From Hespellia sp. (GTDB lineage: Bacteria; Bacillota; Clostridia; Lachnospirales; Lachnospiraceae), in the NCBI GenBank assembly GCA_028689735.1, contig JAQVCP010000006.1:26518-90517 (forward strand): 64,000 nt of DNA, read 5' to 3'. The position numbers were made by a program, and so were the translations under genes. Shown piece by piece: positions 1 through 64,000 of this stretch (the stretch's first letter is position 1; each line of letters begins with the position of its first letter). The notes beneath the pieces are model-generated. The model was not told where the DNA came from. It searched no databases and worked only from the letters and a program-made list of their open reading frames with translations.

Positions 1-434
1 ACCTGACTGTGGAGTATAAGGTACGGATTCCATTGCCGTATTTTACTATTCCTACAATTTCAAAGCGGGAAAGCCTTCATATGAAAGGATGGACCGGGTA
101 TGAGAAAGCGGAAAACGGACTGGCGGGAAATGCACTGGTCTATGTGACACTGGATGGAATGGTCTATCACAAGGATTATCATTGCACGTATCTTCAGCTA
201 TCCATTCATATGGTGCCATCGGGAAGTCTTGGTCAGCTGCGCAATGACAGCGGAGGACGTTATTATGCCTGCGAATTATGCGTAAGAGGAAATCCGGGGA
301 GTGGGGTATTTATTACAGATACTGGAACCCGATATCACAATTCAATCGGATGTAGTGGTCTAAAAAGAACGATTTTTACCCTGCCGTTATCGGCAGTGGG
401 AGAGAGAGGAGCGTGTTCAAGATGTGGACAATGA
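1..434 (+). CDS. Tad-pilus locus Cys/His protein, 5' end cut by window
   Basis: Only the C-terminal part (about 143 residues) is visible; the reading frame is open through base 1, so the true start lies upstream. It contains two copies of one module: a beta segment ending in TxxG, then YHxxxxC and later CxxC. Copy 1 has YHKDYHC and CELC; copy 2 has YHNSIGC and CSRC. The H/C/C/C set per module looks like a small zinc-binding knuckle, of the kind seen at the ends of many secreted or nuclease-associated proteins; metal binding is inference. The gene overlaps the prepilin peptidase start, which places it in the Tad/Flp pilus operon. Its exact role is not known to me. Confidence 0.6.
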   Translation, partial: LTVEYKVRIPLPYFTIPTISKRESLHMKGWTGYEKAENGLAGNALVYVTLDGMVYHKDYHCTYLQLSIHMVPSGSLGQLRNDSGGRYYACELCVRGNPGSGVFITDTGTRYHNSIGCSGLKRTIFTLPLSAVGERGACSRCGQ

Positions 435-844
435 GTCAGGTATTGTGTGGAATTTTTCTGGTGAGTCTTTCCATACTGGATATCCGGTACCGTCAGGTGC
501 CTTTGTGGTTTCTGCTTACAGGCGGCGTATTTGTTGTGCTGTCAGCACTGGTAGAAAGTCCCGAAAATACAGGATTGATGATTGCAGGTGGTGTAGTCGG
601 GGGCATCTTTCTATTTATCAGTAAGATTACAAGGGAAGCTTTTGGATATGGAGATAGTATTCTGATTGTAATTCTCGGAGCATTTCTGGGAATGTGGAAT
701 ATGTTCTATCTGCTGATTCTGGCATTTTCTCTTTCCGGAATTTTTGCAATTTGTGGAATGATGCTTCGAAAGTTTGCAAGGCGCACAGCCTTTCCATTTA
801 TTCCCTTTCTGACATTGGCTTATCTGGGGGTGATTCTGTTATGA
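422..844 (+). CDS. A24 family prepilin peptidase (TadV/CpaA-like)
   Basis: A 140-residue polytopic membrane aspartic protease that would cleave the leader of Flp/TadE-type prepilins at the cytoplasmic face. The two catalytic aspartates of the family are visible: D20 in LDIRYRQVP and D78 in the FGYGD motif. It lacks the N-terminal methylase domain of larger PilD enzymes, as is usual for Tad systems. An AGAGGAG site lies about 11 bases before ATG 422. A GTG at 413 sits too close to that site, and an ATG at 431 that overlaps the upstream stop is a second possibility. Flanked by other pilus genes and followed by an ATGA overlap with the TadE-like gene. Confidence 0.85.
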   Translation: MWTMSQVLCGIFLVSLSILDIRYRQVPLWFLLTGGVFVVLSALVESPENTGLMIAGGVVGGIFLFISKITREAFGYGDSILIVILGAFLGMWNMFYLLILAFSLSGIFAICGMMLRKFARRTAFPFIPFLTLAYLGVILL

Positions 845-1257
845 GTAACAGACGAAATAAAACGATGGTTCGGGGTGTGGCAACAGTGGAAATGGCGTAT
901 ATTATGCCTGTTGTTTTTTTAGTGTTTTTGGTAATTGTCTATACTTCTTTCTATTATCATGACAAGAATATTCTGATAGGAGAAGTCAGCGAAGCGGCAG
1001 TTGTGGCAGCACAAAAACAGAGGACGCTGAAAGGGTTGGATGCAGAAGCGGTGGCAGGACACTTTCAGAATCGGGCAGAACATAAAGTGATCATGATGTC
1101 AGGAGTCTCTCTTTCTGTGACAGAATCCGGAAATTACATTGTGGCAGCGGCAAACGCATCGCATGGACGAATGCGTCTTGAAATAGAAAAGAAGGCAACT
1201 AAAATGGAAAACGAGAAATATATACGTTTACTCAGAAAGGCGGATTTGAGAGAATGA
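841..1257 (+). CDS. TadE-like pseudopilin
   Basis: A 138-residue protein with a short basic N-terminus followed by GVATVEMAYIMP and a hydrophobic helix of about 20 residues. This is the TadE-type class III signal, with the glutamate five residues into the mature region. The rest is a small extracytoplasmic domain. The product is probably a minor pseudopilin processed by the adjacent prepilin peptidase and built into the Tad pilus. The start overlaps the preceding stop as ATGA (841-844). The same frame is open further upstream, but that part lies within the peptidase gene. It ends in another ATGA overlap with the DUF6382 gene, so translation is probably coupled. Confidence 0.8.
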   Translation: MSNRRNKTMVRGVATVEMAYIMPVVFLVFLVIVYTSFYYHDKNILIGEVSEAAVVAAQKQRTLKGLDAEAVAGHFQNRAEHKVIMMSGVSLSVTESGNYIVAAANASHGRMRLEIEKKATKMENEKYIRLLRKADLRE

Positions 1258-2018
1258 CTACAAAATATAAGCGTGATATCAATAGAGCATATCTGGTGAT
1301 AGAAGAGCAAATTTTATATGAAGAAGATTACCAGATGCCGATGCTAAAGAAGAACCATATTCCGGGAATTCTGGAGATAGAGGGGCATGGAATCGATGAA
1401 AAAAGTCAGTATTCTTATAATGTCAGTGGCAAGACATCTATGAAATCCTTTTTTGAAAAAAGAAAACTGGATCGAGAGGATATGGAACAGTTTATTCTTC
1501 AATTAGTGAAGCTGACAAAGCTTTTGCAAAATTTCCTGTTAGATCCGAATAAGCTGCTGTTGGATGCGGAGTATATTTTTACAGAGAAAAATCAGTGGTA
1601 TTTCTGTTATCTTCCGGTTGCGGAAAAGTCATTATGCCAGTCTTTTCATGAATTGACAGAATATTTTGTGAGTCAAGTAAATTATGAAAAGAAGGAAGGA
1701 ATCCATCTGGCCTATGAACTTCATAAGGCGACCATGCAGGAGAATTATGATATTGAAAAAATCATGGAAGAATATGAAGTGATGGAACAGGAGCAGGCAC
1801 TTGCAATTGATCAGCTGGAGGAGCGGGGGAATATCTTCAGTCTGGATGAAGGGGAAGAAGATGAGGAGGGGGAGCCATTGTATTATGAAGATGTGCAGAC
1901 ACTTCGTGAGGTAGGTGGAATATGGGAGTCACTGCGGCATACCTTTCACCGGAAGAAACAGCCAAAATGGGGAGAGTGGGAAGAAGAGCTTCCCTGGGAG
2001 GATCAGTTTCCTCGGTGA
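1254..2018 (+). CDS. DUF6382 domain protein without FHA domain
   Basis: A 254-residue soluble protein resembling the DUF6382 family that closes Tad pilus operons in Lachnospiraceae. Residues 1-175 form the family domain, with YLVIEEQ near the start and a WYFCYLPV core. Residues 175-254 are acidic and low in complexity. Family members I recall continue into a C-terminal FHA phosphopeptide-binding domain; none is present here and the next 165 bases hold no continuation. The start overlaps the TadE-like stop as ATGA. Function is unknown; a regulatory or scaffolding role in pilus assembly is inferred only from position. Confidence 0.65.
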   Translation: MTTKYKRDINRAYLVIEEQILYEEDYQMPMLKKNHIPGILEIEGHGIDEKSQYSYNVSGKTSMKSFFEKRKLDREDMEQFILQLVKLTKLLQNFLLDPNKLLLDAEYIFTEKNQWYFCYLPVAEKSLCQSFHELTEYFVSQVNYEKKEGIHLAYELHKATMQENYDIEKIMEEYEVMEQEQALAIDQLEERGNIFSLDEGEEDEEGEPLYYEDVQTLREVGGIWESLRHTFHRKKQPKWGEWEEELPWEDQFPR

Positions 2019-2183
2019 AGGGATAAATTCCTGGTTACTTTATAGTGTTTTATAGTTTGCGGAAATGAAAAATACAGGTTGCTTTTTGGTCGTAAGTCTT
2101 TATAATAAAGGTATCCAGAACTTAGGACTTGGACTGTTATAGTAATGATAGGTATCGTGATAAAAAACTCAAAGGAGTATTAG

Positions 2184-2807
2184 ATGAATCAATCCAAAAA
2201 GCCAGTCTGTACGATCGGCTTCATTGTAATAAATGTTATTGTGTTTCTCGGATTATCGTTTATAGGAATGACCGAGGACGCGGAATTCATGCTCCACCAC
2301 GGGGCAATGTATGCGCCCTATGTGGTGGAAGGTCATGAATATTACCGGCTTATTACCTGTATGTTCCTGCACTTTGATGCGGGGCATATCATGAATAACA
2401 TGATTATGCTCGGCGCACTGGGCTGGACATTAGAGGGAGAAACCGGACACATAAAATTTTTTCTTATTTATATGGTCAGTGGTCTGGCAGGAAATCTGCT
2501 ATCGTTGGCAGCGAGCCTCAGCAGCTGGGACATGGCAGTCTCAGCAGGTGCTTCCGGAGCTGTTTTTGGAATCATGGGAGCAATCATTTATGTGGTGATT
2601 CGTAATCACGGCAGCTTTGGCCGGATTTCCGGAAAAGGTCTGGCATTTATGGTGGGCTTAAGTTTGTATTATGGATTTGCCAGTGAAGGGGTAGATAACT
2701 TTGCCCATGTCGGTGGATTGATCGGTGGGTTTTTCATGGCAGTACTGCTTTATCATAAACGGATTCCAAGAAGACAGAATGCAAAAAATACTTTTGGAAG
2801 AATGTAA
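2184..2807 (+). CDS. Rhomboid family intramembrane serine protease
   Basis: A 207-residue polytopic protein that cuts transmembrane substrates within the membrane. The catalytic serine S124 sits in GASGAVFG and the partner histidine H175 in the FAHVGGL motif of the last core helix. The HxxxN-type helix (residues 67-72, GHIMNN) and the WTLEG(E) loop are also present, so the six-helix core is complete and probably active. An AAAGGAG site precedes ATG 2184 by about 7 bases. The gene stands alone between the pilus operon and a convergent histidine kinase. Substrates cannot be inferred. Confidence 0.9.
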   Translation: MNQSKKPVCTIGFIVINVIVFLGLSFIGMTEDAEFMLHHGAMYAPYVVEGHEYYRLITCMFLHFDAGHIMNNMIMLGALGWTLEGETGHIKFFLIYMVSGLAGNLLSLAASLSSWDMAVSAGASGAVFGIMGAIIYVVIRNHGSFGRISGKGLAFMVGLSLYYGFASEGVDNFAHVGGLIGGFFMAVLLYHKRIPRRQNAKNTFGRM

Positions 2808-2825
2808 AAGATACTTCTTTTGAGG

Positions 2826-3551
2826 TTACAGCGGCAGTGCAACAGTAAAGGTAGACCCCTTGTAAGGAGTTGAATTTACCGTGAGCGTACCACCGTGGGA
2901 TTCTACGATCCTTTTGGAAATGGCAAGGCCGAGACCTGTGCCATCCTTTTTATATGTAGTAAATGGCTCAAAAATAGAATCAAGCTTTTCGGCTTCAATG
3001 CCACAGCCGTCATCGCGGCATTCAATCACAATCTGGTCTCTGCGCCTGGAGGCATCCAGATAAATATGTCCCCCATCACTAACCGCATCTCGCGCATTTC
3101 GCAGCAAATTCAGCAAAACCTCCTGCAATTTATGCTTATCCCCTGTAAACGTAGTAATTGCTTTATCCACATTAGAAACATACTCGATATCGCTGTCCTC
3201 CAGTGAAATTGCAAAGGAGATAGATACATTTTTAATCAGCTTGTTCAGTGAGAACGGACTGTAAGTCAGGTGCTCTCCGTTGTTAAAGGAGGAGAGCTCA
3301 TTTAGAAGCTGACACATGAACTCCACATCAGATAATGTCTGTTCCCAGTGCGCGAAATTTTTTACCTCCGGGTGCTGCATTTCCATCATCTGCAAGGATG
3401 AAAATACCAGTGTGAGCGGATTGCGAATCTCATGGGAAATGGTAGAAACATTGATTCTGTGGTTTTCAAGAAGCTGGTTTATTATATCCCGGGCGTCCTT
3501 ATTTGACTCCATCAGCTGGTTCATTTTTTTTGTATCGATATTATGCAGCAT
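2826..3551 (-). CDS. Orphan soluble sensor histidine kinase
   Basis: A 241-residue kinase core with no transmembrane or input domain. The HisKA H-box is STISHEIRNP (phosphorylated His about residue 40). The HATPase domain shows the N-box LLRNARDAV, the G1 box DDGCGI and the G2 box GTGLGLAI, so it should be catalytically complete. No response regulator is adjacent. The short N-terminal helix may bind a partner. ATG 3551 is preceded by AGAAAGG at 9-10 bases; a GTG four codons upstream (3563) is less likely. It converges on the rhomboid gene with an 18-base gap. Its signal and target are unknown. Confidence 0.82.
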   Translation of the reverse strand: MLHNIDTKKMNQLMESNKDARDIINQLLENHRINVSTISHEIRNPLTLVFSSLQMMEMQHPEVKNFAHWEQTLSDVEFMCQLLNELSSFNNGEHLTYSPFSLNKLIKNVSISFAISLEDSDIEYVSNVDKAITTFTGDKHKLQEVLLNLLRNARDAVSDGGHIYLDASRRRDQIVIECRDDGCGIEAEKLDSIFEPFTTYKKDGTGLGLAISKRIVESHGGTLTVNSTPYKGSTFTVALPL

Positions 3552-3841
3552 ATATGTACACACCTTTCTTTACACGCAATATTTAATACTAAAAGTGTAG
3601 CACCGAAGGACAGACGGTTCAATGAAAAGCGTTCGACAAATTGTTTGGAAAACTTCTGCGGGAAAAAAGAAAGAAGGCAGTAGATTTTGGTGCTACTCAA
3701 CTGAGTACTTTCAAAATCTTGTATTTTCGCAACAAATAAGCTAAAATAACAACAAGTACTTTCCACTCCCGAAACATCACGAAATCGGGCGGTGGAGGAC
3801 GCAAAAGCAATGAGGTAGTTATGAGAAATGAGGGAACGACT

Positions 3842-4249
3842 ATGAAAGATTCAAATTGTATTTTTTGTAAACTTGCAAATGGAGAGATTCCAACTACAAC
3901 GGTATATGAGGATGATGATTTTCGCGTGATCCTGGATGCAAATCCGGCTACAAGAGGGCATGCACTGATTCTCCCAAAAGAGCACTGTGCAAATATATAC
4001 GAGATTAGCGAAGAACTGGCAGCAAAGGCAATGAAGCTGGCGAAGAAGCTGGTAACAGAGTTTACAGAGAAGCTGGGATGTGACGGATACAATATCGTTC
4101 AGAATAATGGAGAGGCAGCAGGGCAGACGGTATTTCATTTTCACATGCATCTGATTCCGAGATACAAGGATGATGGGGCCGCATTTGGATGGCATATGAG
4201 TGAGCTGACAGATGATCAGAAAGTAGAGTTGTTGGAAATATTAAAATAA
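3842..4249 (+). CDS. HIT family nucleotide-binding protein
   Basis: A 135-residue histidine-triad protein of the HINT branch, likely a nucleoside phosphoramidase or dinucleotide hydrolase. The HIT motif HFHMHL covers residues 99-104, with H101 the expected nucleophile. The N-terminal CIFC pair, together with a downstream His, is the usual zinc site of the long bacterial form. GAGGG lies 8 bases before ATG 3842. An in-frame ATG at 3821 also has a fair ribosome site, but would add seven residues ahead of the conserved start. The next gene, a sigma factor, begins 17 bases after the stop. Confidence 0.88.
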   Translation: MKDSNCIFCKLANGEIPTTTVYEDDDFRVILDANPATRGHALILPKEHCANIYEISEELAAKAMKLAKKLVTEFTEKLGCDGYNIVQNNGEAAGQTVFHFHMHLIPRYKDDGAAFGWHMSELTDDQKVELLEILK

Positions 4250-4266
4250 GGACCCGGAGAAAAAAA

Positions 4267-4812
4267 GTGAACGAAAGAAAAAGCTACGACGAAATTTACA
4301 GAAATTACAATAATTTTGTCTATAGAGTTGCATTCCAAATTCTGGGCGACAAACATTTAGCGGATGATATCATGCAGGACGTTTTTCTGAAACTGCTCAC
4401 TGTCTTTGAAGAGACGGACCAGGGAGGAATAGCGTCCTGGTTGCATTCTACGACAAGTCACATGGCATTTAATTATTTGAAGAAGGCGAAACGTGAGATC
4501 TTGAAAGAAACGATTTTTGATGATTACGGTAATATGGGCATGGTAAAGAGCATAGATGAAGAGTATGTCATGGGTCAAAGAGACGAGGAGTTCCACCGCC
4601 TTCACACATCGATTATGCAGGAAATGATGGACAAGAATCCAAAATGGTATGACGCATTTCACATGTGTTACACACTGAAGGTTCCGCAGAGTGAAGTGGC
4701 AGCGGAGATGGAGATTACAGTGGACTCGCTAAAAGGCATGTTGAAAAGAACGAAGAATTGGATGAGAAAATGTTACGGTGTAGAGTATAAGGAGATTGAT
4801 GAAAAATTTTAA
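4267..4812 (+). CDS. ECF-like sigma-70 family sigma factor
   Basis: A 181-residue sigma factor with only regions 2 and 4. Region 2 (about residues 8-75) includes YRVAFQILGDKHLADDIMQDVF, a typical core-binding and -10-recognition helix set. Region 4 (about 125-175) is a helix-turn-helix with VPQSEVAAEMEIT. It starts at GTG 4267, with GGAG about 8 bases upstream, immediately after the HIT gene. ECF genes of this kind are often followed by a membrane anti-sigma gene with a DUF4367 domain. Here the likely partner lies at 6170, on the far side of the opposing murG. The regulon is unknown. Confidence 0.8.
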   Translation: MNERKSYDEIYRNYNNFVYRVAFQILGDKHLADDIMQDVFLKLLTVFEETDQGGIASWLHSTTSHMAFNYLKKAKREILKETIFDDYGNMGMVKSIDEEYVMGQRDEEFHRLHTSIMQEMMDKNPKWYDAFHMCYTLKVPQSEVAAEMEITVDSLKGMLKRTKNWMRKCYGVEYKEIDEKF

Positions 4813-4950
4813 AGAGCATTGTGAAGACCGGGACGAAGATTACAATAGGCAGAAACCTATAAGCTGGGAATGAAGAGATTCAAGATATGACGAGTTGGAC
4901 GATGGATGCAAATGAGAGTCCAAAGATGTTTTTGAGTCAAAGATATTTTT

Positions 4951-4984
4951 GATACAAAAACAGACATCCGAATGAATGTCTGTT
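4951..4984 (-). terminator. Rho-independent terminator of murG
   Basis: A perfect 9-bp stem (AACAGACAT pairing with ATGTCTGTT, 4959-4967 with 4976-4984) with an 8-base loop. On the minus strand it is followed by a TTTTT run, so it ends the murG transcript about 20 bases after its stop codon. The plus strand lacks a T-run. Confidence 0.8.
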
Positions 4985-5002
4985 CTGAAAAATGTTGGAT
5001 TA

Positions 5003-6070
5003 TTATTTGCTGGAAGCCTCTTCGATCAGCTCAACGATGGTGTCAATAGAGTTTTGCTGGTTGGAATTTTTCATTGCTTCCATAAAAGTATTGCGCTCAT
5101 CGTAAAGACGGTGTACATTTTCAAGGAGGGACTCCTTCGTGAGATTTTCCTCTTCTATGACAAGGCTAAAGCCTTGCTTCTCAAAGGAGCGGGCATTGAG
5201 AATCTGGTCACCACGGCTGGCATTGGCTGACAGCGGGATGAGAAGATTCGGCTTGCGAAGTGCCAGGAGTTCACAGATTGCATTTGCTCCGGCACGAGAT
5301 ATTACGATATCGGCCAGTGCAAAGATGTCGCGAAGCTCGGACTTGATGTATTCGAACTGTGCATAGCCTGCAAGGTTCGTAAGGCTCTCATCCAGCTTGC
5401 CCTTGCCGCAGAGATGAACCACCTGGAACTTTTTAAGAAGTTCAGGAAGTGCAAGTCGGACTGCGTTGTTGACTACAACAGAACCCAGGCTGCCACCGAT
5501 GACCAGGATAACCGGCTTGTCAGCTGAGAATCCGCAGAGGTCCAAAGCGGCAATCTTATTCCCGGAGAGCAGCTCCTGACGAATCGGAGAACCGGTAAGA
5601 ACAGCTTTGTCGGATGGCAGATGTTCCAGAGTCTCAGGAAAGTTACAGCACACCTTCGTTGCAGAAGAAAGGGAAAGTTTGTTGGCGAGTCCCGGTGTCA
5701 TGTCGGATTCGTGAATAATCGTAGGCACGTTGTTCTTCTTGCCTGCCATAACAACTGGCACAGATACAAAACCGCCCTTAGAGAAAATAATATCCGGCTG
5801 CAGTTCCTTAATCAGTTTGTTGGCTTCACCAAATCCTTTCAGAACACGAAATGGATCGCTGAAGTTCTTCGTACTAAAGTAGCGGCGCAGTTTTCCGGAT
5901 GAGATTCCATGATAAGGAATGCCAAAGGGTTCAATCAGTTCCTTTTCAATCCCTTCGTAGGAACCGATGTACTGAATATCGTAACCGAGTTCCTTCAGTC
6001 GTGGAAGCAACGCAATATTGGGGGTAACATGGCCTGCCGTGCCACCACCTGTAAGTATGATTCGTTTCAT
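5003..6070 (-). CDS. murG: UDP-GlcNAc:undecaprenyl-PP-MurNAc-pentapeptide GlcNAc transferase
   Basis: A 355-residue GT28 glycosyltransferase that adds GlcNAc to lipid I to make lipid II on the inner face of the membrane. The first G-loop [12 protein letters not shown] sits at residues 7-18. The second glycine loop, [12 protein letters not shown], and the acceptor/donor motif [23 protein letters not shown] are present, ending in DQxxNA (RGDQILNA). Residues [12 protein letters not shown] match the lipid-binding segment. ATG 6070 has GGAGG 8 bases upstream. It is monocistronic, outside any division cell-wall cluster, and has its own terminator. It lies between a sigma factor and that factor's probable anti-sigma gene, both on the other strand. 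Confidence 0.95.
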
Positions 6071-6169
6071 ATGATAATCCTCCAATGTTAATCAAATTGT
6101 AATAATAATAGTATCAAACTGATTGCGGCAAAAGTCAAGACATTTGCCAGCAAAATCACGAGGTGTTAA

Positions 6170-7141
6170 ATGAAAGATAAAAAGATTTTATCGCTACAAA
6201 AGGAAATGGAAGAAGAGGCAAGGCGCATTGAGCAGGCGGTCCTCTCAGATCCCAACTTGCAGGATCTGGAAGTGACCGAAGAAATGAACGAGCGTCACTA
6301 CCGCCTGGTTGCCGAATATCAGGCGAAGAAAGCCGAGCGCGAAGCGCGGGTGGCTAAGGAGAATGATCCAAATCAAGAGCTGCTGCAAACAAAAATGCAA
6401 GAGTCAGAAGCAGATTCGGAATTTGCCGGAGAGATTGGCGTCGAGAGTGTTCTGTCTGAGCAAGATAGAAAAGCACTGGAGATTGGACGTCAGGTTCTTG
6501 CCGGGAAGAGTCCGGTTGTGGAGACTGCTGGCGAGATGAAGAAAGTACGCAGGATGCCGCGGAAGAGAAAAGTTGCTTTTGCTTTGGTGGCTGTCATGGT
6601 GCTAGTGCTTGCTGTTGGGATGACTAGTGTGGGGAGTCGGCAGTATTTGAAGGAAGTCTGGGAGAAGATGTTAGGAAAACAGGCTGTGGTTGTGACTAGT
6701 ACGGAAGATACAGATAATAAAAAATTGGACGAAATTGACGCTGCAAACGTGTATAAAGAAATTGATGAAAAATTGGGAATTAATGCTGTGAAACTAGGAG
6801 TCTTGCCAAGAGGAATGCAAATTAGTGATGTTGAAATAGATGAAGAACAAGGAAGTGCAAAGATTTTCTATTTATATGAGGATCAGATTTGTATTTACAG
6901 TATATATGCAAATGGAACAACTTCTTCAAAAGGGCAGAAAATGGAGGATAATCTAAAGGGAACATTTAGGGTGACAACGGAAAAACAAAGTGTTGCTATT
7001 TCTGAATATCTTTTAGACAATGATACTGAGCAAACTCGCCTAGTTGCTGAATATGAATATCAGGGGGTTCAATATCAACTTATGGGAATAATGAAGAAAT
7101 CGGAATTTGAAGGTATAATAAAAAAATTATTTTATTTATAA
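6170..7141 (+). CDS. DUF4367-type membrane protein, probable anti-sigma factor
   Basis: A 323-residue single-pass protein. Residues 1-130 are cytoplasmic, charged and helical; 134-152 form the transmembrane segment. Residues 185-323 form an extracytoplasmic domain like DUF4367 (ISDVEIDEEQGSAKIFY, then YQGVQYQLMGIMKKSEFEGIIKKL). DUF4367 proteins often sit beside ECF sigma genes and have an anti-sigma N-terminus, so this is the likely partner of the sigma factor at 4267; that is inference. Base composition changes inside the gene: the first 530 bases are fairly GC-rich, while from about 6710 onward they become clearly AT-rich. ATG 6170 follows GAGGTG by 6 bases. Confidence 0.65.
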   Translation: MKDKKILSLQKEMEEEARRIEQAVLSDPNLQDLEVTEEMNERHYRLVAEYQAKKAEREARVAKENDPNQELLQTKMQESEADSEFAGEIGVESVLSEQDRKALEIGRQVLAGKSPVVETAGEMKKVRRMPRKRKVAFALVAVMVLVLAVGMTSVGSRQYLKEVWEKMLGKQAVVVTSTEDTDNKKLDEIDAANVYKEIDEKLGINAVKLGVLPRGMQISDVEIDEEQGSAKIFYLYEDQICIYSIYANGTTSSKGQKMEDNLKGTFRVTTEKQSVAISEYLLDNDTEQTRLVAEYEYQGVQYQLMGIMKKSEFEGIIKKLFYL

Positions 7142-7207
7142 AAAAGCGACACTTTTTTTATTGATAATTGTTTATATTATATAAGCCAAGTAAATAAGGA
7201 GGGGAAA

Positions 7208-7696
7208 GTGAGAAAAAGAATAATATCATTAATTATTTCGTTAGTTTTAATATTTGCCATGTCTTTTACTACGATATATCCTGCAAAAGCGGAAGATGCA
7301 AAGAGTGTAGAGGGGTCTCATTTGACAGAGAAAGAGGAGTCAAACGGCAACGCAATACTTAAAATGAGAGGTATTTATCTTCAAACAGGAGATTGTTCTA
7401 TCACGAGCGCGGGCCGGGGACGCATTTATATCTATGGTTCTACTACTGCGAATTATGTGGTAGACATGGTTGTTGTTGGTGTATATGTAGAACAGTACAA
7501 TGAAAAAACCGATGAATGGGATCAAGTGCATTTTGTTTCTAAAGAAGCAACTAATAATTACTACGTAAGTCTTGGTCAAACTCTTTTGGTAGAAAGAGGT
7601 TACTATTATCGTGTGCGGGCAGCACATTCGGCTGGACCTAAGGACAGTTTAAGAGATACAGCTGATTCTGCAACAGACGGTATCATGATAAAATAA
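7208..7696 (+). CDS. Secreted DUF6147-like protein
   Basis: A 162-residue protein with a clear signal peptide: basic MRKR, a hydrophobic core to about residue 22, then a PAKA-ED cleavage site near residue 28. The mature part (about 45-160) is beta-rich, with GDCSITSAGRGRIYIYGSTT, VVGVYVEQYN and RGYYYRVRAAHS. This is the pattern I associate with the DUF6147 family of small secreted Lachnospiraceae proteins, of unknown function. It starts at GTG 7208 behind AAGGAGGGG. It lies 66 bases after the probable anti-sigma gene and shares its AT-rich composition, so the two may form one transferred unit. Confidence 0.65.
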   Translation: MRKRIISLIISLVLIFAMSFTTIYPAKAEDAKSVEGSHLTEKEESNGNAILKMRGIYLQTGDCSITSAGRGRIYIYGSTTANYVVDMVVVGVYVEQYNEKTDEWDQVHFVSKEATNNYYVSLGQTLLVERGYYYRVRAAHSAGPKDSLRDTADSATDGIMIK

Positions 7697-7728
7697 AAAT
7701 TCAATATTCTCAATCCCCCCCCCGAGAG

Positions 7729-7875
7729 CCTGTAGTCGCTGCCCCGATTGCAACGCAAAAGCAAGGTAACCGTTAACTTATTATTATAATGTTGTCGTGT
7801 ACCCCAAGACGAATGCCACTACATTCTTTTTACGAGAAGTCGTTGCTGATACCAAATCGGGACAGCGACTACAGG
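7729..7875. mobile_element. MITE-like element with 21-bp terminal inverted repeats
   Basis: A 147-bp non-coding unit. Its ends, CCTGTAGTCGCTGCCCCGAT at 7729 and its complement ending at 7875, pair over 21 positions with a single mismatch. The interior has no ORF and no other strong structure. The flanks are near-identical direct repeats, CCCCCGAGAG (7719-7728) and CCCCCGGAGAG (7876-7886), like a target duplication with one indel. No transposase gene is in the window, so mobility would depend on an enzyme elsewhere. A long structured RNA hairpin is the alternative reading. Confidence 0.5.
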
Positions 7876-7966
7876 CCCCCGGAGAGAAGCGGGAATTATA
7901 CTATTAAAAAATGAATACGAAAAGAATACCCTTTTTATTAGAAAAGACTGGGTGAAAAAGAGTGGA

Positions 7967-8000
7967 GAAGCAACTGAGTTATTTACCAGTTGCTTCTTTT
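7967..8000. terminator. Bidirectional terminator hairpin
   Basis: A perfect 10-bp stem (GAAGCAACTG 7967-7976, CAGTTGCTTC 7987-7996) with a TTTT run on the plus strand. On the minus strand it overlaps the last codons of the TSCPD gene, and the T-run there is weaker. It probably ends the TSCPD message and any transcript crossing the MITE-like element. Confidence 0.6.
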
Positions 8001-8221
8001 AATGCTGTCGCTAATTGATCCGGACAGGATGTCGGTTTGAAGCCACATTTGATTCCACTGAGACGGGAGATTGCTTCATCAACGTCCATTCCTTCAACGA
8101 GAGCAGCAACACCTTGTCCATTTCCATGGCATCCACCAGTGAAAACTACGGATGTTACTTTGTCGTTTTCTACTTCAAAGTGGATGTTGTTAGAACAGAC
8201 TCCCTTTGGTTTGTAATCCAT
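7979..8221 (-). CDS. TIGR03905 family TSCPD domain protein
   Basis: An 80-residue protein beginning MDYKPKGVCS and ending in the PTSCPDQLA motif that names the TSCPD domain. This domain occurs as a small stand-alone protein in Clostridia and as the C-terminal end of some class II ribonucleotide reductases. Cysteines at GVCSNN, GGCHGN, IKCGF and TSCPD could bind a metal. Its biochemical role is not established. ATG 8221 has AGGAGG 8 bases upstream. The same frame is open further 5' but carries no conserved sequence. Monocistronic. Confidence 0.8.
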   Translation of the reverse strand: MDYKPKGVCSNNIHFEVENDKVTSVVFTGGCHGNGQGVAALVEGMDVDEAISRLSGIKCGFKPTSCPDQLATALKEATGK

Positions 8222-8322
8222 TTGTTCGTCCTCCTTTTTGTGAATAGAAAGATTATAGCAAAAAAAATGTCGAAAGGCTATACATTTGAAGCAGGTTTTA
8301 TAGAAATTTAACCTCATCAAGC

Positions 8323-8350
8323 AAGTAGCAAAGCGAATTGCGAATATCCG
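8323..8350 (+). repeat. Dispersed 28-nt intergenic motif, copy 1
   Basis: A 28-base sequence beginning AAGTAGCAAAGCG and ending GAATATCCG. It matches copies at 23913 and 58283, with 22 of 28 positions shared with the 23913 copy. Non-coding, between the YwaF-like and TSCPD genes. Confidence 0.4.
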
Positions 8351-8400
8351 TTTTGACCTGCGCTGAAATACGATAAAGGTTCGAACGATTATGAGAATCA

Positions 8401-9090
8401 TCACGGCTTGGCATTTTGAATCTGCAAAACCAGATGTGCTGTCCATTTCCAAAGGAGATGAAGCGTACCGGCGCCGGTTATCGTTGCCAGGATATAGACA
8501 ATAATTCCAACCGGAGTACTGGTGTGGGCGGCAATTACGGTGAAGACACGCTGTCCCATGCTGTGCAGTGGATTGATGTAGAACATATCGATTTCACCGT
8601 AAGGCGTCAGCAGAAGATTCAGCGCAGTTGCGATGATACAGCAGAAGCCGTAAATGCAGGTGGCTGCGAAAAACTGGCAATCAGCGAATGGGCCTGGGCG
8701 GTGGTTAACTTTGTTGGCAGATGTGATATCGGCATGGATATTCAGATATCCGGCGTAAAGTCCGAGCACAATCAGCAGGATGTGCCACAGATAGGAGTGG
8801 ATCGTCAGGGCTCTCAAGGGATACTGCATACCGCTGGTGTCAAAGAAAACGAAGATTCCGCCGAGCAGGCTGTAATCCATGAGAAATGCAAGGAGGACTT
8901 GCCGGGTACCTTCTTTGCGGGCAAATGGATAGAGCAGGCAGAGGTACATGGCAATGCTGCAGAGCTGGAAGGGAAAGTACCATACACAATATTGTCCGTG
9001 AAAAATATGGAAGGTAAGTGTGTACTGTTTCCATACTTCACTTAAGAACATAAGAACACCGCAAACTGGTATAAGATTTCCTTTTTTCAT
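8401..9090 (-). CDS. YwaF/TMEM164-like integral membrane protein (TIGR02206 type)
   Basis: A 229-residue protein with about six to seven membrane helices. Features that match the YwaF/TIGR02206 group are a Trp/Tyr-rich early loop (WYFPFQLCSIAMYL), a conserved-looking HSYLWHILLIVLGLY segment and a late PYGEIDMFYINPLHSMGQ loop. Bacterial members are uncharacterised; the eukaryotic relative TMEM164 has been linked to acyl transfer to ether lipids, so a lipid-related role is possible but unproven here. The start ATG 9090 follows AAAGGA by about 11 bases. It diverges from the GGDEF-EAL gene. Confidence 0.7.
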   Translation of the reverse strand: MKKGNLIPVCGVLMFLSEVWKQYTLTFHIFHGQYCVWYFPFQLCSIAMYLCLLYPFARKEGTRQVLLAFLMDYSLLGGIFVFFDTSGMQYPLRALTIHSYLWHILLIVLGLYAGYLNIHADITSANKVNHRPGPFADCQFFAATCIYGFCCIIATALNLLLTPYGEIDMFYINPLHSMGQRVFTVIAAHTSTPVGIIVYILATITGAGTLHLLWKWTAHLVLQIQNAKP

Positions 9091-9403
9091 TTGTCTGGTT
9101 TTCCTTTCATAGCGTCATTGTGGATGAATTCGTCAAAGAAGATGATACATTTTAACTTTGGGAAACCAATCCTTCTTAACTTTCTTAAATCAATCCCGCT
9201 TCAAGTAAGCGGAGCATTAAATGCAGGAGAGAATTGGCAGTCATTTGGAACATAATCATATACAATAAGTTTACACCGAATCCCAGAAAAATGCACCATT
9301 CAACATTTTTTATAGTATTTTAATTGCTTTTTTTCTGGTAGTATACTAAAATACAAGTATCTGTCTTTATGGCAGTATGAGAACTAACAGAGGTGGAATG
9401 ACC
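9091..9403. other. Divergent intergenic region
   Basis: 313 bases between the divergent YwaF-like and GGDEF-EAL genes. It contains a short hairpin (CCCGCTTCAAGTAAGCGG, about 9188-9205) and a TATACT hexamer near 9340 that could be a -10 for the GGDEF-EAL gene. No ORF, RNA gene or known riboswitch was recognised. Confidence 0.4.
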
Positions 9404-11029
9404 ATGGAAGAAGAATTGAGACAAAGAACAATTGTAGATATTATGGATGAAGTACTTACGACAGTCGGCGAGTACTATGACGCGGATTATGTTTATTATA
9501 TTGAAAAAGAGATTGAGGACGATTCTGTTTCTACAGTTTACGAATGGTGCGCCCCTGATATGCCAAGTCAGAGAGAGTATCTGAAAGTTATGACAGAGGA
9601 AGACACACCGGACTGGTTTAAGAGAGAGACACAGGACAGTACGGAAGCAAGCTACAGTGCATTCCGCCAGATTTCTGAGGGGATGGTAAGTGTTCTTGCG
9701 GCAGTTGAAGTGCATCACGGGGGAAGTGACCCGGCTCTGCTTCATGCAGTAATGCCATATATTGCACAGTCGATTGTCAATCAGAAGCAGCAGAAGCAGC
9801 AGGAATATCTGAGTTATCATGATGATTTGACAGGGCTTTTGAACCGCAATAGTTTCGTGTTGTATCTTGAAGAAGTGCAAAAAAAGAAGTTAAAATCATT
9901 GGGAATATTGTCTGTGGATATCAATAGCTTGAAGTTATTTAATCAGGAATTTGGCCGGGAGTATGGCGATGAAGTCGTAATCCGTGTCGGTGAGATTCTG
10001 GAGGAGTATTTCAAGGGGGCGATGGTATATCGCCTGACTGGTGATGAATATATGGTCATTATCGAGAACATTCCCTATGAGAAGTTTAATAAACAGATTC
10101 ATGGTGCGAACACCAAGCTGGAGAACATTTCCCGTTCACTGGTTGCTATGGGGCACGCATGGGAGAAGATGGACATTGATGCGAATCGTCTGGTGGAGAA
10201 GGCTGTGGAGGCCATGCATGATGAGAAGGCAGAGCATCGTAAGCATCCGGAGAAGTTCAAGCATGTCCCGATTATCAAGGAGGATCTTCTGGAGGACATC
10301 AAGCAGCAGCGTTTTATTGTCTGTCTGCAGCCGATTATGGATGTTGAGCGTGATAGTGTTGCTCGGGCAGAGGCACTGGTGCGTTACAGACATAAGGATA
10401 TCGGCATCATTGGACCGGAGCGGTACCTAAGGCTTCTGGAGCAGACAAAGCTTTCCCATTATCTGGATTTATATATGTTTCAAGAGATTTGCAAGATTCT
10501 GCATCGATGGATACAGAATGATATGGATTTGATACCAATTTCGGTCAATATGTCCTGCACAACGCTGCGTCAGGAAGGGATTGTAGATAAGATGATTGCA
10601 ATCATTAACCAATATCACGTGCCGTGTGAGTATCTTGAGCTTGAGATTGCAGAAGAGGGCGGTTCCGTGAATCCTGAGATGATTGCTGAGATCAGCAACC
10701 AGATTCGCAAGTCTAATATCCGCGTTTCATTGGATAATTTCGGGACAAGGAATACAAGTATGTCAATCCTTTCTGTCATGGAATTTGATGTGCTCAAGCT
10801 TGACCAGACCTTGATCACGAATATTGTAGGAAACTCCCGCAGCCAGGTAGTTACACAGTCCATTATTGAGCTGTGCCATAAGCTGGGAGTTCATGTGATT
10901 GCGAATGGTGTAGAGACCAAGGATCAGCTGAATATGCTGAAAGAATTGAATTGCGATTATGCGCAGGGCTTTATGTTCAATAAGGCAATTGCAGTAGATG
11001 CATTTGAAGTCAGATATATGCAGAAGTAA
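9404..11029 (+). CDS. Degenerate GGDEF-EAL protein, probable c-di-GMP sensor
   Basis: A 541-residue cytoplasmic protein. Residues 1-130 are a GAF-like input region, about 137-280 a GGDEF domain and about 300-535 an EAL domain. The GGDEF signature is LTGDEY (TGDEY at 212-216), so the first glycine and the final aromatic are changed. In the EAL domain E323 and the VNMS asparagine remain. The DDFG motif, however, reads DNFG (N445), and the AEGVE motif reads ANGVE (N501). Two metal- or catalysis-linked acids are therefore lost, and hydrolysis is unlikely. ATG 9404 has AGAGGTGG 7 bases upstream; ATGs at 9377 and 9398 are less well placed. A signalling or nucleotide-sensing role is inferred. Confidence 0.82.
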   Translation: MEEELRQRTIVDIMDEVLTTVGEYYDADYVYYIEKEIEDDSVSTVYEWCAPDMPSQREYLKVMTEEDTPDWFKRETQDSTEASYSAFRQISEGMVSVLAAVEVHHGGSDPALLHAVMPYIAQSIVNQKQQKQQEYLSYHDDLTGLLNRNSFVLYLEEVQKKKLKSLGILSVDINSLKLFNQEFGREYGDEVVIRVGEILEEYFKGAMVYRLTGDEYMVIIENIPYEKFNKQIHGANTKLENISRSLVAMGHAWEKMDIDANRLVEKAVEAMHDEKAEHRKHPEKFKHVPIIKEDLLEDIKQQRFIVCLQPIMDVERDSVARAEALVRYRHKDIGIIGPERYLRLLEQTKLSHYLDLYMFQEICKILHRWIQNDMDLIPISVNMSCTTLRQEGIVDKMIAIINQYHVPCEYLELEIAEEGGSVNPEMIAEISNQIRKSNIRVSLDNFGTRNTSMSILSVMEFDVLKLDQTLITNIVGNSRSQVVTQSIIELCHKLGVHVIANGVETKDQLNMLKELNCDYAQGFMFNKAIAVDAFEVRYMQK

Positions 11030-11145
11030 TATTGGAAGATATGAGAAGTACAGAGTAGTAACGAATAAAAAGTCATATGTATAGAATAATAGTAATAACT
11101 GGAAGAAGATCGTGCAGGTCATAGAGAAAAAAGTAAGGATGGGGC

Positions 11146-11784
11146 ATGGTAGCAACATGGATAGCGGACGTGTCGCCGCTGATGGATTCGGCGCGATATG
11201 AGAGGCTCCGCAGTCTGGCCCCCCTCTGGCGCCGAAACAAAGCGGATCGAATCCGTTTTGCAGACGGAAGGGCATTAAGCATCGGGGCATGGACACTGTG
11301 GGAGAAAATGAAAAAGGAATACGCACTGAACGACCAGGCAGTGTTCAACTTGTCTCACTCAGGAAGTTATGTCATGTGCTCTTGCGAGACAGAAAAAGTA
11401 TCAGAAGCAAAGGTTGGCTGTGATATTCAAAAAATAGAAAAATTGCGGCTGAATCTGGCAAAACGATTTTTCTGTGAAAATGAATATCACAGCATTTTAT
11501 CTATTGAGGATGAAGATGAGCAGCGTGACTTATTTTACCGATACTGGGTCTTGAAGGAAAGCTTTGCGAAGGCGACCAGACAGGGATTGAAGATTGGTCT
11601 GGATCGGTTTGAAATTGGTCTGTCACCGGATTGCAATCCGGTACTGCTTTGTCAGCCAAAGGAGATTAGAGAACAGTACTATTATAAGGAATATAAAGTG
11701 GACGGACTGCCATACAAGCTGGCAGTGTGTGCTACGGACAATGAATTTGCGGGAAAGCTTTCCGTGTTCAGTTTGATAAGATAA
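11146..11784 (+). CDS. 4'-phosphopantetheinyl transferase (Sfp type)
   Basis: A 212-residue enzyme that moves phosphopantetheine from CoA to a serine of carrier proteins. The family motifs are present: FNLSHSG (residues 67-73), VGCDIQKI with magnesium ligand D93, and WVLKESFAKATRQG with W134, K137 and E138. This is the Sfp/AcpT class rather than the short AcpS. No polyketide or peptide synthetase is nearby, so it may activate fatty-acid ACP or a carrier encoded elsewhere. The start at ATG 11146 follows a weak ribosome site (AAGGATGGGGC). It ends about 60 bases before the peptidase gene. Confidence 0.88.
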   Translation: MVATWIADVSPLMDSARYERLRSLAPLWRRNKADRIRFADGRALSIGAWTLWEKMKKEYALNDQAVFNLSHSGSYVMCSCETEKVSEAKVGCDIQKIEKLRLNLAKRFFCENEYHSILSIEDEDEQRDLFYRYWVLKESFAKATRQGLKIGLDRFEIGLSPDCNPVLLCQPKEIREQYYYKEYKVDGLPYKLAVCATDNEFAGKLSVFSLIR

Positions 11785-11845
11785 TGAAGGAACTTGCTGA
11801 TATGCAAGGAACTTGGATAAATAGAGTTAGATGAATGAGGTTCAA

Positions 11846-12901
11846 ATGGAAGAGATAAAAGAGTCACAAAAAAAAAGGACGGGTTCTGATGGAAAGTCCT
11901 ATGGGGAACAAACCCATAAACGGAGTAAATCTGAGAAAAAAGAGAAGAAACGTCATATTTCTATGAGTAATGAGCAACTGAAGCGCATTTGCGTGGTCGT
12001 TCTTATCGGTGGAATTGCGGGCGGAATAATTGTGGGAAGTGTGGTGAATTCTGCCAGGGCGAACGCCGCAATCAAGACGGATCAGAAGGAAGCAAGGCAG
12101 ACACAGAAAGAATTAGAAACGCAGGTGAAAGAACTACAGTCAGAGCTGAAGGATGCACAGTCAGGGACAACACTGGAAGCGGTGACATCTGACTGGAACA
12201 TGATGTTGGTGAACACGGACCATCCATTAGATATGGCTTATGCACCGACGCTGGTTACGGTTGGGGATCCAGCTGATAACATGCAGGTAGATGAGAGGAT
12301 AGCGGATTCCCTGAATAAGATGCTGGAGGATGGAAAAGCAGCCGGACTGGATATGCAGATTTGTTCTGCTTATCGTGATACAACGAAGCAGAAAGAGATA
12401 TTCAATTCCACCATGGAGAATTGGATTGGACAGGGATATTCCAACTATGATGCATTTGAGGAGACAAGAAAATCTGTTCAGATTCCGGGATGTAGTGAGC
12501 ATGCAACCGGGTTGGCAGTTGATATCATCTCCAAAGCCTACACAGAGTTGGATGAAGCGCAGGCGGCTACGCCAGAGGCCCAGTGGCTTGCACAGAATTG
12601 TCCGAAGTATGGATTTATCCTGAGATATCCTCCAGAGAAGTCCGACGCTACCGGGATTATCTATGAACCGTGGCATTACCGTTATGTAGGAGATGAAGCA
12701 CAGGCGATTACGGATTCCGGATTGACGTTTGAGGAATATGTAGAGCAGAAGGCAGCGGGTACGTTAGGTACTGCAGCGGACTCAGCGGAGACTGATACAA
12801 AGAATACAGACACAAAGAACACAGATACAAAAAACACAGATACAAAAAACACAGATAAAAAGACGTCCTCTAAAAATTCAGACAAAACTTCATCGAACTA
12901 A
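11846..12901 (+). CDS. M15 family D-Ala-D-Ala carboxypeptidase (VanY-like), membrane-anchored
   Basis: A 351-residue zinc peptidase trimming peptidoglycan stem peptides. It has a basic cytoplasmic N-terminus, one transmembrane segment (about residues 47-70), a coiled coil (about 75-110) and an extracellular VanY domain (about 140-300). Zinc-site motifs are CSEHATGLAVD and EPWHYRYV. The C-terminal tail is a run of TDTKN-type pentapeptides encoded by 15-bp tandem repeats, probably a flexible wall-spanning linker. GAGG lies 5 bases before ATG 11846; ATG 11831, five codons earlier, lacks a good site. Ends in a strong hairpin shared with the convergent amtB. Confidence 0.88.
   Translation: MEEIKESQKKRTGSDGKSYGEQTHKRSKSEKKEKKRHISMSNEQLKRICVVVLIGGIAGGIIVGSVVNSARANAAIKTDQKEARQTQKELETQVKELQSELKDAQSGTTLEAVTSDWNMMLVNTDHPLDMAYAPTLVTVGDPADNMQVDERIADSLNKMLEDGKAAGLDMQICSAYRDTTKQKEIFNSTMENWIGQGYSNYDAFEETRKSVQIPGCSEHATGLAVDIISKAYTELDEAQAATPEAQWLAQNCPKYGFILRYPPEKSDATGIIYEPWHYRYVGDEAQAITDSGLTFEEYVEQKAAGTLGTAADSAETDTKNTDTKNTDTKNTDTKNTDKKTSSKNSDKTSSN
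12791..12865 (+). repeat. 15-bp tandem repeat in the peptidase tail
   Basis: Five head-to-tail 15-base units (consensus ACAGATACAAAAAAC) encode the pentapeptide TDTKN. The two units at 12821-12850 are identical and the outer ones have diverged. The copy number is likely to vary between strains by slippage without changing frame. Confidence 0.85.
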
Positions 12902-12914
12902 TATACAGAATAAC

Positions 12915-12955
12915 AAAAAGCTTCCAACTCATTTTCATGAGCCGGAAGCTTTTTG
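12915..12955. terminator. Bidirectional terminator between peptidase and amtB
   Basis: A perfect 11-bp stem: AAAAAGCTTCC (12915-12925) with GGAAGCTTTTT (12944-12954). Both arms carry A/T runs, so it can end transcription in either direction. It sits between two convergent genes. Confidence 0.8.
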
Positions 12956-12959
12956 TTTG

Positions 12960-12988
12960 CCCGGGAAAGTTCTTTAAACATTCCCGGG
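12960..12988 (+). repeat. Recurrent CCCGGGAA/TTCCCGGG hairpin, copy 1
   Basis: A perfect 8-bp inverted repeat around AGTTCTTTAAACA. The same hairpin sequence recurs at 41570-41594. A related half-site, followed by a similar GCAxATAT tail, occurs on the minus strand near 50860-50886. Confidence 0.55.
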
Positions 12989-13060
12989 AGGCAAATATCT
13001 GTGATGCAGACAAGAGTCATGTACATATGCACAATCATCTTTGCTGCCTGCCTGCTAAGA

Positions 13061-14311
13061 TTAAATTCGGAAGTTGAAGTCTGCGTAAGCACTGGAACCA
13101 TGCTCGTGCACGTCAAGTCCGTCAATTTCCTCTTCTTTGGAAACTCGAAGACCAATTGTTTTGTTAATAATTGTAAATACAATGATTGCCATAATTGCCA
13201 CATAAGCCATAACACTCACAACACCGATAATCTGTGTTCCCAGATTGATCTCGGATGAAAATACACCAGTAAGAATTGTTCCTGTTGCTCCACATACACC
13301 GTGGACGCTGATTGCACCTACAGGATCATCAATTTTAGCTACTTTATCAAAGAACTCTACAGAGAATACAACCAGTGCACCTGCGATAAGTCCGATGATG
13401 ATTGCTGACCAGTTGCTGACTACATCACAACCGGCTGTGATTGCTACAAGACCTGCAAGTGAACCGTTGAATGTCATGGACACATCAGGCTTGCCATAAC
13501 GAACCCATGTTACGACCATTGCCATCAGAGTAGCTGCTGCAGCTGCAAGGTTTGTTGTCATAGCGATGTCACCGAGAGAAGTAGTAGCTGCGGTGGTAGA
13601 ACCACAGTTGAATCCAAACCAGCAGAACCAGAGAATAAATACACCAAGTGCTGCGATTGGAAGGTTATGTCCGGGGATAGCTCTCGGCTTTCCGTCTTTG
13701 CCGTATTTTCCGATACGAGGTCCAAGAATCTTGGCACCAATCAGTGCACAGATACCGCCGACCATATGTACAGCTGTAGAACCGGCGAAATCGTGGAATC
13801 CCATTGAAGATAAGAAACCGCCGCCCCAGATCCAGTGACCGGATACCGGGTAAATGAAAATGCTGATTGCTGCACTGTATGCAAGGTAAGCTGCAAATTT
13901 TGTACGCTCAGCCATGGAGCCGGATACGATGGTAGCAGCTGTTGCACAGAATACTGTGTGGAAAATGATGAAGACACCAATCGGAAGCCCGTTGAATAGT
14001 CCATCAGCATCTGCCAATTTTGTGGGATCCAAAAATCCGGATGTACCGATGATTCCGTTCAAATCTGAACCATGCATGATTGCGAATCCGAATACGAAGA
14101 AAAGTAAACTGCCAAGTACGAAGTCCATCATATTCTTCATTAAAATGTTACCTGTGTTTTTTGCTCTTGTAAAACCAGCCTCACACATTGCAAAACCAGC
14201 CTGCATAAAATATACCAAAAATGCTCCGATCATCGTCCAGACGATGTTCATAAGTAAGCCAGTGGCCTCGACACTATCCATGCCGCTGGCAACTAAATCT
14301 GCTAATCCCAT
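13061..14311 (-). CDS. amtB: Ammonium transporter
   Basis: A 416-residue Amt-family channel with about 11 membrane helices that carries ammonium into the cell. Family segments include FMQAGFAMCEAGFTRAKN, SGSMAERTKF, the pore region HMVGGICALIGA, DDPVGAISVHGVCG near the C-terminus, and FNCGSTTAAT. The paired pore histidines lie in VHMVGG and ISVHGVCG. The C-terminal tail, with DGLDVHEHG, is the usual docking site for the PII protein. A GGAGGAAC site precedes ATG 14311. It is downstream of glnB, and its leader contains a very strong terminator hairpin, so expression is probably controlled by attenuation. Confidence 0.96.
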   Translation of the reverse strand: MGLADLVASGMDSVEATGLLMNIVWTMIGAFLVYFMQAGFAMCEAGFTRAKNTGNILMKNMMDFVLGSLLFFVFGFAIMHGSDLNGIIGTSGFLDPTKLADADGLFNGLPIGVFIIFHTVFCATAATIVSGSMAERTKFAAYLAYSAAISIFIYPVSGHWIWGGGFLSSMGFHDFAGSTAVHMVGGICALIGAKILGPRIGKYGKDGKPRAIPGHNLPIAALGVFILWFCWFGFNCGSTTAATTSLGDIAMTTNLAAAAATLMAMVVTWVRYGKPDVSMTFNGSLAGLVAITAGCDVVSNWSAIIIGLIAGALVVFSVEFFDKVAKIDDPVGAISVHGVCGATGTILTGVFSSEINLGTQIIGVVSVMAYVAIMAIIVFTIINKTIGLRVSKEEEIDGLDVHEHGSSAYADFNFRI

Positions 14312-14332
14312 AATAGTTCCTCCTTCATAGAA

Positions 14333-14377
14333 AAAGGGGATAATTGAAATGAAAATGCAATTTCAATTATCCCCTTT
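14333..14377 (-). terminator. Terminator/attenuator hairpin in amtB leader
   Basis: A perfect 18-bp stem (14333-14350 with 14360-14377) with a 9-base loop. On the minus strand it is followed by a T-run, only 22 bases before the amtB start. It would stop transcripts arriving from glnB before amtB unless read-through is allowed. Confidence 0.75.
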
Positions 14378-14492
14378 GATAACGTTTTTCTTTGCTATTA
14401 AATTTTTTCATATCTATCTTTCTTAATGCTGCTATTCTAGGTGTCTGTTCTGCGAAAGGTATTACCTGTGAAATCTGTTAAACGATACCAGA

Positions 14493-14831
14493 TTATAATG
14501 CATCTGTTCCACGCTCACCGGTACGGATACGAACTGCATCTTCCACTTCGTAGATGAAAATCTTACCATCTCCGTAGGTTCCTGTCTGGATGACATCTAC
14601 GATCTTGGTGATAATAGATTCTGCAATCTCCGGCGCAACGACTGTCTCAACCTTTACCTTAGGAAGCAGATTTACGTTATATTCTGCACCGCGGTATACT
14701 TTCTTGTGACCCTTCTGGTTACCATAACCCATGATGTTGGAAATCATAAGACCGTTTACTGAATTCTCATCGAGGATGCTCTTCAAGTCTTCTAACTTCT
14801 CTGGCTGAATGATAATCTCTAATTTTTTCAT
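14493..14831 (-). CDS. glnB: Nitrogen regulatory protein P-II
   Basis: A 112-residue PII signalling protein that reads 2-oxoglutarate and ATP/ADP and gates the ammonium transporter. The T-loop is KKVYRGAEYNVNLLPK, with the usual central tyrosine. The B-loop TGTYGDGKIF and the C-terminal RIRTGERG nucleotide contacts are intact. ATG 14831 has AGGAGG 8 bases upstream; the open frame before it is leader sequence containing a hairpin. With amtB it forms the standard glnK-amtB type pair, 181 bases apart. Confidence 0.95.
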   Translation of the reverse strand: MKKLEIIIQPEKLEDLKSILDENSVNGLMISNIMGYGNQKGHKKVYRGAEYNVNLLPKVKVETVVAPEIAESIITKIVDVIQTGTYGDGKIFIYEVEDAVRIRTGERGTDAL

Positions 14832-14874
14832 GTGAAAACCTCCTTTTGATTCATATCTTTTATTTATATCAAAA

Positions 14875-14905
14875 AAGGCGCTTCCCAATTATCGGAAAAC
14901 GCCTT
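14875..14905 (-). terminator. Terminator-like hairpin in glnB leader
   Basis: On the minus strand AAGGCGTTTTCC pairs with GGGAAGCGCCTT (12 bp including two G-U), loop GATAATT, followed directly by TTTTTT. It lies within about 15 bases of the predicted transcription start and 44 bases before the glnB ATG, so it is a premature terminator or a 5' stabilising hairpin. Confidence 0.65.
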
Positions 14906-14922
14906 TGTTTTTGATAGGTATT

Positions 14923-14950
14923 ATTATACATTCTGAAAATGAAAAGTCAA
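14923..14950 (-). promoter_or_regulatory. glnB promoter
   Basis: On the minus strand TTGACT (14945-14950) and TATAAT (14923-14928) are separated by 16 bases. This near-consensus vegetative promoter would start transcription near 14916, just ahead of the leader hairpin. Confidence 0.7.
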
Positions 14951-15148
14951 ATAATAATTTATAAAAAATTTAGAATTTGTGGAAAATGTACAGAAAATAA
15001 TAAAAATAATTAAGCCTATTGTGAATAAATAAAACTTTCGGGGAGGTTTCACTTTCTTTTTTTAAAGGAATTCAAAATTCACAGAAAGAATAGGAAAGAG
15101 ATTTTTAACTTACCGATAAAGGAAGTGCATTATTTACAAATTATGCCA

Positions 15149-15177
15149 TTGACGAATAAAATGTGATTTGCTAAAAT
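15149..15177 (+). promoter_or_regulatory. Promoter of the XRE-type acidic-repeat gene
   Basis: TTGACG (15149-15154), 17-base spacer, TAAAAT (15172-15177). The roughly 175-base leader downstream includes the hairpin CGAGAAT/ATTCTCG (about 15234-15257), so the 5' UTR may be structured. Confidence 0.6.
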
Positions 15178-15357
15178 AAGCTTAGGGAAAAAAATAGATT
15201 TATCAAGCAATTAATTCGTTTACAAAAAACGCACGAGAATTTTAGTGAAGATTCTCGTTCTCTGTCAGGCAGTGTATTGTCTGTACGCTTTGGAGAGTCA
15301 GAGATGAATCTGTTTGGAGTATAAGTTATTGCATAGTTTAATAAGGAGGCTATTTTT

Positions 15358-16584
15358 ATGGAAAATCTTACATTTGGGGAGCAGGTCAAAATCATTCTGA
15401 GCAGAAAAGGAATGACAATCAAGGAATTAGCAGAGAAGATTGAGAGTATTACAGGTAAGAAGATGTCCCGTCAGAATCTGACGCAGAGACTGGGACGCGA
15501 TAATTTTCAGGAGCGTGATATGCGGATGATCGCCACAATCTTAGGCTGTTCGTTTCAGCTGAGTATTATGGCAAGCGCAGAGGATGCTATCCAGGCATCG
15601 ATGATCCCGACAAAATTACCCACCGAAGCAGAAATTGAAAAATTAGAATATAAGAAGAAGCTGAGAGAAGAAAAGCAGTCTCAGGTTAAGACGAAGGAAT
15701 ATTCCGATGGCACAAAAGAATCCGTCGTGGAAGAAAAACCAAAGCCGGAGCCGCGCAAGCAGGTCTACATTGTTGCCGGAACACCGAAGAAGGAAGTGGA
15801 GGCAGAAGAGCGTGACATGACCATCGGAGAAGTGTTTGAACTTCACGAGGAACTGAGTGAGCTGGAGTCCAGTAAACGGGAAGAGAAGGCGGCAGATTTG
15901 TTGTCCGGAGCAGAAGCCGATATGGAAGAAGAGCAGAAGCAGGTTTTAGATGAAACTGAGGCAGAGGAACTGGAAGAGGCGGAAGCAGAAGAACTAGATG
16001 AGACGGAAGCGGAAGAACTGAATGAAACTGAGGCAGAAGGACTGGAAGAATTAGAAGCAGAAGAACTGGAAGAATCGGAAACAGAAGGACAGAGCAGGAC
16101 AGAGCCAGCAGTGATTGAGAATCAGGAAGTGGTTACCAAAGAGTCAGAGGTGCCGGACATGGAAGAAATTGAGGACGCTGGCGATGCAGCAGTCAAAGCT
16201 GACAGTGGAGCAACGATCTCCGATGCCGCAGCATTTTACGAGCCGTTCCAATCTCACACACCGATTGATGTTCATGGGGTGCAGGAGACACCGATTTATG
16301 ATAAGAAGAAACCAAACAAACCGGGAGATGATGATTTTGAACCGGTTATTTCCCATGATGATTTGCCGGAGGACCGCGAGCGAGGTGAGGTGAATCCATA
16401 TTCGGGAAAAGAATATCAGACCAATAGTGTGCGTATGCATCCGAACAGAATTGGATATGTGCAGGTTTATGACAGAGCAGACCATAAGTGGACTGATATG
16501 ACAGAGTGGGCATTCCTTGGGTATCAGGAGAGGAAGAAAGCACTCCTTGGAAAGGAATATGATCCACCGATTTATCTTGACTAA
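15358..16584 (+). CDS. XRE-like helix-turn-helix protein with acidic repeats
   Basis: A 408-residue soluble protein. Residues 1-70 form a helix-turn-helix like those of XRE regulators (FGEQVKIILSRKGMTIKELA, then KMSRQNLTQRLGRDN). Residues 85-195 are charged. Residues 198-245 are a run of imperfect acidic units of the form E(L/G)xETEAE. Residues 290-408 are a conserved-looking C-terminal region with VNPYSGKEY and WAFLGYQERKKALLGKEYDPPIYLD. I recognise the N-terminus as a Lachnospiraceae family of unknown function. No membrane segment is seen. AAGGAGG precedes ATG 15358. A DNA-binding role is inferred only from the N-terminal domain. Confidence 0.6.
   Translation: MENLTFGEQVKIILSRKGMTIKELAEKIESITGKKMSRQNLTQRLGRDNFQERDMRMIATILGCSFQLSIMASAEDAIQASMIPTKLPTEAEIEKLEYKKKLREEKQSQVKTKEYSDGTKESVVEEKPKPEPRKQVYIVAGTPKKEVEAEERDMTIGEVFELHEELSELESSKREEKAADLLSGAEADMEEEQKQVLDETEAEELEEAEAEELDETEAEELNETEAEGLEELEAEELEESETEGQSRTEPAVIENQEVVTKESEVPDMEEIEDAGDAAVKADSGATISDAAAFYEPFQSHTPIDVHGVQETPIYDKKKPNKPGDDDFEPVISHDDLPEDRERGEVNPYSGKEYQTNSVRMHPNRIGYVQVYDRADHKWTDMTEWAFLGYQERKKALLGKEYDPPIYLD
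15949..16089 (+). repeat. Imperfect repeats encoding the acidic segment
   Basis: About six degenerate units of roughly 24 bases (consensus GAGGCGGAAGCAGAAGAACT) encode E-x-E-A-E-E-L blocks. The divergence between units argues for an old expansion rather than active slippage. Confidence 0.6.
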
Positions 16585-16594
16585 GAACAAATCC

Positions 16595-16646
16595 GCGGAA
16601 TCGTCACCGGGCTGAAGCATGCCGGGGATGATTCCGCAGCTTTTAT
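16595..16646 (+). terminator. Probable terminator before dgt
   Basis: GCGGAATC (16595-16602) pairs with GATTCCGC (16630-16637), with further inner pairing of ACCGGGC-type sequence, followed by a short TTTT. Moderate quality because the T-run is brief. Confidence 0.5.
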
Positions 16647-16742
16647 ATTGAGGGATGTTTACAAATAAGCAGCAAGTGGCTTGCAGGCGTCGGCTTCATA
16701 CATATTTTGGATGGAGCGTAGAAGAGAAAAGAGGTAGATATC

Positions 16743-18152
16743 GTGAGATGGGAACAACTGCTGTCGACGAAGCGTTCAAGAGAGACTTCACGCAGCAAAT
16801 ATAAATCAACAGATTTGAGAAGTGAATTTGAAAAAGATTATCATCGAATCATAGGGAGTGCGTCTTTTCGGAGACTTCAGGATAAGACCCAGGTTTTTCC
16901 GCTGGATAAAAGTGATTTTATCCGGACCCGGCTGACTCATTCGCTGGAGGTCGCATCCCTTGGTAAATCTCTGGGACAGAATATCGGGCAGAATATCATT
17001 TCCGAGAAGAAGGATCCGGAATTCACCCAACAGATGAAGGAAGACATTTGCCATATCGTGGAATGTGCGGGGCTGATTCATGACATCGGCAATCCTCCCT
17101 TCGGGCATTATGGGGAGACGGCAATCCGGGAGTGGTTTGAGGAGAATCTGCCGGAACTGGAATTTGAGGGACAGCTCATTGAGGACATCCTTGGGGAACA
17201 GATGCGGGCAGATTTCTATCATTTTGAGGGAAATGCGCAAGCGCTGCGTCTTGTCACGAAGCTCCATTATCTTGTGGACGAGCATGGAATGAATCTGACA
17301 TATGCCCTGCTCAATACGATTGTAAAATATCCGGGTTCGTCCTTGGATATCAATCCTGCAACCGGGAACATCAAAGATAAGAAAATGGGATACTATTTTG
17401 CAGAGGAATCAATGTTTGCCCGAATCGCGGAGACTACTGGGTGCGGGCACAATCGCCATCCACTGACATATATTTTGGAGGCTGCGGATGATCTGGCATA
17501 TAAGACTGCTGATATTGAAGATGCATTTGTCAAAGGATTTCTTTCTTATTCGACGCTGATCAACGAACTCAGGAAGCTAGGTAAAGAGAATCCAGAGTCC
17601 GGTTACAACCCACTGCTTAAACTGGAACAGCTGTATGAGCGTGGCATTGGCAAGCGTGTGGACCATCCGGAGGAGTATGCAGTGAAGAACTGGATTGTCC
17701 GAATACAGGGATTTTTGATCAGCTGCGCGACAGAAGGATTCACATCCCATTATGAGGAGATTATGGAGGGGATATATCAGGAGGATTTGTTCCACGGGAC
17801 ATTTGGCGAGAAGCTGATGGACCTGCTTGGCGATCTGGCATTTCGTTATGTATTTTCCTCTTCGGCAATTTACCGGATGGAAGTGACAGAGGGGACCATA
17901 TTGAACTTTTTGATGGATAAGTTTGTCCATGCGGCAGTCAATTATGACACAGGAAAGAAAATGGATTCCACCGATGAGCGGATGATCTCGCTGATTTCCA
18001 GCAACTATAAGACCGCATACCACTATCAGGCAGAGGGGAAGAGTAAGGAGGAGAAACTCTACCTCCGCCTGCTGCTCGTGACAGATTATGTCTGTGGTAT
18101 GACAGACAGCTACGCAAAGCGGCTGTACCAGGAGCTGAATGGAATTATTTAG
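16743..18152 (+). CDS. dgt: Deoxyguanosinetriphosphate triphosphohydrolase
   Basis: A 469-residue HD-domain dNTPase that releases tripolyphosphate from dGTP or other dNTPs, shaping nucleotide pools. The N-terminal FRRLQDKTQVFPL and RTRLTHSLEVA motifs match the family. The metal site is built from H of LTHS and the HD pair in AGLIHDIGNPPFGHYGE, with a further aspartate in EAADDLAYKTADIEDA. Length is normal for the Gram-positive group. The start is GTG 16743 with GAGG about 9 bases upstream. It converges with the DUF6128 gene with only a 28-base gap. Confidence 0.93.
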   Translation: MRWEQLLSTKRSRETSRSKYKSTDLRSEFEKDYHRIIGSASFRRLQDKTQVFPLDKSDFIRTRLTHSLEVASLGKSLGQNIGQNIISEKKDPEFTQQMKEDICHIVECAGLIHDIGNPPFGHYGETAIREWFEENLPELEFEGQLIEDILGEQMRADFYHFEGNAQALRLVTKLHYLVDEHGMNLTYALLNTIVKYPGSSLDINPATGNIKDKKMGYYFAEESMFARIAETTGCGHNRHPLTYILEAADDLAYKTADIEDAFVKGFLSYSTLINELRKLGKENPESGYNPLLKLEQLYERGIGKRVDHPEEYAVKNWIVRIQGFLISCATEGFTSHYEEIMEGIYQEDLFHGTFGEKLMDLLGDLAFRYVFSSSAIYRMEVTEGTILNFLMDKFVHAAVNYDTGKKMDSTDERMISLISSNYKTAYHYQAEGKSKEEKLYLRLLLVTDYVCGMTDSYAKRLYQELNGII

Positions 18153-18180
18153 CGGCACAGGTGGCGGGTTGATTTGACAA

Positions 18181-19260
18181 TCAGCAGATTTGATGACACC
18201 AGTAGCCAAAGTTCTGATCGGGGCTTCGCTCTTCCGGGCTGAGTTTGATGACATCCAGAGACTCCTGTGTGAAATCCGGGAATCCAAGGAGCCGGGCGGC
18301 GCGTTCTTCTCTGGCATCTATGATGCCGGGGACACCAAGCCACAGATGGCCATCCTTTTCAATCAGAATCAGATGGTGGTAATTGTGGCAGCCGTGGATC
18401 AGAAAGCTGTTGTTGGCAAGTGCCCAGCATTTCCGCGGGAGCTGGGAAATGTCCTGCCGGGAAATCTTATGATAGGAGGGCGCCTGTTTTGACTCCATTT
18501 CCTGTCCGGATTGCGCCTCAGGCTCGGTGTCAGTGTGGGGAAATGTATCCTGCATCGGCGTTGCAGCATTTTCTGTCTCAGATGGGACGGGCTGGGTGGG
18601 ACTTAACTGGTCTTGCGGAGACGGCGTGATTGGCTGGTCGGAAGGAAATCTTTTTTGCTGAGGCTGTGGAGTACCATATTGTGTGGGACTGTACATGGAA
18701 TGATTGTCTTCGTCAGAATCAGTTTTCGACTCAGAGTCGTAAGACAAATCTTTCTCCGGGGAGGAGACAGCAGCGGGAGTTTCGGCGGCAGCGACAGCTT
18801 CAATATCATGTGAATCACTGGCTGCGCTGACATCAGACATAGGCTCATCGGTGTCCTTTATGTGCTCATCAGGTGCTGTTTCATAGGGATGGATCCGGTC
18901 GGTGTCCACACTGACATTCATCCAGGAAGCGACATAGACCTCTGACCGGGGACCCTGAAGCAGCAGCCCATCCATTTCCAAAAGCGTGCGTCCCTCGGGC
19001 AGTTCATTCTCCTGAAAGGCAAAGCGGCTGTGAAAATGCTGGCTTTCGCTGGTCAGTGTGAGCAGATTGGAAGTGATGGTGTCTGCCCCGCTCTTTTTGA
19101 ACGCGGAGACAAGAAGCGAGTCACCGGGCTGCAGACTCAGCCCCTTGAGGTGCATTTCCACAAGGATGGTTTTGTACCGCTGTTTGATCTTGGCAAAACC
19201 GACTGTGCGGATTCTCTGGTTGTTTTTATATTCATAAAAATAGCAAATCATAGGATTCAT
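18181..19260 (-). CDS. DUF6128-like protein with low-complexity middle
   Basis: A 359-residue protein of unknown function. Residues 1-125 form a beta-rich N-terminal domain (YFYEYKNNQRIRTVGFAKIK, then LLEMDGLLLQGP). Residues 125-255 are acidic and Pro/Gln/Ser-rich and look disordered. The C-terminal 100 residues carry WALANNSFLIHGCHNYHHLIL and LGVPGIIDAREERAARLLGF, which I associate with the DUF6128 family of Lachnospiraceae. No signal peptide or membrane helix is seen. ATG 19260 has TGGAG 6 bases upstream; ATG 19272, four codons earlier, has no clear site. Convergent with dgt and divergent from tadA. Confidence 0.6.
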   Translation of the reverse strand: MNPMICYFYEYKNNQRIRTVGFAKIKQRYKTILVEMHLKGLSLQPGDSLLVSAFKKSGADTITSNLLTLTSESQHFHSRFAFQENELPEGRTLLEMDGLLLQGPRSEVYVASWMNVSVDTDRIHPYETAPDEHIKDTDEPMSDVSAASDSHDIEAVAAAETPAAVSSPEKDLSYDSESKTDSDEDNHSMYSPTQYGTPQPQQKRFPSDQPITPSPQDQLSPTQPVPSETENAATPMQDTFPHTDTEPEAQSGQEMESKQAPSYHKISRQDISQLPRKCWALANNSFLIHGCHNYHHLILIEKDGHLWLGVPGIIDAREERAARLLGFPDFTQESLDVIKLSPEERSPDQNFGYWCHQIC

Positions 19261-19342
19261 ACGATGCTCCATTTGAAAAAAGGTTACCGGGGTTACTAAG
19301 ATAGTATGTTAATAGAAGAAAAAATAGAACTGGGGAAATGAA

Positions 19343-19828
19343 ATGACACAGGACGAACGTTACATGAAAGAGGCCATCCGTCAGGCGAAGAAGGCCTACG
19401 CAATCGACGAAGTTCCCATTGGATGCGTGATTGTATATGAAGATAAAATTATTGCGCGGGGATATAACCGCCGGACCATCGACAAGAATACACTTGCCCA
19501 TGCGGAGCTGCTTGCCATCAAAAAGGCAAGCAAAAAAATGAATGACTGGAGACTGGAGGAGTGCATCATGTATGTGACACTCGAACCCTGCCAGATGTGT
19601 GCCGGGGCAATCGTACAATCCCGGATTAAACGGGTGGTAGTGGGATGCATGAATCCGAAAGCAGGCTGTGCCGGCTCCATTCTGAATCTTCTTCAGATGC
19701 AGGAATTTAATCATCAGGTTGAGTTGGATACCGGAGTTATGGAAGAAGAATGCAGCCAGATGATGAAAGCATTTTTCAGGGAACTGCGGGAAAAGAGGAA
19801 GCAGCTCAAAACCCGCGTCACCACTTGA
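19343..19828 (+). CDS. tadA: tRNA-specific adenosine deaminase
   Basis: A 161-residue zinc deaminase that converts A34 to inosine in tRNA-Arg(ACG), and possibly in others. The active site is HAELLA (H53, E55) plus PCQMC (C83, C86). The N-terminal helix MKEAIRQAKKA and the VPIGCVIV strand match the family. ATG 19343 follows GGGGAAATGAA. It lies directly upstream of the SRP RNA gene, an arrangement common in Firmicutes. Confidence 0.94.
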   Translation: MTQDERYMKEAIRQAKKAYAIDEVPIGCVIVYEDKIIARGYNRRTIDKNTLAHAELLAIKKASKKMNDWRLEECIMYVTLEPCQMCAGAIVQSRIKRVVVGCMNPKAGCAGSILNLLQMQEFNHQVELDTGVMEEECSQMMKAFFRELREKRKQLKTRVTT

Positions 19829-19934
19829 TTGTCTATATGCGTTCTCCATTTCAAGTGCGAATATCCAATCTGCTCGACTAAAAGCAGCAACGTGGATTCC
19901 AAATATGGGATTTGATTTAAATTTCTCCGCTGCA

Positions 19935-19963
19935 TTGACATTTCCGGTGAAATTATATATAAT
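19935..19963 (+). promoter_or_regulatory. Promoter of the SRP RNA gene
   Basis: Perfect consensus TTGACA (19935-19940) and TATAAT (19958-19963) with a 17-base spacer, ending about 7 bases before the predicted RNA 5' end. It is one of the strongest promoters in the window, as expected for an abundant stable RNA. Confidence 0.85.
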
Positions 19964-19970
19964 AAAGACT

Positions 19971-20231
19971 CGTGCAGCCGGGGCGCTAGCGGTGCCTTGT
20001 ACCCACAATCCGCTATAGTGGGGGTGATATTGCGCAGAGGGTTTGCAATTGCTTAGCTGCCCTTGGAAAGTGGCGTTGAGATCTGGGTCTCATGCGACGG
20101 GAATCCACGAACCGTGTCAGGGTGGGAACACAGCAGCACTAAGTGGAACCTCCCGGGTGTTGTGAGGGTGCCTGGATTGAGTTAACTACCAAGGTAACGT
20201 CTGTGAAAGTCGATTCGAAGCGCAATGCACG
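19971..20231 (+). ncRNA. ffs: Signal recognition particle RNA, long Bacillus type
   Basis: A stable RNA of about 261 nt that scaffolds the signal recognition particle. The Ffh-binding domain is clear: GAACCGTGTCAGG, a GGGAAC apical loop and ACAGCAGCACTAAG. The 5' part (GCTAGCGGTGCCTTGTACCC, then AATCCGCTATAGTGGG) matches the Alu domain of long Firmicute SRP RNAs. The ends pair as GTGCA with TGCAC. Boundaries were set from a consensus promoter upstream and the closing helix, so each is accurate to a few bases. Confidence 0.92.
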
Positions 20232-20249
20232 AAAAAAGAAAAAGCAATG

Positions 20250-20278
20250 GATACTGTAGAGATGCAGTATCTTTTTTT
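20250..20278 (+). terminator. Terminator of the SRP RNA gene
   Basis: A 7-bp stem, GATACTG (20250-20256) with CAGTATC (20265-20271), followed by seven T residues, 18 bases after the mature RNA end. Confidence 0.85.
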
Positions 20279-20297
20279 GTTGGATAGAATATGCAGT

Positions 20298-20325
20298 TTG
20301 CAAATGCGTAACCCAATGCTATAAT
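20298..20325 (+). promoter_or_regulatory. Promoter of the large PAS/GGDEF/EAL gene
   Basis: TTGCAA (20298-20303), 16-base spacer, TATAAT (20320-20325). It lies just after the SRP RNA terminator and about 60 bases before the start codon. Confidence 0.5.
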
Positions 20326-20386
20326 AAGACTATTATAATGAATAGTACAAAGGAAATATTGCCAACAATATTACGAGGTACAGAGT

Positions 20387-23300
20387 ATGAAATCATCAGT
20401 AATTAAACTAGCATCACTTTATGCAGAACACCGGGACAATCCGGAAGAAGCAGAAAAATATGAATTGGGACTGAATGCATTGTCATGTGCATTGGAGATC
20501 GTGGACAAGAACAGCAACATTCTATTTCTAAATGAACGGATGCGGCAGATTCATGGTGTTGGAGAGAATGAGTGGACGGGGAAGCATTGCAGCATTACGT
20601 GTTCTACCTTGTGTGGGACAGAGAATTGTTCACGGAAGCAGTTGGCGAAGGGAATCCATAAGGTGGCATATACGTGGGAAGGTATCCGGTATACTGCTGA
20701 TTCAGATTATCTGTATGACAGTGAGCATCAGATGATTGGATGGGTGGAGATATTCGAAAAGCTGGGAGATGAGTATGACCAGCTGACCGGAATCTGTAAC
20801 AGGCGGGGGTTTATTCGCAGAACAAAAAAACTTTTAAAAGAGAATCCAGAGGAAGCATATATTCTGGCGGTTGTCAACGTGCAGAAGTTCAAGTTGATCA
20901 ATGAATTGCTTGGCCGCGACACCGGGGATGAATGTCTGAGAGTAATCGCGGGGGAACTGGAAGGGCAAGTTGGAGAGCGGGGAGCATATGGCCGCCTTGA
21001 GTCTGACCGTTTCGTGTTGTGCATTCCGGAACGATCAGAGACGATGCAAAGGCTCCAAAGATGCGAGAATCGGGAATTTGTATACCGGGGCAGCAGAGTT
21101 GCTTTCAAAAACCGGATTGGCATTTACCGGATCTGTAAGTGCAGTCACAGTGTTGAAGATATGATGGATCGTGCAAATATGGCGCTTCATTCAATTAAAG
21201 AGGGAACCGGACAGCGCTCAGCCATCTATGATGAGGAAATGAAACGGCGGTTTCTGGAGGAGGAAGAGTACATCACCCGGTTTGAGAGAGCACTTGAAAA
21301 TAAGGAATTCGTTATCTATTATCAACCGGTTTATAATGATGAGAATGACCATATTCTCAGTGCAGAGGCGTTGGTGCGCTGGAATCACCCGGGAAGAGGG
21401 CTGATTGCTCCGGGAGCATTTATACCGGTCTTAGAAAAAAACGGATTAATCAGACAGCTTGATTTGTATGTCTGGGAGGAAACCTGCCGATATATTGATT
21501 GGAGGCGGACGAATGGAAAGGAACTGGTTCCAGTCTCTGTGAATTTTTCCAGAGTAGATTTTTATGACAGTGATCTCAGTGAGGCGGTAATCCAGATTGC
21601 AGAACGATACCGGATTGACCCGGAACTTCTGCGAATAGAGATTACAGAGACTGCGTATGCCGATGACTCACAGCAGCTTCTCAGAGCAGTGGGTGATTTT
21701 AAAAAGGCAGGATATAAGATCCTGATGGACGATTTTGGAAGTGGATATTCGTCTTTTAATTCGCTGAAGGACATTCCAGTGGATATTTTAAAAATTGATT
21801 TGAAATTTCTGGAGAATTTCGAAAATTCCGGTAAGTCAAGCAGTATCGTGTCATCCATCGTCCGCATGGCAAAATGGCTCGGACTGAGTGTCATTGCGGA
21901 AGGTGCGGAGACGAAGGCGCAGGTCGATTTTCTAAGGAGTATCGGTTGTACGCGGATACAGGGGTATTATTACTCACGTCCGGTACCTCAGGATGTTTTT
22001 GATGAGATGCTGGATCACCGTAAAGAAGTAGGAGATGCAGACTATCTGAGACGGATGGATGATATTGATTTTAATAGTATCTGGGATTCAAGCCCGACGA
22101 TTCAGCTGCTGTTCCAGGGGATTATCGGCGGAATGGGACTTTACGAGCTGATTGATGACCAGCTGGAGATTGTTCGCGTCAATGATGGATATTTCGAGAT
22201 TATGGGAGGCACTGCTTTGGAATTGTTTTCCAATCCAAAAGATTCTTTTGAGCGGGTGTGCAGACCGGAGGACAAGAAACGCCTTCTGGAGGAATGCAGG
22301 AGAGCGGAAAGGACAAAACAGATTACCAAAATCCAACTGCAGCGCAAGCGTTTTGACGGAGTGCTGATCTGGGTCGAAATCAAGATACGCTATCTGGGAA
22401 CTGCGGGAGTGCGGACCGCATTCTATTTTGCAATCAATGATATCACAAAGGAAAGGATGCTGGAAGAAGGACAGGCAGGGACGATGAATCGTTTGGGGAC
22501 AAACGGGAAATATGATTCAACTTCCCTTTCCCTCAATTCGGAGACAAACAAGAGTGCAGGGGCCGACTGGAAGAGGCATGGCACGCACAGTATCAATGAA
22601 GAGCGGTTTCTGACGGCGCTTTCTATGGTGAAGCAGGATGTGTTTGAGTACGATGTGAGAACTAATATCATCGTGCAGACACAGAAGAATAACGAAGAGA
22701 AAAAATGGACGTATGAACAGTTTGTGCGTCCGGAGCAGCTGGTAGAGCGGGGGATTGTCTACAGAGATGACATAGAGACCTTTCTGGATATGTACCGCAA
22801 AATCCGAAAGGGCGAGCCAGAGGTGGAGTGGACAGGAAGAAATCACGACATACAAGGTGACATCGTCTGGCTGCACATACATTATAAAACGATTTTTGAC
22901 GAGGTGGGGCGCCCGATTACAGCAATCGGTGTCTTTGAAAATATCACAGAGCAGGTTGAGGCCCAGCATAGAGTGGAGGAATTTGATAAGCAGAAAAAGA
23001 TTCTGGCGATGGACGTGGTTGCGTCAGCGACAGTCAATGTGACAAAGTATAAGATGAAGCATGTTGAGTGCTTCCGCCCTAAAATTATGGAAAAGATTCA
23101 CACGGAAGACTGTGGTATTATCATTAATCATCTGATCAGCCATGGGGCGGACAAGAAGAGCAAAGATAAGCTCAGCGGATATTTGAACCGCGATTTCATC
23201 TTGAACTCTTATGTGCAGGGCAAGCGGCAGATAGTCTTTGAATACTGCATGAAATCAGATTCTGAAAAATCAGAAATCTGGGTTGCGATGGTGCTGCTCC

Positions 23301-23890
23301 TCGAGCGGGATAAGGAAACACATGATGTCATGCTGTACGGGTTTATCAAGGATATTCAGGACCAGAAGAGTCGGGAAATATCTCTGGAGAGTCAGGCAAA
23401 GATGGATAAACTGACCGGAATACTCAACAGGGCAAGCTTTGAGAAAAAGGTGGATGACTGGATCCAGGCACCGGAGAATCAGAGGCAGTATGGAGCATTC
23501 CTGATCTTGGATCTGGATAATTTTAAGAGAGCCAATGACACTTACGGGCATGTATACGGTGACCGTTTGCTGGTGAATACGGCAAAGATTCTCAAAAGAC
23601 TTTTTCGGACTCATGATTATATCGGACGTCTTGGAGGTGATGAATTTGTCATTTTCATGACGGATGTTCCGGGGGAAGATCTCGTAAAGGAAAAAGCAGA
23701 CCGGGTCTGTGAGACGATTTATCATAATGTGACGGGGGGAGAACATCAAAAGGTGAGCTGTTCTATTGGAGCCGCAATGACATCCGTCAGGGACAACAGC
23801 TTTGAGAAGCTGTATATAAAAGCAGACCGTGCACTGTATCGTTCCAAACAGCTTGGAAAGAATCAGAGCCATGTTTCACTGATAGAATGA
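20387..23890 (+). CDS. Multi-domain PAS-GGDEF*-EAL-PAS-PAS-GGDEF protein
   Basis: An 1167-residue cytoplasmic c-di-GMP enzyme. The order is: PAS-like (about 30-125), degenerate GGDEF (130-290, signature LESDRF), EAL (305-545), PAS (570-690), PAS (735-865), a third sensor-like region (880-1000) and GGDEF (1010-1165). The EAL domain looks active, with AEALVRW, EITE, DDFGSGYSS, LKIDLKF and IAEGAET all intact. The last GGDEF has an intact RLGGDEF and should be a cyclase. One chain therefore carries both opposing activities, gated by several sensors. No transmembrane helix is seen. ACGAGG lies about 9 bases before ATG 20387. Confidence 0.88.
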   Translation: MKSSVIKLASLYAEHRDNPEEAEKYELGLNALSCALEIVDKNSNILFLNERMRQIHGVGENEWTGKHCSITCSTLCGTENCSRKQLAKGIHKVAYTWEGIRYTADSDYLYDSEHQMIGWVEIFEKLGDEYDQLTGICNRRGFIRRTKKLLKENPEEAYILAVVNVQKFKLINELLGRDTGDECLRVIAGELEGQVGERGAYGRLESDRFVLCIPERSETMQRLQRCENREFVYRGSRVAFKNRIGIYRICKCSHSVEDMMDRANMALHSIKEGTGQRSAIYDEEMKRRFLEEEEYITRFERALENKEFVIYYQPVYNDENDHILSAEALVRWNHPGRGLIAPGAFIPVLEKNGLIRQLDLYVWEETCRYIDWRRTNGKELVPVSVNFSRVDFYDSDLSEAVIQIAERYRIDPELLRIEITETAYADDSQQLLRAVGDFKKAGYKILMDDFGSGYSSFNSLKDIPVDILKIDLKFLENFENSGKSSSIVSSIVRMAKWLGLSVIAEGAETKAQVDFLRSIGCTRIQGYYYSRPVPQDVFDEMLDHRKEVGDADYLRRMDDIDFNSIWDSSPTIQLLFQGIIGGMGLYELIDDQLEIVRVNDGYFEIMGGTALELFSNPKDSFERVCRPEDKKRLLEECRRAERTKQITKIQLQRKRFDGVLIWVEIKIRYLGTAGVRTAFYFAINDITKERMLEEGQAGTMNRLGTNGKYDSTSLSLNSETNKSAGADWKRHGTHSINEERFLTALSMVKQDVFEYDVRTNIIVQTQKNNEEKKWTYEQFVRPEQLVERGIVYRDDIETFLDMYRKIRKGEPEVEWTGRNHDIQGDIVWLHIHYKTIFDEVGRPITAIGVFENITEQVEAQHRVEEFDKQKKILAMDVVASATVNVTKYKMKHVECFRPKIMEKIHTEDCGIIINHLISHGADKKSKDKLSGYLNRDFILNSYVQGKRQIVFEYCMKSDSEKSEIWVAMVLLLERDKETHDVMLYGFIKDIQDQKSREISLESQAKMDKLTGILNRASFEKKVDDWIQAPENQRQYGAFLILDLDNFKRANDTYGHVYGDRLLVNTAKILKRLFRTHDYIGRLGGDEFVIFMTDVPGEDLVKEKADRVCETIYHNVTGGEHQKVSCSIGAAMTSVRDNSFEKLYIKADRALYRSKQLGKNQSHVSLIE

Positions 23891-23912
23891 AAAGACAGCA
23901 TTTACCCGCATT

Positions 23913-23940
23913 AAGCAGCGGAGCGGATTTTGAATATCCG
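23913..23940 (+). repeat. Dispersed 28-nt intergenic motif, copy 2
   Basis: Starts AAGCAGCGGAGCGG and ends GAATATCCG, with an internal CGGAT/ATCCG pairing. It shares 22 of 28 positions with each of the copies at 8323 and 58283. It lies between the GGDEF/EAL and aldo/keto reductase genes, just ahead of the ribosome site of the latter. Confidence 0.4.
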
Positions 23941-23959
23941 ATTTGAAAGGAGAAAAGAC

Positions 23960-24823
23960 ATGAAACATTTCACGGATTGTTATACGTTGAATAATGGAGT
24001 TAGAATCCCTTGTATGGGATTTGGAACTTATAATGCAGAGAATACAGACAATGCCGCAATCGTGCGGACAGCCATAGAGGCAGGATATCGGTATTTTGAT
24101 ACCGCATCCCTTTATCATACAGAGGAAGTCCTGGGCCAGGCAATCAAAGACAGCGGTATCCCTCGGGAAGAATTTTTTATCGTATCAAAGCTCTGGATTG
24201 ATGAAATGGGCTACGAAAATGCGAAGGAAGCCTATGAGAAATCCCTTCGGAGGCTTCAAATGGACTATCTGGATTTGTATCTGATTCACTGGCCTAGAAA
24301 AAATGAAGACGATCCAACTTGGAAGCAGTTAGATATTGAGACATGGAAAGCATTGGAGGAGCTCTATGAGGAGGGGAAAGTCCGGGGAATCGGACTGAGC
24401 AATTTTCTGCCTCATCATATCGAGAACATCCTCAGCAATTGCAGAGTGACACCTGTAGTAGATCAGCTGGAGATTCATCCGGGGTACTCTCAGGAGACAG
24501 CAGTAAATTACTGCAGGGCACATGGAATCCAGCCGCAGGCATGGAGTCCGATTGGGAGAAAGGCGCTTCTGACCCACCCGTTTATAAAAGGACTGGCAGA
24601 AAAATACCAGGTATCGCCAGCTCAGATTTGTTTACGCTATATAGTACAAAAAGAAATTATTCCATTGCCGAAGTCTTCCTCTATGGAACGGATGAAGCAG
24701 AATCAGGAAATTTTCGATTTTGAAATCACTCAGGAGGATATGTATATGCTGGATACTATGCCACCGACTGCGTGGCTGGGTGAACATCCGGATTTTAACA
24801 TCCCGAAGAAGTCAAGCAAGTAG
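23960..24823 (+). CDS. Aldo/keto reductase
   Basis: A 287-residue NAD(P)H-dependent carbonyl reductase with a TIM-barrel fold. The catalytic set is intact: the Asp and Tyr of FDTASLYHTEE, the Lys of VSKLW and the His of LIHWP. The cofactor-binding C-terminal region includes PLPKSSSMERMKQN. Length and motifs match the bacterial YvgN/2,5-diketo-gluconate reductase branch; the natural substrate cannot be told. ATG 23960 has AAAGGAG 8 bases upstream; an ATG at 23930 lacks a site. It ends in a strong terminator. Confidence 0.9.
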   Translation: MKHFTDCYTLNNGVRIPCMGFGTYNAENTDNAAIVRTAIEAGYRYFDTASLYHTEEVLGQAIKDSGIPREEFFIVSKLWIDEMGYENAKEAYEKSLRRLQMDYLDLYLIHWPRKNEDDPTWKQLDIETWKALEELYEEGKVRGIGLSNFLPHHIENILSNCRVTPVVDQLEIHPGYSQETAVNYCRAHGIQPQAWSPIGRKALLTHPFIKGLAEKYQVSPAQICLRYIVQKEIIPLPKSSSMERMKQNQEIFDFEITQEDMYMLDTMPPTAWLGEHPDFNIPKKSSK

Positions 24824-24846
24824 AGAATGGAATAGCGAAGATTGAC

Positions 24847-24884
24847 AGCAGAGCTTTATTCACAAGATAAGGCTCTGCTTTTTG
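24847..24884 (+). terminator. Terminator after the aldo/keto reductase
   Basis: A 13-bp stem (AGCAGAGCTTTAT with ATAAGGCTCTGCT, one G-U) with a 7-base loop, ending in TTTTTG. It separates this gene from the hydrogenase operon. Confidence 0.85.
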
Positions 24885-24923
24885 TTACTTTTGACGAAAA
24901 ATCCCTGGAAAATAATATCACAC

Positions 24924-24951
24924 TTGTTTTTAATGTATAAAGAAGTATAAT
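24924..24951 (+). promoter_or_regulatory. Probable hydrogenase operon promoter
   Basis: TTGTTT (24924-24929), 16-base spacer, TATAAT (24946-24951), about 65 bases before the first hydrogenase start. The -35 is imperfect. Confidence 0.5.
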
Positions 24952-25014
24952 GAGGTTAATTGATATTTTTTTAACAACAAGAACAATATTATGTAAGATG
25001 AAGGAGGAAAACTA

Positions 25015-25494
25015 ATGTTAGATCAAGCCTACTATGATAAAGCACAGGAAATCATAGAGCAGCACGGTGTGGCTCAGGCGTCGTTGATACCGATTATTCA
25101 GGATATTCAGACCGAATACAGGTATCTGCCGCCGGAGCTTTTGTCATTTGTGGCAAAGCAGCTGGGAATCAATGAGGCAAAGGCATATAGCGTGGCAACA
25201 TTCTACGAGAACTTTTCTTTTGAACCAAAGGGGAAATACATCATCAAAGTATGTGATGGAACCGCCTGTCATGTGCGTCGTTCGACCCCAATTCTGGAGC
25301 GCCTTTACAGCGAACTGGGACTCTCAAAGAACAAGGCAACAACGGATGATATGCTCTTTACACTGGAGACGGTATCCTGTCTTGGCGCATGTGGACTGGC
25401 TCCTGTTCTTACAGTCAATGATAAAGTGTATCCGTCTATGACACCCGATGCGGCCACTGAGCTGATTCAGGAATTGCGAGGTGGAGAAGCATGA
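25015..25494 (+). CDS. hydC: Bifurcating hydrogenase subunit HydC (NuoE-like)
   Basis: A 159-residue thioredoxin-fold [2Fe-2S] protein. The cluster ligands are the CDGTAC pair and the CLGAC pair (SCLGACGLAPVLTVND). It corresponds to NuoE and to HydC/HndA of trimeric hydrogenases, and passes electrons between the flavin subunit and the rest of the complex. AAGGAGG precedes ATG 25015. Its stop overlaps the hydB start by four bases (ATGA, 25491-25494), so the subunits are probably made in equal amounts. Confidence 0.93.
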   Translation: MLDQAYYDKAQEIIEQHGVAQASLIPIIQDIQTEYRYLPPELLSFVAKQLGINEAKAYSVATFYENFSFEPKGKYIIKVCDGTACHVRRSTPILERLYSELGLSKNKATTDDMLFTLETVSCLGACGLAPVLTVNDKVYPSMTPDAATELIQELRGGEA

Positions 25495-27383
25495 GAAAAA
25501 TAGAAAATCGAACCATATTGAATGAGATTCAGGCAGAGACGAAACAAAAGATCGACCAGACCAGAATGAGAATTCTGATCTGTGCAGGAACTGGATGTCT
25601 TGCAGGCGGCTCTGGTGAGATTTATGAGAGAATGTGTGAGCTTGTCAAGGAGAACCCCAATGTGGAAGTGAAGTTCGGGGCAGAGATCGCCCATGAGGGT
25701 GTGGAGAATCATATCGACATTAAGAAGAGCGGATGTCATGGATTCTGCGAGATGGGACCGCTGATGCGCATTGAGCCTCAGGGAATTCTGTATACAAAAG
25801 TAAAGCTAGAAGACTGCGATGCCATTTTCCACAGAACCATCGAGAAGGGCGAACTGATTCGTCATCTGATGTATAAGCAAGATGGTATGGAGTACCCGAA
25901 GCAGGAAGAGATTCCTTTCTATAAAAAACAGACACGTCTGGTACTGAAGAACTGCGGGCATATCGATGCGGAGCACATGGAAGAATATATCGCCACCGGC
26001 GGGTATCAGGCACTGGCAAAGGTGCTGTTTGAGCAAAAGCCGGAGGACGTGGTCAATGAGATCATGGAATCCAATCTGCGCGGACGTGGAGGCGGAGGCT
26101 TTACCACTGGATACAAATGGCAGCAGGTAGCACGACAGAAAGAGACGACCCGCTATATCGTCTGTAATGGTGACGAGGGAGACCCGGGAGCATTCATGGA
26201 TCGTTCGGTGATGGAAGGCGATCCGCATAAGATGATAGAGGGGATGATGATTGCAGCTTACGCAGTAGGTGCGCAGGAAGGATATATTTATGTGCGTGCG
26301 GAGTATCCGCTTGCAATCAGCAGATTAAAGCTTGCCATCGCGCAGGCAGAGGAAGCCGGACTTCTTGGCGAGCATATCATGGGCTCAGACTTCTCGTTCA
26401 AGCTGCATATCAACCGTGGAGCAGGCGCATTTGTCTGTGGGGAGGGAAGCGCACTGACGGCTTCTATCGAGGGAAATCGAGGAATGCCGCGTGTCAAACC
26501 GCCGCGTACGGTAGAACAGGGATTATTTGCCAAGCCAACGGTACTCAATAACGTAGAGACTTTTGCAAATGTACCGATGATTATCTTAAACGGTACAGAC
26601 TGGTACAAATCCATCGGCCCGGAGAAGAGTCCGGGGACCAAGGCATTTGCCCTCACAGGAAGTGTAAAAAATACAGGCTTGATTGAGGTACCCATGGGAA
26701 CCACACTGCGGGAGGTCATCTTCGATATCGGAGGCGGCATCAAGGACGGCGGTAATTTCAAAGCGGTGCAGATCGGCGGCCCGTCCGGCGGATGTCTGAT
26801 GGAGACGAATCTGGAGATCAGTCTGGATTTTGATTCGCTGAAGAAAATGGGCGCGATGATTGGTTCCGGTGGTCTGGTTGTCATGGATGACCACACCTGC
26901 ATGGTGGAAGTGGCACGGTTTTTTATGAACTTTACCCAGAACGAATCTTGCGGCAAATGTGTTCCATGTCGTGAGGGAACCAAACGGATGCTGGAGATTC
27001 TGGAACGCATTGTGGAAGGGAAAGGGGAGCTTGGCGACCTGGATCTTCTGGAGGAGCTGGCAACGATGATTACCGAGACAGCACTCTGCGGACTTGGCAA
27101 GAGCGCGGCGCTTCCGGTTATGAGTACGCTTAAGAACTTCCGAAATGAATATGTGGAGCATATCGTTGACAAGAAATGTGCGGCACATGTCTGTCAGGCA
27201 ATGCGCCGATATGTCATCAGTCCGGAGCGCTGTAAGGGCTGTTCGAAATGTGCGAGAAACTGTCCGGCGGGAGCAATCAGCGGTCAGATTCGTGAGGTAT
27301 TTAAAATTGACAATGACAAATGTATCAAGTGCGGAGCATGCGAGAGTGCCTGTGCATTTGATGCAATCCATGTGGAAGGGTAG
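25491..27383 (+). CDS. hydB: Bifurcating hydrogenase subunit HydB (NuoF-like)
   Basis: A 630-residue flavoprotein, probably the site where NADH and ferredoxin electrons meet. The N-terminal 2Fe-2S domain has CAGTGC and GCHGFC. The FMN/NADH core has RGRGGGGFTTGYKW and GDEGDPGAFMDR. The NuoF 4Fe-4S site is ESCGKCVPCREG. The C-terminus adds two ferredoxin clusters, CKGCSKCARNCP and CIKCGACESACAF. This domain set is that of HydB from Thermotoga and HndC. Next gene, 11 bases downstream, is the catalytic subunit. Confidence 0.95.
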   Translation: MRKIENRTILNEIQAETKQKIDQTRMRILICAGTGCLAGGSGEIYERMCELVKENPNVEVKFGAEIAHEGVENHIDIKKSGCHGFCEMGPLMRIEPQGILYTKVKLEDCDAIFHRTIEKGELIRHLMYKQDGMEYPKQEEIPFYKKQTRLVLKNCGHIDAEHMEEYIATGGYQALAKVLFEQKPEDVVNEIMESNLRGRGGGGFTTGYKWQQVARQKETTRYIVCNGDEGDPGAFMDRSVMEGDPHKMIEGMMIAAYAVGAQEGYIYVRAEYPLAISRLKLAIAQAEEAGLLGEHIMGSDFSFKLHINRGAGAFVCGEGSALTASIEGNRGMPRVKPPRTVEQGLFAKPTVLNNVETFANVPMIILNGTDWYKSIGPEKSPGTKAFALTGSVKNTGLIEVPMGTTLREVIFDIGGGIKDGGNFKAVQIGGPSGGCLMETNLEISLDFDSLKKMGAMIGSGGLVVMDDHTCMVEVARFFMNFTQNESCGKCVPCREGTKRMLEILERIVEGKGELGDLDLLEELATMITETALCGLGKSAALPVMSTLKNFRNEYVEHIVDKKCAAHVCQAMRRYVISPERCKGCSKCARNCPAGAISGQIREVFKIDNDKCIKCGACESACAFDAIHVEG

Positions 27384-27394
27384 GAGGTGAGAGT

Positions 27395-29086
27395 ATGGGA
27401 TATATGACAATCAACAATAGAAAAGTAGCATTTACAGATGAGAAAAATGTGCTCTCGGTCATCCGCAAGTCCGGCATCGACCTGCCGACCTTCTGTTATC
27501 ACTCAGAGCTTTCGACTTATGGAGCCTGTCGTATGTGCGTAGTGGAGGATGAGCGCGGAAAGGTATTCGCCTCCTGCTCCGAGGTGCCGAGAGACGGCAT
27601 GGTAATCTACACCAACACACCGAGACTCCAACATCACCGCAAGATGATTATTGAGCTCTTACTGGCATCCCACTGCAGAGACTGTACGACCTGTCATACC
27701 AATGGTACGTGTACGCTGCAGAAGCTGGCGAACCAGCTCGGTGTGAGCTTTGTTAGATTTGAAAATAATAAGCCCCAGGTCCCGATTGATGAGTCTTCCG
27801 ACTGCATCGTCATCGATTCCAACAAATGTATTCTCTGCGGTGATTGTGTGCGGACCTGTGATGAGGTACAGGGTGTAGGAATTCTCGACTTTGCGTTCCG
27901 CGGTTCTAATATGAAGGTAATGCCTGCATTTAACCGGATTATGGCGGATACGGATTGCGTGGGATGTGGACAGTGCCGGACCGTGTGTCCGACCGGAGCC
28001 ATTACCATTAAGCAGAATATCAGCCCAATCTGGCAGCACATTTCCGAGAAGGATACCCGGGTGGTAGTTCAGATCGCACCGGCAGTCCGTGTGGCTGTGG
28101 GTGACAAATTTGGGGTTCCAAAGGGCGAGAATTCGCTTGGTAAACTGGCAGCGGCTCTCCGGATGATGGGTTTTGATGAGATTTATGACACGAATTTTGG
28201 AGCGGATCTTACGGTTATGGAGGAGTCAGCAGAACTTGTAGAGCGCCTGGAAAAGGGCGAGAATCTTCCACTCTTTACCTCTTGCTGTCCGGGTTGGGTG
28301 AAGTTTTGTGAGACCAGGTATCCGGAGCTTAAGAAACACATTTCCACTTGTCGCTCTCCACAGCAGATGTTCGGTGCGGTACTGAAGGAAGATGCGCGAG
28401 TGAATCCCCATGATGGAAAGAAGACGGTGGTGGTATCTATCATGCCTTGTACGGCGAAGAAAGCGGAGATTCACAGGCCGGAACATTTTACGGATGGTGA
28501 ACAGCATGTGGATTATGTTCTGACGACAACGGAGGTGACCCGTATGATTCAGGAGGCGGGAATCGACTTGAGTACATTGGAGCCGGAGGCGCTGGATATG
28601 CCATTCGGTATCGCATCCGGGGCGGCAGCGATCTTTGGTGTGACCGGCGGTGTGACGGAGGCGGTTCTTCGGAGATTGGTGAACGATGACAGCCAGCAGG
28701 CGCTTCAGGAAATCAGCTTCACTGGCGTGCGTGGAACGGATGGACTGAAGGAAGCTGTGGTGACACTTGGAGACAGAGAAGTGAAAATCGCCGTGGTAAA
28801 TGGACTTGCAAATGCAGGAAAACTTATGGACCAGATTCAGTCGGGGGAAGTGTATTATGACTTTGTGGAAGTCATGGCGTGCCGCCGCGGATGTATCGCA
28901 GGTGGCGGACAGCCGCTTCCAATTGGACCACGGACCAAGAAAGCGAGAGTAGAGGGAATCTACCGCGTGGACAGCATGGCACAGATCAAGCTGTCGAATG
29001 AGAATCCGATTGTGACGACTCTTTACGATGGACTTTTAAAAGGCAAGGAACATAAGCTGCTGCATAATCATACAGATGCGGAATAG
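27395..29086 (+). CDS. hydA: [FeFe] hydrogenase catalytic subunit HydA
   Basis: A 563-residue group A hydrogenase that makes or uses H2. The N-terminus holds a plant-type [2Fe-2S] domain (CYHSELSTYGACRMCVVE), an HxxxCxxC-type segment around HCRDCTTC and two 4Fe-4S clusters (CILCGDCVRTC, CVGCGQCRTVCP). The H-cluster motifs are intact: L1 TSCCPGWVKFC, L2 MPCTAKKAE, L3 MACRRGCIAGGGQP. With hydC and hydB this makes the electron-bifurcating NADH/ferredoxin hydrogenase, disposing of fermentation electrons as H2. AGGAGG lies 7 bases before ATG 27395. Maturases HydEFG are not in the window. Confidence 0.96.
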   Translation: MGYMTINNRKVAFTDEKNVLSVIRKSGIDLPTFCYHSELSTYGACRMCVVEDERGKVFASCSEVPRDGMVIYTNTPRLQHHRKMIIELLLASHCRDCTTCHTNGTCTLQKLANQLGVSFVRFENNKPQVPIDESSDCIVIDSNKCILCGDCVRTCDEVQGVGILDFAFRGSNMKVMPAFNRIMADTDCVGCGQCRTVCPTGAITIKQNISPIWQHISEKDTRVVVQIAPAVRVAVGDKFGVPKGENSLGKLAAALRMMGFDEIYDTNFGADLTVMEESAELVERLEKGENLPLFTSCCPGWVKFCETRYPELKKHISTCRSPQQMFGAVLKEDARVNPHDGKKTVVVSIMPCTAKKAEIHRPEHFTDGEQHVDYVLTTTEVTRMIQEAGIDLSTLEPEALDMPFGIASGAAAIFGVTGGVTEAVLRRLVNDDSQQALQEISFTGVRGTDGLKEAVVTLGDREVKIAVVNGLANAGKLMDQIQSGEVYYDFVEVMACRRGCIAGGGQPLPIGPRTKKARVEGIYRVDSMAQIKLSNENPIVTTLYDGLLKGKEHKLLHNHTDAE

Positions 29087-29158
29087 TCATGAAACGGATA
29101 TTCTAAAGCAGAGGTCGTAAAGCCGAAGCTGCAGATCAATAGTGATAAGAGCAAAATG

Positions 29159-29195
29159 AGACTCCGGAACAGGCTGAGATGCCAGTCCGGAGTCT
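29159..29195 (+). terminator. Terminator after the hydrogenase operon
   Basis: A perfect 10-bp stem, AGACTCCGGA (29159-29168) with TCCGGAGTCT (29186-29195), followed by a weak T-rich stretch. The rest of the 337-base gap (29087-29423) shows no ORF or known RNA. Confidence 0.65.
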
Positions 29196-29423
29196 TACTT
29201 CTGTTCAGGCTCGTTTGATGTTGCTAAATCAAGTGTGTATGAGCGGCACGGACAGCTTCCGTCTGCTTGGGAAAATATGAAGCTTGGAATTGTTTCCGAC
29301 CATAAATTGTGATAAAATGAAGACATCTATGAGGGCGATGGGACGTTGTTGGACGTTCGTGTTAGTGGAATTAACTTCTTGTACTAACATCATGAAGAAA
29401 TTAAAAGAAAAGGAGATATGGCG

Positions 29424-29768
29424 ATGAATATTCAAGTATTGAAGGGGGCAGGAATTAATTACGATGCAGGAGTAAAGCGTTTTTCGGGAAAAGCACAGTT
29501 ATATGAGAAGTTTCTTGAGAAGTTCGTGGATGATCCCAACTTTGACAGCCTGGAGGAGGCTTTAAAGGAGGGGAACACAGACTTGGCATTTCGCTCTTCC
29601 CATACACTGAAGGGTATCGTTGGAAATCTTAGCATGGATACATTTTATGCGGATCTCTGTGAATTGGTTGAGATGCTTCGCGCGCAGAAGAGCGAAGGTG
29701 TGGATCAACAGTTTGCCAAGCTGAAGACTGAGTATGAGGAACTGCTCACAGTTCTTGAGCAGGAATAA
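29424..29768 (+). CDS. Stand-alone HPt phosphotransfer protein
   Basis: A 114-residue helical protein with the histidine-phosphotransfer motif FRSSHTLKGIVGNL; H60 would be the phosphorylated residue. There is no kinase or receiver domain in the protein and none next to it, so it must shuttle phosphate between partners encoded elsewhere, or act as a decoy sink. AAGGAG lies about 8 bases before ATG 29424; the ATG six bases earlier is too close. It is followed at 92 bases by a LUD gene with no obvious link. Confidence 0.82.
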   Translation: MNIQVLKGAGINYDAGVKRFSGKAQLYEKFLEKFVDDPNFDSLEEALKEGNTDLAFRSSHTLKGIVGNLSMDTFYADLCELVEMLRAQKSEGVDQQFAKLKTEYEELLTVLEQE

Positions 29769-29859
29769 AGAGTAAATGGCGTAAGAAACAGTATTTGTGG
29801 TACTGGTACGCAGTGTGAATCATGGCAAACAATATGGAATAAGAAAGGCGGTAGAAGAC

Positions 29860-30495
29860 ATGACGACACGTGAGATAAGAAATCAGCTGCTTGGGGCAAG
29901 AGTGATCAAGGGGCTGGAATCCCGCAATATGAAAGGTTACTATGTAACGACAAAAGAGGCGGCGCTTGCCAAAGCACTGGAACTGATTGAAGATGGAAGC
30001 TCTGTAAGCTGGGGTGGAACGATGACCATGGAGGAAATCGGGCTGGACGCTGCCATCAAGGAAGGGCCGTACAACCTGATTGACCGGGATACAGCGACGG
30101 ACCCGGAGGAGAAGCGAGCATTGCTTCTTCAGGCGTTTGGCTGTGACTATTATATTGGAAGCACGAATGCAATTACGGAAGATGGTGTGCTCATCAATAT
30201 CGATGGGAATGCGAACCGCGTGGCAGCCTATGCATTTGGCCCGCGGAACCTGATTCTGATTGTGGGAATGAACAAGGTTGTTAAGAGTGAGGCTGACGCA
30301 CTGTCACGTGCGAGAAATGAGGCCGCACCGATCAATGCAGCAAGATTCGGTCTGGATACGCCTTGTATGAAAAACGGCATGTGCTATGACTGCAAGGTGC
30401 CGGATACCATTTGCTGTCAGATTCTGACAACACGATATTCCAAGGTGAAGGATAGAATCAAGGTCATACTGGTAGATGAGGTACTGGGATACTAA
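29860..30495 (+). CDS. LUD-domain protein (LutC/YkgG-like), orphan
   Basis: A 211-residue protein with the LUD fold of lactate-utilisation subunits, including VSWGGTMTMEEIGL, DYYIGSTNAITEDGVLINIDG and PRNLILIVGMNKVV. A cysteine cluster, CMKNGMCYDCKVPDTICC, lies at about 171-188 and could bind an iron-sulfur centre or a metal. The partner genes lutA and lutB, needed for lactate oxidation, are absent, so lactate use cannot be assumed. AAAGGCGG precedes ATG 29860 by about 8 bases; an open frame upstream has no conserved content. Confidence 0.75.
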   Translation: MTTREIRNQLLGARVIKGLESRNMKGYYVTTKEAALAKALELIEDGSSVSWGGTMTMEEIGLDAAIKEGPYNLIDRDTATDPEEKRALLLQAFGCDYYIGSTNAITEDGVLINIDGNANRVAAYAFGPRNLILIVGMNKVVKSEADALSRARNEAAPINAARFGLDTPCMKNGMCYDCKVPDTICCQILTTRYSKVKDRIKVILVDEVLGY

Positions 30496-30555
30496 GCGTA
30501 GAAATTGTGGCGAACTGTAAAGAAGTACAGCGGTTTTGCAAGGAATAGGAAGGCT

Positions 30556-31359
30556 ATGAGCGAGAAAAAGAAACATCACAGAGGTAGAAGAAAAAAGAAA
30601 AAAGGCAATCTTATCATCAATATTGTATTGCTGTTGGCAATTGTTGTGTTTTTTGTGTCCGGAGTGATGCTGGTGCGGTCACTGCTCCCGTACATTCAGG
30701 CAAAGGACGAGTACGATAAGATCAAAGATCTGGCAATCGAGACAAAGAATGATGAGGAGCCGGAGGGAACAGAAGAAGATGCGCCTGGATTTTCGGTGGA
30801 TTTCGCATCACTTTTGGAGATTAACCCGGATACAGTAGGATGGATACGTTTTGATGAACCTTCTATTATAAGCTATCCAATTGTGCAGGGTTCCGATAAC
30901 AGTGAGTATCTGCACAGGACATTTCAGGCCAATGACAATCATCTGGGTGCCATTTTCATGGCGGCAGAGAGCAAGGCAGATTTTACAAATCGCAATACTC
31001 TGATTTATGGTCATAATGTGAAGATTGGCGGTGAGATGTTCTCTCAATTAAAATCCTATCAGGACGAAGATTTTTATCGACAGTATCCATACTTTTACAT
31101 TTACACGCCAGATGGCAAGGCGAAGACTTATCAGATATTCTCGGCGGGTGTAGTAAAGGAGGATGCGGACAACTATATCACTTCTTATGCATCGGATGAA
31201 GATTATGTGAATTATCTGAATATGGCAAAGAATTCTTCGCTCTATGATACGGGAGTTGCGCTGAATGCGCAGTCCATGATCGTCAGCTTGTCTACCTGTA
31301 CCAATGTGAGGGAGGATGAGCGGTTCCTGGTTCAGGGAGTGCTGATCAAAGAAGAATAA
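30556..31359 (+). CDS. srtB: Class B sortase
   Basis: A 267-residue membrane-anchored transpeptidase. It has a very basic N-terminus (RGRRKKKKG), one transmembrane segment (about residues 20-42) and a sortase barrel (about 80-265). The catalytic His is in TLIYGHN and the catalytic Cys in VSLSTCTN; the Arg is in REDERF. Class B enzymes attach NPQTN-type or pilin-like substrates to the wall; no substrate with a sorting signal is encoded in this window. ATG 30556 follows GGAAGG closely. A frame open further upstream starts at a TTG without support. Confidence 0.88.
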   Translation: MSEKKKHHRGRRKKKKGNLIINIVLLLAIVVFFVSGVMLVRSLLPYIQAKDEYDKIKDLAIETKNDEEPEGTEEDAPGFSVDFASLLEINPDTVGWIRFDEPSIISYPIVQGSDNSEYLHRTFQANDNHLGAIFMAAESKADFTNRNTLIYGHNVKIGGEMFSQLKSYQDEDFYRQYPYFYIYTPDGKAKTYQIFSAGVVKEDADNYITSYASDEDYVNYLNMAKNSSLYDTGVALNAQSMIVSLSTCTNVREDERFLVQGVLIKEE

Positions 31360-31449
31360 AAATAATCATAACAATGTGGAAGGGAAGCGAGCAATTGCTT
31401 CCCCGAATTTATCTTTGTGCTAGAAAAGATTAGGAGGAGAGCGATAAAT

Positions 31450-31638
31450 ATGGCAGATAGATTTGCGATAGGTGACATCATAAGAATGAAAAAGAAGCAT
31501 CCGTGTGGCAGTGATGAGTGGAAGATACTTCGTGTGGGCGCAGATTTTCGGCTGCAGTGCCTGGGGTGCGGACACCAGATTATGGTTTCCAGAAAACTGG
31601 TGGAAAAAAACACAAAAGAAATTAAGAAAAATGCTTGA
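31450..31638 (+). CDS. DUF951 family protein
   Basis: A 62-residue protein, MADRFAIGDIIRMKKKHPCG..., with the family pattern KKxHPCG, W(K)I-R-GADF-L-C-GCGH. The two cysteines of CLGCGH, with the earlier HPCG, suggest a small zinc-ribbon-like fold. DUF951 proteins are widespread in Firmicutes and of unknown function. They often lie near rpsF or replication genes, as here. AGGAGG lies 12 bases before ATG 31450. It ends just ahead of the rpsF promoter. Confidence 0.85.
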   Translation: MADRFAIGDIIRMKKKHPCGSDEWKILRVGADFRLQCLGCGHQIMVSRKLVEKNTKEIKKNA

Positions 31639-31663
31639 AACCATTGTGGTTTTGTGGTATTAT
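31635..31663 (+). promoter_or_regulatory. Promoter of the rpsF-ssb-rpsR operon
   Basis: TTGAAA (31635-31640), 17-base spacer, TATTAT (31658-31663). It overlaps the end of the DUF951 gene and leaves a leader of about 135 bases before rpsF. Confidence 0.65.
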
Positions 31664-31724
31664 GATTACTCGTGATGCAAACTGTTCTGGTAGATATACT
31701 GTTTCTTATAGAAGTGGTATTTGA

Positions 31725-31800
31725 TAAAGATGCCGGAGCAAACAATCATAATTCCTTGCTCTCGACAAGACGGGGGCCAAGAGACCATAAGGAGGTGCCA
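31725..31800 (+). promoter_or_regulatory. Possible S6:S18 autoregulatory leader
   Basis: The rpsF leader contains GATGCCGGAGCAA pairing through GAGCAA with TTGCTC (31736-31741 with 31756-31761) and an unpaired CCG beside the stem. Many bacteria control this operon by S6:S18 binding to a leader helix with a CCG bulge. The match is by eye only and could be chance. Confidence 0.3.
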
Positions 31801-31804
31801 AGAC

Positions 31805-32092
31805 ATGAACAAATATGAATTAGCTGTTGTTGTCAGTGCAAAAATCGAAGACGACGCAAGAGCAGAAGTTATCGAAAAAGCGAAAGAATTAATCACTCGT
31901 TTCGGTGGCAATGTGACTGACGTTGATGAATGGGGTAAGAAGAGATTAGCTTACGAAATTCAGAAGATGAAAGAAGGATTCTACTACTTCATCCACTTCG
32001 AGTCTGATTCTACTGTTCCAGCGGAAGTTGAACAACGTATCCGTATCATGGACAATGTACTCAGATTTTTGTGCGTAAGACAAGAAGCTTAG
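31805..32092 (+). CDS. rpsF: 30S ribosomal protein S6
   Basis: A 95-residue ribosomal protein that pairs with S18 on the small-subunit platform. It starts MNKYELAVVVSAKIEDDARAE and has the core WGKKRLAYEIQKMKEGFYY, typical of S6. AAGGAGG lies about 10 bases before ATG 31805. It leads the conserved rpsF-ssb-rpsR operon; the gap to ssb is 44 bases. Confidence 0.97.
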   Translation: MNKYELAVVVSAKIEDDARAEVIEKAKELITRFGGNVTDVDEWGKKRLAYEIQKMKEGFYYFIHFESDSTVPAEVEQRIRIMDNVLRFLCVRQEA

Positions 32093-32136
32093 TAAGTCCC
32101 GCTCAACAATGAGCAATGGACGGAAAAGAGGCTTAG

Positions 32137-32580
32137 ATGAATAAAGTAGTATTAATGGGTAGATTGACCAGAGACCCGGAAGTGAGATATTCACAAGGTG
32201 AGAATTCTCTTGCAATTGCAAGATATACATTAGCTGTTGACCGCAGATTCAAGCGTGACGGAGAAGCAACTGCAGATTTTATTAACTGCGTTGTATTCGG
32301 CAAGTCTGCTGAGTTTACGGAGAAGTATTTCCGTCAGGGAATGCGTGTTACAATCTGTGGCCGTATCCAGACAGGAAGCTACACCAACAAAGACGGTGTG
32401 AAAGTATATACAACAGAAGTTGTAGTAGAAGAACAGGAATTTGCTGAGAGCAAAGCGGCAAGCGAAGCGAACCGCGGAAGTTTTCAGACAAGTGCTCCTG
32501 GTCCGGCACCGAGTGCTGATGCAGGTGACGGCTTTATGAACATTCCAGACGGAATCGACGAAGAGCTGCCATTTAACTAG
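32137..32580 (+). CDS. ssb: Single-stranded DNA-binding protein
   Basis: A 147-residue SSB. The OB-fold covers residues 1-105, starting MNKVVLMGRLTRDPEVRYSQ. A Gly/Ala/Pro/Ser linker follows, and the acidic C-terminal tip DEELPFN is the docking site for replication and repair partners. It coats single-stranded DNA during replication. It lies between rpsF and rpsR, the usual Firmicute order. Confidence 0.97.
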   Translation: MNKVVLMGRLTRDPEVRYSQGENSLAIARYTLAVDRRFKRDGEATADFINCVVFGKSAEFTEKYFRQGMRVTICGRIQTGSYTNKDGVKVYTTEVVVEEQEFAESKAASEANRGSFQTSAPGPAPSADAGDGFMNIPDGIDEELPFN

Positions 32581-32648
32581 AGTACTTAGCGAGATATTAT
32601 CGAGCTTAGTGAATCGACCTTCCCTAAAAAAATAGGAGGTAAACTATA

Positions 32649-32909
32649 ATGGCTTATGAAAAAAGATCCGATTCAGGATTCAAAAGAAGAGGCCCAGCAC
32701 GCAGAAGAAAAAAAGTATGCGTATTCTGTGGTAAAGAGAATAACGAAATCGATTACAAAGATGTAGCAAAATTAAGAAAATACATCTCTGAAAGAGGTAA
32801 GATTCTTCCTAGAAGAATTACAGGAAACTGTGCAAAGCACCAGAGAGCTCTTACTGTAGCAATCAAGAGAGCACGTCACATCGCTCTGATGCCATATGTT
32901 CAGGACTAA
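32649..32909 (+). CDS. rpsR: 30S ribosomal protein S18 (zinc-binding form)
   Basis: An 86-residue protein with the S18 core [21 protein letters not shown] and the basic [11 protein letters not shown]-terminus. CVFCGKE plus the later NCAKH give the cysteines and histidine of the zinc-binding (C+) S18 form. It lies last in the rpsF operon and is followed 14 bases later by a terminator. AGGAGG precedes ATG 32649. Confidence 0.97.
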
Positions 32910-32923
32910 TAATTGATTATGAG

Positions 32924-32954
32924 ACCGTCATTGCGTGCGCAATGGCGGTTTTTC
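32924..32954 (+). terminator. Terminator of the rpsF operon
   Basis: A long GC-rich stem, ACCGTCATTGCG with TGCGCAATGGCGGT (one mismatch or G-U), then TTTTTCT. It insulates the ribosomal operon from the hexitol PTS genes. Confidence 0.85.
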
Positions 32955-33044
32955 TATTGACTTTTGTCTGCTTATGACATTGTGTCTTTTGGTGCTCCGA
33001 AAAATGGAAATGCCATCAACTTGCAAAAGTCCATCAAAAGTAGA

Positions 33045-33070
33045 TTTGGCACTAACACCATGGTGCCAAA
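33045..33070 (+). promoter_or_regulatory. Palindromic operator of mtlA
   Basis: TTTGGCAC and GTGCCAAA flank a 10-base centre. The palindrome lies 16 bases upstream of the mtlA -35, the position expected for an activator. Almost the same palindrome is found at the same place upstream of mtlF, so it is probably the MtlR site. Confidence 0.65.
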
Positions 33071-33086
33071 TCTATTTTTCTATTGA

Positions 33087-33116
33087 TTGAAAATTCTCAC
33101 CTACTGAGCGTATAAT
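33087..33116 (+). promoter_or_regulatory. mtlA promoter
   Basis: TTGAAA (33087-33092), 18-base spacer, TATAAT (33111-33116). The suboptimal -35 and long spacer suit activator dependence. Both hexamers and the spacer length are identical to those of the mtlF promoter. Confidence 0.7.
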
Positions 33117-33212
33117 AACATTAAAGCAAGAGAGTGATTGGCCAATCGCTGCTCGAGGAAATAGAGTAGGTAATGAAAATATTTTAGAGAGATTCAAGAG
33201 AGGTGTGAAAAC

Positions 33213-34610
33213 ATGAAAGAGAAAGTTCAGGTTTTTGGAAGGTTTTTAAGTGGCATGGTTATGCCAAACATCGGCGCATTTATCGCCTGGGGTTTAATTA
33301 CAGCATTATTTATTGAAACAGGATGGCTGCCAAATGCAAAGCTTGCAGAATTAGTTGGACCAATGTCTCAGGTTCTGCTTCCACTGCTGATTGCATACAC
33401 AGGTGGTACAGTTGTTCATGGTCAGCGCGGTGGTGTTATCGGTGCAATCGCAGCAATGGGTGTTATCGTTGGAGCTGACATTCCGATGTTCATCGGAGCA
33501 ATGGCAGTTGGACCATTAGCAGCATGGCTTCTTAAGAAATTTGACAAATGGGCAGAGAACAAAGTAAAAGCCGGATTCGAAATGTTAGTTAATAACTTTT
33601 CACTTGGTATCTTAGGAGCAATCCTTTGCGGCGTTTCTATGTTTGCAATTCAGCCACTTGTTACAGGCTTAAATGGAGTAATGGAAGCAGGAGTTGGTTT
33701 CTTCGTAGATCATGGTTTACTTCCACTGGCAAGTATCTTTATCGAACCTGCTAAAGTATTATTCCTTAACAACGCGATTAACCACGGTATTTTATCACCA
33801 CTTGGAATCAAACAGGTTGAAGAAGTTGGAAAATCTATCTTCTTCTTATTAGAAGCTAACCCAGGTCCTGGACTTGGAGTGTTACTTGCATATTGTATCG
33901 CAGGAAAAGGAAATGCAAAGAGTACAGCTCCAGGAGCAGTAATCATTCACTTCCTCGGTGGTATCCATGAAATTTATTTCCCATATATCCTCATGAACCC
34001 ACTGCTGCTCCTTTCAACAATGGCAGGTGGTGCAACAGGTATCTTCTTCTTCAACTTATTTAACGTAGGTCTTACAGCACCGGCTTCACCGGGAAGTATC
34101 CTTGCAATCCTTGCAATGGCTGAGAGACACAGTTACCTCGGACTTGTTATCGGTGTAGCAGCAGCAACAGCAGTATCCTTTGTAATCTCCTTGTTCATCC
34201 TGAGATTTGCAGCAAAAGATGTATCTCTCGAAGATGCACAGGCTAAGAAAGACAGCATGAAGAATCAGTCAAAAGGAATTGCAACAGAGACGGCTGGAAC
34301 AGAAGCAGCACAGACTAAAATTGCTTCTAAAGTAACAAAAATCGCATTTGCTTGTGATGCAGGAATGGGCTCATCTGCAATGGGCGCAACGGTTTTGAAA
34401 AAGAAAATCGCTGCAGCAGGAATTGAAGGAATTGAAGTAATACATACACCGGTTTCCTCTATTCCACAGGATGTTCAGCTGGTTGTAACACACGAAGAGC
34501 TTGGCGAACGTGCAGCACACAGTAATCCGGATGCACAATTAGTTCTGATTACAAACTTCCTTGCAGCACCACAGTACGACACCGTGGTAGAACAGCTGAA
34601 AAATCAATAA
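33213..34610 (+). CDS. mtlA: PTS mannitol transporter subunit IICB
   Basis: A 465-residue mannitol-family PTS permease that imports the hexitol and phosphorylates it. The IIC membrane domain (about 1-340) includes the substrate-site motif GGIHEIYFPY and NPGPGLGVLL. After a linker (about 345-370) the IIB domain has CDAGMGSSAMG with phosphorylated C381. IIA is separate (mtlF at 38572). AGAGGTG precedes ATG 33213. Mannitol is assigned by family resemblance. It leads the block and has its own promoter and operator. Confidence 0.92.
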   Translation: MKEKVQVFGRFLSGMVMPNIGAFIAWGLITALFIETGWLPNAKLAELVGPMSQVLLPLLIAYTGGTVVHGQRGGVIGAIAAMGVIVGADIPMFIGAMAVGPLAAWLLKKFDKWAENKVKAGFEMLVNNFSLGILGAILCGVSMFAIQPLVTGLNGVMEAGVGFFVDHGLLPLASIFIEPAKVLFLNNAINHGILSPLGIKQVEEVGKSIFFLLEANPGPGLGVLLAYCIAGKGNAKSTAPGAVIIHFLGGIHEIYFPYILMNPLLLLSTMAGGATGIFFFNLFNVGLTAPASPGSILAILAMAERHSYLGLVIGVAAATAVSFVISLFILRFAAKDVSLEDAQAKKDSMKNQSKGIATETAGTEAAQTKIASKVTKIAFACDAGMGSSAMGATVLKKKIAAAGIEGIEVIHTPVSSIPQDVQLVVTHEELGERAAHSNPDAQLVLITNFLAAPQYDTVVEQLKNQ

Positions 34611-34665
34611 ATATTCTTCTTTCCTATAAGGAAAAAGTGGATTATAATTATATAAAGAAAGACGA

Positions 34666-34772
34666 AGTGGCGGGGCAGAACGAATGATAAGTGTTCGTTT
34701 TGCTTTCCACTATGTTGAAATAATCAGAATACTGACACAGTCTGTTTTGGGGGAAATGGACGGTGTCAGTAT
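34666..34772 (+). other. Two tandem hairpins between the two mtlA-like genes
   Basis: The first hairpin (34666-34711) pairs AGTGG, then GCAGAACGAA with TTCGTTTTGC, then CCACT. The second (34729-34772) pairs ATACTGACAC with GTGTCAGTAT and continues into the loop. Neither has a clean T-run, though the first carries TTTTGCTTT. They may slow or attenuate transcription into the second permease, or stabilise the mtlA message. Confidence 0.5.
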
Positions 34773-34817
34773 ACTTGCGTTTATAAACAGGGATGAATGC
34801 TATGAGGGTGGGAACGG

Positions 34818-36272
34818 ATGAAAAAGAGGATACAAAAAGTTGGAAAATTTTACAGCGGGATTATCATGAAATATATTGGAATCTTTCTCTTTGTGGGACT
34901 GGTGTCTGTCTGCTTTGGGAAAAATGGCTGGTATCCGTATGAAGCCATGTCTAACATATCGGGAACGGTTTATGATATCCTGCTTCCCTGTCTGATTGGT
35001 TTTGCCGCGGGTGAGGCAATCGGCATGGATTCCGGTGGCGTGGTGGGGCTGCTGGCCACGGTTGGGGTTGTGGCAGCGGATGCACGAATTGGAATTCTGG
35101 GAGCAATGATCATAGGACCAATCTGTGGTTTCTTCTGTAAAAAAGTCCTTAACAAATTGCTTGAGAAGACAAGGGCAAGTCTGCAGATGCTGACGAAAAA
35201 TCTGATGATTGCAGTCGCAGGATGTATTTTCTGTCTCTTTGGCCATTTTGTTCTTGCTCCAATGCTGAGTGTGCTGTCAACGGCCATGTCTTACGGGATT
35301 GATTATCTGATTTCAGAACGTTGGATTGTGCTGAGCAGTATTATTATCGAGCCGACAAAAGTGCTGTTTCTGAACAATGGTGTGAACCATGCAATTCTGA
35401 CACCACTGGGGGTACAGCAGGTAGAGGTATCTGGGAAATCTGTCCTGTTTTTGCTGGAGACGAACCCGGGACCGGGACTTGGAGTACTTTTAGCGCTTCT
35501 GTGCAGAAAAAAAGAAAAAAGAGAGCAGTATGCAGCTGGCTTATTCGTGCAGGGAATCGGTGGAATCCATGAAGTATATTTTCCGTTCATTCTGTCCAAT
35601 TTATGGCTGATTTTTCCATTGATTGCAGGTGGTATGGCTGGAACGGCATCCTTTCTGTCGCTTGGAGCTGGTCTGCAGGCACCGGTGTCACCGGGCAGTA
35701 TTCTGACAATCCTGCTGATGGCAGGACGGAGCGACTTCATGGAAGTACTGGCGGGAATCGGTGTATCGGTTGTGGTATCATTTACTGTTGCATGGTTTGT
35801 GTTGTTTTTTCAACATAGATGGAAGAAAGATTCGTTGAATGCTTCTTTATATGAAGCGAATGTGAATCGGATATCTGAAGACATGGGGACAGAAGACGGA
35901 ACCTCAGAGATGGAAATTGCAGGAAAAAACGGGGATGGTGCAGAAGATTTGGAAATGCATGCTGTTGGAATCGGAAGAGATGAGGTAAAAAGAATTGGCT
36001 TTTTATGCGATGGCGGAGTCGGATCCAGCGTCATGGGAGCAGCTATTTTCCGAAGACAGCTGAAAGCATGCGGCATCGCAGGAATCGAGGTCTCTGCGTA
36101 TGCAGCATCAGAAGCACCGGAAGATCTGGACCTGATCGTGTGTCAAAAGGATTTTGCGGAAATGCTGCCGGATGCCTGCAGAAAAAAACAGATTTTCTCA
36201 CTGGACAATCTGGTCAGCAGTGAAAGTTATACGGAATTATTGGTAGAGATTCAAAAGAGAAGGGGAGAGTAA
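34818..36272 (+). CDS. Second mannitol-family PTS IICB (mtlA paralogue)
   Basis: A 484-residue paralogue of the upstream permease. The IIC part keeps NPGPGLGVLLA and GIGGIHEVYFPFIL, and the IIB part keeps the active cysteine in CDGGVGSSVMG (C397). Both activities could therefore work. The linker is longer and acidic, and overall divergence is high, so the substrate may differ (another hexitol or pentitol) or the protein may sense rather than transport. It has no IIA of its own. The stop overlaps the mtlR start by one base, so it is likely co-translated with the regulator. Confidence 0.82.
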   Translation: MKKRIQKVGKFYSGIIMKYIGIFLFVGLVSVCFGKNGWYPYEAMSNISGTVYDILLPCLIGFAAGEAIGMDSGGVVGLLATVGVVAADARIGILGAMIIGPICGFFCKKVLNKLLEKTRASLQMLTKNLMIAVAGCIFCLFGHFVLAPMLSVLSTAMSYGIDYLISERWIVLSSIIIEPTKVLFLNNGVNHAILTPLGVQQVEVSGKSVLFLLETNPGPGLGVLLALLCRKKEKREQYAAGLFVQGIGGIHEVYFPFILSNLWLIFPLIAGGMAGTASFLSLGAGLQAPVSPGSILTILLMAGRSDFMEVLAGIGVSVVVSFTVAWFVLFFQHRWKKDSLNASLYEANVNRISEDMGTEDGTSEMEIAGKNGDGAEDLEMHAVGIGRDEVKRIGFLCDGGVGSSVMGAAIFRRQLKACGIAGIEVSAYAASEAPEDLDLIVCQKDFAEMLPDACRKKQIFSLDNLVSSESYTELLVEIQKRRGE

Positions 36273-38374
36273 TGGGATTTTCGACACGTATCAAACAGAT
36301 TTTGATTGTTCTCTTGCAGGAGGCGGAGCCAGTCTCTGTTCAATATCTGGCAGAAAAAATCGGAGTGAGCAAACGGACTACCCAGCGTGAACTTGGTTAC
36401 ATCGATTCGGACTTGAAACATTATCCACTCACATTTATGAGTAAGACCGGAGTGGGCGTATGGCTGGAAGGTACTGCAGAGGAAAAGGAGCAGCTCCTTC
36501 ATAAGCTCCTTCAGGGCGATCAGTTCGATGTTATGAACAAGGAAGAACGAAGAAAGCGGCTGATTCTGGAAATTTTAAGGGATAAAGGTCTGAAAAAATT
36601 GTTTTACTACAGCAGTCAGTTTCAGGTGAGCGAGGCGACAATCAGTAATGATCTGGAGGCCATTGAACCGTGGCTTAATGCTCAGAATCTTTTTATTGTG
36701 CGCAAGCCGGGATGCGGTGTGGATGTTCAGGGAACAGAGGAGGAATACCGCAAGGCAATCCGTATCTTTATCGATGAAAATATGAACTCGGATTTTATCA
36801 GAGAATCCTATGAATTCTCAGAGACAGAGGGAGGGAAAAAGCGCGGAATTGAAAATCTCAAAAACAGTGAGATTGGGCAGATTCTCAATGACAATATCCT
36901 GAAAAAAGTTGTCAATACCATTCTGGGGCTGGACAATGAGCGGGTGCTGAACCTGACGGAGAACTCTTATGTTGGTCTGGTGCTCCACGTTTCCATAGCA
37001 ATTAACCGCATTATCAAGAATGAGATGATTGAGACTAATGAGGAGCTCATTCACGATGTGGCCAAGGATGAGGACTTTGCTCTGGCGGAGCAGATTGTAA
37101 CTGCTCTGGAGGAAGAGTTTGATATCGAAATTCCGGAGATGGAGATTTATTATATCTGCCTTCATATTAAAGGAGCCAAGCATCAGAAGGTTGCCTTCAA
37201 GGAAACGGAGACAGTGGAGATGGAGCGCAAAGAGCTGCAGAAGCTGGTCAATGCTATGATCAATGCATTTGACGAGGAACAGGCGTATTTGTTGAAACAG
37301 GATGACGAATTTATCCAGGGTCTGCTCGCGCATCTTCAGCCGACGATGATCCGGATTATGTATCATATGCAGATTCAGAATCCGGTGCTGGAGGATATCA
37401 AGAAAGGATATCAGGAAGTATATGAAAAATGTCTGAAGGTGTCAAAGGTGCTGGCGGATTGGATTGGACAACCGGTGCCAGAGACGGAGACTGGATTTTT
37501 GACTGTGCATTTTGGAGCCGCACTGGTTCGCCTTGAAGATAAGAAAGAAGTGTTCCGTCAGGTAGCGGTTGGAGTAGTATGTGCCAGTGGGATCGGAATA
37601 TCAAGACTTATGGCAACCAAGATAGAAAAGGGCTTCAAGAACCGCGTGGAGGTTGTTACCTACGGGAAAAATGATATTACCCCATTCATCATTTCTAACA
37701 CAGACTTTTTTGTATCCAGTATCCCGATGGACACAAGCCAGGGAGATATCTTGTCGGTAAGCCCACTGCTCAACGAGGCAGATATGGATGAGATTCGAAA
37801 AAAAGTCATGTATTATGAGCGGACACCACAGCTGGGGAGGGATCGGTCAGAGACATCTGTGCAGCTGGAACAGACCAATTTTGTGGCACATCAGATTCGC
37901 ATGGTGGTAGATCATATGGAATATTTCCAGGTGGAGGAAGAAATTACATTTCCGGTGCTTGTGGAGACAATCGGCAAGGGGATGGCTTGCTATGACGAGG
38001 AGCGGGACTGGGTGGTGCAGGATCTTTTGAACCGCGAAAAGCTTGGAAGTCAGATTTTTGCGGAATTCGGATTTGCCCTGCTTCACACCAGAACCAGAGA
38101 CGTGAGCAGACCAGAATTCGCAGTCTGTCTGACGGAGACCAAGGGCAGCTTTACGGATCCGTATTTTAAAGGGATTCAGGCGGTGTTTGTCATGCTCATT
38201 CCAGTGGATGACCATATCAAAGAGAACAGTGATATTCTCGGATACATCAGTGGAATGATGATTGAGGACGATGAATTCCTTGACAAGATGATAGCAGGGG
38301 ATAAGGAAGAGATGAGGCAGACTCTTTCGAAGACTTTGAAAGAGTACTTTAAGTATTATGTGAGCCGGTTGTAG
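36272..38374 (+). CDS. mtlR: PRD-type transcriptional activator MtlR
   Basis: A 700-residue PTS-controlled activator. It has two N-terminal helix-turn-helix domains (about 8-60 and 85-140; VSVQYLAEKIGVSKRTTQRE), PRD1 (about 195-305), PRD2 (about 310-415), an EIIB-Gat-like domain with VVCASGIGIS (Cys about 427) and an EIIA-Mtl-like domain with H605 in LLHTRTRD. PRD regulators of this type are activated or silenced by phosphorylation from HPr and the cognate EIIs. It probably binds the TTTGGCAC palindromes at the mtlA and mtlF promoters. ATG 36272 overlaps the stop of the preceding gene. Confidence 0.88.
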   Translation: MGFSTRIKQILIVLLQEAEPVSVQYLAEKIGVSKRTTQRELGYIDSDLKHYPLTFMSKTGVGVWLEGTAEEKEQLLHKLLQGDQFDVMNKEERRKRLILEILRDKGLKKLFYYSSQFQVSEATISNDLEAIEPWLNAQNLFIVRKPGCGVDVQGTEEEYRKAIRIFIDENMNSDFIRESYEFSETEGGKKRGIENLKNSEIGQILNDNILKKVVNTILGLDNERVLNLTENSYVGLVLHVSIAINRIIKNEMIETNEELIHDVAKDEDFALAEQIVTALEEEFDIEIPEMEIYYICLHIKGAKHQKVAFKETETVEMERKELQKLVNAMINAFDEEQAYLLKQDDEFIQGLLAHLQPTMIRIMYHMQIQNPVLEDIKKGYQEVYEKCLKVSKVLADWIGQPVPETETGFLTVHFGAALVRLEDKKEVFRQVAVGVVCASGIGISRLMATKIEKGFKNRVEVVTYGKNDITPFIISNTDFFVSSIPMDTSQGDILSVSPLLNEADMDEIRKKVMYYERTPQLGRDRSETSVQLEQTNFVAHQIRMVVDHMEYFQVEEEITFPVLVETIGKGMACYDEERDWVVQDLLNREKLGSQIFAEFGFALLHTRTRDVSRPEFAVCLTETKGSFTDPYFKGIQAVFVMLIPVDDHIKENSDILGYISGMMIEDDEFLDKMIAGDKEEMRQTLSKTLKEYFKYYVSRL

Positions 38375-38436
38375 ATGCAATTTGGAGATAGAGAGAAGGG
38401 GGCGTGGTTTGGAATGCCGTGCTGTCCCCACTAAAA

Positions 38437-38461
38437 TTTGGCACTATCTGTTGGCGCCAAA
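38437..38461 (+). promoter_or_regulatory. Palindromic operator of mtlF
   Basis: TTTGGCAC and GCGCCAAA flank a 9-base centre. Counted from the base after the palindrome, 15 bases separate it from TTGAAA, exactly as at mtlA. Probable MtlR activator site. Confidence 0.65.
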
Positions 38462-38477
38462 TATCGGGGTCTTTGAA

Positions 38478-38507
38478 TTGAAAAATGTAGTGCTAAGGAC
38501 ATATAAT
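38478..38507 (+). promoter_or_regulatory. mtlF promoter
   Basis: TTGAAA (38478-38483), 18-base spacer, TATAAT (38502-38507). It drives mtlF and the two catabolic genes separately from mtlA. Confidence 0.7.
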
Positions 38508-38571
38508 ATACACATAGAAACACGAAAGCAAAGAAATGACAATAAACAAAAAATCAAAAGGAGGAAATGAA

Positions 38572-39084
38572 ATGTTCTTTAAGAAGAAAAAAGCAGAACC
38601 AGAAAAGGTGACAGCAGTGGAGACTCCGGCAGCAACAGCTGAATCTGAAGGTGGACAGAATTTAGACTTACTTTATTTGAAAAATGTCAAGGTGGACGGC
38701 AAGGCAGCGAATAAAGAAGAAGCAATCCGGATGGTTGGCCAGATGCTGGTTGACACAGGATATGTTGATCCATCTTATGTAGATGGAATGGTAGAGAGGG
38801 AAAAAACATTTTCTACATACATGGGAAGCGGACTTGCTCTTCCTCACGGAGTGGAAGCAGCGAAGAAAGCAGTTAAGGCTTCTGGAATCGCAGTTGTAGT
38901 ATTCCAGGATGGAGTAGACTGGGGCGGAGAAACAGCAGAGATCGTAGTTGGAATCGCAGGCGTTGGTGATGAACATCTGAACATCCTTTCTAATATTGCA
39001 GAGGTCATGATGGATGATGAAAGAGTAAAAGATTTATACAGCAAGGATGCACAAAAGATTTACGCATTATTAACAGCAAACTAA
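38572..39084 (+). CDS. mtlF: PTS mannitol transporter subunit IIA
   Basis: A 170-residue phosphocarrier of the mannitol/fructose IIA family. H92 in GSGLALPHGVEAA takes phosphate from HPr and hands it to the IIB cysteine of the permease. Compared with the usual length of about 145 residues it has an extra charged, Ala/Pro-rich N-terminal extension (1-30) that may be a relic of a fused linker. AAAGGAGG lies 7-8 bases before ATG 38572. It is the only IIA in the block and could serve both IICB proteins. Confidence 0.92.
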   Translation: MFFKKKKAEPEKVTAVETPAATAESEGGQNLDLLYLKNVKVDGKAANKEEAIRMVGQMLVDTGYVDPSYVDGMVEREKTFSTYMGSGLALPHGVEAAKKAVKASGIAVVVFQDGVDWGGETAEIVVGIAGVGDEHLNILSNIAEVMMDDERVKDLYSKDAQKIYALLTAN

Positions 39085-39124
39085 AAGTGACAGCAAAACA
39101 GCAGATTTGAAAGGGGTAGAGAGT

Positions 39125-40057
39125 ATGATCGTAACAGTGACAATGAATCCGGCAATTGACAAGACGGTGGATGTGCCAAGATTAGAGTGCGGCGGTCTGA
39201 ATCGTATCAGTCATGTAGAATACGATGCCGGAGGAAAAGGAATCAACGTTTCCAAGACTATCAAGGAACTTGGTGGGAAGAGCATCGCAACCGGATTTCT
39301 GGGTGGTAATGCCGGAAGGACGATTCAGAGTGTTCTGGAAGACTGGGGAATCGAAAATGATTTCGTCTGGGTAGATGGTGAGACAAGAACCAACACAAAG
39401 GTTGTAGAACAGCGCGGCGGTGTGACAGAGCTCAATGAACCTGGTCCGATCATCACAGCAAAACAGATGCAGCAGTTATACGAAAAGCTGGAGGGTTATG
39501 CGGCAGAGGACGTGTTGTTTGTACTGGCAGGAAGTATTCCAAGTGGTGTTGATAAACACTGTTACAGGAAAATTGTAGAAATGGTACACGGCAAAGGTGC
39601 CAAGATTCTTTTAGATGCAGACGGAGAGTTGTTCAAAGTTGCTTTGGACGCAGGTCCGGACATTATCAAACCAAACAGGGTAGAGCTGGAAGAATACGCA
39701 CAATTTGATTATCATGCTTCCGAAGAAGAGCTGGCGCAGATTGCTGTAAAGCTTCACGAAAAAGGAATTGAGACAATTGCAATTTCCATGGGTGGTGAAG
39801 GCGCATTATTTGTCGGAAAAGACTACGAGATTTTCTGCCCGGGACTTCGCGTTGAGGCACATTCTACCGTAGGTGCGGGCGATGCAATGGTAGCGGCCCT
39901 GGCATATGGCGTTGATGGTAAGCTTGGAATCGAAGAAATGGTGAGAACATGTATCGCAACTTCAGCGGGTGCGGTTACTACGATTGGTACAAAACCACCG
40001 ACAAGAGAAGTGATTGACGGCCTGAAGGAAAAAGTAATTATGGAGCGTCACAGATAA
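39125..40057 (+). CDS. fruK: 1-phosphofructokinase family hexose-phosphate kinase
   Basis: A 310-residue PfkB-family kinase. It opens with MIVTVTMNPAIDKT and has DAGGKGINVSK and the catalytic STVGAGDAM (D253). RTNTKVVEQ and TELNEPGP fit the FruK/LacC branch. It most likely phosphorylates fructose-1-P to fructose-1,6-bisphosphate; tagatose-6-P kinase is the alternative. No fructose PTS lies in the window, so the source of fructose-1-P would have to be the dehydrogenase encoded next. AAAGGGG precedes ATG 39125 by 8 bases. The gap after mtlF is 40 bases. Confidence 0.85.
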   Translation: MIVTVTMNPAIDKTVDVPRLECGGLNRISHVEYDAGGKGINVSKTIKELGGKSIATGFLGGNAGRTIQSVLEDWGIENDFVWVDGETRTNTKVVEQRGGVTELNEPGPIITAKQMQQLYEKLEGYAAEDVLFVLAGSIPSGVDKHCYRKIVEMVHGKGAKILLDADGELFKVALDAGPDIIKPNRVELEEYAQFDYHASEEELAQIAVKLHEKGIETIAISMGGEGALFVGKDYEIFCPGLRVEAHSTVGAGDAMVAALAYGVDGKLGIEEMVRTCIATSAGAVTTIGTKPPTREVIDGLKEKVIMERHR

Positions 40058-40184
40058 TCTGGGAAGCCAAAGTGTAAAGAATCATTTAAATGCAGTTCCA
40101 AAAATTAATGTTGAAAATTGCAGTGGTAAAGCAGACATTTGAAATAAATAAAAAAATATAAAAAAGAAAAAGGAGATTATAACT

Positions 40185-41450
40185 ATGAAAACAAAAGCAG
40201 TAAGAATGTATGGAACAAGAGACTTGAGATTAGAGGAATTTGAACTTCCACAGATCAAAGATGATGAAATCCTGGTAAAGGTTATGAGTGACAGCATCTG
40301 TATGTCTACTTACAAATTAGTAGAGCAGGGTAAGAAGCATAAGAGAGCTCCACAGAATATTGATACAAACCCGGTTATCATCGGACATGAGTTTGCAGGT
40401 GTTATTGTTGAAGTTGGTGAAAAATGGAAAGATCAGTTCAAACCGGGTCAGAAATTTGCTCAGCAGCCAGCCCTCAACTACAAAGGACGTCTTGACTCTC
40501 CTGGATATTCTTATGAATTCTGTGGTGGAGCTACAGAATACTGTATCATGCCTCACGAAGTAATGGAACTTGGATGCCTGATGCCTTATGATGGAGATTC
40601 TTTCTTTGAGGCTTCTCTTGGCGAGCCAATGAGCTGCTGTATTGGTGGATTCCACGGAAACTATCATACAAACAAAAGAAATCATGACCTTAAGACAGGT
40701 ACAAAAGAAGATGGAAACATCATTATCTTAGGTGGATGCGGTCCAATGGGACTCGGTGCAGTAAGCTACGGAATCCAGTTCGAGAACAAACCGAAACGTA
40801 TCGTTGTAACAGATATCAGTGATGACAGAATTGCAAGAGCAAAAGAAGTAATCACACCAGAATATGCACAGGAGCATGGCGTAGAGTTATTATATGTAAA
40901 TACAGCAAGCATGGCTGACCCTGTAAAAGAACTCATCGACATTACAGAAGGACACGGATATGATGATGTATTTGTATACATCCCAAATCGTCAGGTTGCT
41001 GAGATGGGTGACAAATTACTTGCATTCGACGGATGCTTAAACTTCTTCGCTGGCCCAACAGATAACCAGTTCAGCGCAGAAATCAACCTTTACAACTGCC
41101 ACTATACAAGCTCTCATATCATGGGAACTACAGGCGGAAACAACGATGACCTGATTGAAGCAAATACACTTGCAGCAGCAGGAAAGATCGAGCCAGCCGT
41201 AATGGTTACACATGTTGGTGGTATCGATAGTATCGTAGAGGCTACACTGAACCTTCCTAAGATTCCAGGAGGAAAGAAGCTGACTTATACACAGTTCAAC
41301 ATGCCACTTACAGCAATCGAAGACTTTGGTAAGTTAGGTGAAACAGATCCATTATTCAAGAAACTGGATGATGTTTGCAAGGCAAACCGTGGACTTTGGA
41401 GTGCAGAAGCTGAGAGAATCTTGTTTGAGCACTTTGGTGTAGAAGTATAA
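40185..41450 (+). CDS. SorE-like zinc polyol-phosphate dehydrogenase
   Basis: A 421-residue medium-chain dehydrogenase resembling L-sorbose-1-phosphate reductase (SorE). Zinc-site residues sit in SDSICMSTYK and IIGHEFAG, and the nucleotide fold in IILGGCGPMGLGAVSYG. No structural-zinc cysteine lobe is apparent. SorE interconverts a 2-keto-1-phosphate and the hexitol phosphate at the carbon beside the phosphate. On mannitol-1-P the same chemistry would give fructose-1-P, the substrate of the upstream kinase; this is inference. Strong AAAGGAG site before ATG 40185. Last gene of the block, with a terminator about 80 bases downstream. Confidence 0.82.
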   Translation: MKTKAVRMYGTRDLRLEEFELPQIKDDEILVKVMSDSICMSTYKLVEQGKKHKRAPQNIDTNPVIIGHEFAGVIVEVGEKWKDQFKPGQKFAQQPALNYKGRLDSPGYSYEFCGGATEYCIMPHEVMELGCLMPYDGDSFFEASLGEPMSCCIGGFHGNYHTNKRNHDLKTGTKEDGNIIILGGCGPMGLGAVSYGIQFENKPKRIVVTDISDDRIARAKEVITPEYAQEHGVELLYVNTASMADPVKELIDITEGHGYDDVFVYIPNRQVAEMGDKLLAFDGCLNFFAGPTDNQFSAEINLYNCHYTSSHIMGTTGGNNDDLIEANTLAAAGKIEPAVMVTHVGGIDSIVEATLNLPKIPGGKKLTYTQFNMPLTAIEDFGKLGETDPLFKKLDDVCKANRGLWSAEAERILFEHFGVEV

Positions 41451-41531
41451 TCGAAAAGCGGACGTATACGTGGTCATCCAGTCGATGGGCTGGATAGACC
41501 GTTAAATCGGAAATAATCAATATTTGCCAAG

Positions 41532-41564
41532 GGGTGTTTTCTATCATGGAAGACACCCTGTTTT
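41532..41564 (+). terminator. Terminator of the hexitol operon
   Basis: A 10-bp stem, GGGTGTTTTC (41532-41541) with GAAGACACCC (41549-41558, one G-U or mismatch), then TGTTTT. It ends the mtlF-fruK-dehydrogenase message. Confidence 0.75.
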
Positions 41565-41569
41565 ATTGT

Positions 41570-41594
41570 CGGGAAAGTTCTTGGAACATTCCCG
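41570..41594 (+). repeat. Recurrent CGGGAA/TTCCCG hairpin, copy 2
   Basis: Contains GGGAAAGTTCTT and AACATTCCCGG exactly as in the copy at 12960, differing only in the loop centre (GG versus TA). Like that copy it sits directly behind a terminator. The rest of the 364-base gap (41451-41814) holds a TATAAT at 41717 that may serve gdpP. Confidence 0.55.
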
Positions 41595-41814
41595 GATGGC
41601 AGTATCAGCCTATCGGGTGAAGCTGAATTTACAATGGGATAATATTGAAAACAGGATAGCTGAAAATGAAAAATATATGGTAAAAATATGGGGATGCAAT
41701 CCGGGGAGAAAAATGATATAATAGGTGCAGACTGGTGTGTGCTTCGTCATCAACCTGTGATTGACGACAGGATATCATACAGTGGCAACACGATGGATAT
41801 AGAGGAAAAAGGAA

Positions 41815-43860
41815 ATGAAAAAGAACAATATCCGCTTAAAAGGACAACTCAGATTATACATGCAATGGCCGATTGTTATGTCGGTCCTCCTGATCGCAAT
41901 GAATATCTGGATTTATATGGTAGATAAAAAGGCAGGCGCAATCATGACAGTATGCATTATCATTTACATGATTGTAGCCAGTGTTTTTTATTTCTATAAT
42001 CGTTCCCTGGTATTTGCAGATTTGGTAGAATTTGCAGCCCGTTATGGAATCGTACAGAATACATTGTTGAAGGAATTATCTGTTCCCTATGCGATTCTTC
42101 TGGAAGACGGAAGAATCCTGTGGATGAATGACAGCTTTACAGAGCTGACCCAGAGAAAGAAAAATGACAAATATATTACCAAGCTGATTCCAGACCTGGA
42201 TACGAAGACCCTGCCTTCAAAGCAGGCGGATCAGGTGGAAAAGGAGATTACGTACAAGGATCGTGATTATCACGTGGAACTCCGAAAGGTGTCGGTAGAA
42301 GGCTTCAGCGAGACAGAGCAGCTCTTTGATATCTCGGAGGAAAAGGAATTTTTCGTTGCAGTTTATATGCGAGATGTGACAGAATTGAATGCCTATATCA
42401 GGGAGAATGAAGACCAGCGTTTTATAGCAGGACTGATTTACATTGATAATTATGATGAGATCATGGCCAGCGTTGAAGAGGTTCGACAATCACTGCTTGT
42501 GGCATTGATTGACCGTAAGATTAACAAATACATCGGTGATGTAGATGGGGTTGTCAAAAAGCTCGAGAAAGATAAATATTTCATTGTTATTAAAAAGAAG
42601 AGCTTCAAACAGCTTCAGGAAGATAAGTTTGCGCTTCTGGAAGAGGTCAAAGAGGTCAATATCGGCAATACCAGTGCACCGACTTTGAGCATCGGTCTGG
42701 GACTTAATACATCGACTTATGCACAGAGCTATAATTATGCACGTGTGGCCATTGATCTGGCACTTGCAAGAGGCGGGGATCAGGCAGTAATCAAGGACTG
42801 CAACGGTATCACATATTTTGGCGGCAAGAAGGAGCAGATGGCCAAGAATACCCGCGTGAAAGCGCGTGTCAAGGCAGAAGCGCTTCGTGAGTTTATTATT
42901 GCCAAGGATCAGGTCATCGTGATGGGACATAATATTTCAGATGCGGATTCACTGGGAGCCTGCATCGGCATTTACCGGGCGGCGACAGAGTTGGAGAAGA
43001 AAGCACATATCGTGATCAATGAGATTACGAGTTCTATCCGACCGCTCTATGATGAGATTGCAAAGAATCCAGCTTACGAAAAGGATTTGTTCCTCACGTC
43101 AAAAGAAGTGGAGGAATATGTTACTGACAACACGATGGTAGTGGTTGTAGACTGTAACAAAGCGATGATGACAGAGTGTCCTCCGCTCCTTAAGAAGGCG
43201 AAGACAATTGCAGTTCTGGATCATCACAGACAGAGCAGTAATATGATTGACAATGCAGTGCTCTCCTATATTGAGCCATACTCTTCCTCAGCCTGCGAGA
43301 TGGTTGCGGAGATTCTGCAATATATCGTGGAAGATATCAAGCTTCCGAGTGTGGAAGCCGAGTGTCTCTATGCCGGAATCATGATTGACACCCGGAACTT
43401 TATGAACCGGACCGGCGTGCGGACCTTTGAGGCAGCGGCATTCCTGCGAAGATGCGGAGCCAATATCACCAGAGTGCGCAAGATGTTCCGCGACGATATG
43501 GAATCCTATCGCGCAAAGGCAGAAGCTGTGCGTATGGCAGAAGTATACCGCAAGGAATTTGCGATTTCATTTTGCCCGGGAGATATTGACAGCCCGACAG
43601 TTCTGGCGGCGCAGGCGGCCAACGAGTTGTTGGATATCAACGGAATCAAGGCGTCCTTTGTCATGACAGAATACAATGAGAAGATTTATCTGAGCTGTCG
43701 CTCGATTGATGAGCTGAATGTACAGCTGATTGCCGAGAAGCTTGGCGGAGGCGGTCATATTAATGCAGCCGGGGCACAGTTCCCGTATACGGATATGCAG
43801 AAAGCAATCCGTGTACTGAAAAAGACGATTGATACAATGATGGAAGAAGGAGACATATAA
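41815..43860 (+). CDS. gdpP: c-di-AMP phosphodiesterase
   Basis: A 681-residue membrane enzyme that hydrolyses c-di-AMP to pApA. It has two N-terminal membrane helices (about 14-60), a PAS-like domain (about 80-180), a degenerate GGDEF domain (about 190-345) and the DHH/DHHA1 catalytic part. Motifs are [27 protein letters not shown] and [10 protein letters not shown], all intact. The GGDEF domain has no GGDEF signature, as is normal for GdpP. It overlaps the rplI start (TAATG), and the gdpP-rplI-dnaB order is conserved in Firmicutes. Confidence 0.96.
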
Positions 43861-44306
43861 TGAAGGTAATTTTATTAGAAGATGTAAAGAGTCTGGGAAA
43901 GAAAGGCGAAGTAGTAAACGTTAATGATGGATATGCAAGAAATTTCATTCTTCATAAGAACCTTGGAATTGAGGCTACCAATAAGAATCTCAACGATCTG
44001 AAGCTCAAGAAGAATAATGAGGAGAAGCTTGCCCAGGAACAGCTGGAGGCAGCCAAGGAGCTTGCAAAGAAGCTTGAGACCGGTGAGATTACACTGACGA
44101 TCAAGACTGGTGAAGGCGGAAGGACCTTTGGTTCTATTTCCTCAAAGGAGATTGCGGAGGCAGTGAAGGACCAGATGGGATATGACGTGGACAAGAAGAA
44201 GGTTCAGCTCAAAGAGGGAATTAAAACTCTCGGCACACATACGGTACCAGTAAAGGTTCATGCGAAGGTTACCGCTGAGCTGAAGGTCAAAGTGAACCCT
44301 GCATAG
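43860..44306 (+). CDS. rplI: 50S ribosomal protein L9
   Basis: A 148-residue protein with the L9 N-terminal motif [29 protein letters not shown], a long charged connecting helix (about 45-80) and a C-terminal domain ([20 protein letters not shown]). It sits near the base of the L1 stalk. The ATG overlaps the gdpP stop by one base. The gap to dnaB is about 185 bases. Confidence 0.97.
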
Positions 44307-44490
44307 ATGCAGTTGGGCAAGAGAATGCAATGGTAAAGAGGGATGAGAATATCCGTTTTACATGTGGAAAAAAATAGCCGGACATTCGTGAGATATTGAA
44401 AAATAGACTGCGGATGTCCGCTTTGATTGAAGACAATGTGCTGGCCGCGAAGCGTGCAGGATATTGTTATTAGGAAAAGGAGTGCCAAGT

Positions 44491-45837
44491 TTGGAAGAAG
44501 CAATCATCAAAAAGATAATGCCGCATAATGCGGAGGCGGAGCAGTCCGTAATCGGAGCCATGCTCCTGGACAAAGATGCAATTATGGCCGCTGCCGAGAT
44601 GATTAACGGTGAAGATTTTTATCAAACTGCATACGGAATTCTGTTTGACTCTATGGTTGAGCTGTTTAATGAGGGGAAACCAGTGGATCTGATTACTCTT
44701 CAGGAACGTCTGAAGGAGAAGAATGTCCCTCCGGAGATCAGCAGTATGGAATTCGTGAGAGATCTGATCACCAGTGTGCCTACCTCAGCAAATGTAAAGT
44801 ACTATGCGGAAATCGTGCAGGAAAAGGCGACCCTCCGTAAGCTCATTAAGCTGAATGAGGAGATTGCGAATGCGTGTTATGTGGGAAGCGAGCCACTTGA
44901 GAGCATTCTGGAGATGACAGAGAAGAATATTTTTGAGGTAGTACAGCACCGGAATGTGCGGGACTACACGCCCATCAAGCAGGTTGTGCTCAATGCACTG
45001 GACAAGATAGAGCAGGCATCAAAGACAAAGGGAACGGTTACCGGAGTTCCGTCCGGATTTGCGGATCTTGACTATAAACTCTCTGGTCTGCAGCCCTCGG
45101 ATTTGATTCTGATTGCTGCAAGACCTTCTATGGGAAAGACTGCTTTTGTACTGAACATCGCCCAGCATGCGGCGTTCAGACAGAATAAGCATGTAGCAGT
45201 ATTCAGTCTTGAGATGTCAAAGGAGCAGTTGGTGAACCGTCTGTTTTCACTGGAATCTCACGTAGACGCCCAGGTCATCCGTACGGGTAACCTGAAGGAC
45301 ACGGACTGGGAAAAATTAATTGAAGGTGCCGGAATCATTGGAAAGTCCCATCTTGTTATTGACGATACTTCTGGTATTTCCGTGCAGGAAATGCGCTCGA
45401 AGTGCCGTAAGATTAAGATGGAACAGGGCCTGGACATGATCATCATTGACTACCTTCAGCTGATGTCCGGCGGAAGCGGACGAAGCAACGAAAGCAGACA
45501 GCAGGAAATCTCAGACATTTCCCGTTCACTCAAAGGTCTTGCCAGAGAATTGAATGTGCCGGTGCTGGCACTGTCACAGCTCAGCCGTGCGGTGGAGCAG
45601 AGAACCGACAAGCGTCCGATGATGTCGGATCTCCGTGAATCCGGAGCCATCGAGCAGGATGCCGATGTTATCATGTTCATTTACAGAGAAGATTATTACA
45701 TTCCGGATACGGAAGCCAAGAACATTGCGGAGATTATCATCGCCAAACAGAGAAACGGCCCGATCGGAACCGTGAAGCTGGCATGGATGCCGCAATACAC
45801 TAAGTTCGGAAATGCACAGTTTGATGACCGGGATTAA
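44491..45837 (+). CDS. dnaB: Replicative DNA helicase
   Basis: A 448-residue hexameric helicase (DnaB, called DnaC in Bacillus) that unwinds the replication fork. The N-terminal DnaG-interacting domain (about 8-110) begins MPHNAEAEQSVIGAMLLD. The RecA-like motor has the Walker A ARPSMGKTAF, Walker B-type MIIIDYLQLMSG and the SDLRESGAIEQDAD motif. No intein is present. The start is probably TTG 44491, seven bases after AAAGGAG; a GTG at 44482 and a TTG at 44464 are alternatives. Confidence 0.95.
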   Translation: MEEAIIKKIMPHNAEAEQSVIGAMLLDKDAIMAAAEMINGEDFYQTAYGILFDSMVELFNEGKPVDLITLQERLKEKNVPPEISSMEFVRDLITSVPTSANVKYYAEIVQEKATLRKLIKLNEEIANACYVGSEPLESILEMTEKNIFEVVQHRNVRDYTPIKQVVLNALDKIEQASKTKGTVTGVPSGFADLDYKLSGLQPSDLILIAARPSMGKTAFVLNIAQHAAFRQNKHVAVFSLEMSKEQLVNRLFSLESHVDAQVIRTGNLKDTDWEKLIEGAGIIGKSHLVIDDTSGISVQEMRSKCRKIKMEQGLDMIIIDYLQLMSGGSGRSNESRQQEISDISRSLKGLARELNVPVLALSQLSRAVEQRTDKRPMMSDLRESGAIEQDADVIMFIYREDYYIPDTEAKNIAEIIIAKQRNGPIGTVKLAWMPQYTKFGNAQFDDRD

Positions 45838-45871
45838 TTCTGGGGATTCAACGATTCTTATGTCAGGCAGC

Positions 45872-46528
45872 TTAATGTCTGTCGATGGCAAATACTTTGG
45901 CAGCAATACTCTGGAATGGTGTGGAGCGGGCGTTCTCTTTTCGATACGCCTGCTGCTGTCGTATGAGACAGTCGAGTTTTCGATAGTGCTCTTCCTCACG
46001 CTGTTCCTTTGAGGCAAACAGCTCACCCATTTCCTGCAGGACCTCTGTAGTCACGCTGCGGCTGATATCCTTTTTGAGAGACTGGTTATTCTCGGAGACG
46101 GCTTCGCTGACAACAGCACCGATGAGGGAACGCATTTCCTTCAGGTTGTTTTCCGTAAAGACGTCCATCTGGGTGTGTGGTTCATTTCCTTGATGCAGAA
46201 TGGGTTTTGTCTCGGCGGTGGCTGCTTTGTCATTTGGACGATTTGTTTGGGACGTATCAGATTTTCTATGTGGGTGGCTGGCCTGATAGCGGTCCCGTGC
46301 TTTCATCAGGTCAGGCAGCAGTCCCCGGATTTCCTTTAGAGATAGTCCTTCATCCTTCAGTTTACGGATGCAGCAAAAGAGTTGGATATCCTTCTGGGTG
46401 TAGTAGCGGTGCCCCTGCTCATTCCGGCTCACAGTGAGTGCAAGCTCGTCCTCCCAATACCGAAGGACATGGGATTCCACATCCACCTGCCTTGCAGCCT
46501 CAGAAATCATATATTTTAGTTCACTCAT
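45872..46528 (-). CDS. MerR family helix-turn-helix protein
   Basis: A 218-residue protein with an N-terminal MerR DNA-binding domain (about 5-70; ISEAARQVDVESHVLRYWEDE, GHRYYTQKDIQLFCCI). A polar linker (about 85-115) and a coiled coil (about 120-205) follow, with no effector-binding domain. This build recalls RacA-like MerR proteins that bind DNA structurally rather than sensing a ligand. ATG 46528 has GGAGG 8 bases upstream. It converges with dnaB across a 34-base gap without an obvious terminator. Confidence 0.8.
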   Translation of the reverse strand: MSELKYMISEAARQVDVESHVLRYWEDELALTVSRNEQGHRYYTQKDIQLFCCIRKLKDEGLSLKEIRGLLPDLMKARDRYQASHPHRKSDTSQTNRPNDKAATAETKPILHQGNEPHTQMDVFTENNLKEMRSLIGAVVSEAVSENNQSLKKDISRSVTTEVLQEMGELFASKEQREEEHYRKLDCLIRQQQAYRKENARSTPFQSIAAKVFAIDRH

Positions 46529-46705
46529 AAAAATAACCTCCAATCATCAAGCAGTCCCGTTCGATTCCGCTTTACTTTCGTGTACAGTATAGCATGTCCC
46601 ACATGCAAAATGGGTTAGAATCGTTCATCAAATAACGACATTCCCTGCACCTGTTGCAGTTGAGATGCATAGGATAAAATATAGCAGAGAAATGGATGTG
46701 TAGTT

Positions 46706-47056
46706 ATGGAAAATAAACTGCCTTATTATATGGCCTATCCGATGCCCTATTTGTACGATGATGAGAAAATTCAGGACCGTGATTTTGCATATTTAAAAAG
46801 TCTTTATCCGAATCTCCCCAGAACACTCCTTCCCTATGTAGAGGAAGAATGTGACCGTATGGAATATGAAGGAAGCTTTGCCTACGATGAATATCCGGAT
46901 AAACTGCAGATTTTAAGAATGTGTCAGCGGACCGCAAAAGCCGCAGAGTTAGAAGGAATCACAGGCGAAATCCAAGATCTGATCGAAGTCATGATCTGCC
47001 AGGAACTGTATAAAAGAAGATGCAATCACAGATCCAAACGCAATAAATTTTACTAA
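46706..47056 (+). CDS. Conserved hypothetical protein, Lachnospiraceae type
   Basis: A 116-residue soluble protein with an aromatic N-terminus (LPYYMAYPMPYLYDDE), then YLKSLYPNLPRTLLPYVEEECDRMEYEGSFAYDEYPDK and a basic C-terminus (KRRCNHRSKRNKF). The YP...VE.ECDRMEYEGS..YDEYPD pattern is one I have seen in small Lachnospiraceae proteins of unknown function. No signal peptide or membrane segment. It is monocistronic and followed by a nested palindrome. Confidence 0.6.
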   Translation: MENKLPYYMAYPMPYLYDDEKIQDRDFAYLKSLYPNLPRTLLPYVEEECDRMEYEGSFAYDEYPDKLQILRMCQRTAKAAELEGITGEIQDLIEVMICQELYKRRCNHRSKRNKFY

Positions 47057-47100
47057 TTTAAAAAAATGTGATATTATTGTTACTACAAAGAACAGCAGTA

Positions 47101-47152
47101 AAATATAGAAACATGCCGTGCAAGTTTACTTGCTAAGACATGTTGCTATATT
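47101..47152. repeat. Nested three-part palindrome
   Basis: Three coaxial inverted repeats: AAATATAG with CTATATTT (outer), ACATG with CATGT (middle) and GCAAG with CTTGC (inner, 4-base loop). They form one interrupted hairpin of 52 bases. It could be a terminator for the preceding gene (ATTTTAC follows) or a structured element. Confidence 0.5.
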
Positions 47153-47255
47153 TTACTATTGGGCGACTAGCCCAAGGGAGATGGAGCGAAGCGGAATCGA
47201 GCTCGCTGTTCGGAAGCTAGAAACAGAGTAGATGAAAAAGACAAGGTAAGAACGA

Positions 47256-47756
47256 ATGAAGAATGTGATATTTATAGGAATGCCCGCGGTGGGGAAAAGT
47301 ACAGTGGGAGTTGTGGTTGCAAAACGTCTGGGATATGAGTTCATTGATACAGATCTCCTGATTCAAAAGCAGGAAGGCAGACTTCTGAAGGAAATTATCG
47401 CTGAGGAAGGTAATGACGGATTCCTGGCAATTGAGAATCAGGTAAACCGTGATCTTGATGTTACCCATGCTGTGATTTCACCGGGAGGCAGCGTGGTCTA
47501 TTGCAAGGAGGCTATGGAACATTACAAATCCATCGGAACCATAGTCTATCTAAAAGCATCCTATCGTGCGCTGAAGCGACGAATCGGCAATCCCCGGAAG
47601 AGGGGAGTTGTCCTAAAAAAAGGGCAGACATTCAAGGCTTTGTATGAGGAGCGTACAAAACTGTTTGAGGAATATGCAGATGTGACGATTTGCGAGGATG
47701 AATGCAAAATTGAGCAGACAATTGAAAATGTTTTAAATGAGCTGGGAGCCTTATAA
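47256..47756 (+). CDS. Divergent shikimate-kinase-like P-loop kinase
   Basis: A 166-residue kinase of the AroK superfamily. The Walker A loop is GMPAVGKST and the DxD-type FIDTDLL is present. Two substrate-binding features of true shikimate kinases are altered. The FR motif reads GFLAIE, so the Arg that contacts shikimate is missing. The GGG motif reads SPGGSVVY. The lid, GNPRKRGVVLKKGQ, is also unusual, while LYEERTKLFEEYAD is family-like. No other aromatic-pathway gene is near. It may phosphorylate a different small molecule. ATG 47256 follows CAAGGTAAG. Confidence 0.72.
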   Translation: MKNVIFIGMPAVGKSTVGVVVAKRLGYEFIDTDLLIQKQEGRLLKEIIAEEGNDGFLAIENQVNRDLDVTHAVISPGGSVVYCKEAMEHYKSIGTIVYLKASYRALKRRIGNPRKRGVVLKKGQTFKALYEERTKLFEEYADVTICEDECKIEQTIENVLNELGAL

Positions 47757-47803
47757 ATACGGTCATTATGACCGTCGAGGCTGTGGCGGAAGAAATAAAA
47801 TGT

Positions 47804-47831
47804 TTTACAAATGCGGATAATGTGGTATACT
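47804..47831 (+). promoter_or_regulatory. murA promoter
   Basis: TTTACA (47804-47809), 16-base spacer, TATACT (47826-47831), about 65 bases ahead of the murA start. Confidence 0.55.
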
Positions 47832-47897
47832 ATTTTCGCATATGCTCAAATCGTCGAGCAGGGTAATGTTGATAAAGTCAAACAATAGAGGTGGAAA

Positions 47898-49190
47898 ATG
47901 GAGCAATATATTATAAAGGGTGGGAGTCCATTAGTGGGCGAGGTTGAAATCGGTGGAGCTAAGAATGCAGCACTTGCGATTTTGGCTGCTGCTATTATGA
48001 CAGACGATACAGTTCTAATAGACAATTTACCAGACGTGAACGACATCAATGTAATGTTAGAAGCTATCAGTGGCATCGGTGCCACCGTCCAGAGAATTGA
48101 CAGACATACCGTCAAGATCAATGGAACGGGCATCCATGATCTGAACATCGAATATGATTATATTAAAAAAATAAGAGCGTCATACTATTTGCTGGGAGCC
48201 TTACTTGGCAAGTATAAGAGATCTGAGGTTGCACTTCCTGGAGGATGTAATATTGGAAGCAGACCAATTGATCAGCATTTGAAAGGCTTTCGGGCATTAG
48301 GGGCAGAGGTCGATATCGACCATGGCAAGATCGTGGCCGAGGCGGAGCATCTTCTCGGAACACATTTATATTTTGACGTGGTTACTGTCGGTGCGACAAT
48401 CAACGTAATGATGGCAGCGGCGATGGCTGACGGAACAACCATAATGGAAAATGTGGCAAAGGAACCACACGTAGTAGATGTAGCTAACTTCCTCAACAGC
48501 ATGGGAGCTAACATTCGTGGAGCCGGAACCGATGTAATAAAAATCAAGGGTGTGAAGTCTCTTCACAAGACAGAGTACTCCATCATTCCAGACCAGATAG
48601 AAGCCGGAACATTTATGTTTGCGGCGGCAGCGACACAGGGAGATGTCACTGTGCTGAATGTTATTCCAAAGCATTTGGAGGCTACAATTTCAAAGTTAGT
48701 TGATATCGGATGTGAAGTGGAAGAATTTGATGACGCGGTGCGCGTCGTAGCAAAGAGAAGACTGAAGAATACTCAGGTCAAGACATTGCCATATCCGGGA
48801 TACCCGACTGATATGCAGCCGCAGATTGGCGTTGCACTTGCGCTCAGCCGTGGAACCAGCACAATTACAGAAAGTATCTTTGAGAATCGTTTCAAATACC
48901 TTGATGAGCTTGCCAGAATGGGAGCTGTCATCAAAGTGGAGGGGAGCTCCGCTACGATAGAGGGTGTTGAGCGACTTTCCGGAGCACGTGTAAGCGCACC
49001 GGATCTCCGTGCAGGAGCAGCACTTTGTATTGCGGGACTTGCGGCAGATGGAATCACGATTGTAGATGATATCGTGTACATTCAGCGTGGTTACGAACGC
49101 TTTGAGGAGAAACTCAGAGACATCGGAGGTCTGATTGAGCGTGTTTCCAGTGAGAAGGATATTCAGAAGTTCCGTTTGAAGGTCAGCTGA
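47898..49190 (+). CDS. murA: UDP-N-acetylglucosamine 1-carboxyvinyltransferase
   Basis: A 430-residue EPT-fold enzyme for the first committed step of peptidoglycan synthesis, joining phosphoenolpyruvate to UDP-GlcNAc. The N-terminal GGAKNAALAILAA and the catalytic cysteine loop LPGGCNIGSRPIDQH, the fosfomycin target, are intact. YPGYPTDMQPQ and the C-terminal PDLRAGAALCIAGL are typical. GAGGTGG precedes ATG 47898. Low-GC Firmicutes often carry two MurA paralogues; which one this is cannot be told here. Transcribed from its own promoter. Confidence 0.95.
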   Translation: MEQYIIKGGSPLVGEVEIGGAKNAALAILAAAIMTDDTVLIDNLPDVNDINVMLEAISGIGATVQRIDRHTVKINGTGIHDLNIEYDYIKKIRASYYLLGALLGKYKRSEVALPGGCNIGSRPIDQHLKGFRALGAEVDIDHGKIVAEAEHLLGTHLYFDVVTVGATINVMMAAAMADGTTIMENVAKEPHVVDVANFLNSMGANIRGAGTDVIKIKGVKSLHKTEYSIIPDQIEAGTFMFAAAATQGDVTVLNVIPKHLEATISKLVDIGCEVEEFDDAVRVVAKRRLKNTQVKTLPYPGYPTDMQPQIGVALALSRGTSTITESIFENRFKYLDELARMGAVIKVEGSSATIEGVERLSGARVSAPDLRAGAALCIAGLAADGITIVDDIVYIQRGYERFEEKLRDIGGLIERVSSEKDIQKFRLKVS

Positions 49191-49302
49191 TGATCAAGAC
49201 AGTAATACGGTGAATGCCAAAGCTATGGAATATATATTCCCGGCAGTCTGGCAGAGTCGTACCTGATTTAAGACTTATTGATACAACAATTTAATAGTTA
49301 AT

Positions 49303-49404
49303 TTCTCTTATTCAGAGCAGCGGAGATACAAAGGATCTGTGAAGCTGCGGCAACCCCAGAGATGGAAGGTGCCAACCTGAGCGAGCAATCGATCAATAAG
49401 AGGA
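49303..49404 (+). promoter_or_regulatory. SAM-I riboswitch (S-box) of metK
   Basis: The aptamer closes with P1 CTCTTATT (49305-49312) against AATAAGAG (49395-49402). Inside are the conserved AGCAGCGGAGA, GAAGCTGCGGCAACC and GGAAGGTGCCAACC elements of the SAM-I family. S-adenosylmethionine binding would stabilise P1 and allow the terminator at 49421, shutting off SAM synthetase. The distance to the metK start is about 190 bases. Confidence 0.93.
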
Positions 49405-49420
49405 TTGGTTACAAAGAATC

Positions 49421-49446
49421 AGTCCGCTTTTAGCGGACTTTTTTTG
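49421..49446 (+). terminator. Expression-platform terminator of the SAM riboswitch
   Basis: AGTCCGCT (49421-49428) pairs with AGCGGACT (49432-49439) around a 3-base loop, followed by six or seven T residues. Confidence 0.9.
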
Positions 49447-49597
49447 CAATAAAAATCAGCGGAGTTCTACAATAGGTATTGCATGATAAAGATGTGTTCA
49501 CGGACCAGAAAGGCTGTCTGCACACAACCACAGCAAGTAGACTTGGCTGGAACATAAAAAGATAGAACTGTGAAAAACACAGAAGAAAGGGAGAATT

Positions 49598-50788
49598 ATG
49601 GAAAAATTATTGTTTACATCAGAGTCAGTGACAGAAGGTCATCCGGATAAAATGTGTGACCAGATTTCAGATGCGATCCTTGACGAGCTTTTAAAGCAGG
49701 ATCCAATGAGCCGTGTTGCCTGCGAGACTTGCACGACAACAGGAATGGTTCTGGTCATGGGCGAGATTACCACGAATGCTTACGTGGATATCCAGAAGAT
49801 CGTAAGAGATACCGTGAGGGAAATCGGCTACACCAGAGGAAAATACGGATTTGACGCCGATACCTGCGGTGTGATTACTGCAATCGACGAGCAGTCTGTT
49901 GATATTGCATTGGGAGTGGACAAGGCTCTGGAAGCAAAAGAGCATAAGATGTCTGAGGAAGAGCTGGAGGCAATCGGCGCCGGAGATCAGGGGATGATGT
50001 TTGGTTATGCTTCGGATGAGACCGAGGAGCTGATGCCGTACCCAATCGCACTTGCCCATAAACTGGCAAGACAGCTTACGAAGATCCGCAAGGATGGAAC
50101 ACTTCCTTATCTTCGTCCAGATGGCAAGACTCAGGTCACTGTTGAGTATGATGAAGATGGAATCCCTGCGAGATTGGATGCGGTAGTGCTTTCTACGCAG
50201 CATGATCCGGAGGTTACTCAGGAACAGATTCATGAGGACATCAAAAAGTATGTATTTGATGTAATCCTTCCAAAGGAAATGATTGATGAACAGACCAAAT
50301 TCTTTGTGAATCCGACCGGCCGTTTCGTAATCGGCGGTCCACACGGAGACAGTGGTCTGACCGGAAGAAAAATCATTGTAGATACCTATGGTGGAATGGC
50401 GCGTCACGGCGGTGGTGCATTTTCAGGAAAGGACTGCACGAAGGTAGACCGAAGTGCAGCCTATGCAGCTCGTTACGCAGCGAAGAATATTGTGGCAGCC
50501 GGACTTGCGAAGAAATGTGAGATTCAGCTTTCCTATGCAATCGGTGTTGCACAGCCAACCTCGATTATGGTAGACACATTTGGAACGGGAAAGCTTTCTG
50601 ACTGCGAACTGGTAAATATTATCCGCGAGAATTTTGATCTCCGTCCGGCAGGAATCATTAAGATGTTAGACCTGCGCCGCCCGATTTATAAGCAGACAGC
50701 AGCTTATGGACATTTTGGGAGAATTGATTTAAACTTACCTTGGGAGCAGCTTGACAAAGCAGAAGACTTGAAGAAATATCTTAGCTAA
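49598..50788 (+). CDS. metK: S-adenosylmethionine synthetase
   Basis: A 396-residue enzyme that makes SAM from methionine and ATP. Signature segments are [24 protein letters not shown], the [15 protein letters not shown] loop and [22 protein letters not shown]. Length is normal. AAAGGGAG lies about 6 bases before ATG 49598. Control is by the SAM-I riboswitch upstream, giving product feedback. No other methionine-cycle gene follows. Confidence 0.98.
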
Positions 50789-51135
50789 GCATCCATGTAT
50801 GCGATAGGACGTTCATTCAAAAAAGAGAGCAGCGAAGCCGGAGCACGCCGCGTAATGGGAATATATGCTGCCCGGGAATGCTTTGAAGGTCTTATTGATG
50901 TATCCAGAAAAAACAGAATATTTAAGACGCACCGGGGCACAGGCGTACACACTGTAGTGATGAGGCAACTTAGAATCCACAGAGAAATACACTTGTCTGC
51001 ACGGATGCGTCTTTCTTTGCATTTCTGTATTGCGGGTTGTGTTAGGCTTTCCATGAAGGACCTGATATGAGGCACGGTCCATTTGGCGAAGCCCAATTTA
51101 GGATGGATTGATGTTCAAGGAGTGGAGGTAACCAT
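50789..51135 (+). other. Intergenic region between metK and the two-component system
   Basis: 347 bases. It contains CCCGGGAATGCTTTGAAGG (50871-50889), which read on the minus strand resembles half of the hairpin repeat at 12960 and 41570 and its GCAxATAT tail. An open frame of 91 codons (50795-51070) has no ribosome site and no recognisable protein. A GGAGTGGAGG site ahead of 51136 belongs to the kinase gene. Confidence 0.4.
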
Positions 51136-52191
51136 ATGAAACTAAAAACGAGATTAGTCATTGCATTTTTTACGATTATCATTCTTCCGACTATATTTAC
51201 AACAGTTGCGCTGCACACGTACGACCCGAAACAGGCGTCGGAGATCCAGCAGACCTATCTGATTATCATTTTCATCACTGCGGCACTGCTCATTCTCTGG
51301 ATTTACCGGGCGGTGAGCATCCCAATTAAGAAAATGCAGGAGGCGGCCCAGCAGATCAAGGAAGGAAATCTGAATTTCGAGCTGAAGGTCGAGAGTGAGG
51401 ATGAACTGGGACAGCTTAGTCAGGACTTTGAAGATATGAGACTCCGGCTTAAGGCAAATGCAGAGGAGAAGGTGAAATTCGATCGGGAGAATAAGGAATT
51501 GATCAGTAACATTTCCCATGATCTGAAGACGCCAATCACTGCCATCAAAGGTTATGTCGAGGGAATCAAAGATGGCGTGGCAGATACGCCGGAAAAGATG
51601 GACAGATACATCAAAACGATATACAATAAGGCTAATGAGATGGACCTTCTCATTAACGAACTGACTCTGTATTCGAAGATTGATACGAATCGTATTCCGT
51701 ATAACTTCACGACCATTTCAGCAATTGATTATTTTGGGGATTGTTCGGAAGATTTGTCTATGGAGCTGGAGTCAAAAGGAATAGAGTTTCACTACCACAA
51801 TGAGATACGGGATGACTGTAAGATCATTGTGGACACAGAACAACTGAGACGGGTCATTAATAACATCGTCAATAATTCCATCAAGTATATGGATAAGCCC
51901 AGTGGGTGTATTACTATGGGCGTTAAGGATGTGGGTGACTTCGTACAGATAGAACTGGGAGATAACGGAAAGGGAATTGCGGCGAAGGATCTGCCGAATA
52001 TCTTTGACCGTTTTTACCGGACAGACGCTTCAAGAAATTCTTCTAAAGGTGGAAGTGGTATCGGCCTTTCTATTGTGAAGAAGATTGTGGAAGAGCATGG
52101 GGGTAACATTTGGGCAACTAGCAGGGAAGACGAAGGAACAACCATGTCCTTTGTAGTACGCAAATATCAGGAGGTACCAGTAGATGAGTAA
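51136..52191 (+). CDS. Membrane sensor histidine kinase
   Basis: A 351-residue kinase with two transmembrane helices (about 7-27 and 40-58) and almost no extracellular loop, so it probably senses a membrane or intracellular cue. A HAMP domain (about 58-112) precedes HisKA, with H128 in NISHDLKTP. The HATPase has NNIVNNSIKY, GDNGKGI and GSGIGLSI. It overlaps the response regulator by 8 bases. The potassium uptake genes ktrB-ktrA follow directly, so osmotic or potassium control is plausible but unproven. Confidence 0.92.
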   Translation: MKLKTRLVIAFFTIIILPTIFTTVALHTYDPKQASEIQQTYLIIIFITAALLILWIYRAVSIPIKKMQEAAQQIKEGNLNFELKVESEDELGQLSQDFEDMRLRLKANAEEKVKFDRENKELISNISHDLKTPITAIKGYVEGIKDGVADTPEKMDRYIKTIYNKANEMDLLINELTLYSKIDTNRIPYNFTTISAIDYFGDCSEDLSMELESKGIEFHYHNEIRDDCKIIVDTEQLRRVINNIVNNSIKYMDKPSGCITMGVKDVGDFVQIELGDNGKGIAAKDLPNIFDRFYRTDASRNSSKGGSGIGLSIVKKIVEEHGGNIWATSREDEGTTMSFVVRKYQEVPVDE

Positions 52192-52873
52192 AATATTGAT
52201 TGTAGAAGACGAGGAAGCAATTGCGGATCTTGAGAAAGATTATCTTGAAATTAACGGATTTGAAGTAGAAGTGGCCAATGATGGCAAGCAGGGACTTGAG
52301 AGAGCTTTGGCGGAGGATTTTGATTTGTTTATCCTTGATCTTATGCTTCCGGGCGTGGATGGATTTGAAATATGCAGACAGGTGCGGGACGAGAAGAATA
52401 CACCGATTATCATGGTCTCGGCCAAAAAGGATGACATCGACAAGATTCGTGGGCTGGGGCTTGGAGCAGATGATTATATGACGAAGCCATTCAGTCCAAG
52501 TGAGCTGGTAGCGAGAGTGAAGGCACATCTTGCGAGATATGAGCGTCTGATTGGAAGTACGATTGAGGAGAACAAGGTCATAGAGATTCGCGGATTGAAG
52601 ATTGATACCACAGCGAGGCGTGTGTGGGTCAATGGGGAAGAAAAGTCATTTACGACAAAGGAATTTGATCTTCTGACGTTCCTTGCAGGACATCCGAATC
52701 ATGTGTACACGAAGGATGAGCTGTTCAGTGAGATCTGGGATATGGAGTCCATCGGGGACATTGCGACTGTGACGGTCCATATTAAGAAGATCAGAGAGAA
52801 GGTCGAGTATGATACGTCCAACCCGCAGTATATCGAGACAATCTGGGGTGTCGGATACCGGTTCAAGATGTAG
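52184..52873 (+). CDS. OmpR/PhoB-family response regulator
   Basis: A 229-residue regulator. The receiver domain (1-120) has the acidic pocket VEDEE, phosphorylated D52 in ILDLMLPG and K in TKPFSP. The winged-helix C-terminus (about 130-228) has EFDLLTFLAGHPNHVYTKDELF and ends VGYRFKM. It is the partner of the overlapping kinase at 51136. The target could include the ktr operon starting 54 bases downstream; no operator was identified. Confidence 0.94.
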   Translation: MSKILIVEDEEAIADLEKDYLEINGFEVEVANDGKQGLERALAEDFDLFILDLMLPGVDGFEICRQVRDEKNTPIIMVSAKKDDIDKIRGLGLGADDYMTKPFSPSELVARVKAHLARYERLIGSTIEENKVIEIRGLKIDTTARRVWVNGEEKSFTTKEFDLLTFLAGHPNHVYTKDELFSEIWDMESIGDIATVTVHIKKIREKVEYDTSNPQYIETIWGVGYRFKM

Positions 52874-52927
52874 AACTGTCAATGAACTGACTGAGAAATG
52901 ACGGAATAGGAATGGAGATTAGGGAAA

Positions 52928-54298
52928 GTGGAAAAGAAGAATATCAGGCTGAATACCATGCAGATGATTGCACTGGGATTTTTCGGCGTTATTTTGCTGG
53001 GAGGACTGCTATTGTGGCTTCCAGTTTGTAATCAGAAGCCAATCGCATTTATCGATGCATTGTTTACTTCCGTTTCAGCAGTATGCGTGACCGGGTTGGT
53101 TACGATTACTCCGGCGACACAGTTTACGGTACTTGGAAAGATTATTCTGATGCTGCTGATTCAGACTGGTGGTCTTGGGGTCATGGCCTGCGCGATTTCG
53201 TTTTTTATTGTGATTCGTAAAAAGATTACGGTAAAAGAGCGCGTAATGATTCAGCAGGCATACAGCCTGGACACCCTGTCGGGAATGGTACAGTTCATTA
53301 TACGGATTTTAAAATGCACATTTCTGGCAGAAGGAGTCGGAGCACTGTTTTATATGACGCAGTTTGTTCCACGTTATGGTCTTCTTAAGGGGATATGCTA
53401 TGGAATCTTCCATGCTGTTTCCGCATTTTGTAATGCTGGAATTGATATTCTGGGAGATAACAGTTTTTGCGATTTTACGAATTCCCCGGTCATTAATATT
53501 ACAACGATGGGACTGATTGTTATCAGTGGTCTCGGATTCATGGTATGGCATGATATGCATGAATCTTTAAAAAAAGTATTGAAAAAGGATATTCCAAGGG
53601 AGAGAGCATTTACAAGACTTTCATTGAGTACGAAGGTGGTGCTCACGATGACAGTGTCTTTAATACTATTTGGTGCAGTATGTATCTATCTGATGGAGTA
53701 TAACAATCCGGAGACACTTGGCGGATTGAACTGGTGGGAGAAGATCATGGCAGCTTTTTTCCAGTCTGTTACTACGAGGACTGCCGGATTTGCATCGATA
53801 TCCCAGGTAGGATTGAAACAGGGAACCAAATTGCTCTGCTGTGTGCTGATGTTCATCGGTGGTTCACCGGGAGGTACCGCAGGCGGTGTCAAGACAACAA
53901 CAATCGCACTGATGCTTTTGATTTGTCTTGCAGTGATTCGTGGAAAAAAGGACGTAGAGTGCTATGGAAGACGAATTAGCAATGGAAATATGAGAACTGG
54001 AATTGTTATTGTTATTGTAACGTTTCTGTTTTTGCTATTCGGAGTTACACTTATTACAATACTGGAGCCGAACCGGGAGTTTATTGATATTCTGTATGAG
54101 GCGACTTCTGCAATGGGAACGGTGGGACTTACAGCAGACCTAACGCCATCTCTCACACGAGGAAGCCAGGTTGTGTTGATGGCGTTGATGTATATCGGCC
54201 GAATCGGACCGATTACGATGACACTGGTGTTTGCGGGAAAAGCGGGAGCGTCCCAGCAGCTTAGAGATTTGCCAACAAAAAGTATATCAGTAGGTTAA
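52928..54298 (+). CDS. ktrB: Potassium uptake protein, TrkH/KtrB family
   Basis: A 456-residue membrane subunit of a Ktr potassium channel/transporter. Four selectivity-filter-like loops are recognisable, among them FTSVSAVCVTGL, FHAVSAFCNAGID, FQSVTTRTAGFAS and YEATSAMGTVGLT, each with the conserved glycine. The start is GTG 52928 after GGAGATTAGGG. It is followed by its cytoplasmic RCK gating partner ktrA at 14 bases. It lies behind a two-component system and may be regulated by it. Confidence 0.94.
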   Translation: MEKKNIRLNTMQMIALGFFGVILLGGLLLWLPVCNQKPIAFIDALFTSVSAVCVTGLVTITPATQFTVLGKIILMLLIQTGGLGVMACAISFFIVIRKKITVKERVMIQQAYSLDTLSGMVQFIIRILKCTFLAEGVGALFYMTQFVPRYGLLKGICYGIFHAVSAFCNAGIDILGDNSFCDFTNSPVINITTMGLIVISGLGFMVWHDMHESLKKVLKKDIPRERAFTRLSLSTKVVLTMTVSLILFGAVCIYLMEYNNPETLGGLNWWEKIMAAFFQSVTTRTAGFASISQVGLKQGTKLLCCVLMFIGGSPGGTAGGVKTTTIALMLLICLAVIRGKKDVECYGRRISNGNMRTGIVIVIVTFLFLLFGVTLITILEPNREFIDILYEATSAMGTVGLTADLTPSLTRGSQVVLMALMYIGRIGPITMTLVFAGKAGASQQLRDLPTKSISVG

Positions 54299-54312
54299 GG
54301 AGAAGAAAGAAG

Positions 54313-54972
54313 ATGAAGAAACAATATGCAGTATTTGGACTTGGAAGTTTTGGACGCAGTGTAGCACTTACCCTGGAAAGCCTTGGGTGTGATGTTGTCG
54401 TTGTAGACAAATCATTAGAAAAGATTCAGGAAATTGCAGATTCTGTGGCTTATGCCATGCGTGCGGATGTTACGGACCCGGAGGTACTTAAGACACTTGG
54501 TGCGAGAAACCTGGATGGTGCGGTGGTCGCTGTATCGGATAATCTTGAAGCAAGTATTATGTCAATTATAGTTTCCAAGGAAATGGGAATTCCACATGTG
54601 GTTGCCAAGGCAAAGGATGATCTTCAGGCGACTGTGCTTCAAAAGGTCGGGGCCGATGCAATCGTATATCCGGAACGTGATATGGGAACCAGGCTGGCCA
54701 AAAATCTGATGTCCACTGCATTTGCGGACTGGATTGAATTGTCTAATGATTTTAGTCTTGTGGAGACGGAGATTCCGGAGAGCTGGATTGGTAAGAGTCT
54801 GATAGAACTTCGAGTACGTGAAAGATTTGATGTGAACGTGGTCAGTGTGATCATCGATGGCAGGGTGAAGGTTACATTTGACCCGCAGGAAAGTCTTCCG
54901 GCAGGAACGATTCTGATTCTGATTGGATCGAATGATACATTGGAGAGATTCCAGAATCATGATAAGAATTAG
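54313..54972 (+). CDS. ktrA: Potassium uptake gating subunit, TrkA/KtrA family
   Basis: A 219-residue RCK protein that forms the cytoplasmic octameric ring under KtrB. The RCK_N domain starts FGLGSFGRSVALTLESLG and has the acidic VVVVDKS strand end for nucleotide binding (ATP/ADP or NAD). The RCK_C domain (about 135-215) is the site where c-di-AMP binds KtrA in several Firmicutes. GdpP is also encoded in this window, consistent with such control, though binding here is inferred. Confidence 0.94.
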   Translation: MKKQYAVFGLGSFGRSVALTLESLGCDVVVVDKSLEKIQEIADSVAYAMRADVTDPEVLKTLGARNLDGAVVAVSDNLEASIMSIIVSKEMGIPHVVAKAKDDLQATVLQKVGADAIVYPERDMGTRLAKNLMSTAFADWIELSNDFSLVETEIPESWIGKSLIELRVRERFDVNVVSVIIDGRVKVTFDPQESLPAGTILILIGSNDTLERFQNHDKN

Positions 54973-55016
54973 GGGATTAAAAAATGTTCTAAGGAAAATC
55001 GCAGGGAAAGGAATAT

Positions 55017-55793
55017 ATGATTACGAGTACAAGTAATGCAAAGGTGAAGGAGCTTTTGAACCTTCAAAAGAAGGCGAAGTTACGCAACGAAAAAAAAGTG
55101 TTTGTCGTGGAAGGTCTTCGGATGTTTTCCGAGACTCCGAGGGAACGAATCGTACAGGTCTATCTTTCGGAAAGCTTCCATAGTAAAAAGGGGAAACAGC
55201 TGAATCTATCCGGACTTACAGTTGAGATTCTGTCCGACACGGTATTTTCTTATGTGTCCGACACAAAATCACCTCAGGGAATTTTGTGTATCGTGAAGCA
55301 GAATGATTATATCATAGAGGATGTAATGAAAGCCGAAAGAGCGCATATACTAATGTTGGAAAATCTTCAGGACCCGGGGAACATGGGAACGATTATGAGG
55401 ACGGCGGAGGGTGCCGGTGTAACTGGAATCCTGATGAGCCGGGACACTGTGGACATCTACAATCCCAAAGTGGTTCGTTCCACGATGGGTTCGATTTACC
55501 GGATTCCCTTCCTATATGTAGAAGATTTTCTGGCGGCAGCCAAGGTGGTGAAGGCGGCAGGAATTCGAATTTTTGCAGCACATCTGGATGGAAAGGATAC
55601 TTATGACAGACAGGACTATCTTGGAGGAACCGCATTTTTGATTGGCAACGAGGGAAATGGACTGACGCCGGAAGCAGCAGAAGCGGCGGATACCTGGATT
55701 CGGATTCCGATGCATGGGAAAGTAGAATCCTTAAATGCAGCAATTGCCTCTGCAATCCTCATGTATGAGGTGTGCAGACAGAGAGGAGAGTAA
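55017..55793 (+). CDS. TrmH/SpoU family RNA 2'-O-methyltransferase
   Basis: A 258-residue SPOUT methyltransferase. The N-terminal substrate-binding domain begins ITSTSNAKVKELLNLQKKAK, with KKVFVVEG. The knotted catalytic domain has LENLQDPGNMGTIMRTAEGAG, FLIGNEGNGLTPE and IPMHGKVESLNAAIASAI, the three SpoU motifs. The target (rRNA or tRNA position) cannot be set. It starts at ATG 55017 behind AAAGGAA. The NfeD-like gene begins three bases after its stop. Confidence 0.9.
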   Translation: MITSTSNAKVKELLNLQKKAKLRNEKKVFVVEGLRMFSETPRERIVQVYLSESFHSKKGKQLNLSGLTVEILSDTVFSYVSDTKSPQGILCIVKQNDYIIEDVMKAERAHILMLENLQDPGNMGTIMRTAEGAGVTGILMSRDTVDIYNPKVVRSTMGSIYRIPFLYVEDFLAAAKVVKAAGIRIFAAHLDGKDTYDRQDYLGGTAFLIGNEGNGLTPEAAEAADTWIRIPMHGKVESLNAAIASAILMYEVCRQRGE

Positions 55794-55795
55794 TT

Positions 55796-56233
55796 ATGAA
55801 CGGTTTATCGTGGATTGTACTGTTTATTGTGTTGATTATTATTGAAATCTTTACAATGGGACTGACAACCATCTGGTTTGCGGGTGGAAGTCTGGTGGCG
55901 TTTGTGCTAAGTCTGCTTGGACTCTCACTGCCGATACAGGTGATTGCATTTGTGGTGGTTTCAGTGGCTTTGTTTTTGGTGACACGTCCAATCGCAATGA
56001 AATATTTTAATAAAGACAGAGTGAAGACAAATGTAGAGAGCCTGCTTGGAAAGACCGCGCTTGTGACCGAGAATATTGACAATATTCATGCAACGGGCAA
56101 GGTAGAGGTAAACGGACTGGAATGGACTGCGAGGGCAGAGGAGGATGGTCTGGTTATAGAGAAGAACAGCGTGGTAGAAATTTTGAAAATTCAAGGTGTC
56201 AAGTTGATTGTTAAGAAAGAGGAGGCAAAGTAG
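55796..56233 (+). CDS. NfeD family membrane protein
   Basis: A 145-residue protein with membrane helices in the first 75 residues and a C-terminal OB-fold (about 80-145; LLGKTALVTENI, GKVEVNGLEWTARAEEDG, VVEILKIQGVKLIVKK). This is the short NfeD form, which works with SPFH/flotillin partners to organise membrane domains. The partner gene follows after a single base. GAGGAGAG precedes ATG 55796. Confidence 0.88.
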   Translation: MNGLSWIVLFIVLIIIEIFTMGLTTIWFAGGSLVAFVLSLLGLSLPIQVIAFVVVSVALFLVTRPIAMKYFNKDRVKTNVESLLGKTALVTENIDNIHATGKVEVNGLEWTARAEEDGLVIEKNSVVEILKIQGVKLIVKKEEAK

Positions 56234-56234
56234 A

Positions 56235-57170
56235 ATGGGAATTATTGGATTGATTTTAGTGGTATTGATTGTTTTGATTTTGATTTCCTGTGTGAAGATC
56301 GTACCGCAGGCGAAGGCACTGGTAGTAGAGAGACTTGGAGCATTTCAGGGAACATGGGGAGTTGGACTTCATTTTAAGCTTCCGATTATTGACCGTATTG
56401 CAAGAAAAGTAGATTTAAAGGAGCAGGTAGTAGACTTTGCACCGCAGCCGGTTATCACAAAGGATAATGTAACGATGAGAATTGATACCGTCGTATTTTA
56501 CCAGATTACAGATCCGAAGTTGTTCGCATATGGTGTTGCCAATCCAATTATGGCAATCGAGAACCTGACAGCAACCACACTTCGTAACATCATCGGTGAT
56601 CTGGAGTTAGACCAGACACTGACTTCCAGAGAGACGATCAACACAAAGATGAGAGCATCTCTGGATGTTGCAACGGATCCATGGGGAATCAAGGTCAACC
56701 GTGTTGAGCTCAAGAACATCATTCCACCGGCAGCGATTCAGGATGCCATGGAGAAACAGATGAAGGCAGAGCGTGAGCGAAGAGAAGCAATCCTTCGTGC
56801 AGAAGGTGAGAAGAAGTCAACAATCCTTGTTGCGGAAGGTCATAAGGAATCCCTGATTCTGGATGCGGAGGCAGAGAAACAGTCTGCAATCCTGCGCGCA
56901 GAAGCTGAAAAGGAAAAGAGAATTCGTGAGGCGGAAGGTGAGGCTGAGGCAATTCTTAAGGTACAGCAGGCGACAGCCGATGGTATCCGCTTTATCAAAG
57001 AGGCGGGGGCGGATCAGGCTGTGCTTACCATCAAGAGTCTGGAGGCATTTGAGAAGGCTGCAGATGGAAAAGCAACGAAGATCATTATCCCTTCTGAGAT
57101 TCAGGGAATTGCAGGACTTACAAAGTCTTTAGTTGAAATTGGAAAGGATGACGGAAAGAAGGCTGAGTAA
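56235..57170 (+). CDS. SPFH/band 7 protein (stomatin or QmcA-like)
   Basis: A 311-residue protein with one N-terminal membrane helix (about 3-22), a band 7 domain (about 25-180; [23 protein letters not shown]) and a long alpha-helical coiled coil (about 180-270) rich in AEGEKKS and AEAEK repeats. The C-terminus is [18 protein letters not shown]. It forms oligomeric membrane scaffolds together with NfeD proteins such as the one just upstream. AGGAGG lies about 9 bases before ATG 56235. Confidence 0.92.
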
Positions 57171-57270
57171 TTTTAAAAAGCATTCGGAAGGCACACCAGA
57201 TAGAGAAGACAGAATAAGGAATACAGACCGGATAGAGAAAATAGACAGATTGAGAGAGGACGAAAGAAAA

Positions 57271-58266
57271 ATGGATTTAAAAGGACGCAATTTTTTGACA
57301 TTAAAGGATTTCACAGCAGAAGAGATCACATATATGCTTGACTTGGCAGCGAAGCTGAAGGAGAAAAAGAAAAAAGGCAAGCTGGTAGACAATTACCGTG
57401 GGATGAATGTGGCTCTGATTTTTGAGAAGACAAGCACCCGGACCCGCTGTTCTTTTGAAGTGGCTGCCCATGATATGGGGATGGGAACTACTTATCTGGA
57501 TCCGACAGGATCGCAGATCGGAAAGAAAGAGAGTATCGAGGATACTGCCCGTGTTCTTGGAAGGATGTATGATGGAATCGAGTACCGTGGATTCGGTCAG
57601 GAGATTGTGGAAGACCTTGCAAAATATGCCGGAGTTCCAGTATGGAACGGACTGACCAATGAGTACCATCCAACACAGATGCTGGCAGACATGCTGACCA
57701 TCCGGGAGCATTTCGGCTCGCTGGAAGGAAAGAAGCTGGTATACATGGGTGATGCAAGATATAACATGGGAAATTCCCTGATGATCGCCTGTGCAAAGCT
57801 GGGCATGCATTTTGTGGCTTGTACTTCTAAGAAATATTTTCCAAATGAAGAGCTGATTGCACAGTGTCAGGAGTATGCGAAAGAGAGTGGTGCAACATTA
57901 AGTTTCATCGAGGATGTGTCAGAAGGTACAAAAGATGCCGATGTCATTTACACAGACGTGTGGGTATCTATGGGTGAGCCTGATGCAGTATGGGAAGAGC
58001 GAATCTGTGAACTGAGTCCTTATAAGGTGACAAAGGCTGTGATGGACAATGCGGGTGAGCAGGCAATTTTCCTGCACTGCCTTCCGGCGTTCCATGATCT
58101 TAAGACCAAGATCGGGGCACAGATGGCAGAGCGGTTCGGCATTCAGGATATGGAAGTTACCGATGAAGTATTTGAGTCAGCACAATCAAAAGTATTTGAT
58201 GAGGCTGAGAACCGTATGCACACCATCAAAGCCGTGATGGTGGCAACTCTGGGAGAGCGTTTCTAA
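57271..58266 (+). CDS. argF: Ornithine carbamoyltransferase
   Basis: A 331-residue enzyme making citrulline from ornithine and carbamoyl phosphate (or the reverse in the arginine deiminase route). Carbamoyl-phosphate contacts are in [12 protein letters not shown] and HPTQMLAD; ornithine contacts in VWVSMGE and the HCLPAFHD loop. AGAGGA lies 11 bases before ATG 57271. The frame is open back to 57133 but that part is unlike the family. No arginine deiminase or other arg gene adjoins it, so direction of flow is undecided. Confidence 0.95.
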
Positions 58267-58282
58267 AAAAAAGTTCGGGAAT

Positions 58283-58310
58283 AAGCAGCGAAGAGGATTG
58301 TAAGTGTCCG
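58283..58310 (+). repeat. Dispersed 28-nt intergenic motif, copy 3
   Basis: Begins AAGCAGCGAAGAGG and ends AAGTGTCCG. Shares 22 of 28 positions with the 23913 copy. It lies between argF and birA, ahead of the birA ribosome site. Confidence 0.4.
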
Positions 58311-58344
58311 CTTTCTATGTATGCATGAAAGGATTTAGAAAAAT

Positions 58345-59325
58345 TTGAAGACAGAGATATTAAGACTGCTCCGTGAGAGTGACAGCTTTGTGTCGGGACA
58401 GCAGCTTTGTGAGCAGTTTCAGGTGTCCCGGACGGCTGTGTGGAAAGTCATCAAGCAGCTTCAGGAAGAGGGATACCAGATTGAGGCGGTCAGGAATAAA
58501 GGCTACCGTATTACCGGAAGTCCGGATGTGATGACAGAGGAAGAGCTGACCAGTCTTTTAGATACCAGATGGGCAGGAAAACATATCAGTTATTTTGACA
58601 CGACGGATTCCACCAACAATCAGGCAAAGGCTATGGGGGATGCAGGTGCACCTCATGGAACTCTGGTGGTTGCGGATCGTCAGGATGCAGGAAAGGGCAG
58701 AAGGGGACGGGTGTGGTCCACTCCGCCAGGAGGAAGTATTGCCATGTCGATTCTCCTCCGGCCAGACATCGAACCATCGAAGGCGCCTATGCTGACCCTT
58801 GTGATGGCAATGGCTGTGGCAGAAGGCATTTCCCAGACAGAGAAGCTGGACGCTGGAATCAAATGGCCCAATGATATTGTGCTGAGCAAAAAGAAGGTCT
58901 GTGGAATTCTGACGGAGATGAGCACTGAGATTACCTGTATCAATCATGTGGTGATCGGCGCGGGCATCAATGTAAATCTGACAGAGTTCCCGGAAGAAAT
59001 TGCGAAGACAGCCACATCGCTCCGGATAGAAAAGGGCGAAGTCATAAAACGAAGCGAGCTGATCGCCGCAATTATGAAGCGGTTTGAATATCGGTATGAG
59101 CAGTTCATGCAGACGGAAGATTTGTCTTTGATGCAGGAGGACTATCATTCGATTCTTCTGAATCGGGAAAAGAAAGTACGCATTCTAAGTCCGAAGGAAG
59201 AGTATGACGGAGTGGCTCTGGGAATCAATGAGAAAGGTGAGCTTCTGGTGAGGAGAGAAAACGGCTCGGTGGAAGAGATATTTTCCGGTGAAGTTTCTGT
59301 CAGAGGCATCTACGGATACGTGTAG
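58345..59325 (+). CDS. birA: Bifunctional biotin ligase/biotin operon repressor
   Basis: A 326-residue protein. The N-terminal winged helix (about 3-60; SGQQLCEQFQVSRTAVWKVIKQLQ) binds DNA. The ligase core (about 80-270) has GKGRRGRVWSTPPGGS and KWPNDIVLSKKKVCGIL, and an SH3-like C-terminal domain follows. It attaches biotin to carboxylases and represses biotin genes when biotinyl-AMP is bound. The start is TTG 58345 with AAAGGA about 12 bases upstream. It heads a run with the DUF6145 gene and coaX. Confidence 0.93.
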   Translation: MKTEILRLLRESDSFVSGQQLCEQFQVSRTAVWKVIKQLQEEGYQIEAVRNKGYRITGSPDVMTEEELTSLLDTRWAGKHISYFDTTDSTNNQAKAMGDAGAPHGTLVVADRQDAGKGRRGRVWSTPPGGSIAMSILLRPDIEPSKAPMLTLVMAMAVAEGISQTEKLDAGIKWPNDIVLSKKKVCGILTEMSTEITCINHVVIGAGINVNLTEFPEEIAKTATSLRIEKGEVIKRSELIAAIMKRFEYRYEQFMQTEDLSLMQEDYHSILLNREKKVRILSPKEEYDGVALGINEKGELLVRRENGSVEEIFSGEVSVRGIYGYV

Positions 59326-59450
59326 ACCGGGAACCTTACGAGGAGACAGCGAAGCAGATTCTGAGCAGCAGCAAGGCATAAAGTGTTTTATAAAAAAGGG
59401 TTGGGCGAGTTTTGGAGTATCCGCTCGATTATCAGCAGGATGGAGTAAAT

Positions 59451-59780
59451 ATGGAAGACGACAAGATTGTACTATGTGCCGCCAGCGCATATGAGAGAAA
59501 ATATTATCTGAACCCGGAGTTTCAATCGCTCCCGGAGAAGATTCAAAAGGAACTGCAGATTCTGTGTGTGCTTTATACGGAAGATGTGGGCGGGGTGATT
59601 GCATTCGTATTCGACGAAGCGGGAAATCTCTCCATTGATATCAGTCATGAGGATAATGATCTGAGGTTCGATGAGATTGGAAGCGGACTGAAGATTAAAG
59701 AAATGCAGCAGAAGAATGTAGAATTGTTCCAGGCACTGGAAGTGTTTTTCCGGGTGTTCTTTCTGGGACAGGAAGTGTAG
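59451..59780 (+). CDS. DUF6145 family protein
   Basis: A 109-residue soluble protein: VLCAASAYERKYYLNPEFQSLPEKIQKELQILCVLYTEDVGG, then VFDEAGNLSIDISHEDNDLRFDEIGSGLKIKEMQ. This pattern matches the DUF6145 family of Lachnospiraceae as I know it; function is unknown. Its fixed place between birA and coaX suggests a link to cofactor metabolism, but only by position. GGAG lies about 6 bases before ATG 59451. It ends 40 bases before coaX. Confidence 0.75.
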   Translation: MEDDKIVLCAASAYERKYYLNPEFQSLPEKIQKELQILCVLYTEDVGGVIAFVFDEAGNLSIDISHEDNDLRFDEIGSGLKIKEMQQKNVELFQALEVFFRVFFLGQEV

Positions 59781-59820
59781 AAGTGCAGAGTTCAAAAGAT
59801 AACATACAGGGAGGAAGATA

Positions 59821-60591
59821 ATGCTACTGGCCATTGACGCAGGAAATACCAACATCACACTAGGTGTGTTCGATGAAGATGAATTAATTGAAACATTTCG
59901 TATTACGACAAAAATTTCCAGGACTTCAGATGAATACGGAATCGTATTTTGTGAGATTTTAGAACATAGAGGAATCTCAGTGGGAAGTGTGGAGGCCGTG
60001 ATTATTGCTTCGGTGGTACCGGATATCATGCACTCCCTGGAGAATTCTTTTTACAAATATTTTAACGTGACACCGATTATTGTCTCTGCCGGAATCAAGA
60101 CTGGCATTATGGTGACAACAGAGAATCCGAGACAGACTGGAGCTGACCGTATTGTGGATGCGGTGGCGGCATATGAATTGTATGGCGGTCCGGTTATCGT
60201 TGCAGACTTTGGAACCGCTACGACCTATGATCTGGTCGGACCAAACGGAACCTTTGAGGCCGGTGTGACTGCACCGGGTATTCGTACATCCGGACAGTCC
60301 ATGTGGGGATCAGCGGCAATGCTGCCAGCTATCGAGATCAAGAAGCCCTCTTCGATTCTGGCGAAGAATACCATCACCAGTATGCAGGCCGGTCTTGTGT
60401 ATGGAGCAATCGGTCAGACAGAATATATTGTCAAGAAGATGAAAGAGGCTTCCAAATATGACGAAATCAAAGTTGTAGCAACTGGCGGTCTTGGAAGAGT
60501 CATTGCGTCAGAGACAGACTGCATTGATATTTACAATTCCAAGCTGACACTGGAAGGGCTGCGTTTGATTTATAAGAAGAATAAGAAATAG
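59821..60591 (+). CDS. coaX: Type III pantothenate kinase
   Basis: A 256-residue acetate/sugar kinase-fold enzyme performing the first step of coenzyme A synthesis. Motifs are [17 protein letters not shown] (phosphate 1), [33 protein letters not shown] (phosphate 2 and pantothenate site) and [12 protein letters not shown] (adenosine). GGGAGGAAG precedes ATG 59821. The Sfp-type transferase at 11146 uses the CoA this pathway makes. Confidence 0.95.
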
Positions 60592-60605
60592 AAATGAAAG
60601 AGGAA

Positions 60606-60660
60606 GAAGCAGTTTTTTTGAATGTGTTTAGAACACAGATGAAGAAGAAACTGCTTCTTA
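60606..60660 (+). terminator. Possible terminator after coaX
   Basis: GAAGCAGTTT (60606-60615) pairs perfectly with AAACTGCTTC (60648-60657), with a long 32-base loop and only TTATAA after it. It may be a weak terminator or a processing site between coaX and dusB. Confidence 0.4.
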
Positions 60661-60694
60661 TAAAAATGTAAGAAATTGAAATGCGAGAGAAAAT

Positions 60695-61657
60695 ATGAAG
60701 AAATTAACAATCGGCAATGTTGAGCTTTCTAACACTTATATACTAGGACCGATGGCAGGAGTAACAGACCTGCCTTTTCGCTTGCTCTGCAAGGAACAGG
60801 GGGCGGGACTTCTATGCATGGAAATGGTCAGCGCAAAGGCGTTGCAGTTTAACAACAAAAACACGGAAACACTGCTTGCGATTCATCCGAAGGAATTTCC
60901 GGTATCTCTTCAGCTCTTTGGTTCAGACCCGGATGTGATCAGTGAACAGGCAAAGCGGCTGGAAGAGAGACCATTTGCCATATTGGACATCAACATGGGC
61001 TGTCCGGTGCCGAAGGTAGTGAAAAACGGAGATGGCTCTGCACTGCTGAAGAATCCGAAGCTGGTCTATGAAATTGTCTCTAAGACCGTAAAGGCCATCA
61101 GTAAACCGGTCACAGTCAAAATCCGGAAAGGCTTTGATGATGATCATATCAATGCGGTGGAAATCGCAAAGATTATCGAGGAAGCCGGCGGTGCGGCGGT
61201 GGCAGTTCATGGCAGAACGCGAGAGCAGTATTACAGCGGAAAAGCGGACTGGAATATTATCCGACAGGTCAAGGAAGCGGTGAGCATCCCGGTAATCGGA
61301 AACGGAGATGTGACAGACGGTGAGCGGGCAATTGCTATGAGAGAGCAGACCGGATGTGACGGAATTATGATTGCCAGAGGTGCAAAAGGAAATCCATGGA
61401 TATTTTCCGAACTTCTGGCATATGAAAGAACAGGGGAGATTCCGATCCGGCCATCCGTTCAGAAAATCAAAGAAACGATGCTGCGCCATGCAAGACTGAT
61501 GATTGAGTACAAAGGAGACTATACCGGAATCCGTGAGATGCGTGCCCATATTGCATGGTACACAAAAGGGATGCGTGGATCGACGAAGCTGCGCAGCGCG
61601 CTGAACCAGGTAGAGTCTTATGAGGAACTGGAGGAGTGCCTTTCACGATTAGGGTGA
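60695..61657 (+). CDS. dusB: tRNA-dihydrouridine synthase, DusB type
   Basis: A 320-residue FMN enzyme that reduces uridines in the tRNA D-loop. The FMN-barrel start is LGPMAGVTDLPFRLLCKEQGA. The catalytic cysteine lies in DINMGCPVPKVVKNGDGSALL, and the C-terminal signature is GCDGIMIARGAKGNPWIF. Length fits DusB. Followed by the greA promoter and the greA-lysS operon, an order common in this family of bacteria. Confidence 0.95.
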   Translation: MKKLTIGNVELSNTYILGPMAGVTDLPFRLLCKEQGAGLLCMEMVSAKALQFNNKNTETLLAIHPKEFPVSLQLFGSDPDVISEQAKRLEERPFAILDINMGCPVPKVVKNGDGSALLKNPKLVYEIVSKTVKAISKPVTVKIRKGFDDDHINAVEIAKIIEEAGGAAVAVHGRTREQYYSGKADWNIIRQVKEAVSIPVIGNGDVTDGERAIAMREQTGCDGIMIARGAKGNPWIFSELLAYERTGEIPIRPSVQKIKETMLRHARLMIEYKGDYTGIREMRAHIAWYTKGMRGSTKLRSALNQVESYEELEECLSRLG

Positions 61658-61680
61658 GCTTAAGTATCAAGTATAATCAC

Positions 61681-61709
61681 TTGACTTTGATCGTGGTATT
61701 AGGTATAAT
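61681..61709 (+). promoter_or_regulatory. greA-lysS promoter
   Basis: TTGACT (61681-61686), 17-base spacer, TATAAT (61704-61709). Near-consensus, about 115 bases ahead of greA. Confidence 0.75.
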
Positions 61710-61823
61710 ATTGAAATTGTGAAAGTGTCTGTACTGCTACGGGGAGATACTACATTAATGGATAAAATTTACATCTACAAAAGTTGATTATAAATAAAAG
61801 ATAGGAAAAGGAAGGTAACAGAA

Positions 61824-62306
61824 ATGGAAGCAAAGAAAAAATTACTTACTTATGCAGGATTAAAAGCAATCGAGGAAGAATTAGAAAATCTGAAGGTCGT
61901 TAAGAGAAAAGAAGTTGCTGGAAAGATTAAAGAAGCGAGAGAGCAGGGAGACTTATCAGAGAATGCTGAGTATGACGCAGCAAAAGATGAGCAGAGAGAT
62001 ATTGAAGCGCGTATTGAGGAACTGGAAGGCATCCTTAAGAATGCAGAAGTTGTCGTTGAGGATGAAGTAGACTTAGACAAGATCAACGTCGGCTGTACCG
62101 TTCTTGTTCACGACAAAGAATTTGACGAGGAAATCGAATTCAAACTTGTTGGTTCCACTGAGGCGAACAGCCTTAAGGGAAAGATTTCCAACGAGTCACC
62201 GGTAGGCAAGGCACTGCTTGGCAAGAAGATTGGCGATACCGTTGCAGTTGAGACGCAGGCCGGAATCATGGAATACACAGTATTAAAGATTGACCGTACA
62301 GTATAA
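61824..62306 (+). CDS. greA: Transcription elongation factor GreA
   Basis: A 160-residue factor that rescues backtracked RNA polymerase by stimulating transcript cleavage. The N-terminal coiled coil (about 8-78) carries the tip acids in AREQGDLSENAEYDAAKDEQ. The C-terminal FKBP-like domain has ISNESPVGKALLGKKIGD. AAGGAAGG precedes ATG 61824. lysS starts about 15 bases after the stop, so the two are co-transcribed. Confidence 0.97.
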   Translation: MEAKKKLLTYAGLKAIEEELENLKVVKRKEVAGKIKEAREQGDLSENAEYDAAKDEQRDIEARIEELEGILKNAEVVVEDEVDLDKINVGCTVLVHDKEFDEEIEFKLVGSTEANSLKGKISNESPVGKALLGKKIGDTVAVETQAGIMEYTVLKIDRTV

Positions 62307-62321
62307 GAAGGGGTGGACAAA

Positions 62322-63833
62322 TTGGCAGAGCAGCAGAAGAACAAACAGCAAAACAATAAGCAGCAGGAACCGGATGTAAATCAGCTTAGAAAAGTGCGTC
62401 GTGAAAAACTGGCGAACTTACAGGCAGAAGGAAAGAATCCATTTGAGATCATGAAGTATGACCAGACACATCATGCGCAGGAGATCAAAGATAATTATGA
62501 TGAACTAGAGGGAAAGAATGTCTCTATTGCAGGGCGTGTTATGGCGAAGCGCGTCATGGGAAAGGCTTCTTTCTGCAATATTCAGGATTTATCTGGAAAT
62601 ATTCAGAGCTATGTTGCAAGAGATTCCATCGGGGAAGAGGAATACAAAGCATTTAAGAAGATGGATATCGGTGATATCGTTGGACTTAAGGGCGAGGTAT
62701 TTACAACAAAGATGGGTGAGATTTCCATTCATGCATCTTCCGTAGAGTTATTATCTAAGAGTCTGCAGATTCTTCCTGAGAAGTTCCACGGACTGACGAA
62801 CACAGATCTTCGTTACCGTCAGAGATATGTGGATTTGATTATGAATCCGGAGGCAAAGGATACCTTTGTGAAGCGCTCAAAGATTATCAGTTCTGTGCGC
62901 CGTTATCTGGATGGACAAGGCTTCATGGAAGTCGAGACACCTATGCTGGTTGCGAATGCCGGAGGTGCGGCTGCCCGCCCATTTGAAACACATTTTAATG
63001 CATTGAATGAAGACTTAAAACTCCGTATTTCTCTTGAATTATATTTGAAGAGACTGATCGTTGGCGGAATGGAGCGCGTTTATGAAATTGGACGTGTATT
63101 TCGTAATGAGGGATTGGATACCAGACATAATCCTGAGTTTACTCTGATGGAGTTATATCAGGCATATACCGATTACCACGGCATGATGGACCTTACAGAG
63201 AACCTGTATCGCCACGTGGCACAGGAAGTTCTCGGCACGACCCAGATCGTATACAACGGTATTGAGATGGATCTTGGCAAGCCGTTTGAGAGAATCACAA
63301 TGGTTGACGCAGTGAAGAAATATGCTGGCGTTGACTGGAACGAAGTGAAGACAGACGAGGATGCTAAGGCACTTGCCCGGGAAAAGAATATTGAATTCGA
63401 GGAGCGTCATAAGAAGGGCGATATCCTGAATCTGTTCTTTGAGGAATTTGTAGAAGAGCACCTTCTTCAGCCTACATTTGTTATGGATCATCCGGTTGAG
63501 ATCTCTCCACTTACAAAGAAGAAACCGGAGAACCCGGACTATGTAGAACGTTTCGAGTTCTTTATGAATGGCTGGGAGATGGCAAATGCGTACTCTGAGC
63601 TGAATGACCCGATTGATCAGAGAGAGCGTTTCAAGGCTCAGGAAGCACTTCTTGCTGCCGGAGATGACGAAGCTAACACGACAGACGAAGATTTCCTGAA
63701 TGCACTGGAGATCGGTATGCCGCCTACAGGTGGTATCGGATTCGGTATCGACAGAATGTGTATGCTGCTGACAGATGCGGCTGCGATCAGGGATGTACTC
63801 TTGTTCCCAACAATGAAGTCAATCGACAAGTAA
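62322..63833 (+). CDS. lysS: Lysyl-tRNA synthetase, class II
   Basis: A 503-residue class II synthetase. The OB-fold anticodon domain (about 60-165) is followed by the catalytic core with motif 1 (VEVETPMLVANAGGAAARPF), motif 2 (YEIGRVFRNEGLDTRHNPEF) and motif 3 (PTGGIGFGIDRMCML). The Gln/Asn/Lys-rich first 20 residues are disordered. AAGGGGTGG lies 5 bases before TTG 62322, the preferred start; GTG 62313 would overlap the ribosome site. The last 167 bases of the window hold no gene, only a short repeat (CGCTTACTACAA twice, 63872-63895). Confidence 0.95.
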   Translation: MAEQQKNKQQNNKQQEPDVNQLRKVRREKLANLQAEGKNPFEIMKYDQTHHAQEIKDNYDELEGKNVSIAGRVMAKRVMGKASFCNIQDLSGNIQSYVARDSIGEEEYKAFKKMDIGDIVGLKGEVFTTKMGEISIHASSVELLSKSLQILPEKFHGLTNTDLRYRQRYVDLIMNPEAKDTFVKRSKIISSVRRYLDGQGFMEVETPMLVANAGGAAARPFETHFNALNEDLKLRISLELYLKRLIVGGMERVYEIGRVFRNEGLDTRHNPEFTLMELYQAYTDYHGMMDLTENLYRHVAQEVLGTTQIVYNGIEMDLGKPFERITMVDAVKKYAGVDWNEVKTDEDAKALAREKNIEFEERHKKGDILNLFFEEFVEEHLLQPTFVMDHPVEISPLTKKKPENPDYVERFEFFMNGWEMANAYSELNDPIDQRERFKAQEALLAAGDDEANTTDEDFLNALEIGMPPTGGIGFGIDRMCMLLTDAAAIRDVLLFPTMKSIDK

Positions 63834-64000
63834 AAACCTAGTAAAATCAAGGGTTTGCGAGGTTAGGTAAGACGCTTACTACAACGCTTACTACAACAAA
63901 TTCGTAATTTGAGATGAAGAATTATGGGCTCAACTGACGGATAGCTTTGAATAAAACAGGATAAAGATTAACGAAAATAGGGACTTTCCTTTAGAAAAAT

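Follow-up and report, generated by a model that had tools for sequence, protein, structure and literature searches.

In the textbook route for mannitol taken up by the phosphotransferase system (PTS), MtlD oxidizes mannitol-1-phosphate to fructose-6-phosphate, and mtlD is the gene sought in predictions made from genomes. The Gram-positive form of the canonical mannitol operon has a PRD-type MtlR. In E. coli, CmtAB is a cryptic mannitol PTS. SorE acts at the carbon beside the phosphate, and galactitol-1-phosphate dehydrogenase, an MDR enzyme, oxidizes the carbon far from it. Fructose-1-phosphate is a regulatory metabolite elsewhere.

Mannitol degradation through fructose-1-phosphate and 1-phosphofructokinase to fructose-1,6-bisphosphate is reported for Haloarcula hispanica in the available sections of one paper (PMC11519228). 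In the accessible part of another, Geobacillus MtlD is stated to make fructose-1-phosphate (PMC4428132); this statement, which concerns MtlD operons, looks like a slip for fructose-6-phosphate. No description of a route from mannitol-1-phosphate to fructose-1-phosphate was found in the accessible portions of the open-licence PMC literature, including PMC11519228, PMC4428132 and PMC3091790. As far as the available sections of the reports go, Lacrimispora species differ in whether they use mannitol (PMC11316579, PMC12578346, PMC13286285), E. limosum SA11 fails to grow on it (PMC4791908), and mannitol results are given for other Eubacteriaceae only (PMC12029686). Our search of open-licence papers found nothing on Hespellia stercorisuis and mannitol or on mannitol fermentation by Megasphaera elsdenii.

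Organization and candidate control sites of the gene block

The window, which is the whole 64,000-nucleotide stretch of Hespellia sp. DNA analyzed here, carries at 33213-41450 two mannitol-family permeases, an MtlR-type regulator, an EIIA, a 1-phosphofructokinase-type PfkB kinase and a zinc dehydrogenase (DH), all on the forward strand. The preliminary description had placed these genes correctly but had counted a single mannitol-family permease. The first permease gene, mtlA (33213..34610), encodes a PTS mannitol-family IICB of 465 residues (IICB1). It has 59.7% identity to E. coli MtlA and scores above the cut-off of the TIGR00851 mtlA model (507 bits, cut-off 468.4). C381, E253 and H191 of IICB1 align with C384, E257 and H195 of E. 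coli MtlA; we take C381 to be the phosphocysteine and E253 the glutamate of the GIHE motif. The second gene (34818..36272) encodes a paralogue of 484 residues (IICB2), 37.9% identical to IICB1, that scores 286.9, under the same cut-off, and keeps the phosphocysteine position as C397. The MtlR/BglG-type regulator (36272..38374) has the HTH, two PRDs and EIIA-2 domain of an MtlR-type PRD activator, together with a weak EIIB-like part (20.4, cut-off 23.6). In the EIIA encoded by mtlF (38536..39084), H104 aligns with the phospho-His554 of E. coli MtlA. The gene coordinates, TIGR03828 and the zinc-MDR Pfam domains bear out the earlier reading that mtlF is followed by a 1-phosphofructokinase-type PfkB kinase (FruK, 'type A'; 39125..40057, ATG start) and then by a zinc MDR dehydrogenase of the SorE/YggP family (40185..41450), a predicted mannitol-1-phosphate 2-dehydrogenase. 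A terminator scan placed a terminator-like hairpin 3' of the DH gene (41531..41559, forward strand), which is weak evidence alone because the region has 5 such sites against 6.0 in shuffles.

A pattern search revealed a candidate MtlR operator before each of two gene groups. The palindrome TTGGCAC-N10-GTGCCAA (33046..33069) precedes mtlA and sits within a hairpin (33036-33079) also called by the terminator scan; TTGGCAC-N9-GCGCCAA (38438..38460) precedes mtlF-fruK-DH. The 3.69-Mb genome has three such sites, two of them in the block, and none for the reversed control pattern. The promoter-like sequence TTGAAA-N18-TATAAT, matching 11/12 consensus positions, lies on the forward strand before both IICB1 (33087..33116) and mtlF (38478..38507), in a region with 25 promoter-like sites against 17.0 (sd 3.5) in shuffles. 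Across 80 related loci, 51 operator-like sites were found (31 before IICB1, 19 before IIA and 1 in another position), compared with 2.0 in crude shuffles, and the strict pattern is absent before 21 of 52 IICB1 and 42 of 61 IIA genes with enough upstream DNA. Since a palindrome precedes both mtlA and mtlF-fruK-DH, the two are likely under shared control of MtlR. The two matches to the CcpA cre pattern in the window are about as many as chance would give, and the block has none.

Dehydrogenase, kinase and MtlD across genomes

The DH passes no NCBIfam cut-off. It carries the two zinc-MDR Pfam domains (ADH_N and ADH_zinc_N), and a fold search with its predicted model returned the MDR fold only. 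C39, H68, E69 and E147 are kept, and D210, presumably the cofactor position by MDR analogy, points to NAD+. The enzyme had been described as SorE-like. It does belong to the same family, with 45.6% identity to Klebsiella SorE, but it resembles E. coli YggP more closely (50.5%) and lies outside the SorE clade. The DH tree was built from 23 of the 80 loci, the DH frames of 300 aa or more in the family genomes, 4 references and 9 database proteins; a fragment from genome G138 is absent because of this length limit. All DHs in the tree whose clusters contain a mannitol-type IICB group together in a single clade (97/94), separate from SorE. This mtlA/CmtA-linked clade holds the window DH and also E. 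coli YggP, which is encoded beside CmtA, and the SorE rows are outside it. Label changes on this tree number 8, a count that was given no weight.

As had been claimed, the block contains no mtlD. The whole-genome search proposed at the same time, run here with the PF08125 and NF002646 profiles, found no recognizable mtlD in the 3.69-Mb, 97.1% complete genome, and NF002646 (MtlD) had no match at E<=1e-40. The sole PF08125 match is a frame of 560 aa whose best model, fructuronate reductase, scores below its cut-off. This protein was ruled out as a hidden MtlD on its length, its best model and its position next to a KDPG-aldolase-like gene (read by eye).

The survey that had also been proposed shows that the arrangement recurs. 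Among 200 Lachnospiraceae genomes from 199 genera, 24 have mtlA, of which 17 have the DH only, 6 MtlD only, none both and 1 neither. DH and MtlD exclude one another among these mtlA genomes (one-tailed hypergeometric p of 5.2e-5, ignoring kinship); in one of the genomes (G008), mtlA is at a contig end with its upstream side outside the sequence. E. coli MtlD matched none of the 80 DH loci from named contigs (0/80, in at most 10 kb of surrounding DNA per side and often less). In 17 DH genomes hand-picked from these loci, MtlD was over the cut-off in 0/17 and TIGR03828 in 16/17. The named-contig and family sets overlap (for example, L077 with G051 and L017 with G019) and are therefore not independent samples.

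FruK lies within 1.5 kb of the DH in 68 of the 80 loci, and in 59 of the 67 for which 1.1 kb or more was available on each side; it is missing in the other 8 of these 67. The arrangement across the 80 loci is not due to chance. A full-length FruK is found in the cluster of 11 of the 17 DH-only mtlA genomes, is lacking in 5 (thus in 5 of 16 decidable genomes) and is broken by a contig end in 1, compared with 0/6 in the MtlD-only genomes. Roseburia porci (L074) has mtlA-mtlR-mtlF-DH, and no 1-phosphofructokinase was detectable in its draft genome. A match to the 1-phosphofructokinase model anywhere in the genome, present in 17/17 DH-type mtlA genomes, says little because 5/6 MtlD-type genomes and 155/200 overall also have one. 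In L027 and L063, FruK and DH are still paired, with no PTS genes in the surrounding DNA examined. Their neighbors include a B6-type ABC transporter and biotin synthase, and oxaloacetate decarboxylase and glycerol kinase genes. An ABC-transporter form of the pathway was rejected for these loci in view of these neighbors, and they are read only as detached FruK-DH pairs. The DH and a FruK-type kinase occupy the place of MtlD in the mannitol-type operons of many Lachnospiraceae and of some of their bacterial relatives.

The window kinase passes TIGR03828 (1-phosphofructokinase; 317.8, cut-off 292) and fails TIGR01231 (LacC, tagatose-6-phosphate kinase; 143.2, cut-off 409.6). TIGR03828 alone was rejected as proof of a fructose-1-phosphate kinase. 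Kinases of tagatose clusters pass it too, including that of L145 (311.9, with 239.8 for TIGR01231, also under the cut-off), and the family name is therefore no proof of fructose-1-phosphate specificity. The kinase tree comprises 53 of 101 kinases, with type A thinned to 24 and L083 omitted as near-identical to L082 and L084. In this tree the window kinase is in a clade of its own, which is weakly supported (92/51) as joining the tagatose-type kinases and not fructose FruK. Of 25 columns distinguishing these two groups, the window type matches the fructose state in 9, the other state in 8 and neither in 8. The kinase is of the FruK type by the family model; its clade does not sit firmly with fructose FruK. 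The kinases of L082-L085, G161 and G172 are of the fructose-operon type ('type B'). A single clade for the five rows of this type in the tree was rejected (AU p 0.0029), in a test that is not fully blind because the label was assigned from gene context and similarity to the L082 kinase. Judged from the tree, fructose-type FruK has joined DH operons more than once.

A proposed route through fructose-1-phosphate and its alternatives

The block is probably a PTS operon of the mannitol type with a SorE/YggP-related DH in the position usually taken by MtlD, so that mannitol-1-phosphate would be converted to fructose-1-phosphate and, by the 1-phosphofructokinase-type kinase, to fructose-1,6-bisphosphate. 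In the proposed route, MtlA would import mannitol as mannitol-1-phosphate, the DH would oxidize it with NAD+ at carbon 2, beside the phosphate, and the adjoining kinase would phosphorylate the resulting fructose-1-phosphate, bypassing fructose-6-phosphate and 6-phosphofructokinase. MtlR may bind both palindromes. The stereochemical argument made earlier is correct on paper. In Fischer projections worked by hand, mannitol-1-phosphate and glucitol-6-phosphate have the same configuration except at the far carbon when each is read starting at its phosphate, and oxidation beside the phosphate would therefore yield D-fructose-1-phosphate. The exclusion of DH and MtlD, the FruK-DH linkage, the recruitment of FruK and the shared operator-like site lend support to this reading, which was that of the preliminary description. 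Counting against it are the loci and family genomes without FruK in the cluster, Roseburia porci, the weak leaning of the kinase clade to tagatose-type kinases, the many genes not preceded by the strict operator pattern, and a second Cmt/YggP-type set in the genome.

The DH could instead be an unrelated replacement of MtlD that oxidizes the far carbon to give fructose-6-phosphate, with the kinase acting on fructose-6-phosphate or on stray fructose-1-phosphate. The 8 of 67 well-covered loci without FruK and the lack of a detectable 1-phosphofructokinase in Roseburia porci fit this explanation, and galactitol-1-phosphate dehydrogenase, also an MDR enzyme, oxidizes the far carbon. However, the presence of FruK beside the DH in 59/67 loci and the repeated recruitment of fructose-type FruK are then hard to explain. 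In addition, SorE, a relative of known chemistry at 45.6% identity, acts beside the phosphate, and the invariant residues of our alignment A1 are common to its DH, SorE and YggP rows. This explanation is unlikely. Still less likely is an operon for another hexitol, for example glucitol carrying its phosphate on carbon 1, from which fructose-1-phosphate would also arise, or a galactitol-like polyol degraded via tagatose phosphates. The weak leaning of the kinase clade to tagatose-type kinases (92/51) and the two different permeases are in line with it, as is a second Cmt/YggP-type set in the same genome, so that mannitol could instead be the substrate of that set. It is countered by the 59.7% identity of IICB1 to E. 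coli MtlA and its score over the mtlA cut-off, by the fact that DH and MtlD exclude one another in mtlA genomes and by the block's lack of a tagatose-bisphosphate-type aldolase, unlike cluster L145. A classical SorE running in the sorbose direction beside an incidental FruK is very improbable. Despite the 45.6% identity to Klebsiella SorE and a close relative (P0017) with the database name L-sorbose 1-phosphate reductase, the DH is outside the SorE clade, operator-like sites connect it to mtlA, and the mannose-family sorbose PTS and SorD present around annotated or plasmid SorE-like genes are absent from the block.

In operons with DH and FruK, mannitol would likely enter sugar breakdown by way of fructose-1-phosphate. 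The broader proposal has about an even chance of being right: a second widespread bacterial mannitol pathway, in which an MtlA/CmtA-linked mannitol-1-phosphate 2-dehydrogenase subfamily, including E. coli YggP, would replace MtlD and make fructose-1-phosphate. In most Lachnospiraceae that carry mtlA, mannitol would then join glycolysis as fructose-1,6-bisphosphate with no need of 6-phosphofructokinase. If so, mtlD-based prediction would misjudge 17 of the 24 sampled mtlA-bearing Lachnospiraceae genomes, mannitol carbon would avoid the controlled phosphofructokinase step and yield fructose-1-phosphate, and YggP, the uncharacterized E. coli protein encoded next to the cryptic CmtAB system, would have a testable function.

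Comparison with known systems

The block shares its MtlA-type permease, EIIA and PRD-type MtlR, as in Gram-positives, with the canonical mannitol operon (mtlA, mtlR, mtlF, mtlD), and differs from it in having a zinc MDR dehydrogenase and a 1-phosphofructokinase-type kinase instead of MtlD. The Haloarcula hispanica route, as described in the available sections of the paper, differs in that free mannitol is oxidized to fructose, which is then a substrate for ketohexokinase, with no PTS and no mannitol-1-phosphate (PMC11519228). Like the FruK of fructose operons, the window kinase is a PfkB-family protein that passes TIGR03828 and has N90, K92 and N104 as in the fructose type; unlike them, it forms its own clade, with 33.9% identity to E. 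coli FruK and 34-36% to four non-operon FruKs (L002, L135-L137). SorE of the Klebsiella sor operon (L-sorbose-1-phosphate reductase) shares the MDR family, 45.6% identity and the invariant residues with the window DH, but belongs to a separate clade and is accompanied by a mannose-family PTS and an SDR. In the cmtB-cmtA-yggP-yggF cluster of E. coli K-12, a mannitol-type EIIA and IICB likewise stand beside a DH, 50.5% identical to that of the window and annotated only as a putative dehydrogenase; there, the FBPase YggF and the P-loop protein YggC are nearby and the stretch examined has no FruK.

Gene content of the hexitol block and the predicted route

The permease, EIIA, MtlR regulator, PfkB kinase and zinc dehydrogenase that the preliminary description had claimed for the hexitol block (33213-41450) were all found where it had placed them. 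The first permease, IICB1 (33213-34610), scores 507 against the TIGR mtlA model (cut-off 468.4). Its identity to E. coli MtlA is 59.7%, and the phosphocysteine and the GIHE glutamate are conserved in the alignment. The MtlR/BglG-type regulator (36272-38374) and the EIIA (mtlF, 38536-39084) are followed by the PfkB kinase FruK (ATG at 39125, to 40057). The kinase scores 317.8 against the 1-phosphofructokinase (1-PFK) model TIGR03828 (cut-off 292) and 143.2 against the LacC model TIGR01231, far under the cut-off of 409.6; the top two matches among solved structures are chains labelled fructose 1-phosphate kinase. The zinc dehydrogenase, DH (40185-41450), has two MDR zinc domains and passed no NCBIfam cut-off in the profile search. 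A second permease, IICB2 (34818-36272), lies between mtlA and mtlR without an EIIA of its own; its mtlA score of 286.9 is below the cut-off, although the cysteine position is retained. A best match to IICB2 appears in 27 of the 80 DH loci used below, some of these matches being short. The block sits inside a core cluster (window 31721-46543), between what we take to be rpsF-like, ssb-like and rpsR-like genes on the 5' side and GdpP/YybT-like, rplI-like and dnaB-like genes on the 3' side.

Judging from the MtlA homology, mannitol would be imported as mannitol-1-phosphate. DH would then oxidize carbon 2, yielding D-fructose-1-phosphate by the stereochemistry derived by hand, and the kinase would convert this product into fructose-1,6-bisphosphate. 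The SorE-based argument by which the preliminary description arrived at this route is chemically sound. Its interpretation, in which the enzyme chemistry is predicted from sequence, is the best-supported one, and it is strengthened by the evidence on exclusion, linkage, repeated recruitment and co-regulation described below.

In an alignment of 65 DH, YggP and SorE rows, C39, H68 and E147 never vary, and E69 and D210 vary only rarely; by MDR analogy we take C39, H68, E69 and E147 to be zinc ligands and D210 to be the acidic residue of NAD-type MDR enzymes. A confident AlphaFold model of DH (pLDDT 93.3, pTM 0.90) matches MDR alcohol and sorbitol dehydrogenases in fold and gives no decision on the oxidized carbon.

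Exclusion of MtlD and linkage of FruK to the dehydrogenase

The search for mtlD, which the preliminary description had proposed to extend to the full genome, found none with PF08125 or NF002646. Across the 3.69-Mb genome, PF08125 matched a single 560-residue frame, which fits the fructuronate reductase model best and adjoins a gene that is presumably a KDPG aldolase (named by eye); the MtlD model NF002646 had no match at E≤1e-40. The survey suggested there, of SorE-like and FruK genes in mtlA genomes lacking mtlD, was run on 200 genomes of the same family (Lachnospiraceae) spread evenly over 199 genera. Matches to mtlA and DH at E≤1e-60 were found in 24 and 25 genomes, and to MtlD at E≤1e-40 in 10. 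DH and MtlD never occur together in the 24 mtlA genomes: DH alone is present in 17, MtlD alone in 6, and G116 lacks both (one-tailed hypergeometric p 5.2e-5, kinship uncorrected). Three genomes without mtlA (G010, G012 and G188) have a distant DH (49-54%) plus a sub-cut-off MtlD homologue. In 17 DH genomes hand-picked from the named DH loci, MtlD was matched at E≤1e-20 in Faecalicatena orotica alone, with two sub-cut-off hits, and in none of the other 16; a 1-PFK-model match above cut-off is present in 16 of the 17.

A full-length FruK lies in the cluster in 11 of the 17 DH-type family genomes and is absent from it in 5, the remaining cluster being cut by a contig end; none of the 6 MtlD-type genomes has one in the cluster, though G047 has a short partial match. 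A 1-PFK-model match anywhere in the genome says little, because it is found in 5 of the 6 MtlD-type genomes and 155 of all 200, as well as in all 17 of the DH type.

Searching genome contigs with DH gave 140 relatives, of which the best 80 loci (72-95% identity) were used; they come from Lachnospiraceae, contigs titled Peptacetobacter, Eubacterium and Megasphaera, and one Paenibacillaceae MAG. In 68 of the 80, DH has FruK within 1.5 kb (upstream in 64, downstream in 4); the figure is 59 of the 67 with at least 1.1 kb of sequence on both sides. Among 62 loci with at least 6.5 kb of upstream sequence, IICB is present in 60, EIIA in 60, MtlR in 57 and FruK in 55. Two loci (L027 and L063) have FruK and DH paired with no PTS genes in the neighbouring sequence available. 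E. coli MtlD had no match in any of the 80 loci in the flanking sequence available, at most 10 kb on each side. In Hespellia stercorisuis (L007:5178-6968; DH 95% identical), EIIA and DH stand alone, the permease, regulator and FruK being absent there.

Dehydrogenase and kinase phylogenies and the alternatives

In the DH tree, all enzymes with a clustered mannitol-type IICB belong to a single 47-row clade (97/94), which includes rows with truncated or unexamined gene context. It comprises the window group (35 rows, 100/100), a group of 5 rows with 55-57% identity beside an IICBA-type MtlA, and 7 rows grouped with E. coli YggP; support for joining the last two groups is weak (89/33). Outside the clade are the Klebsiella and Lactiplantibacillus SorE sequences and the dehydrogenases of mtlA-less genomes. 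The yggP gene is immediately 3' of cmtA in E. coli K-12 (3074000-3084500), where its product is annotated as a putative dehydrogenase only and the FBPase gene yggF is next to it. YggP is in the same clade as DH, and mannitol-1-phosphate oxidation is a candidate function for it.

The kinases of the DH operons in L082-L085 and in genomes G161 and G172 are 34-37% identical to the window type and near fructose-operon FruK; the kinase tree places its five rows of this kind at different positions within the fructose FruK clade. Forcing these five into one clade was rejected (AU p 0.0029), while the exact placements of the G161 and G172 kinases are weakly supported (80/59 and 91/76). The tree indicates that a fructose-type FruK was added next to this DH on more than one occasion, for which it is difficult to account if DH makes anything other than fructose-1-phosphate.

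Several observations stand against the route. FruK is missing from the cluster in 5 of 16 decidable DH-type family genomes and 8 of the 67 loci. Most genomes checked with such operons have a 1-PFK-model match elsewhere, but the draft genome of Roseburia porci, which has mtlA-mtlR-mtlF-DH, gave no 1-PFK match at any threshold tried. The clade of the window kinase leans weakly towards tagatose-type kinases rather than fructose FruK (92/51). These adjoin a GatD-like enzyme and, in L145:4239-9662 (the one locus among L141, L143, L144 and L145 with neighbours named), an FGGY kinase and an aldolase of the tagatose-bisphosphate type; the GatD-like and aldolase names follow the best-scoring model, which in each case stayed below its cut-off. 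The PfkB kinases of all four loci pass TIGR03828, so within this family the model cannot tell 1-PFK and such kinases apart. Over 25 columns that distinguish the two groups, the window kinase is evenly split, with the fructose state in 9, the tagatose-type state in 8 and neither in 8; N90, K92 and N104 are of the fructose state.

The genome also contains a second mannitol-type set, so mannitol could belong to either. Split by contig ends (G000:C18:1-10000 and G000:C132:1-9000), this set has an MtlR-like and a CmtB-like protein, a P-loop protein, a CmtA-like permease (59%) and a YggP-like DH (64%). The P-loop protein shares 41% identity with E. coli YggC and may serve the CmtA/YggP-type set as its kinase; in family genome G027 the genes for CmtB, the P-loop protein, CmtA and YggP lie side by side.

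Probable shared regulation and known systems

A promoter-like TTGAAA-N18-TATAAT lies 5' of both IICB1 and mtlF. Each is preceded, 17 bases before its first hexamer, by a palindrome, TTGGCAC-N10-GTGCCAA at IICB1 and TTGGCAC-N9-GCGCCAA at mtlF, resembling the Bacillus MtlR site. Genome-wide the pattern has three occurrences, two of them in the block, and a reversed control pattern has none; the third exact match is at G000:C139:4305-4326. Across the 80 loci (1.39 Mb), a slightly looser pattern gave 51 sites, compared with a mean of 2.0 in crude base-pair shuffles: 31 before IICB1, 19 before EIIA and one elsewhere. With enough upstream sequence, the site precedes IICB1 in 31 of 52 loci and EIIA in 19 of 61; among L067-L086 it is found in L079 alone. 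Because both units have the palindrome and the promoter-like site, mtlF-fruK-DH probably forms a second transcription unit controlled by mtlA's regulator.

In searches of open-licence PMC papers, no account was found of such an enzyme oxidizing mannitol-1-phosphate to fructose-1-phosphate. One paper credits MtlD with fructose-1-phosphate (PMC4428132), which looks like a slip. A described haloarchaeal route via fructose-1-phosphate begins with free mannitol (PMC11519228).
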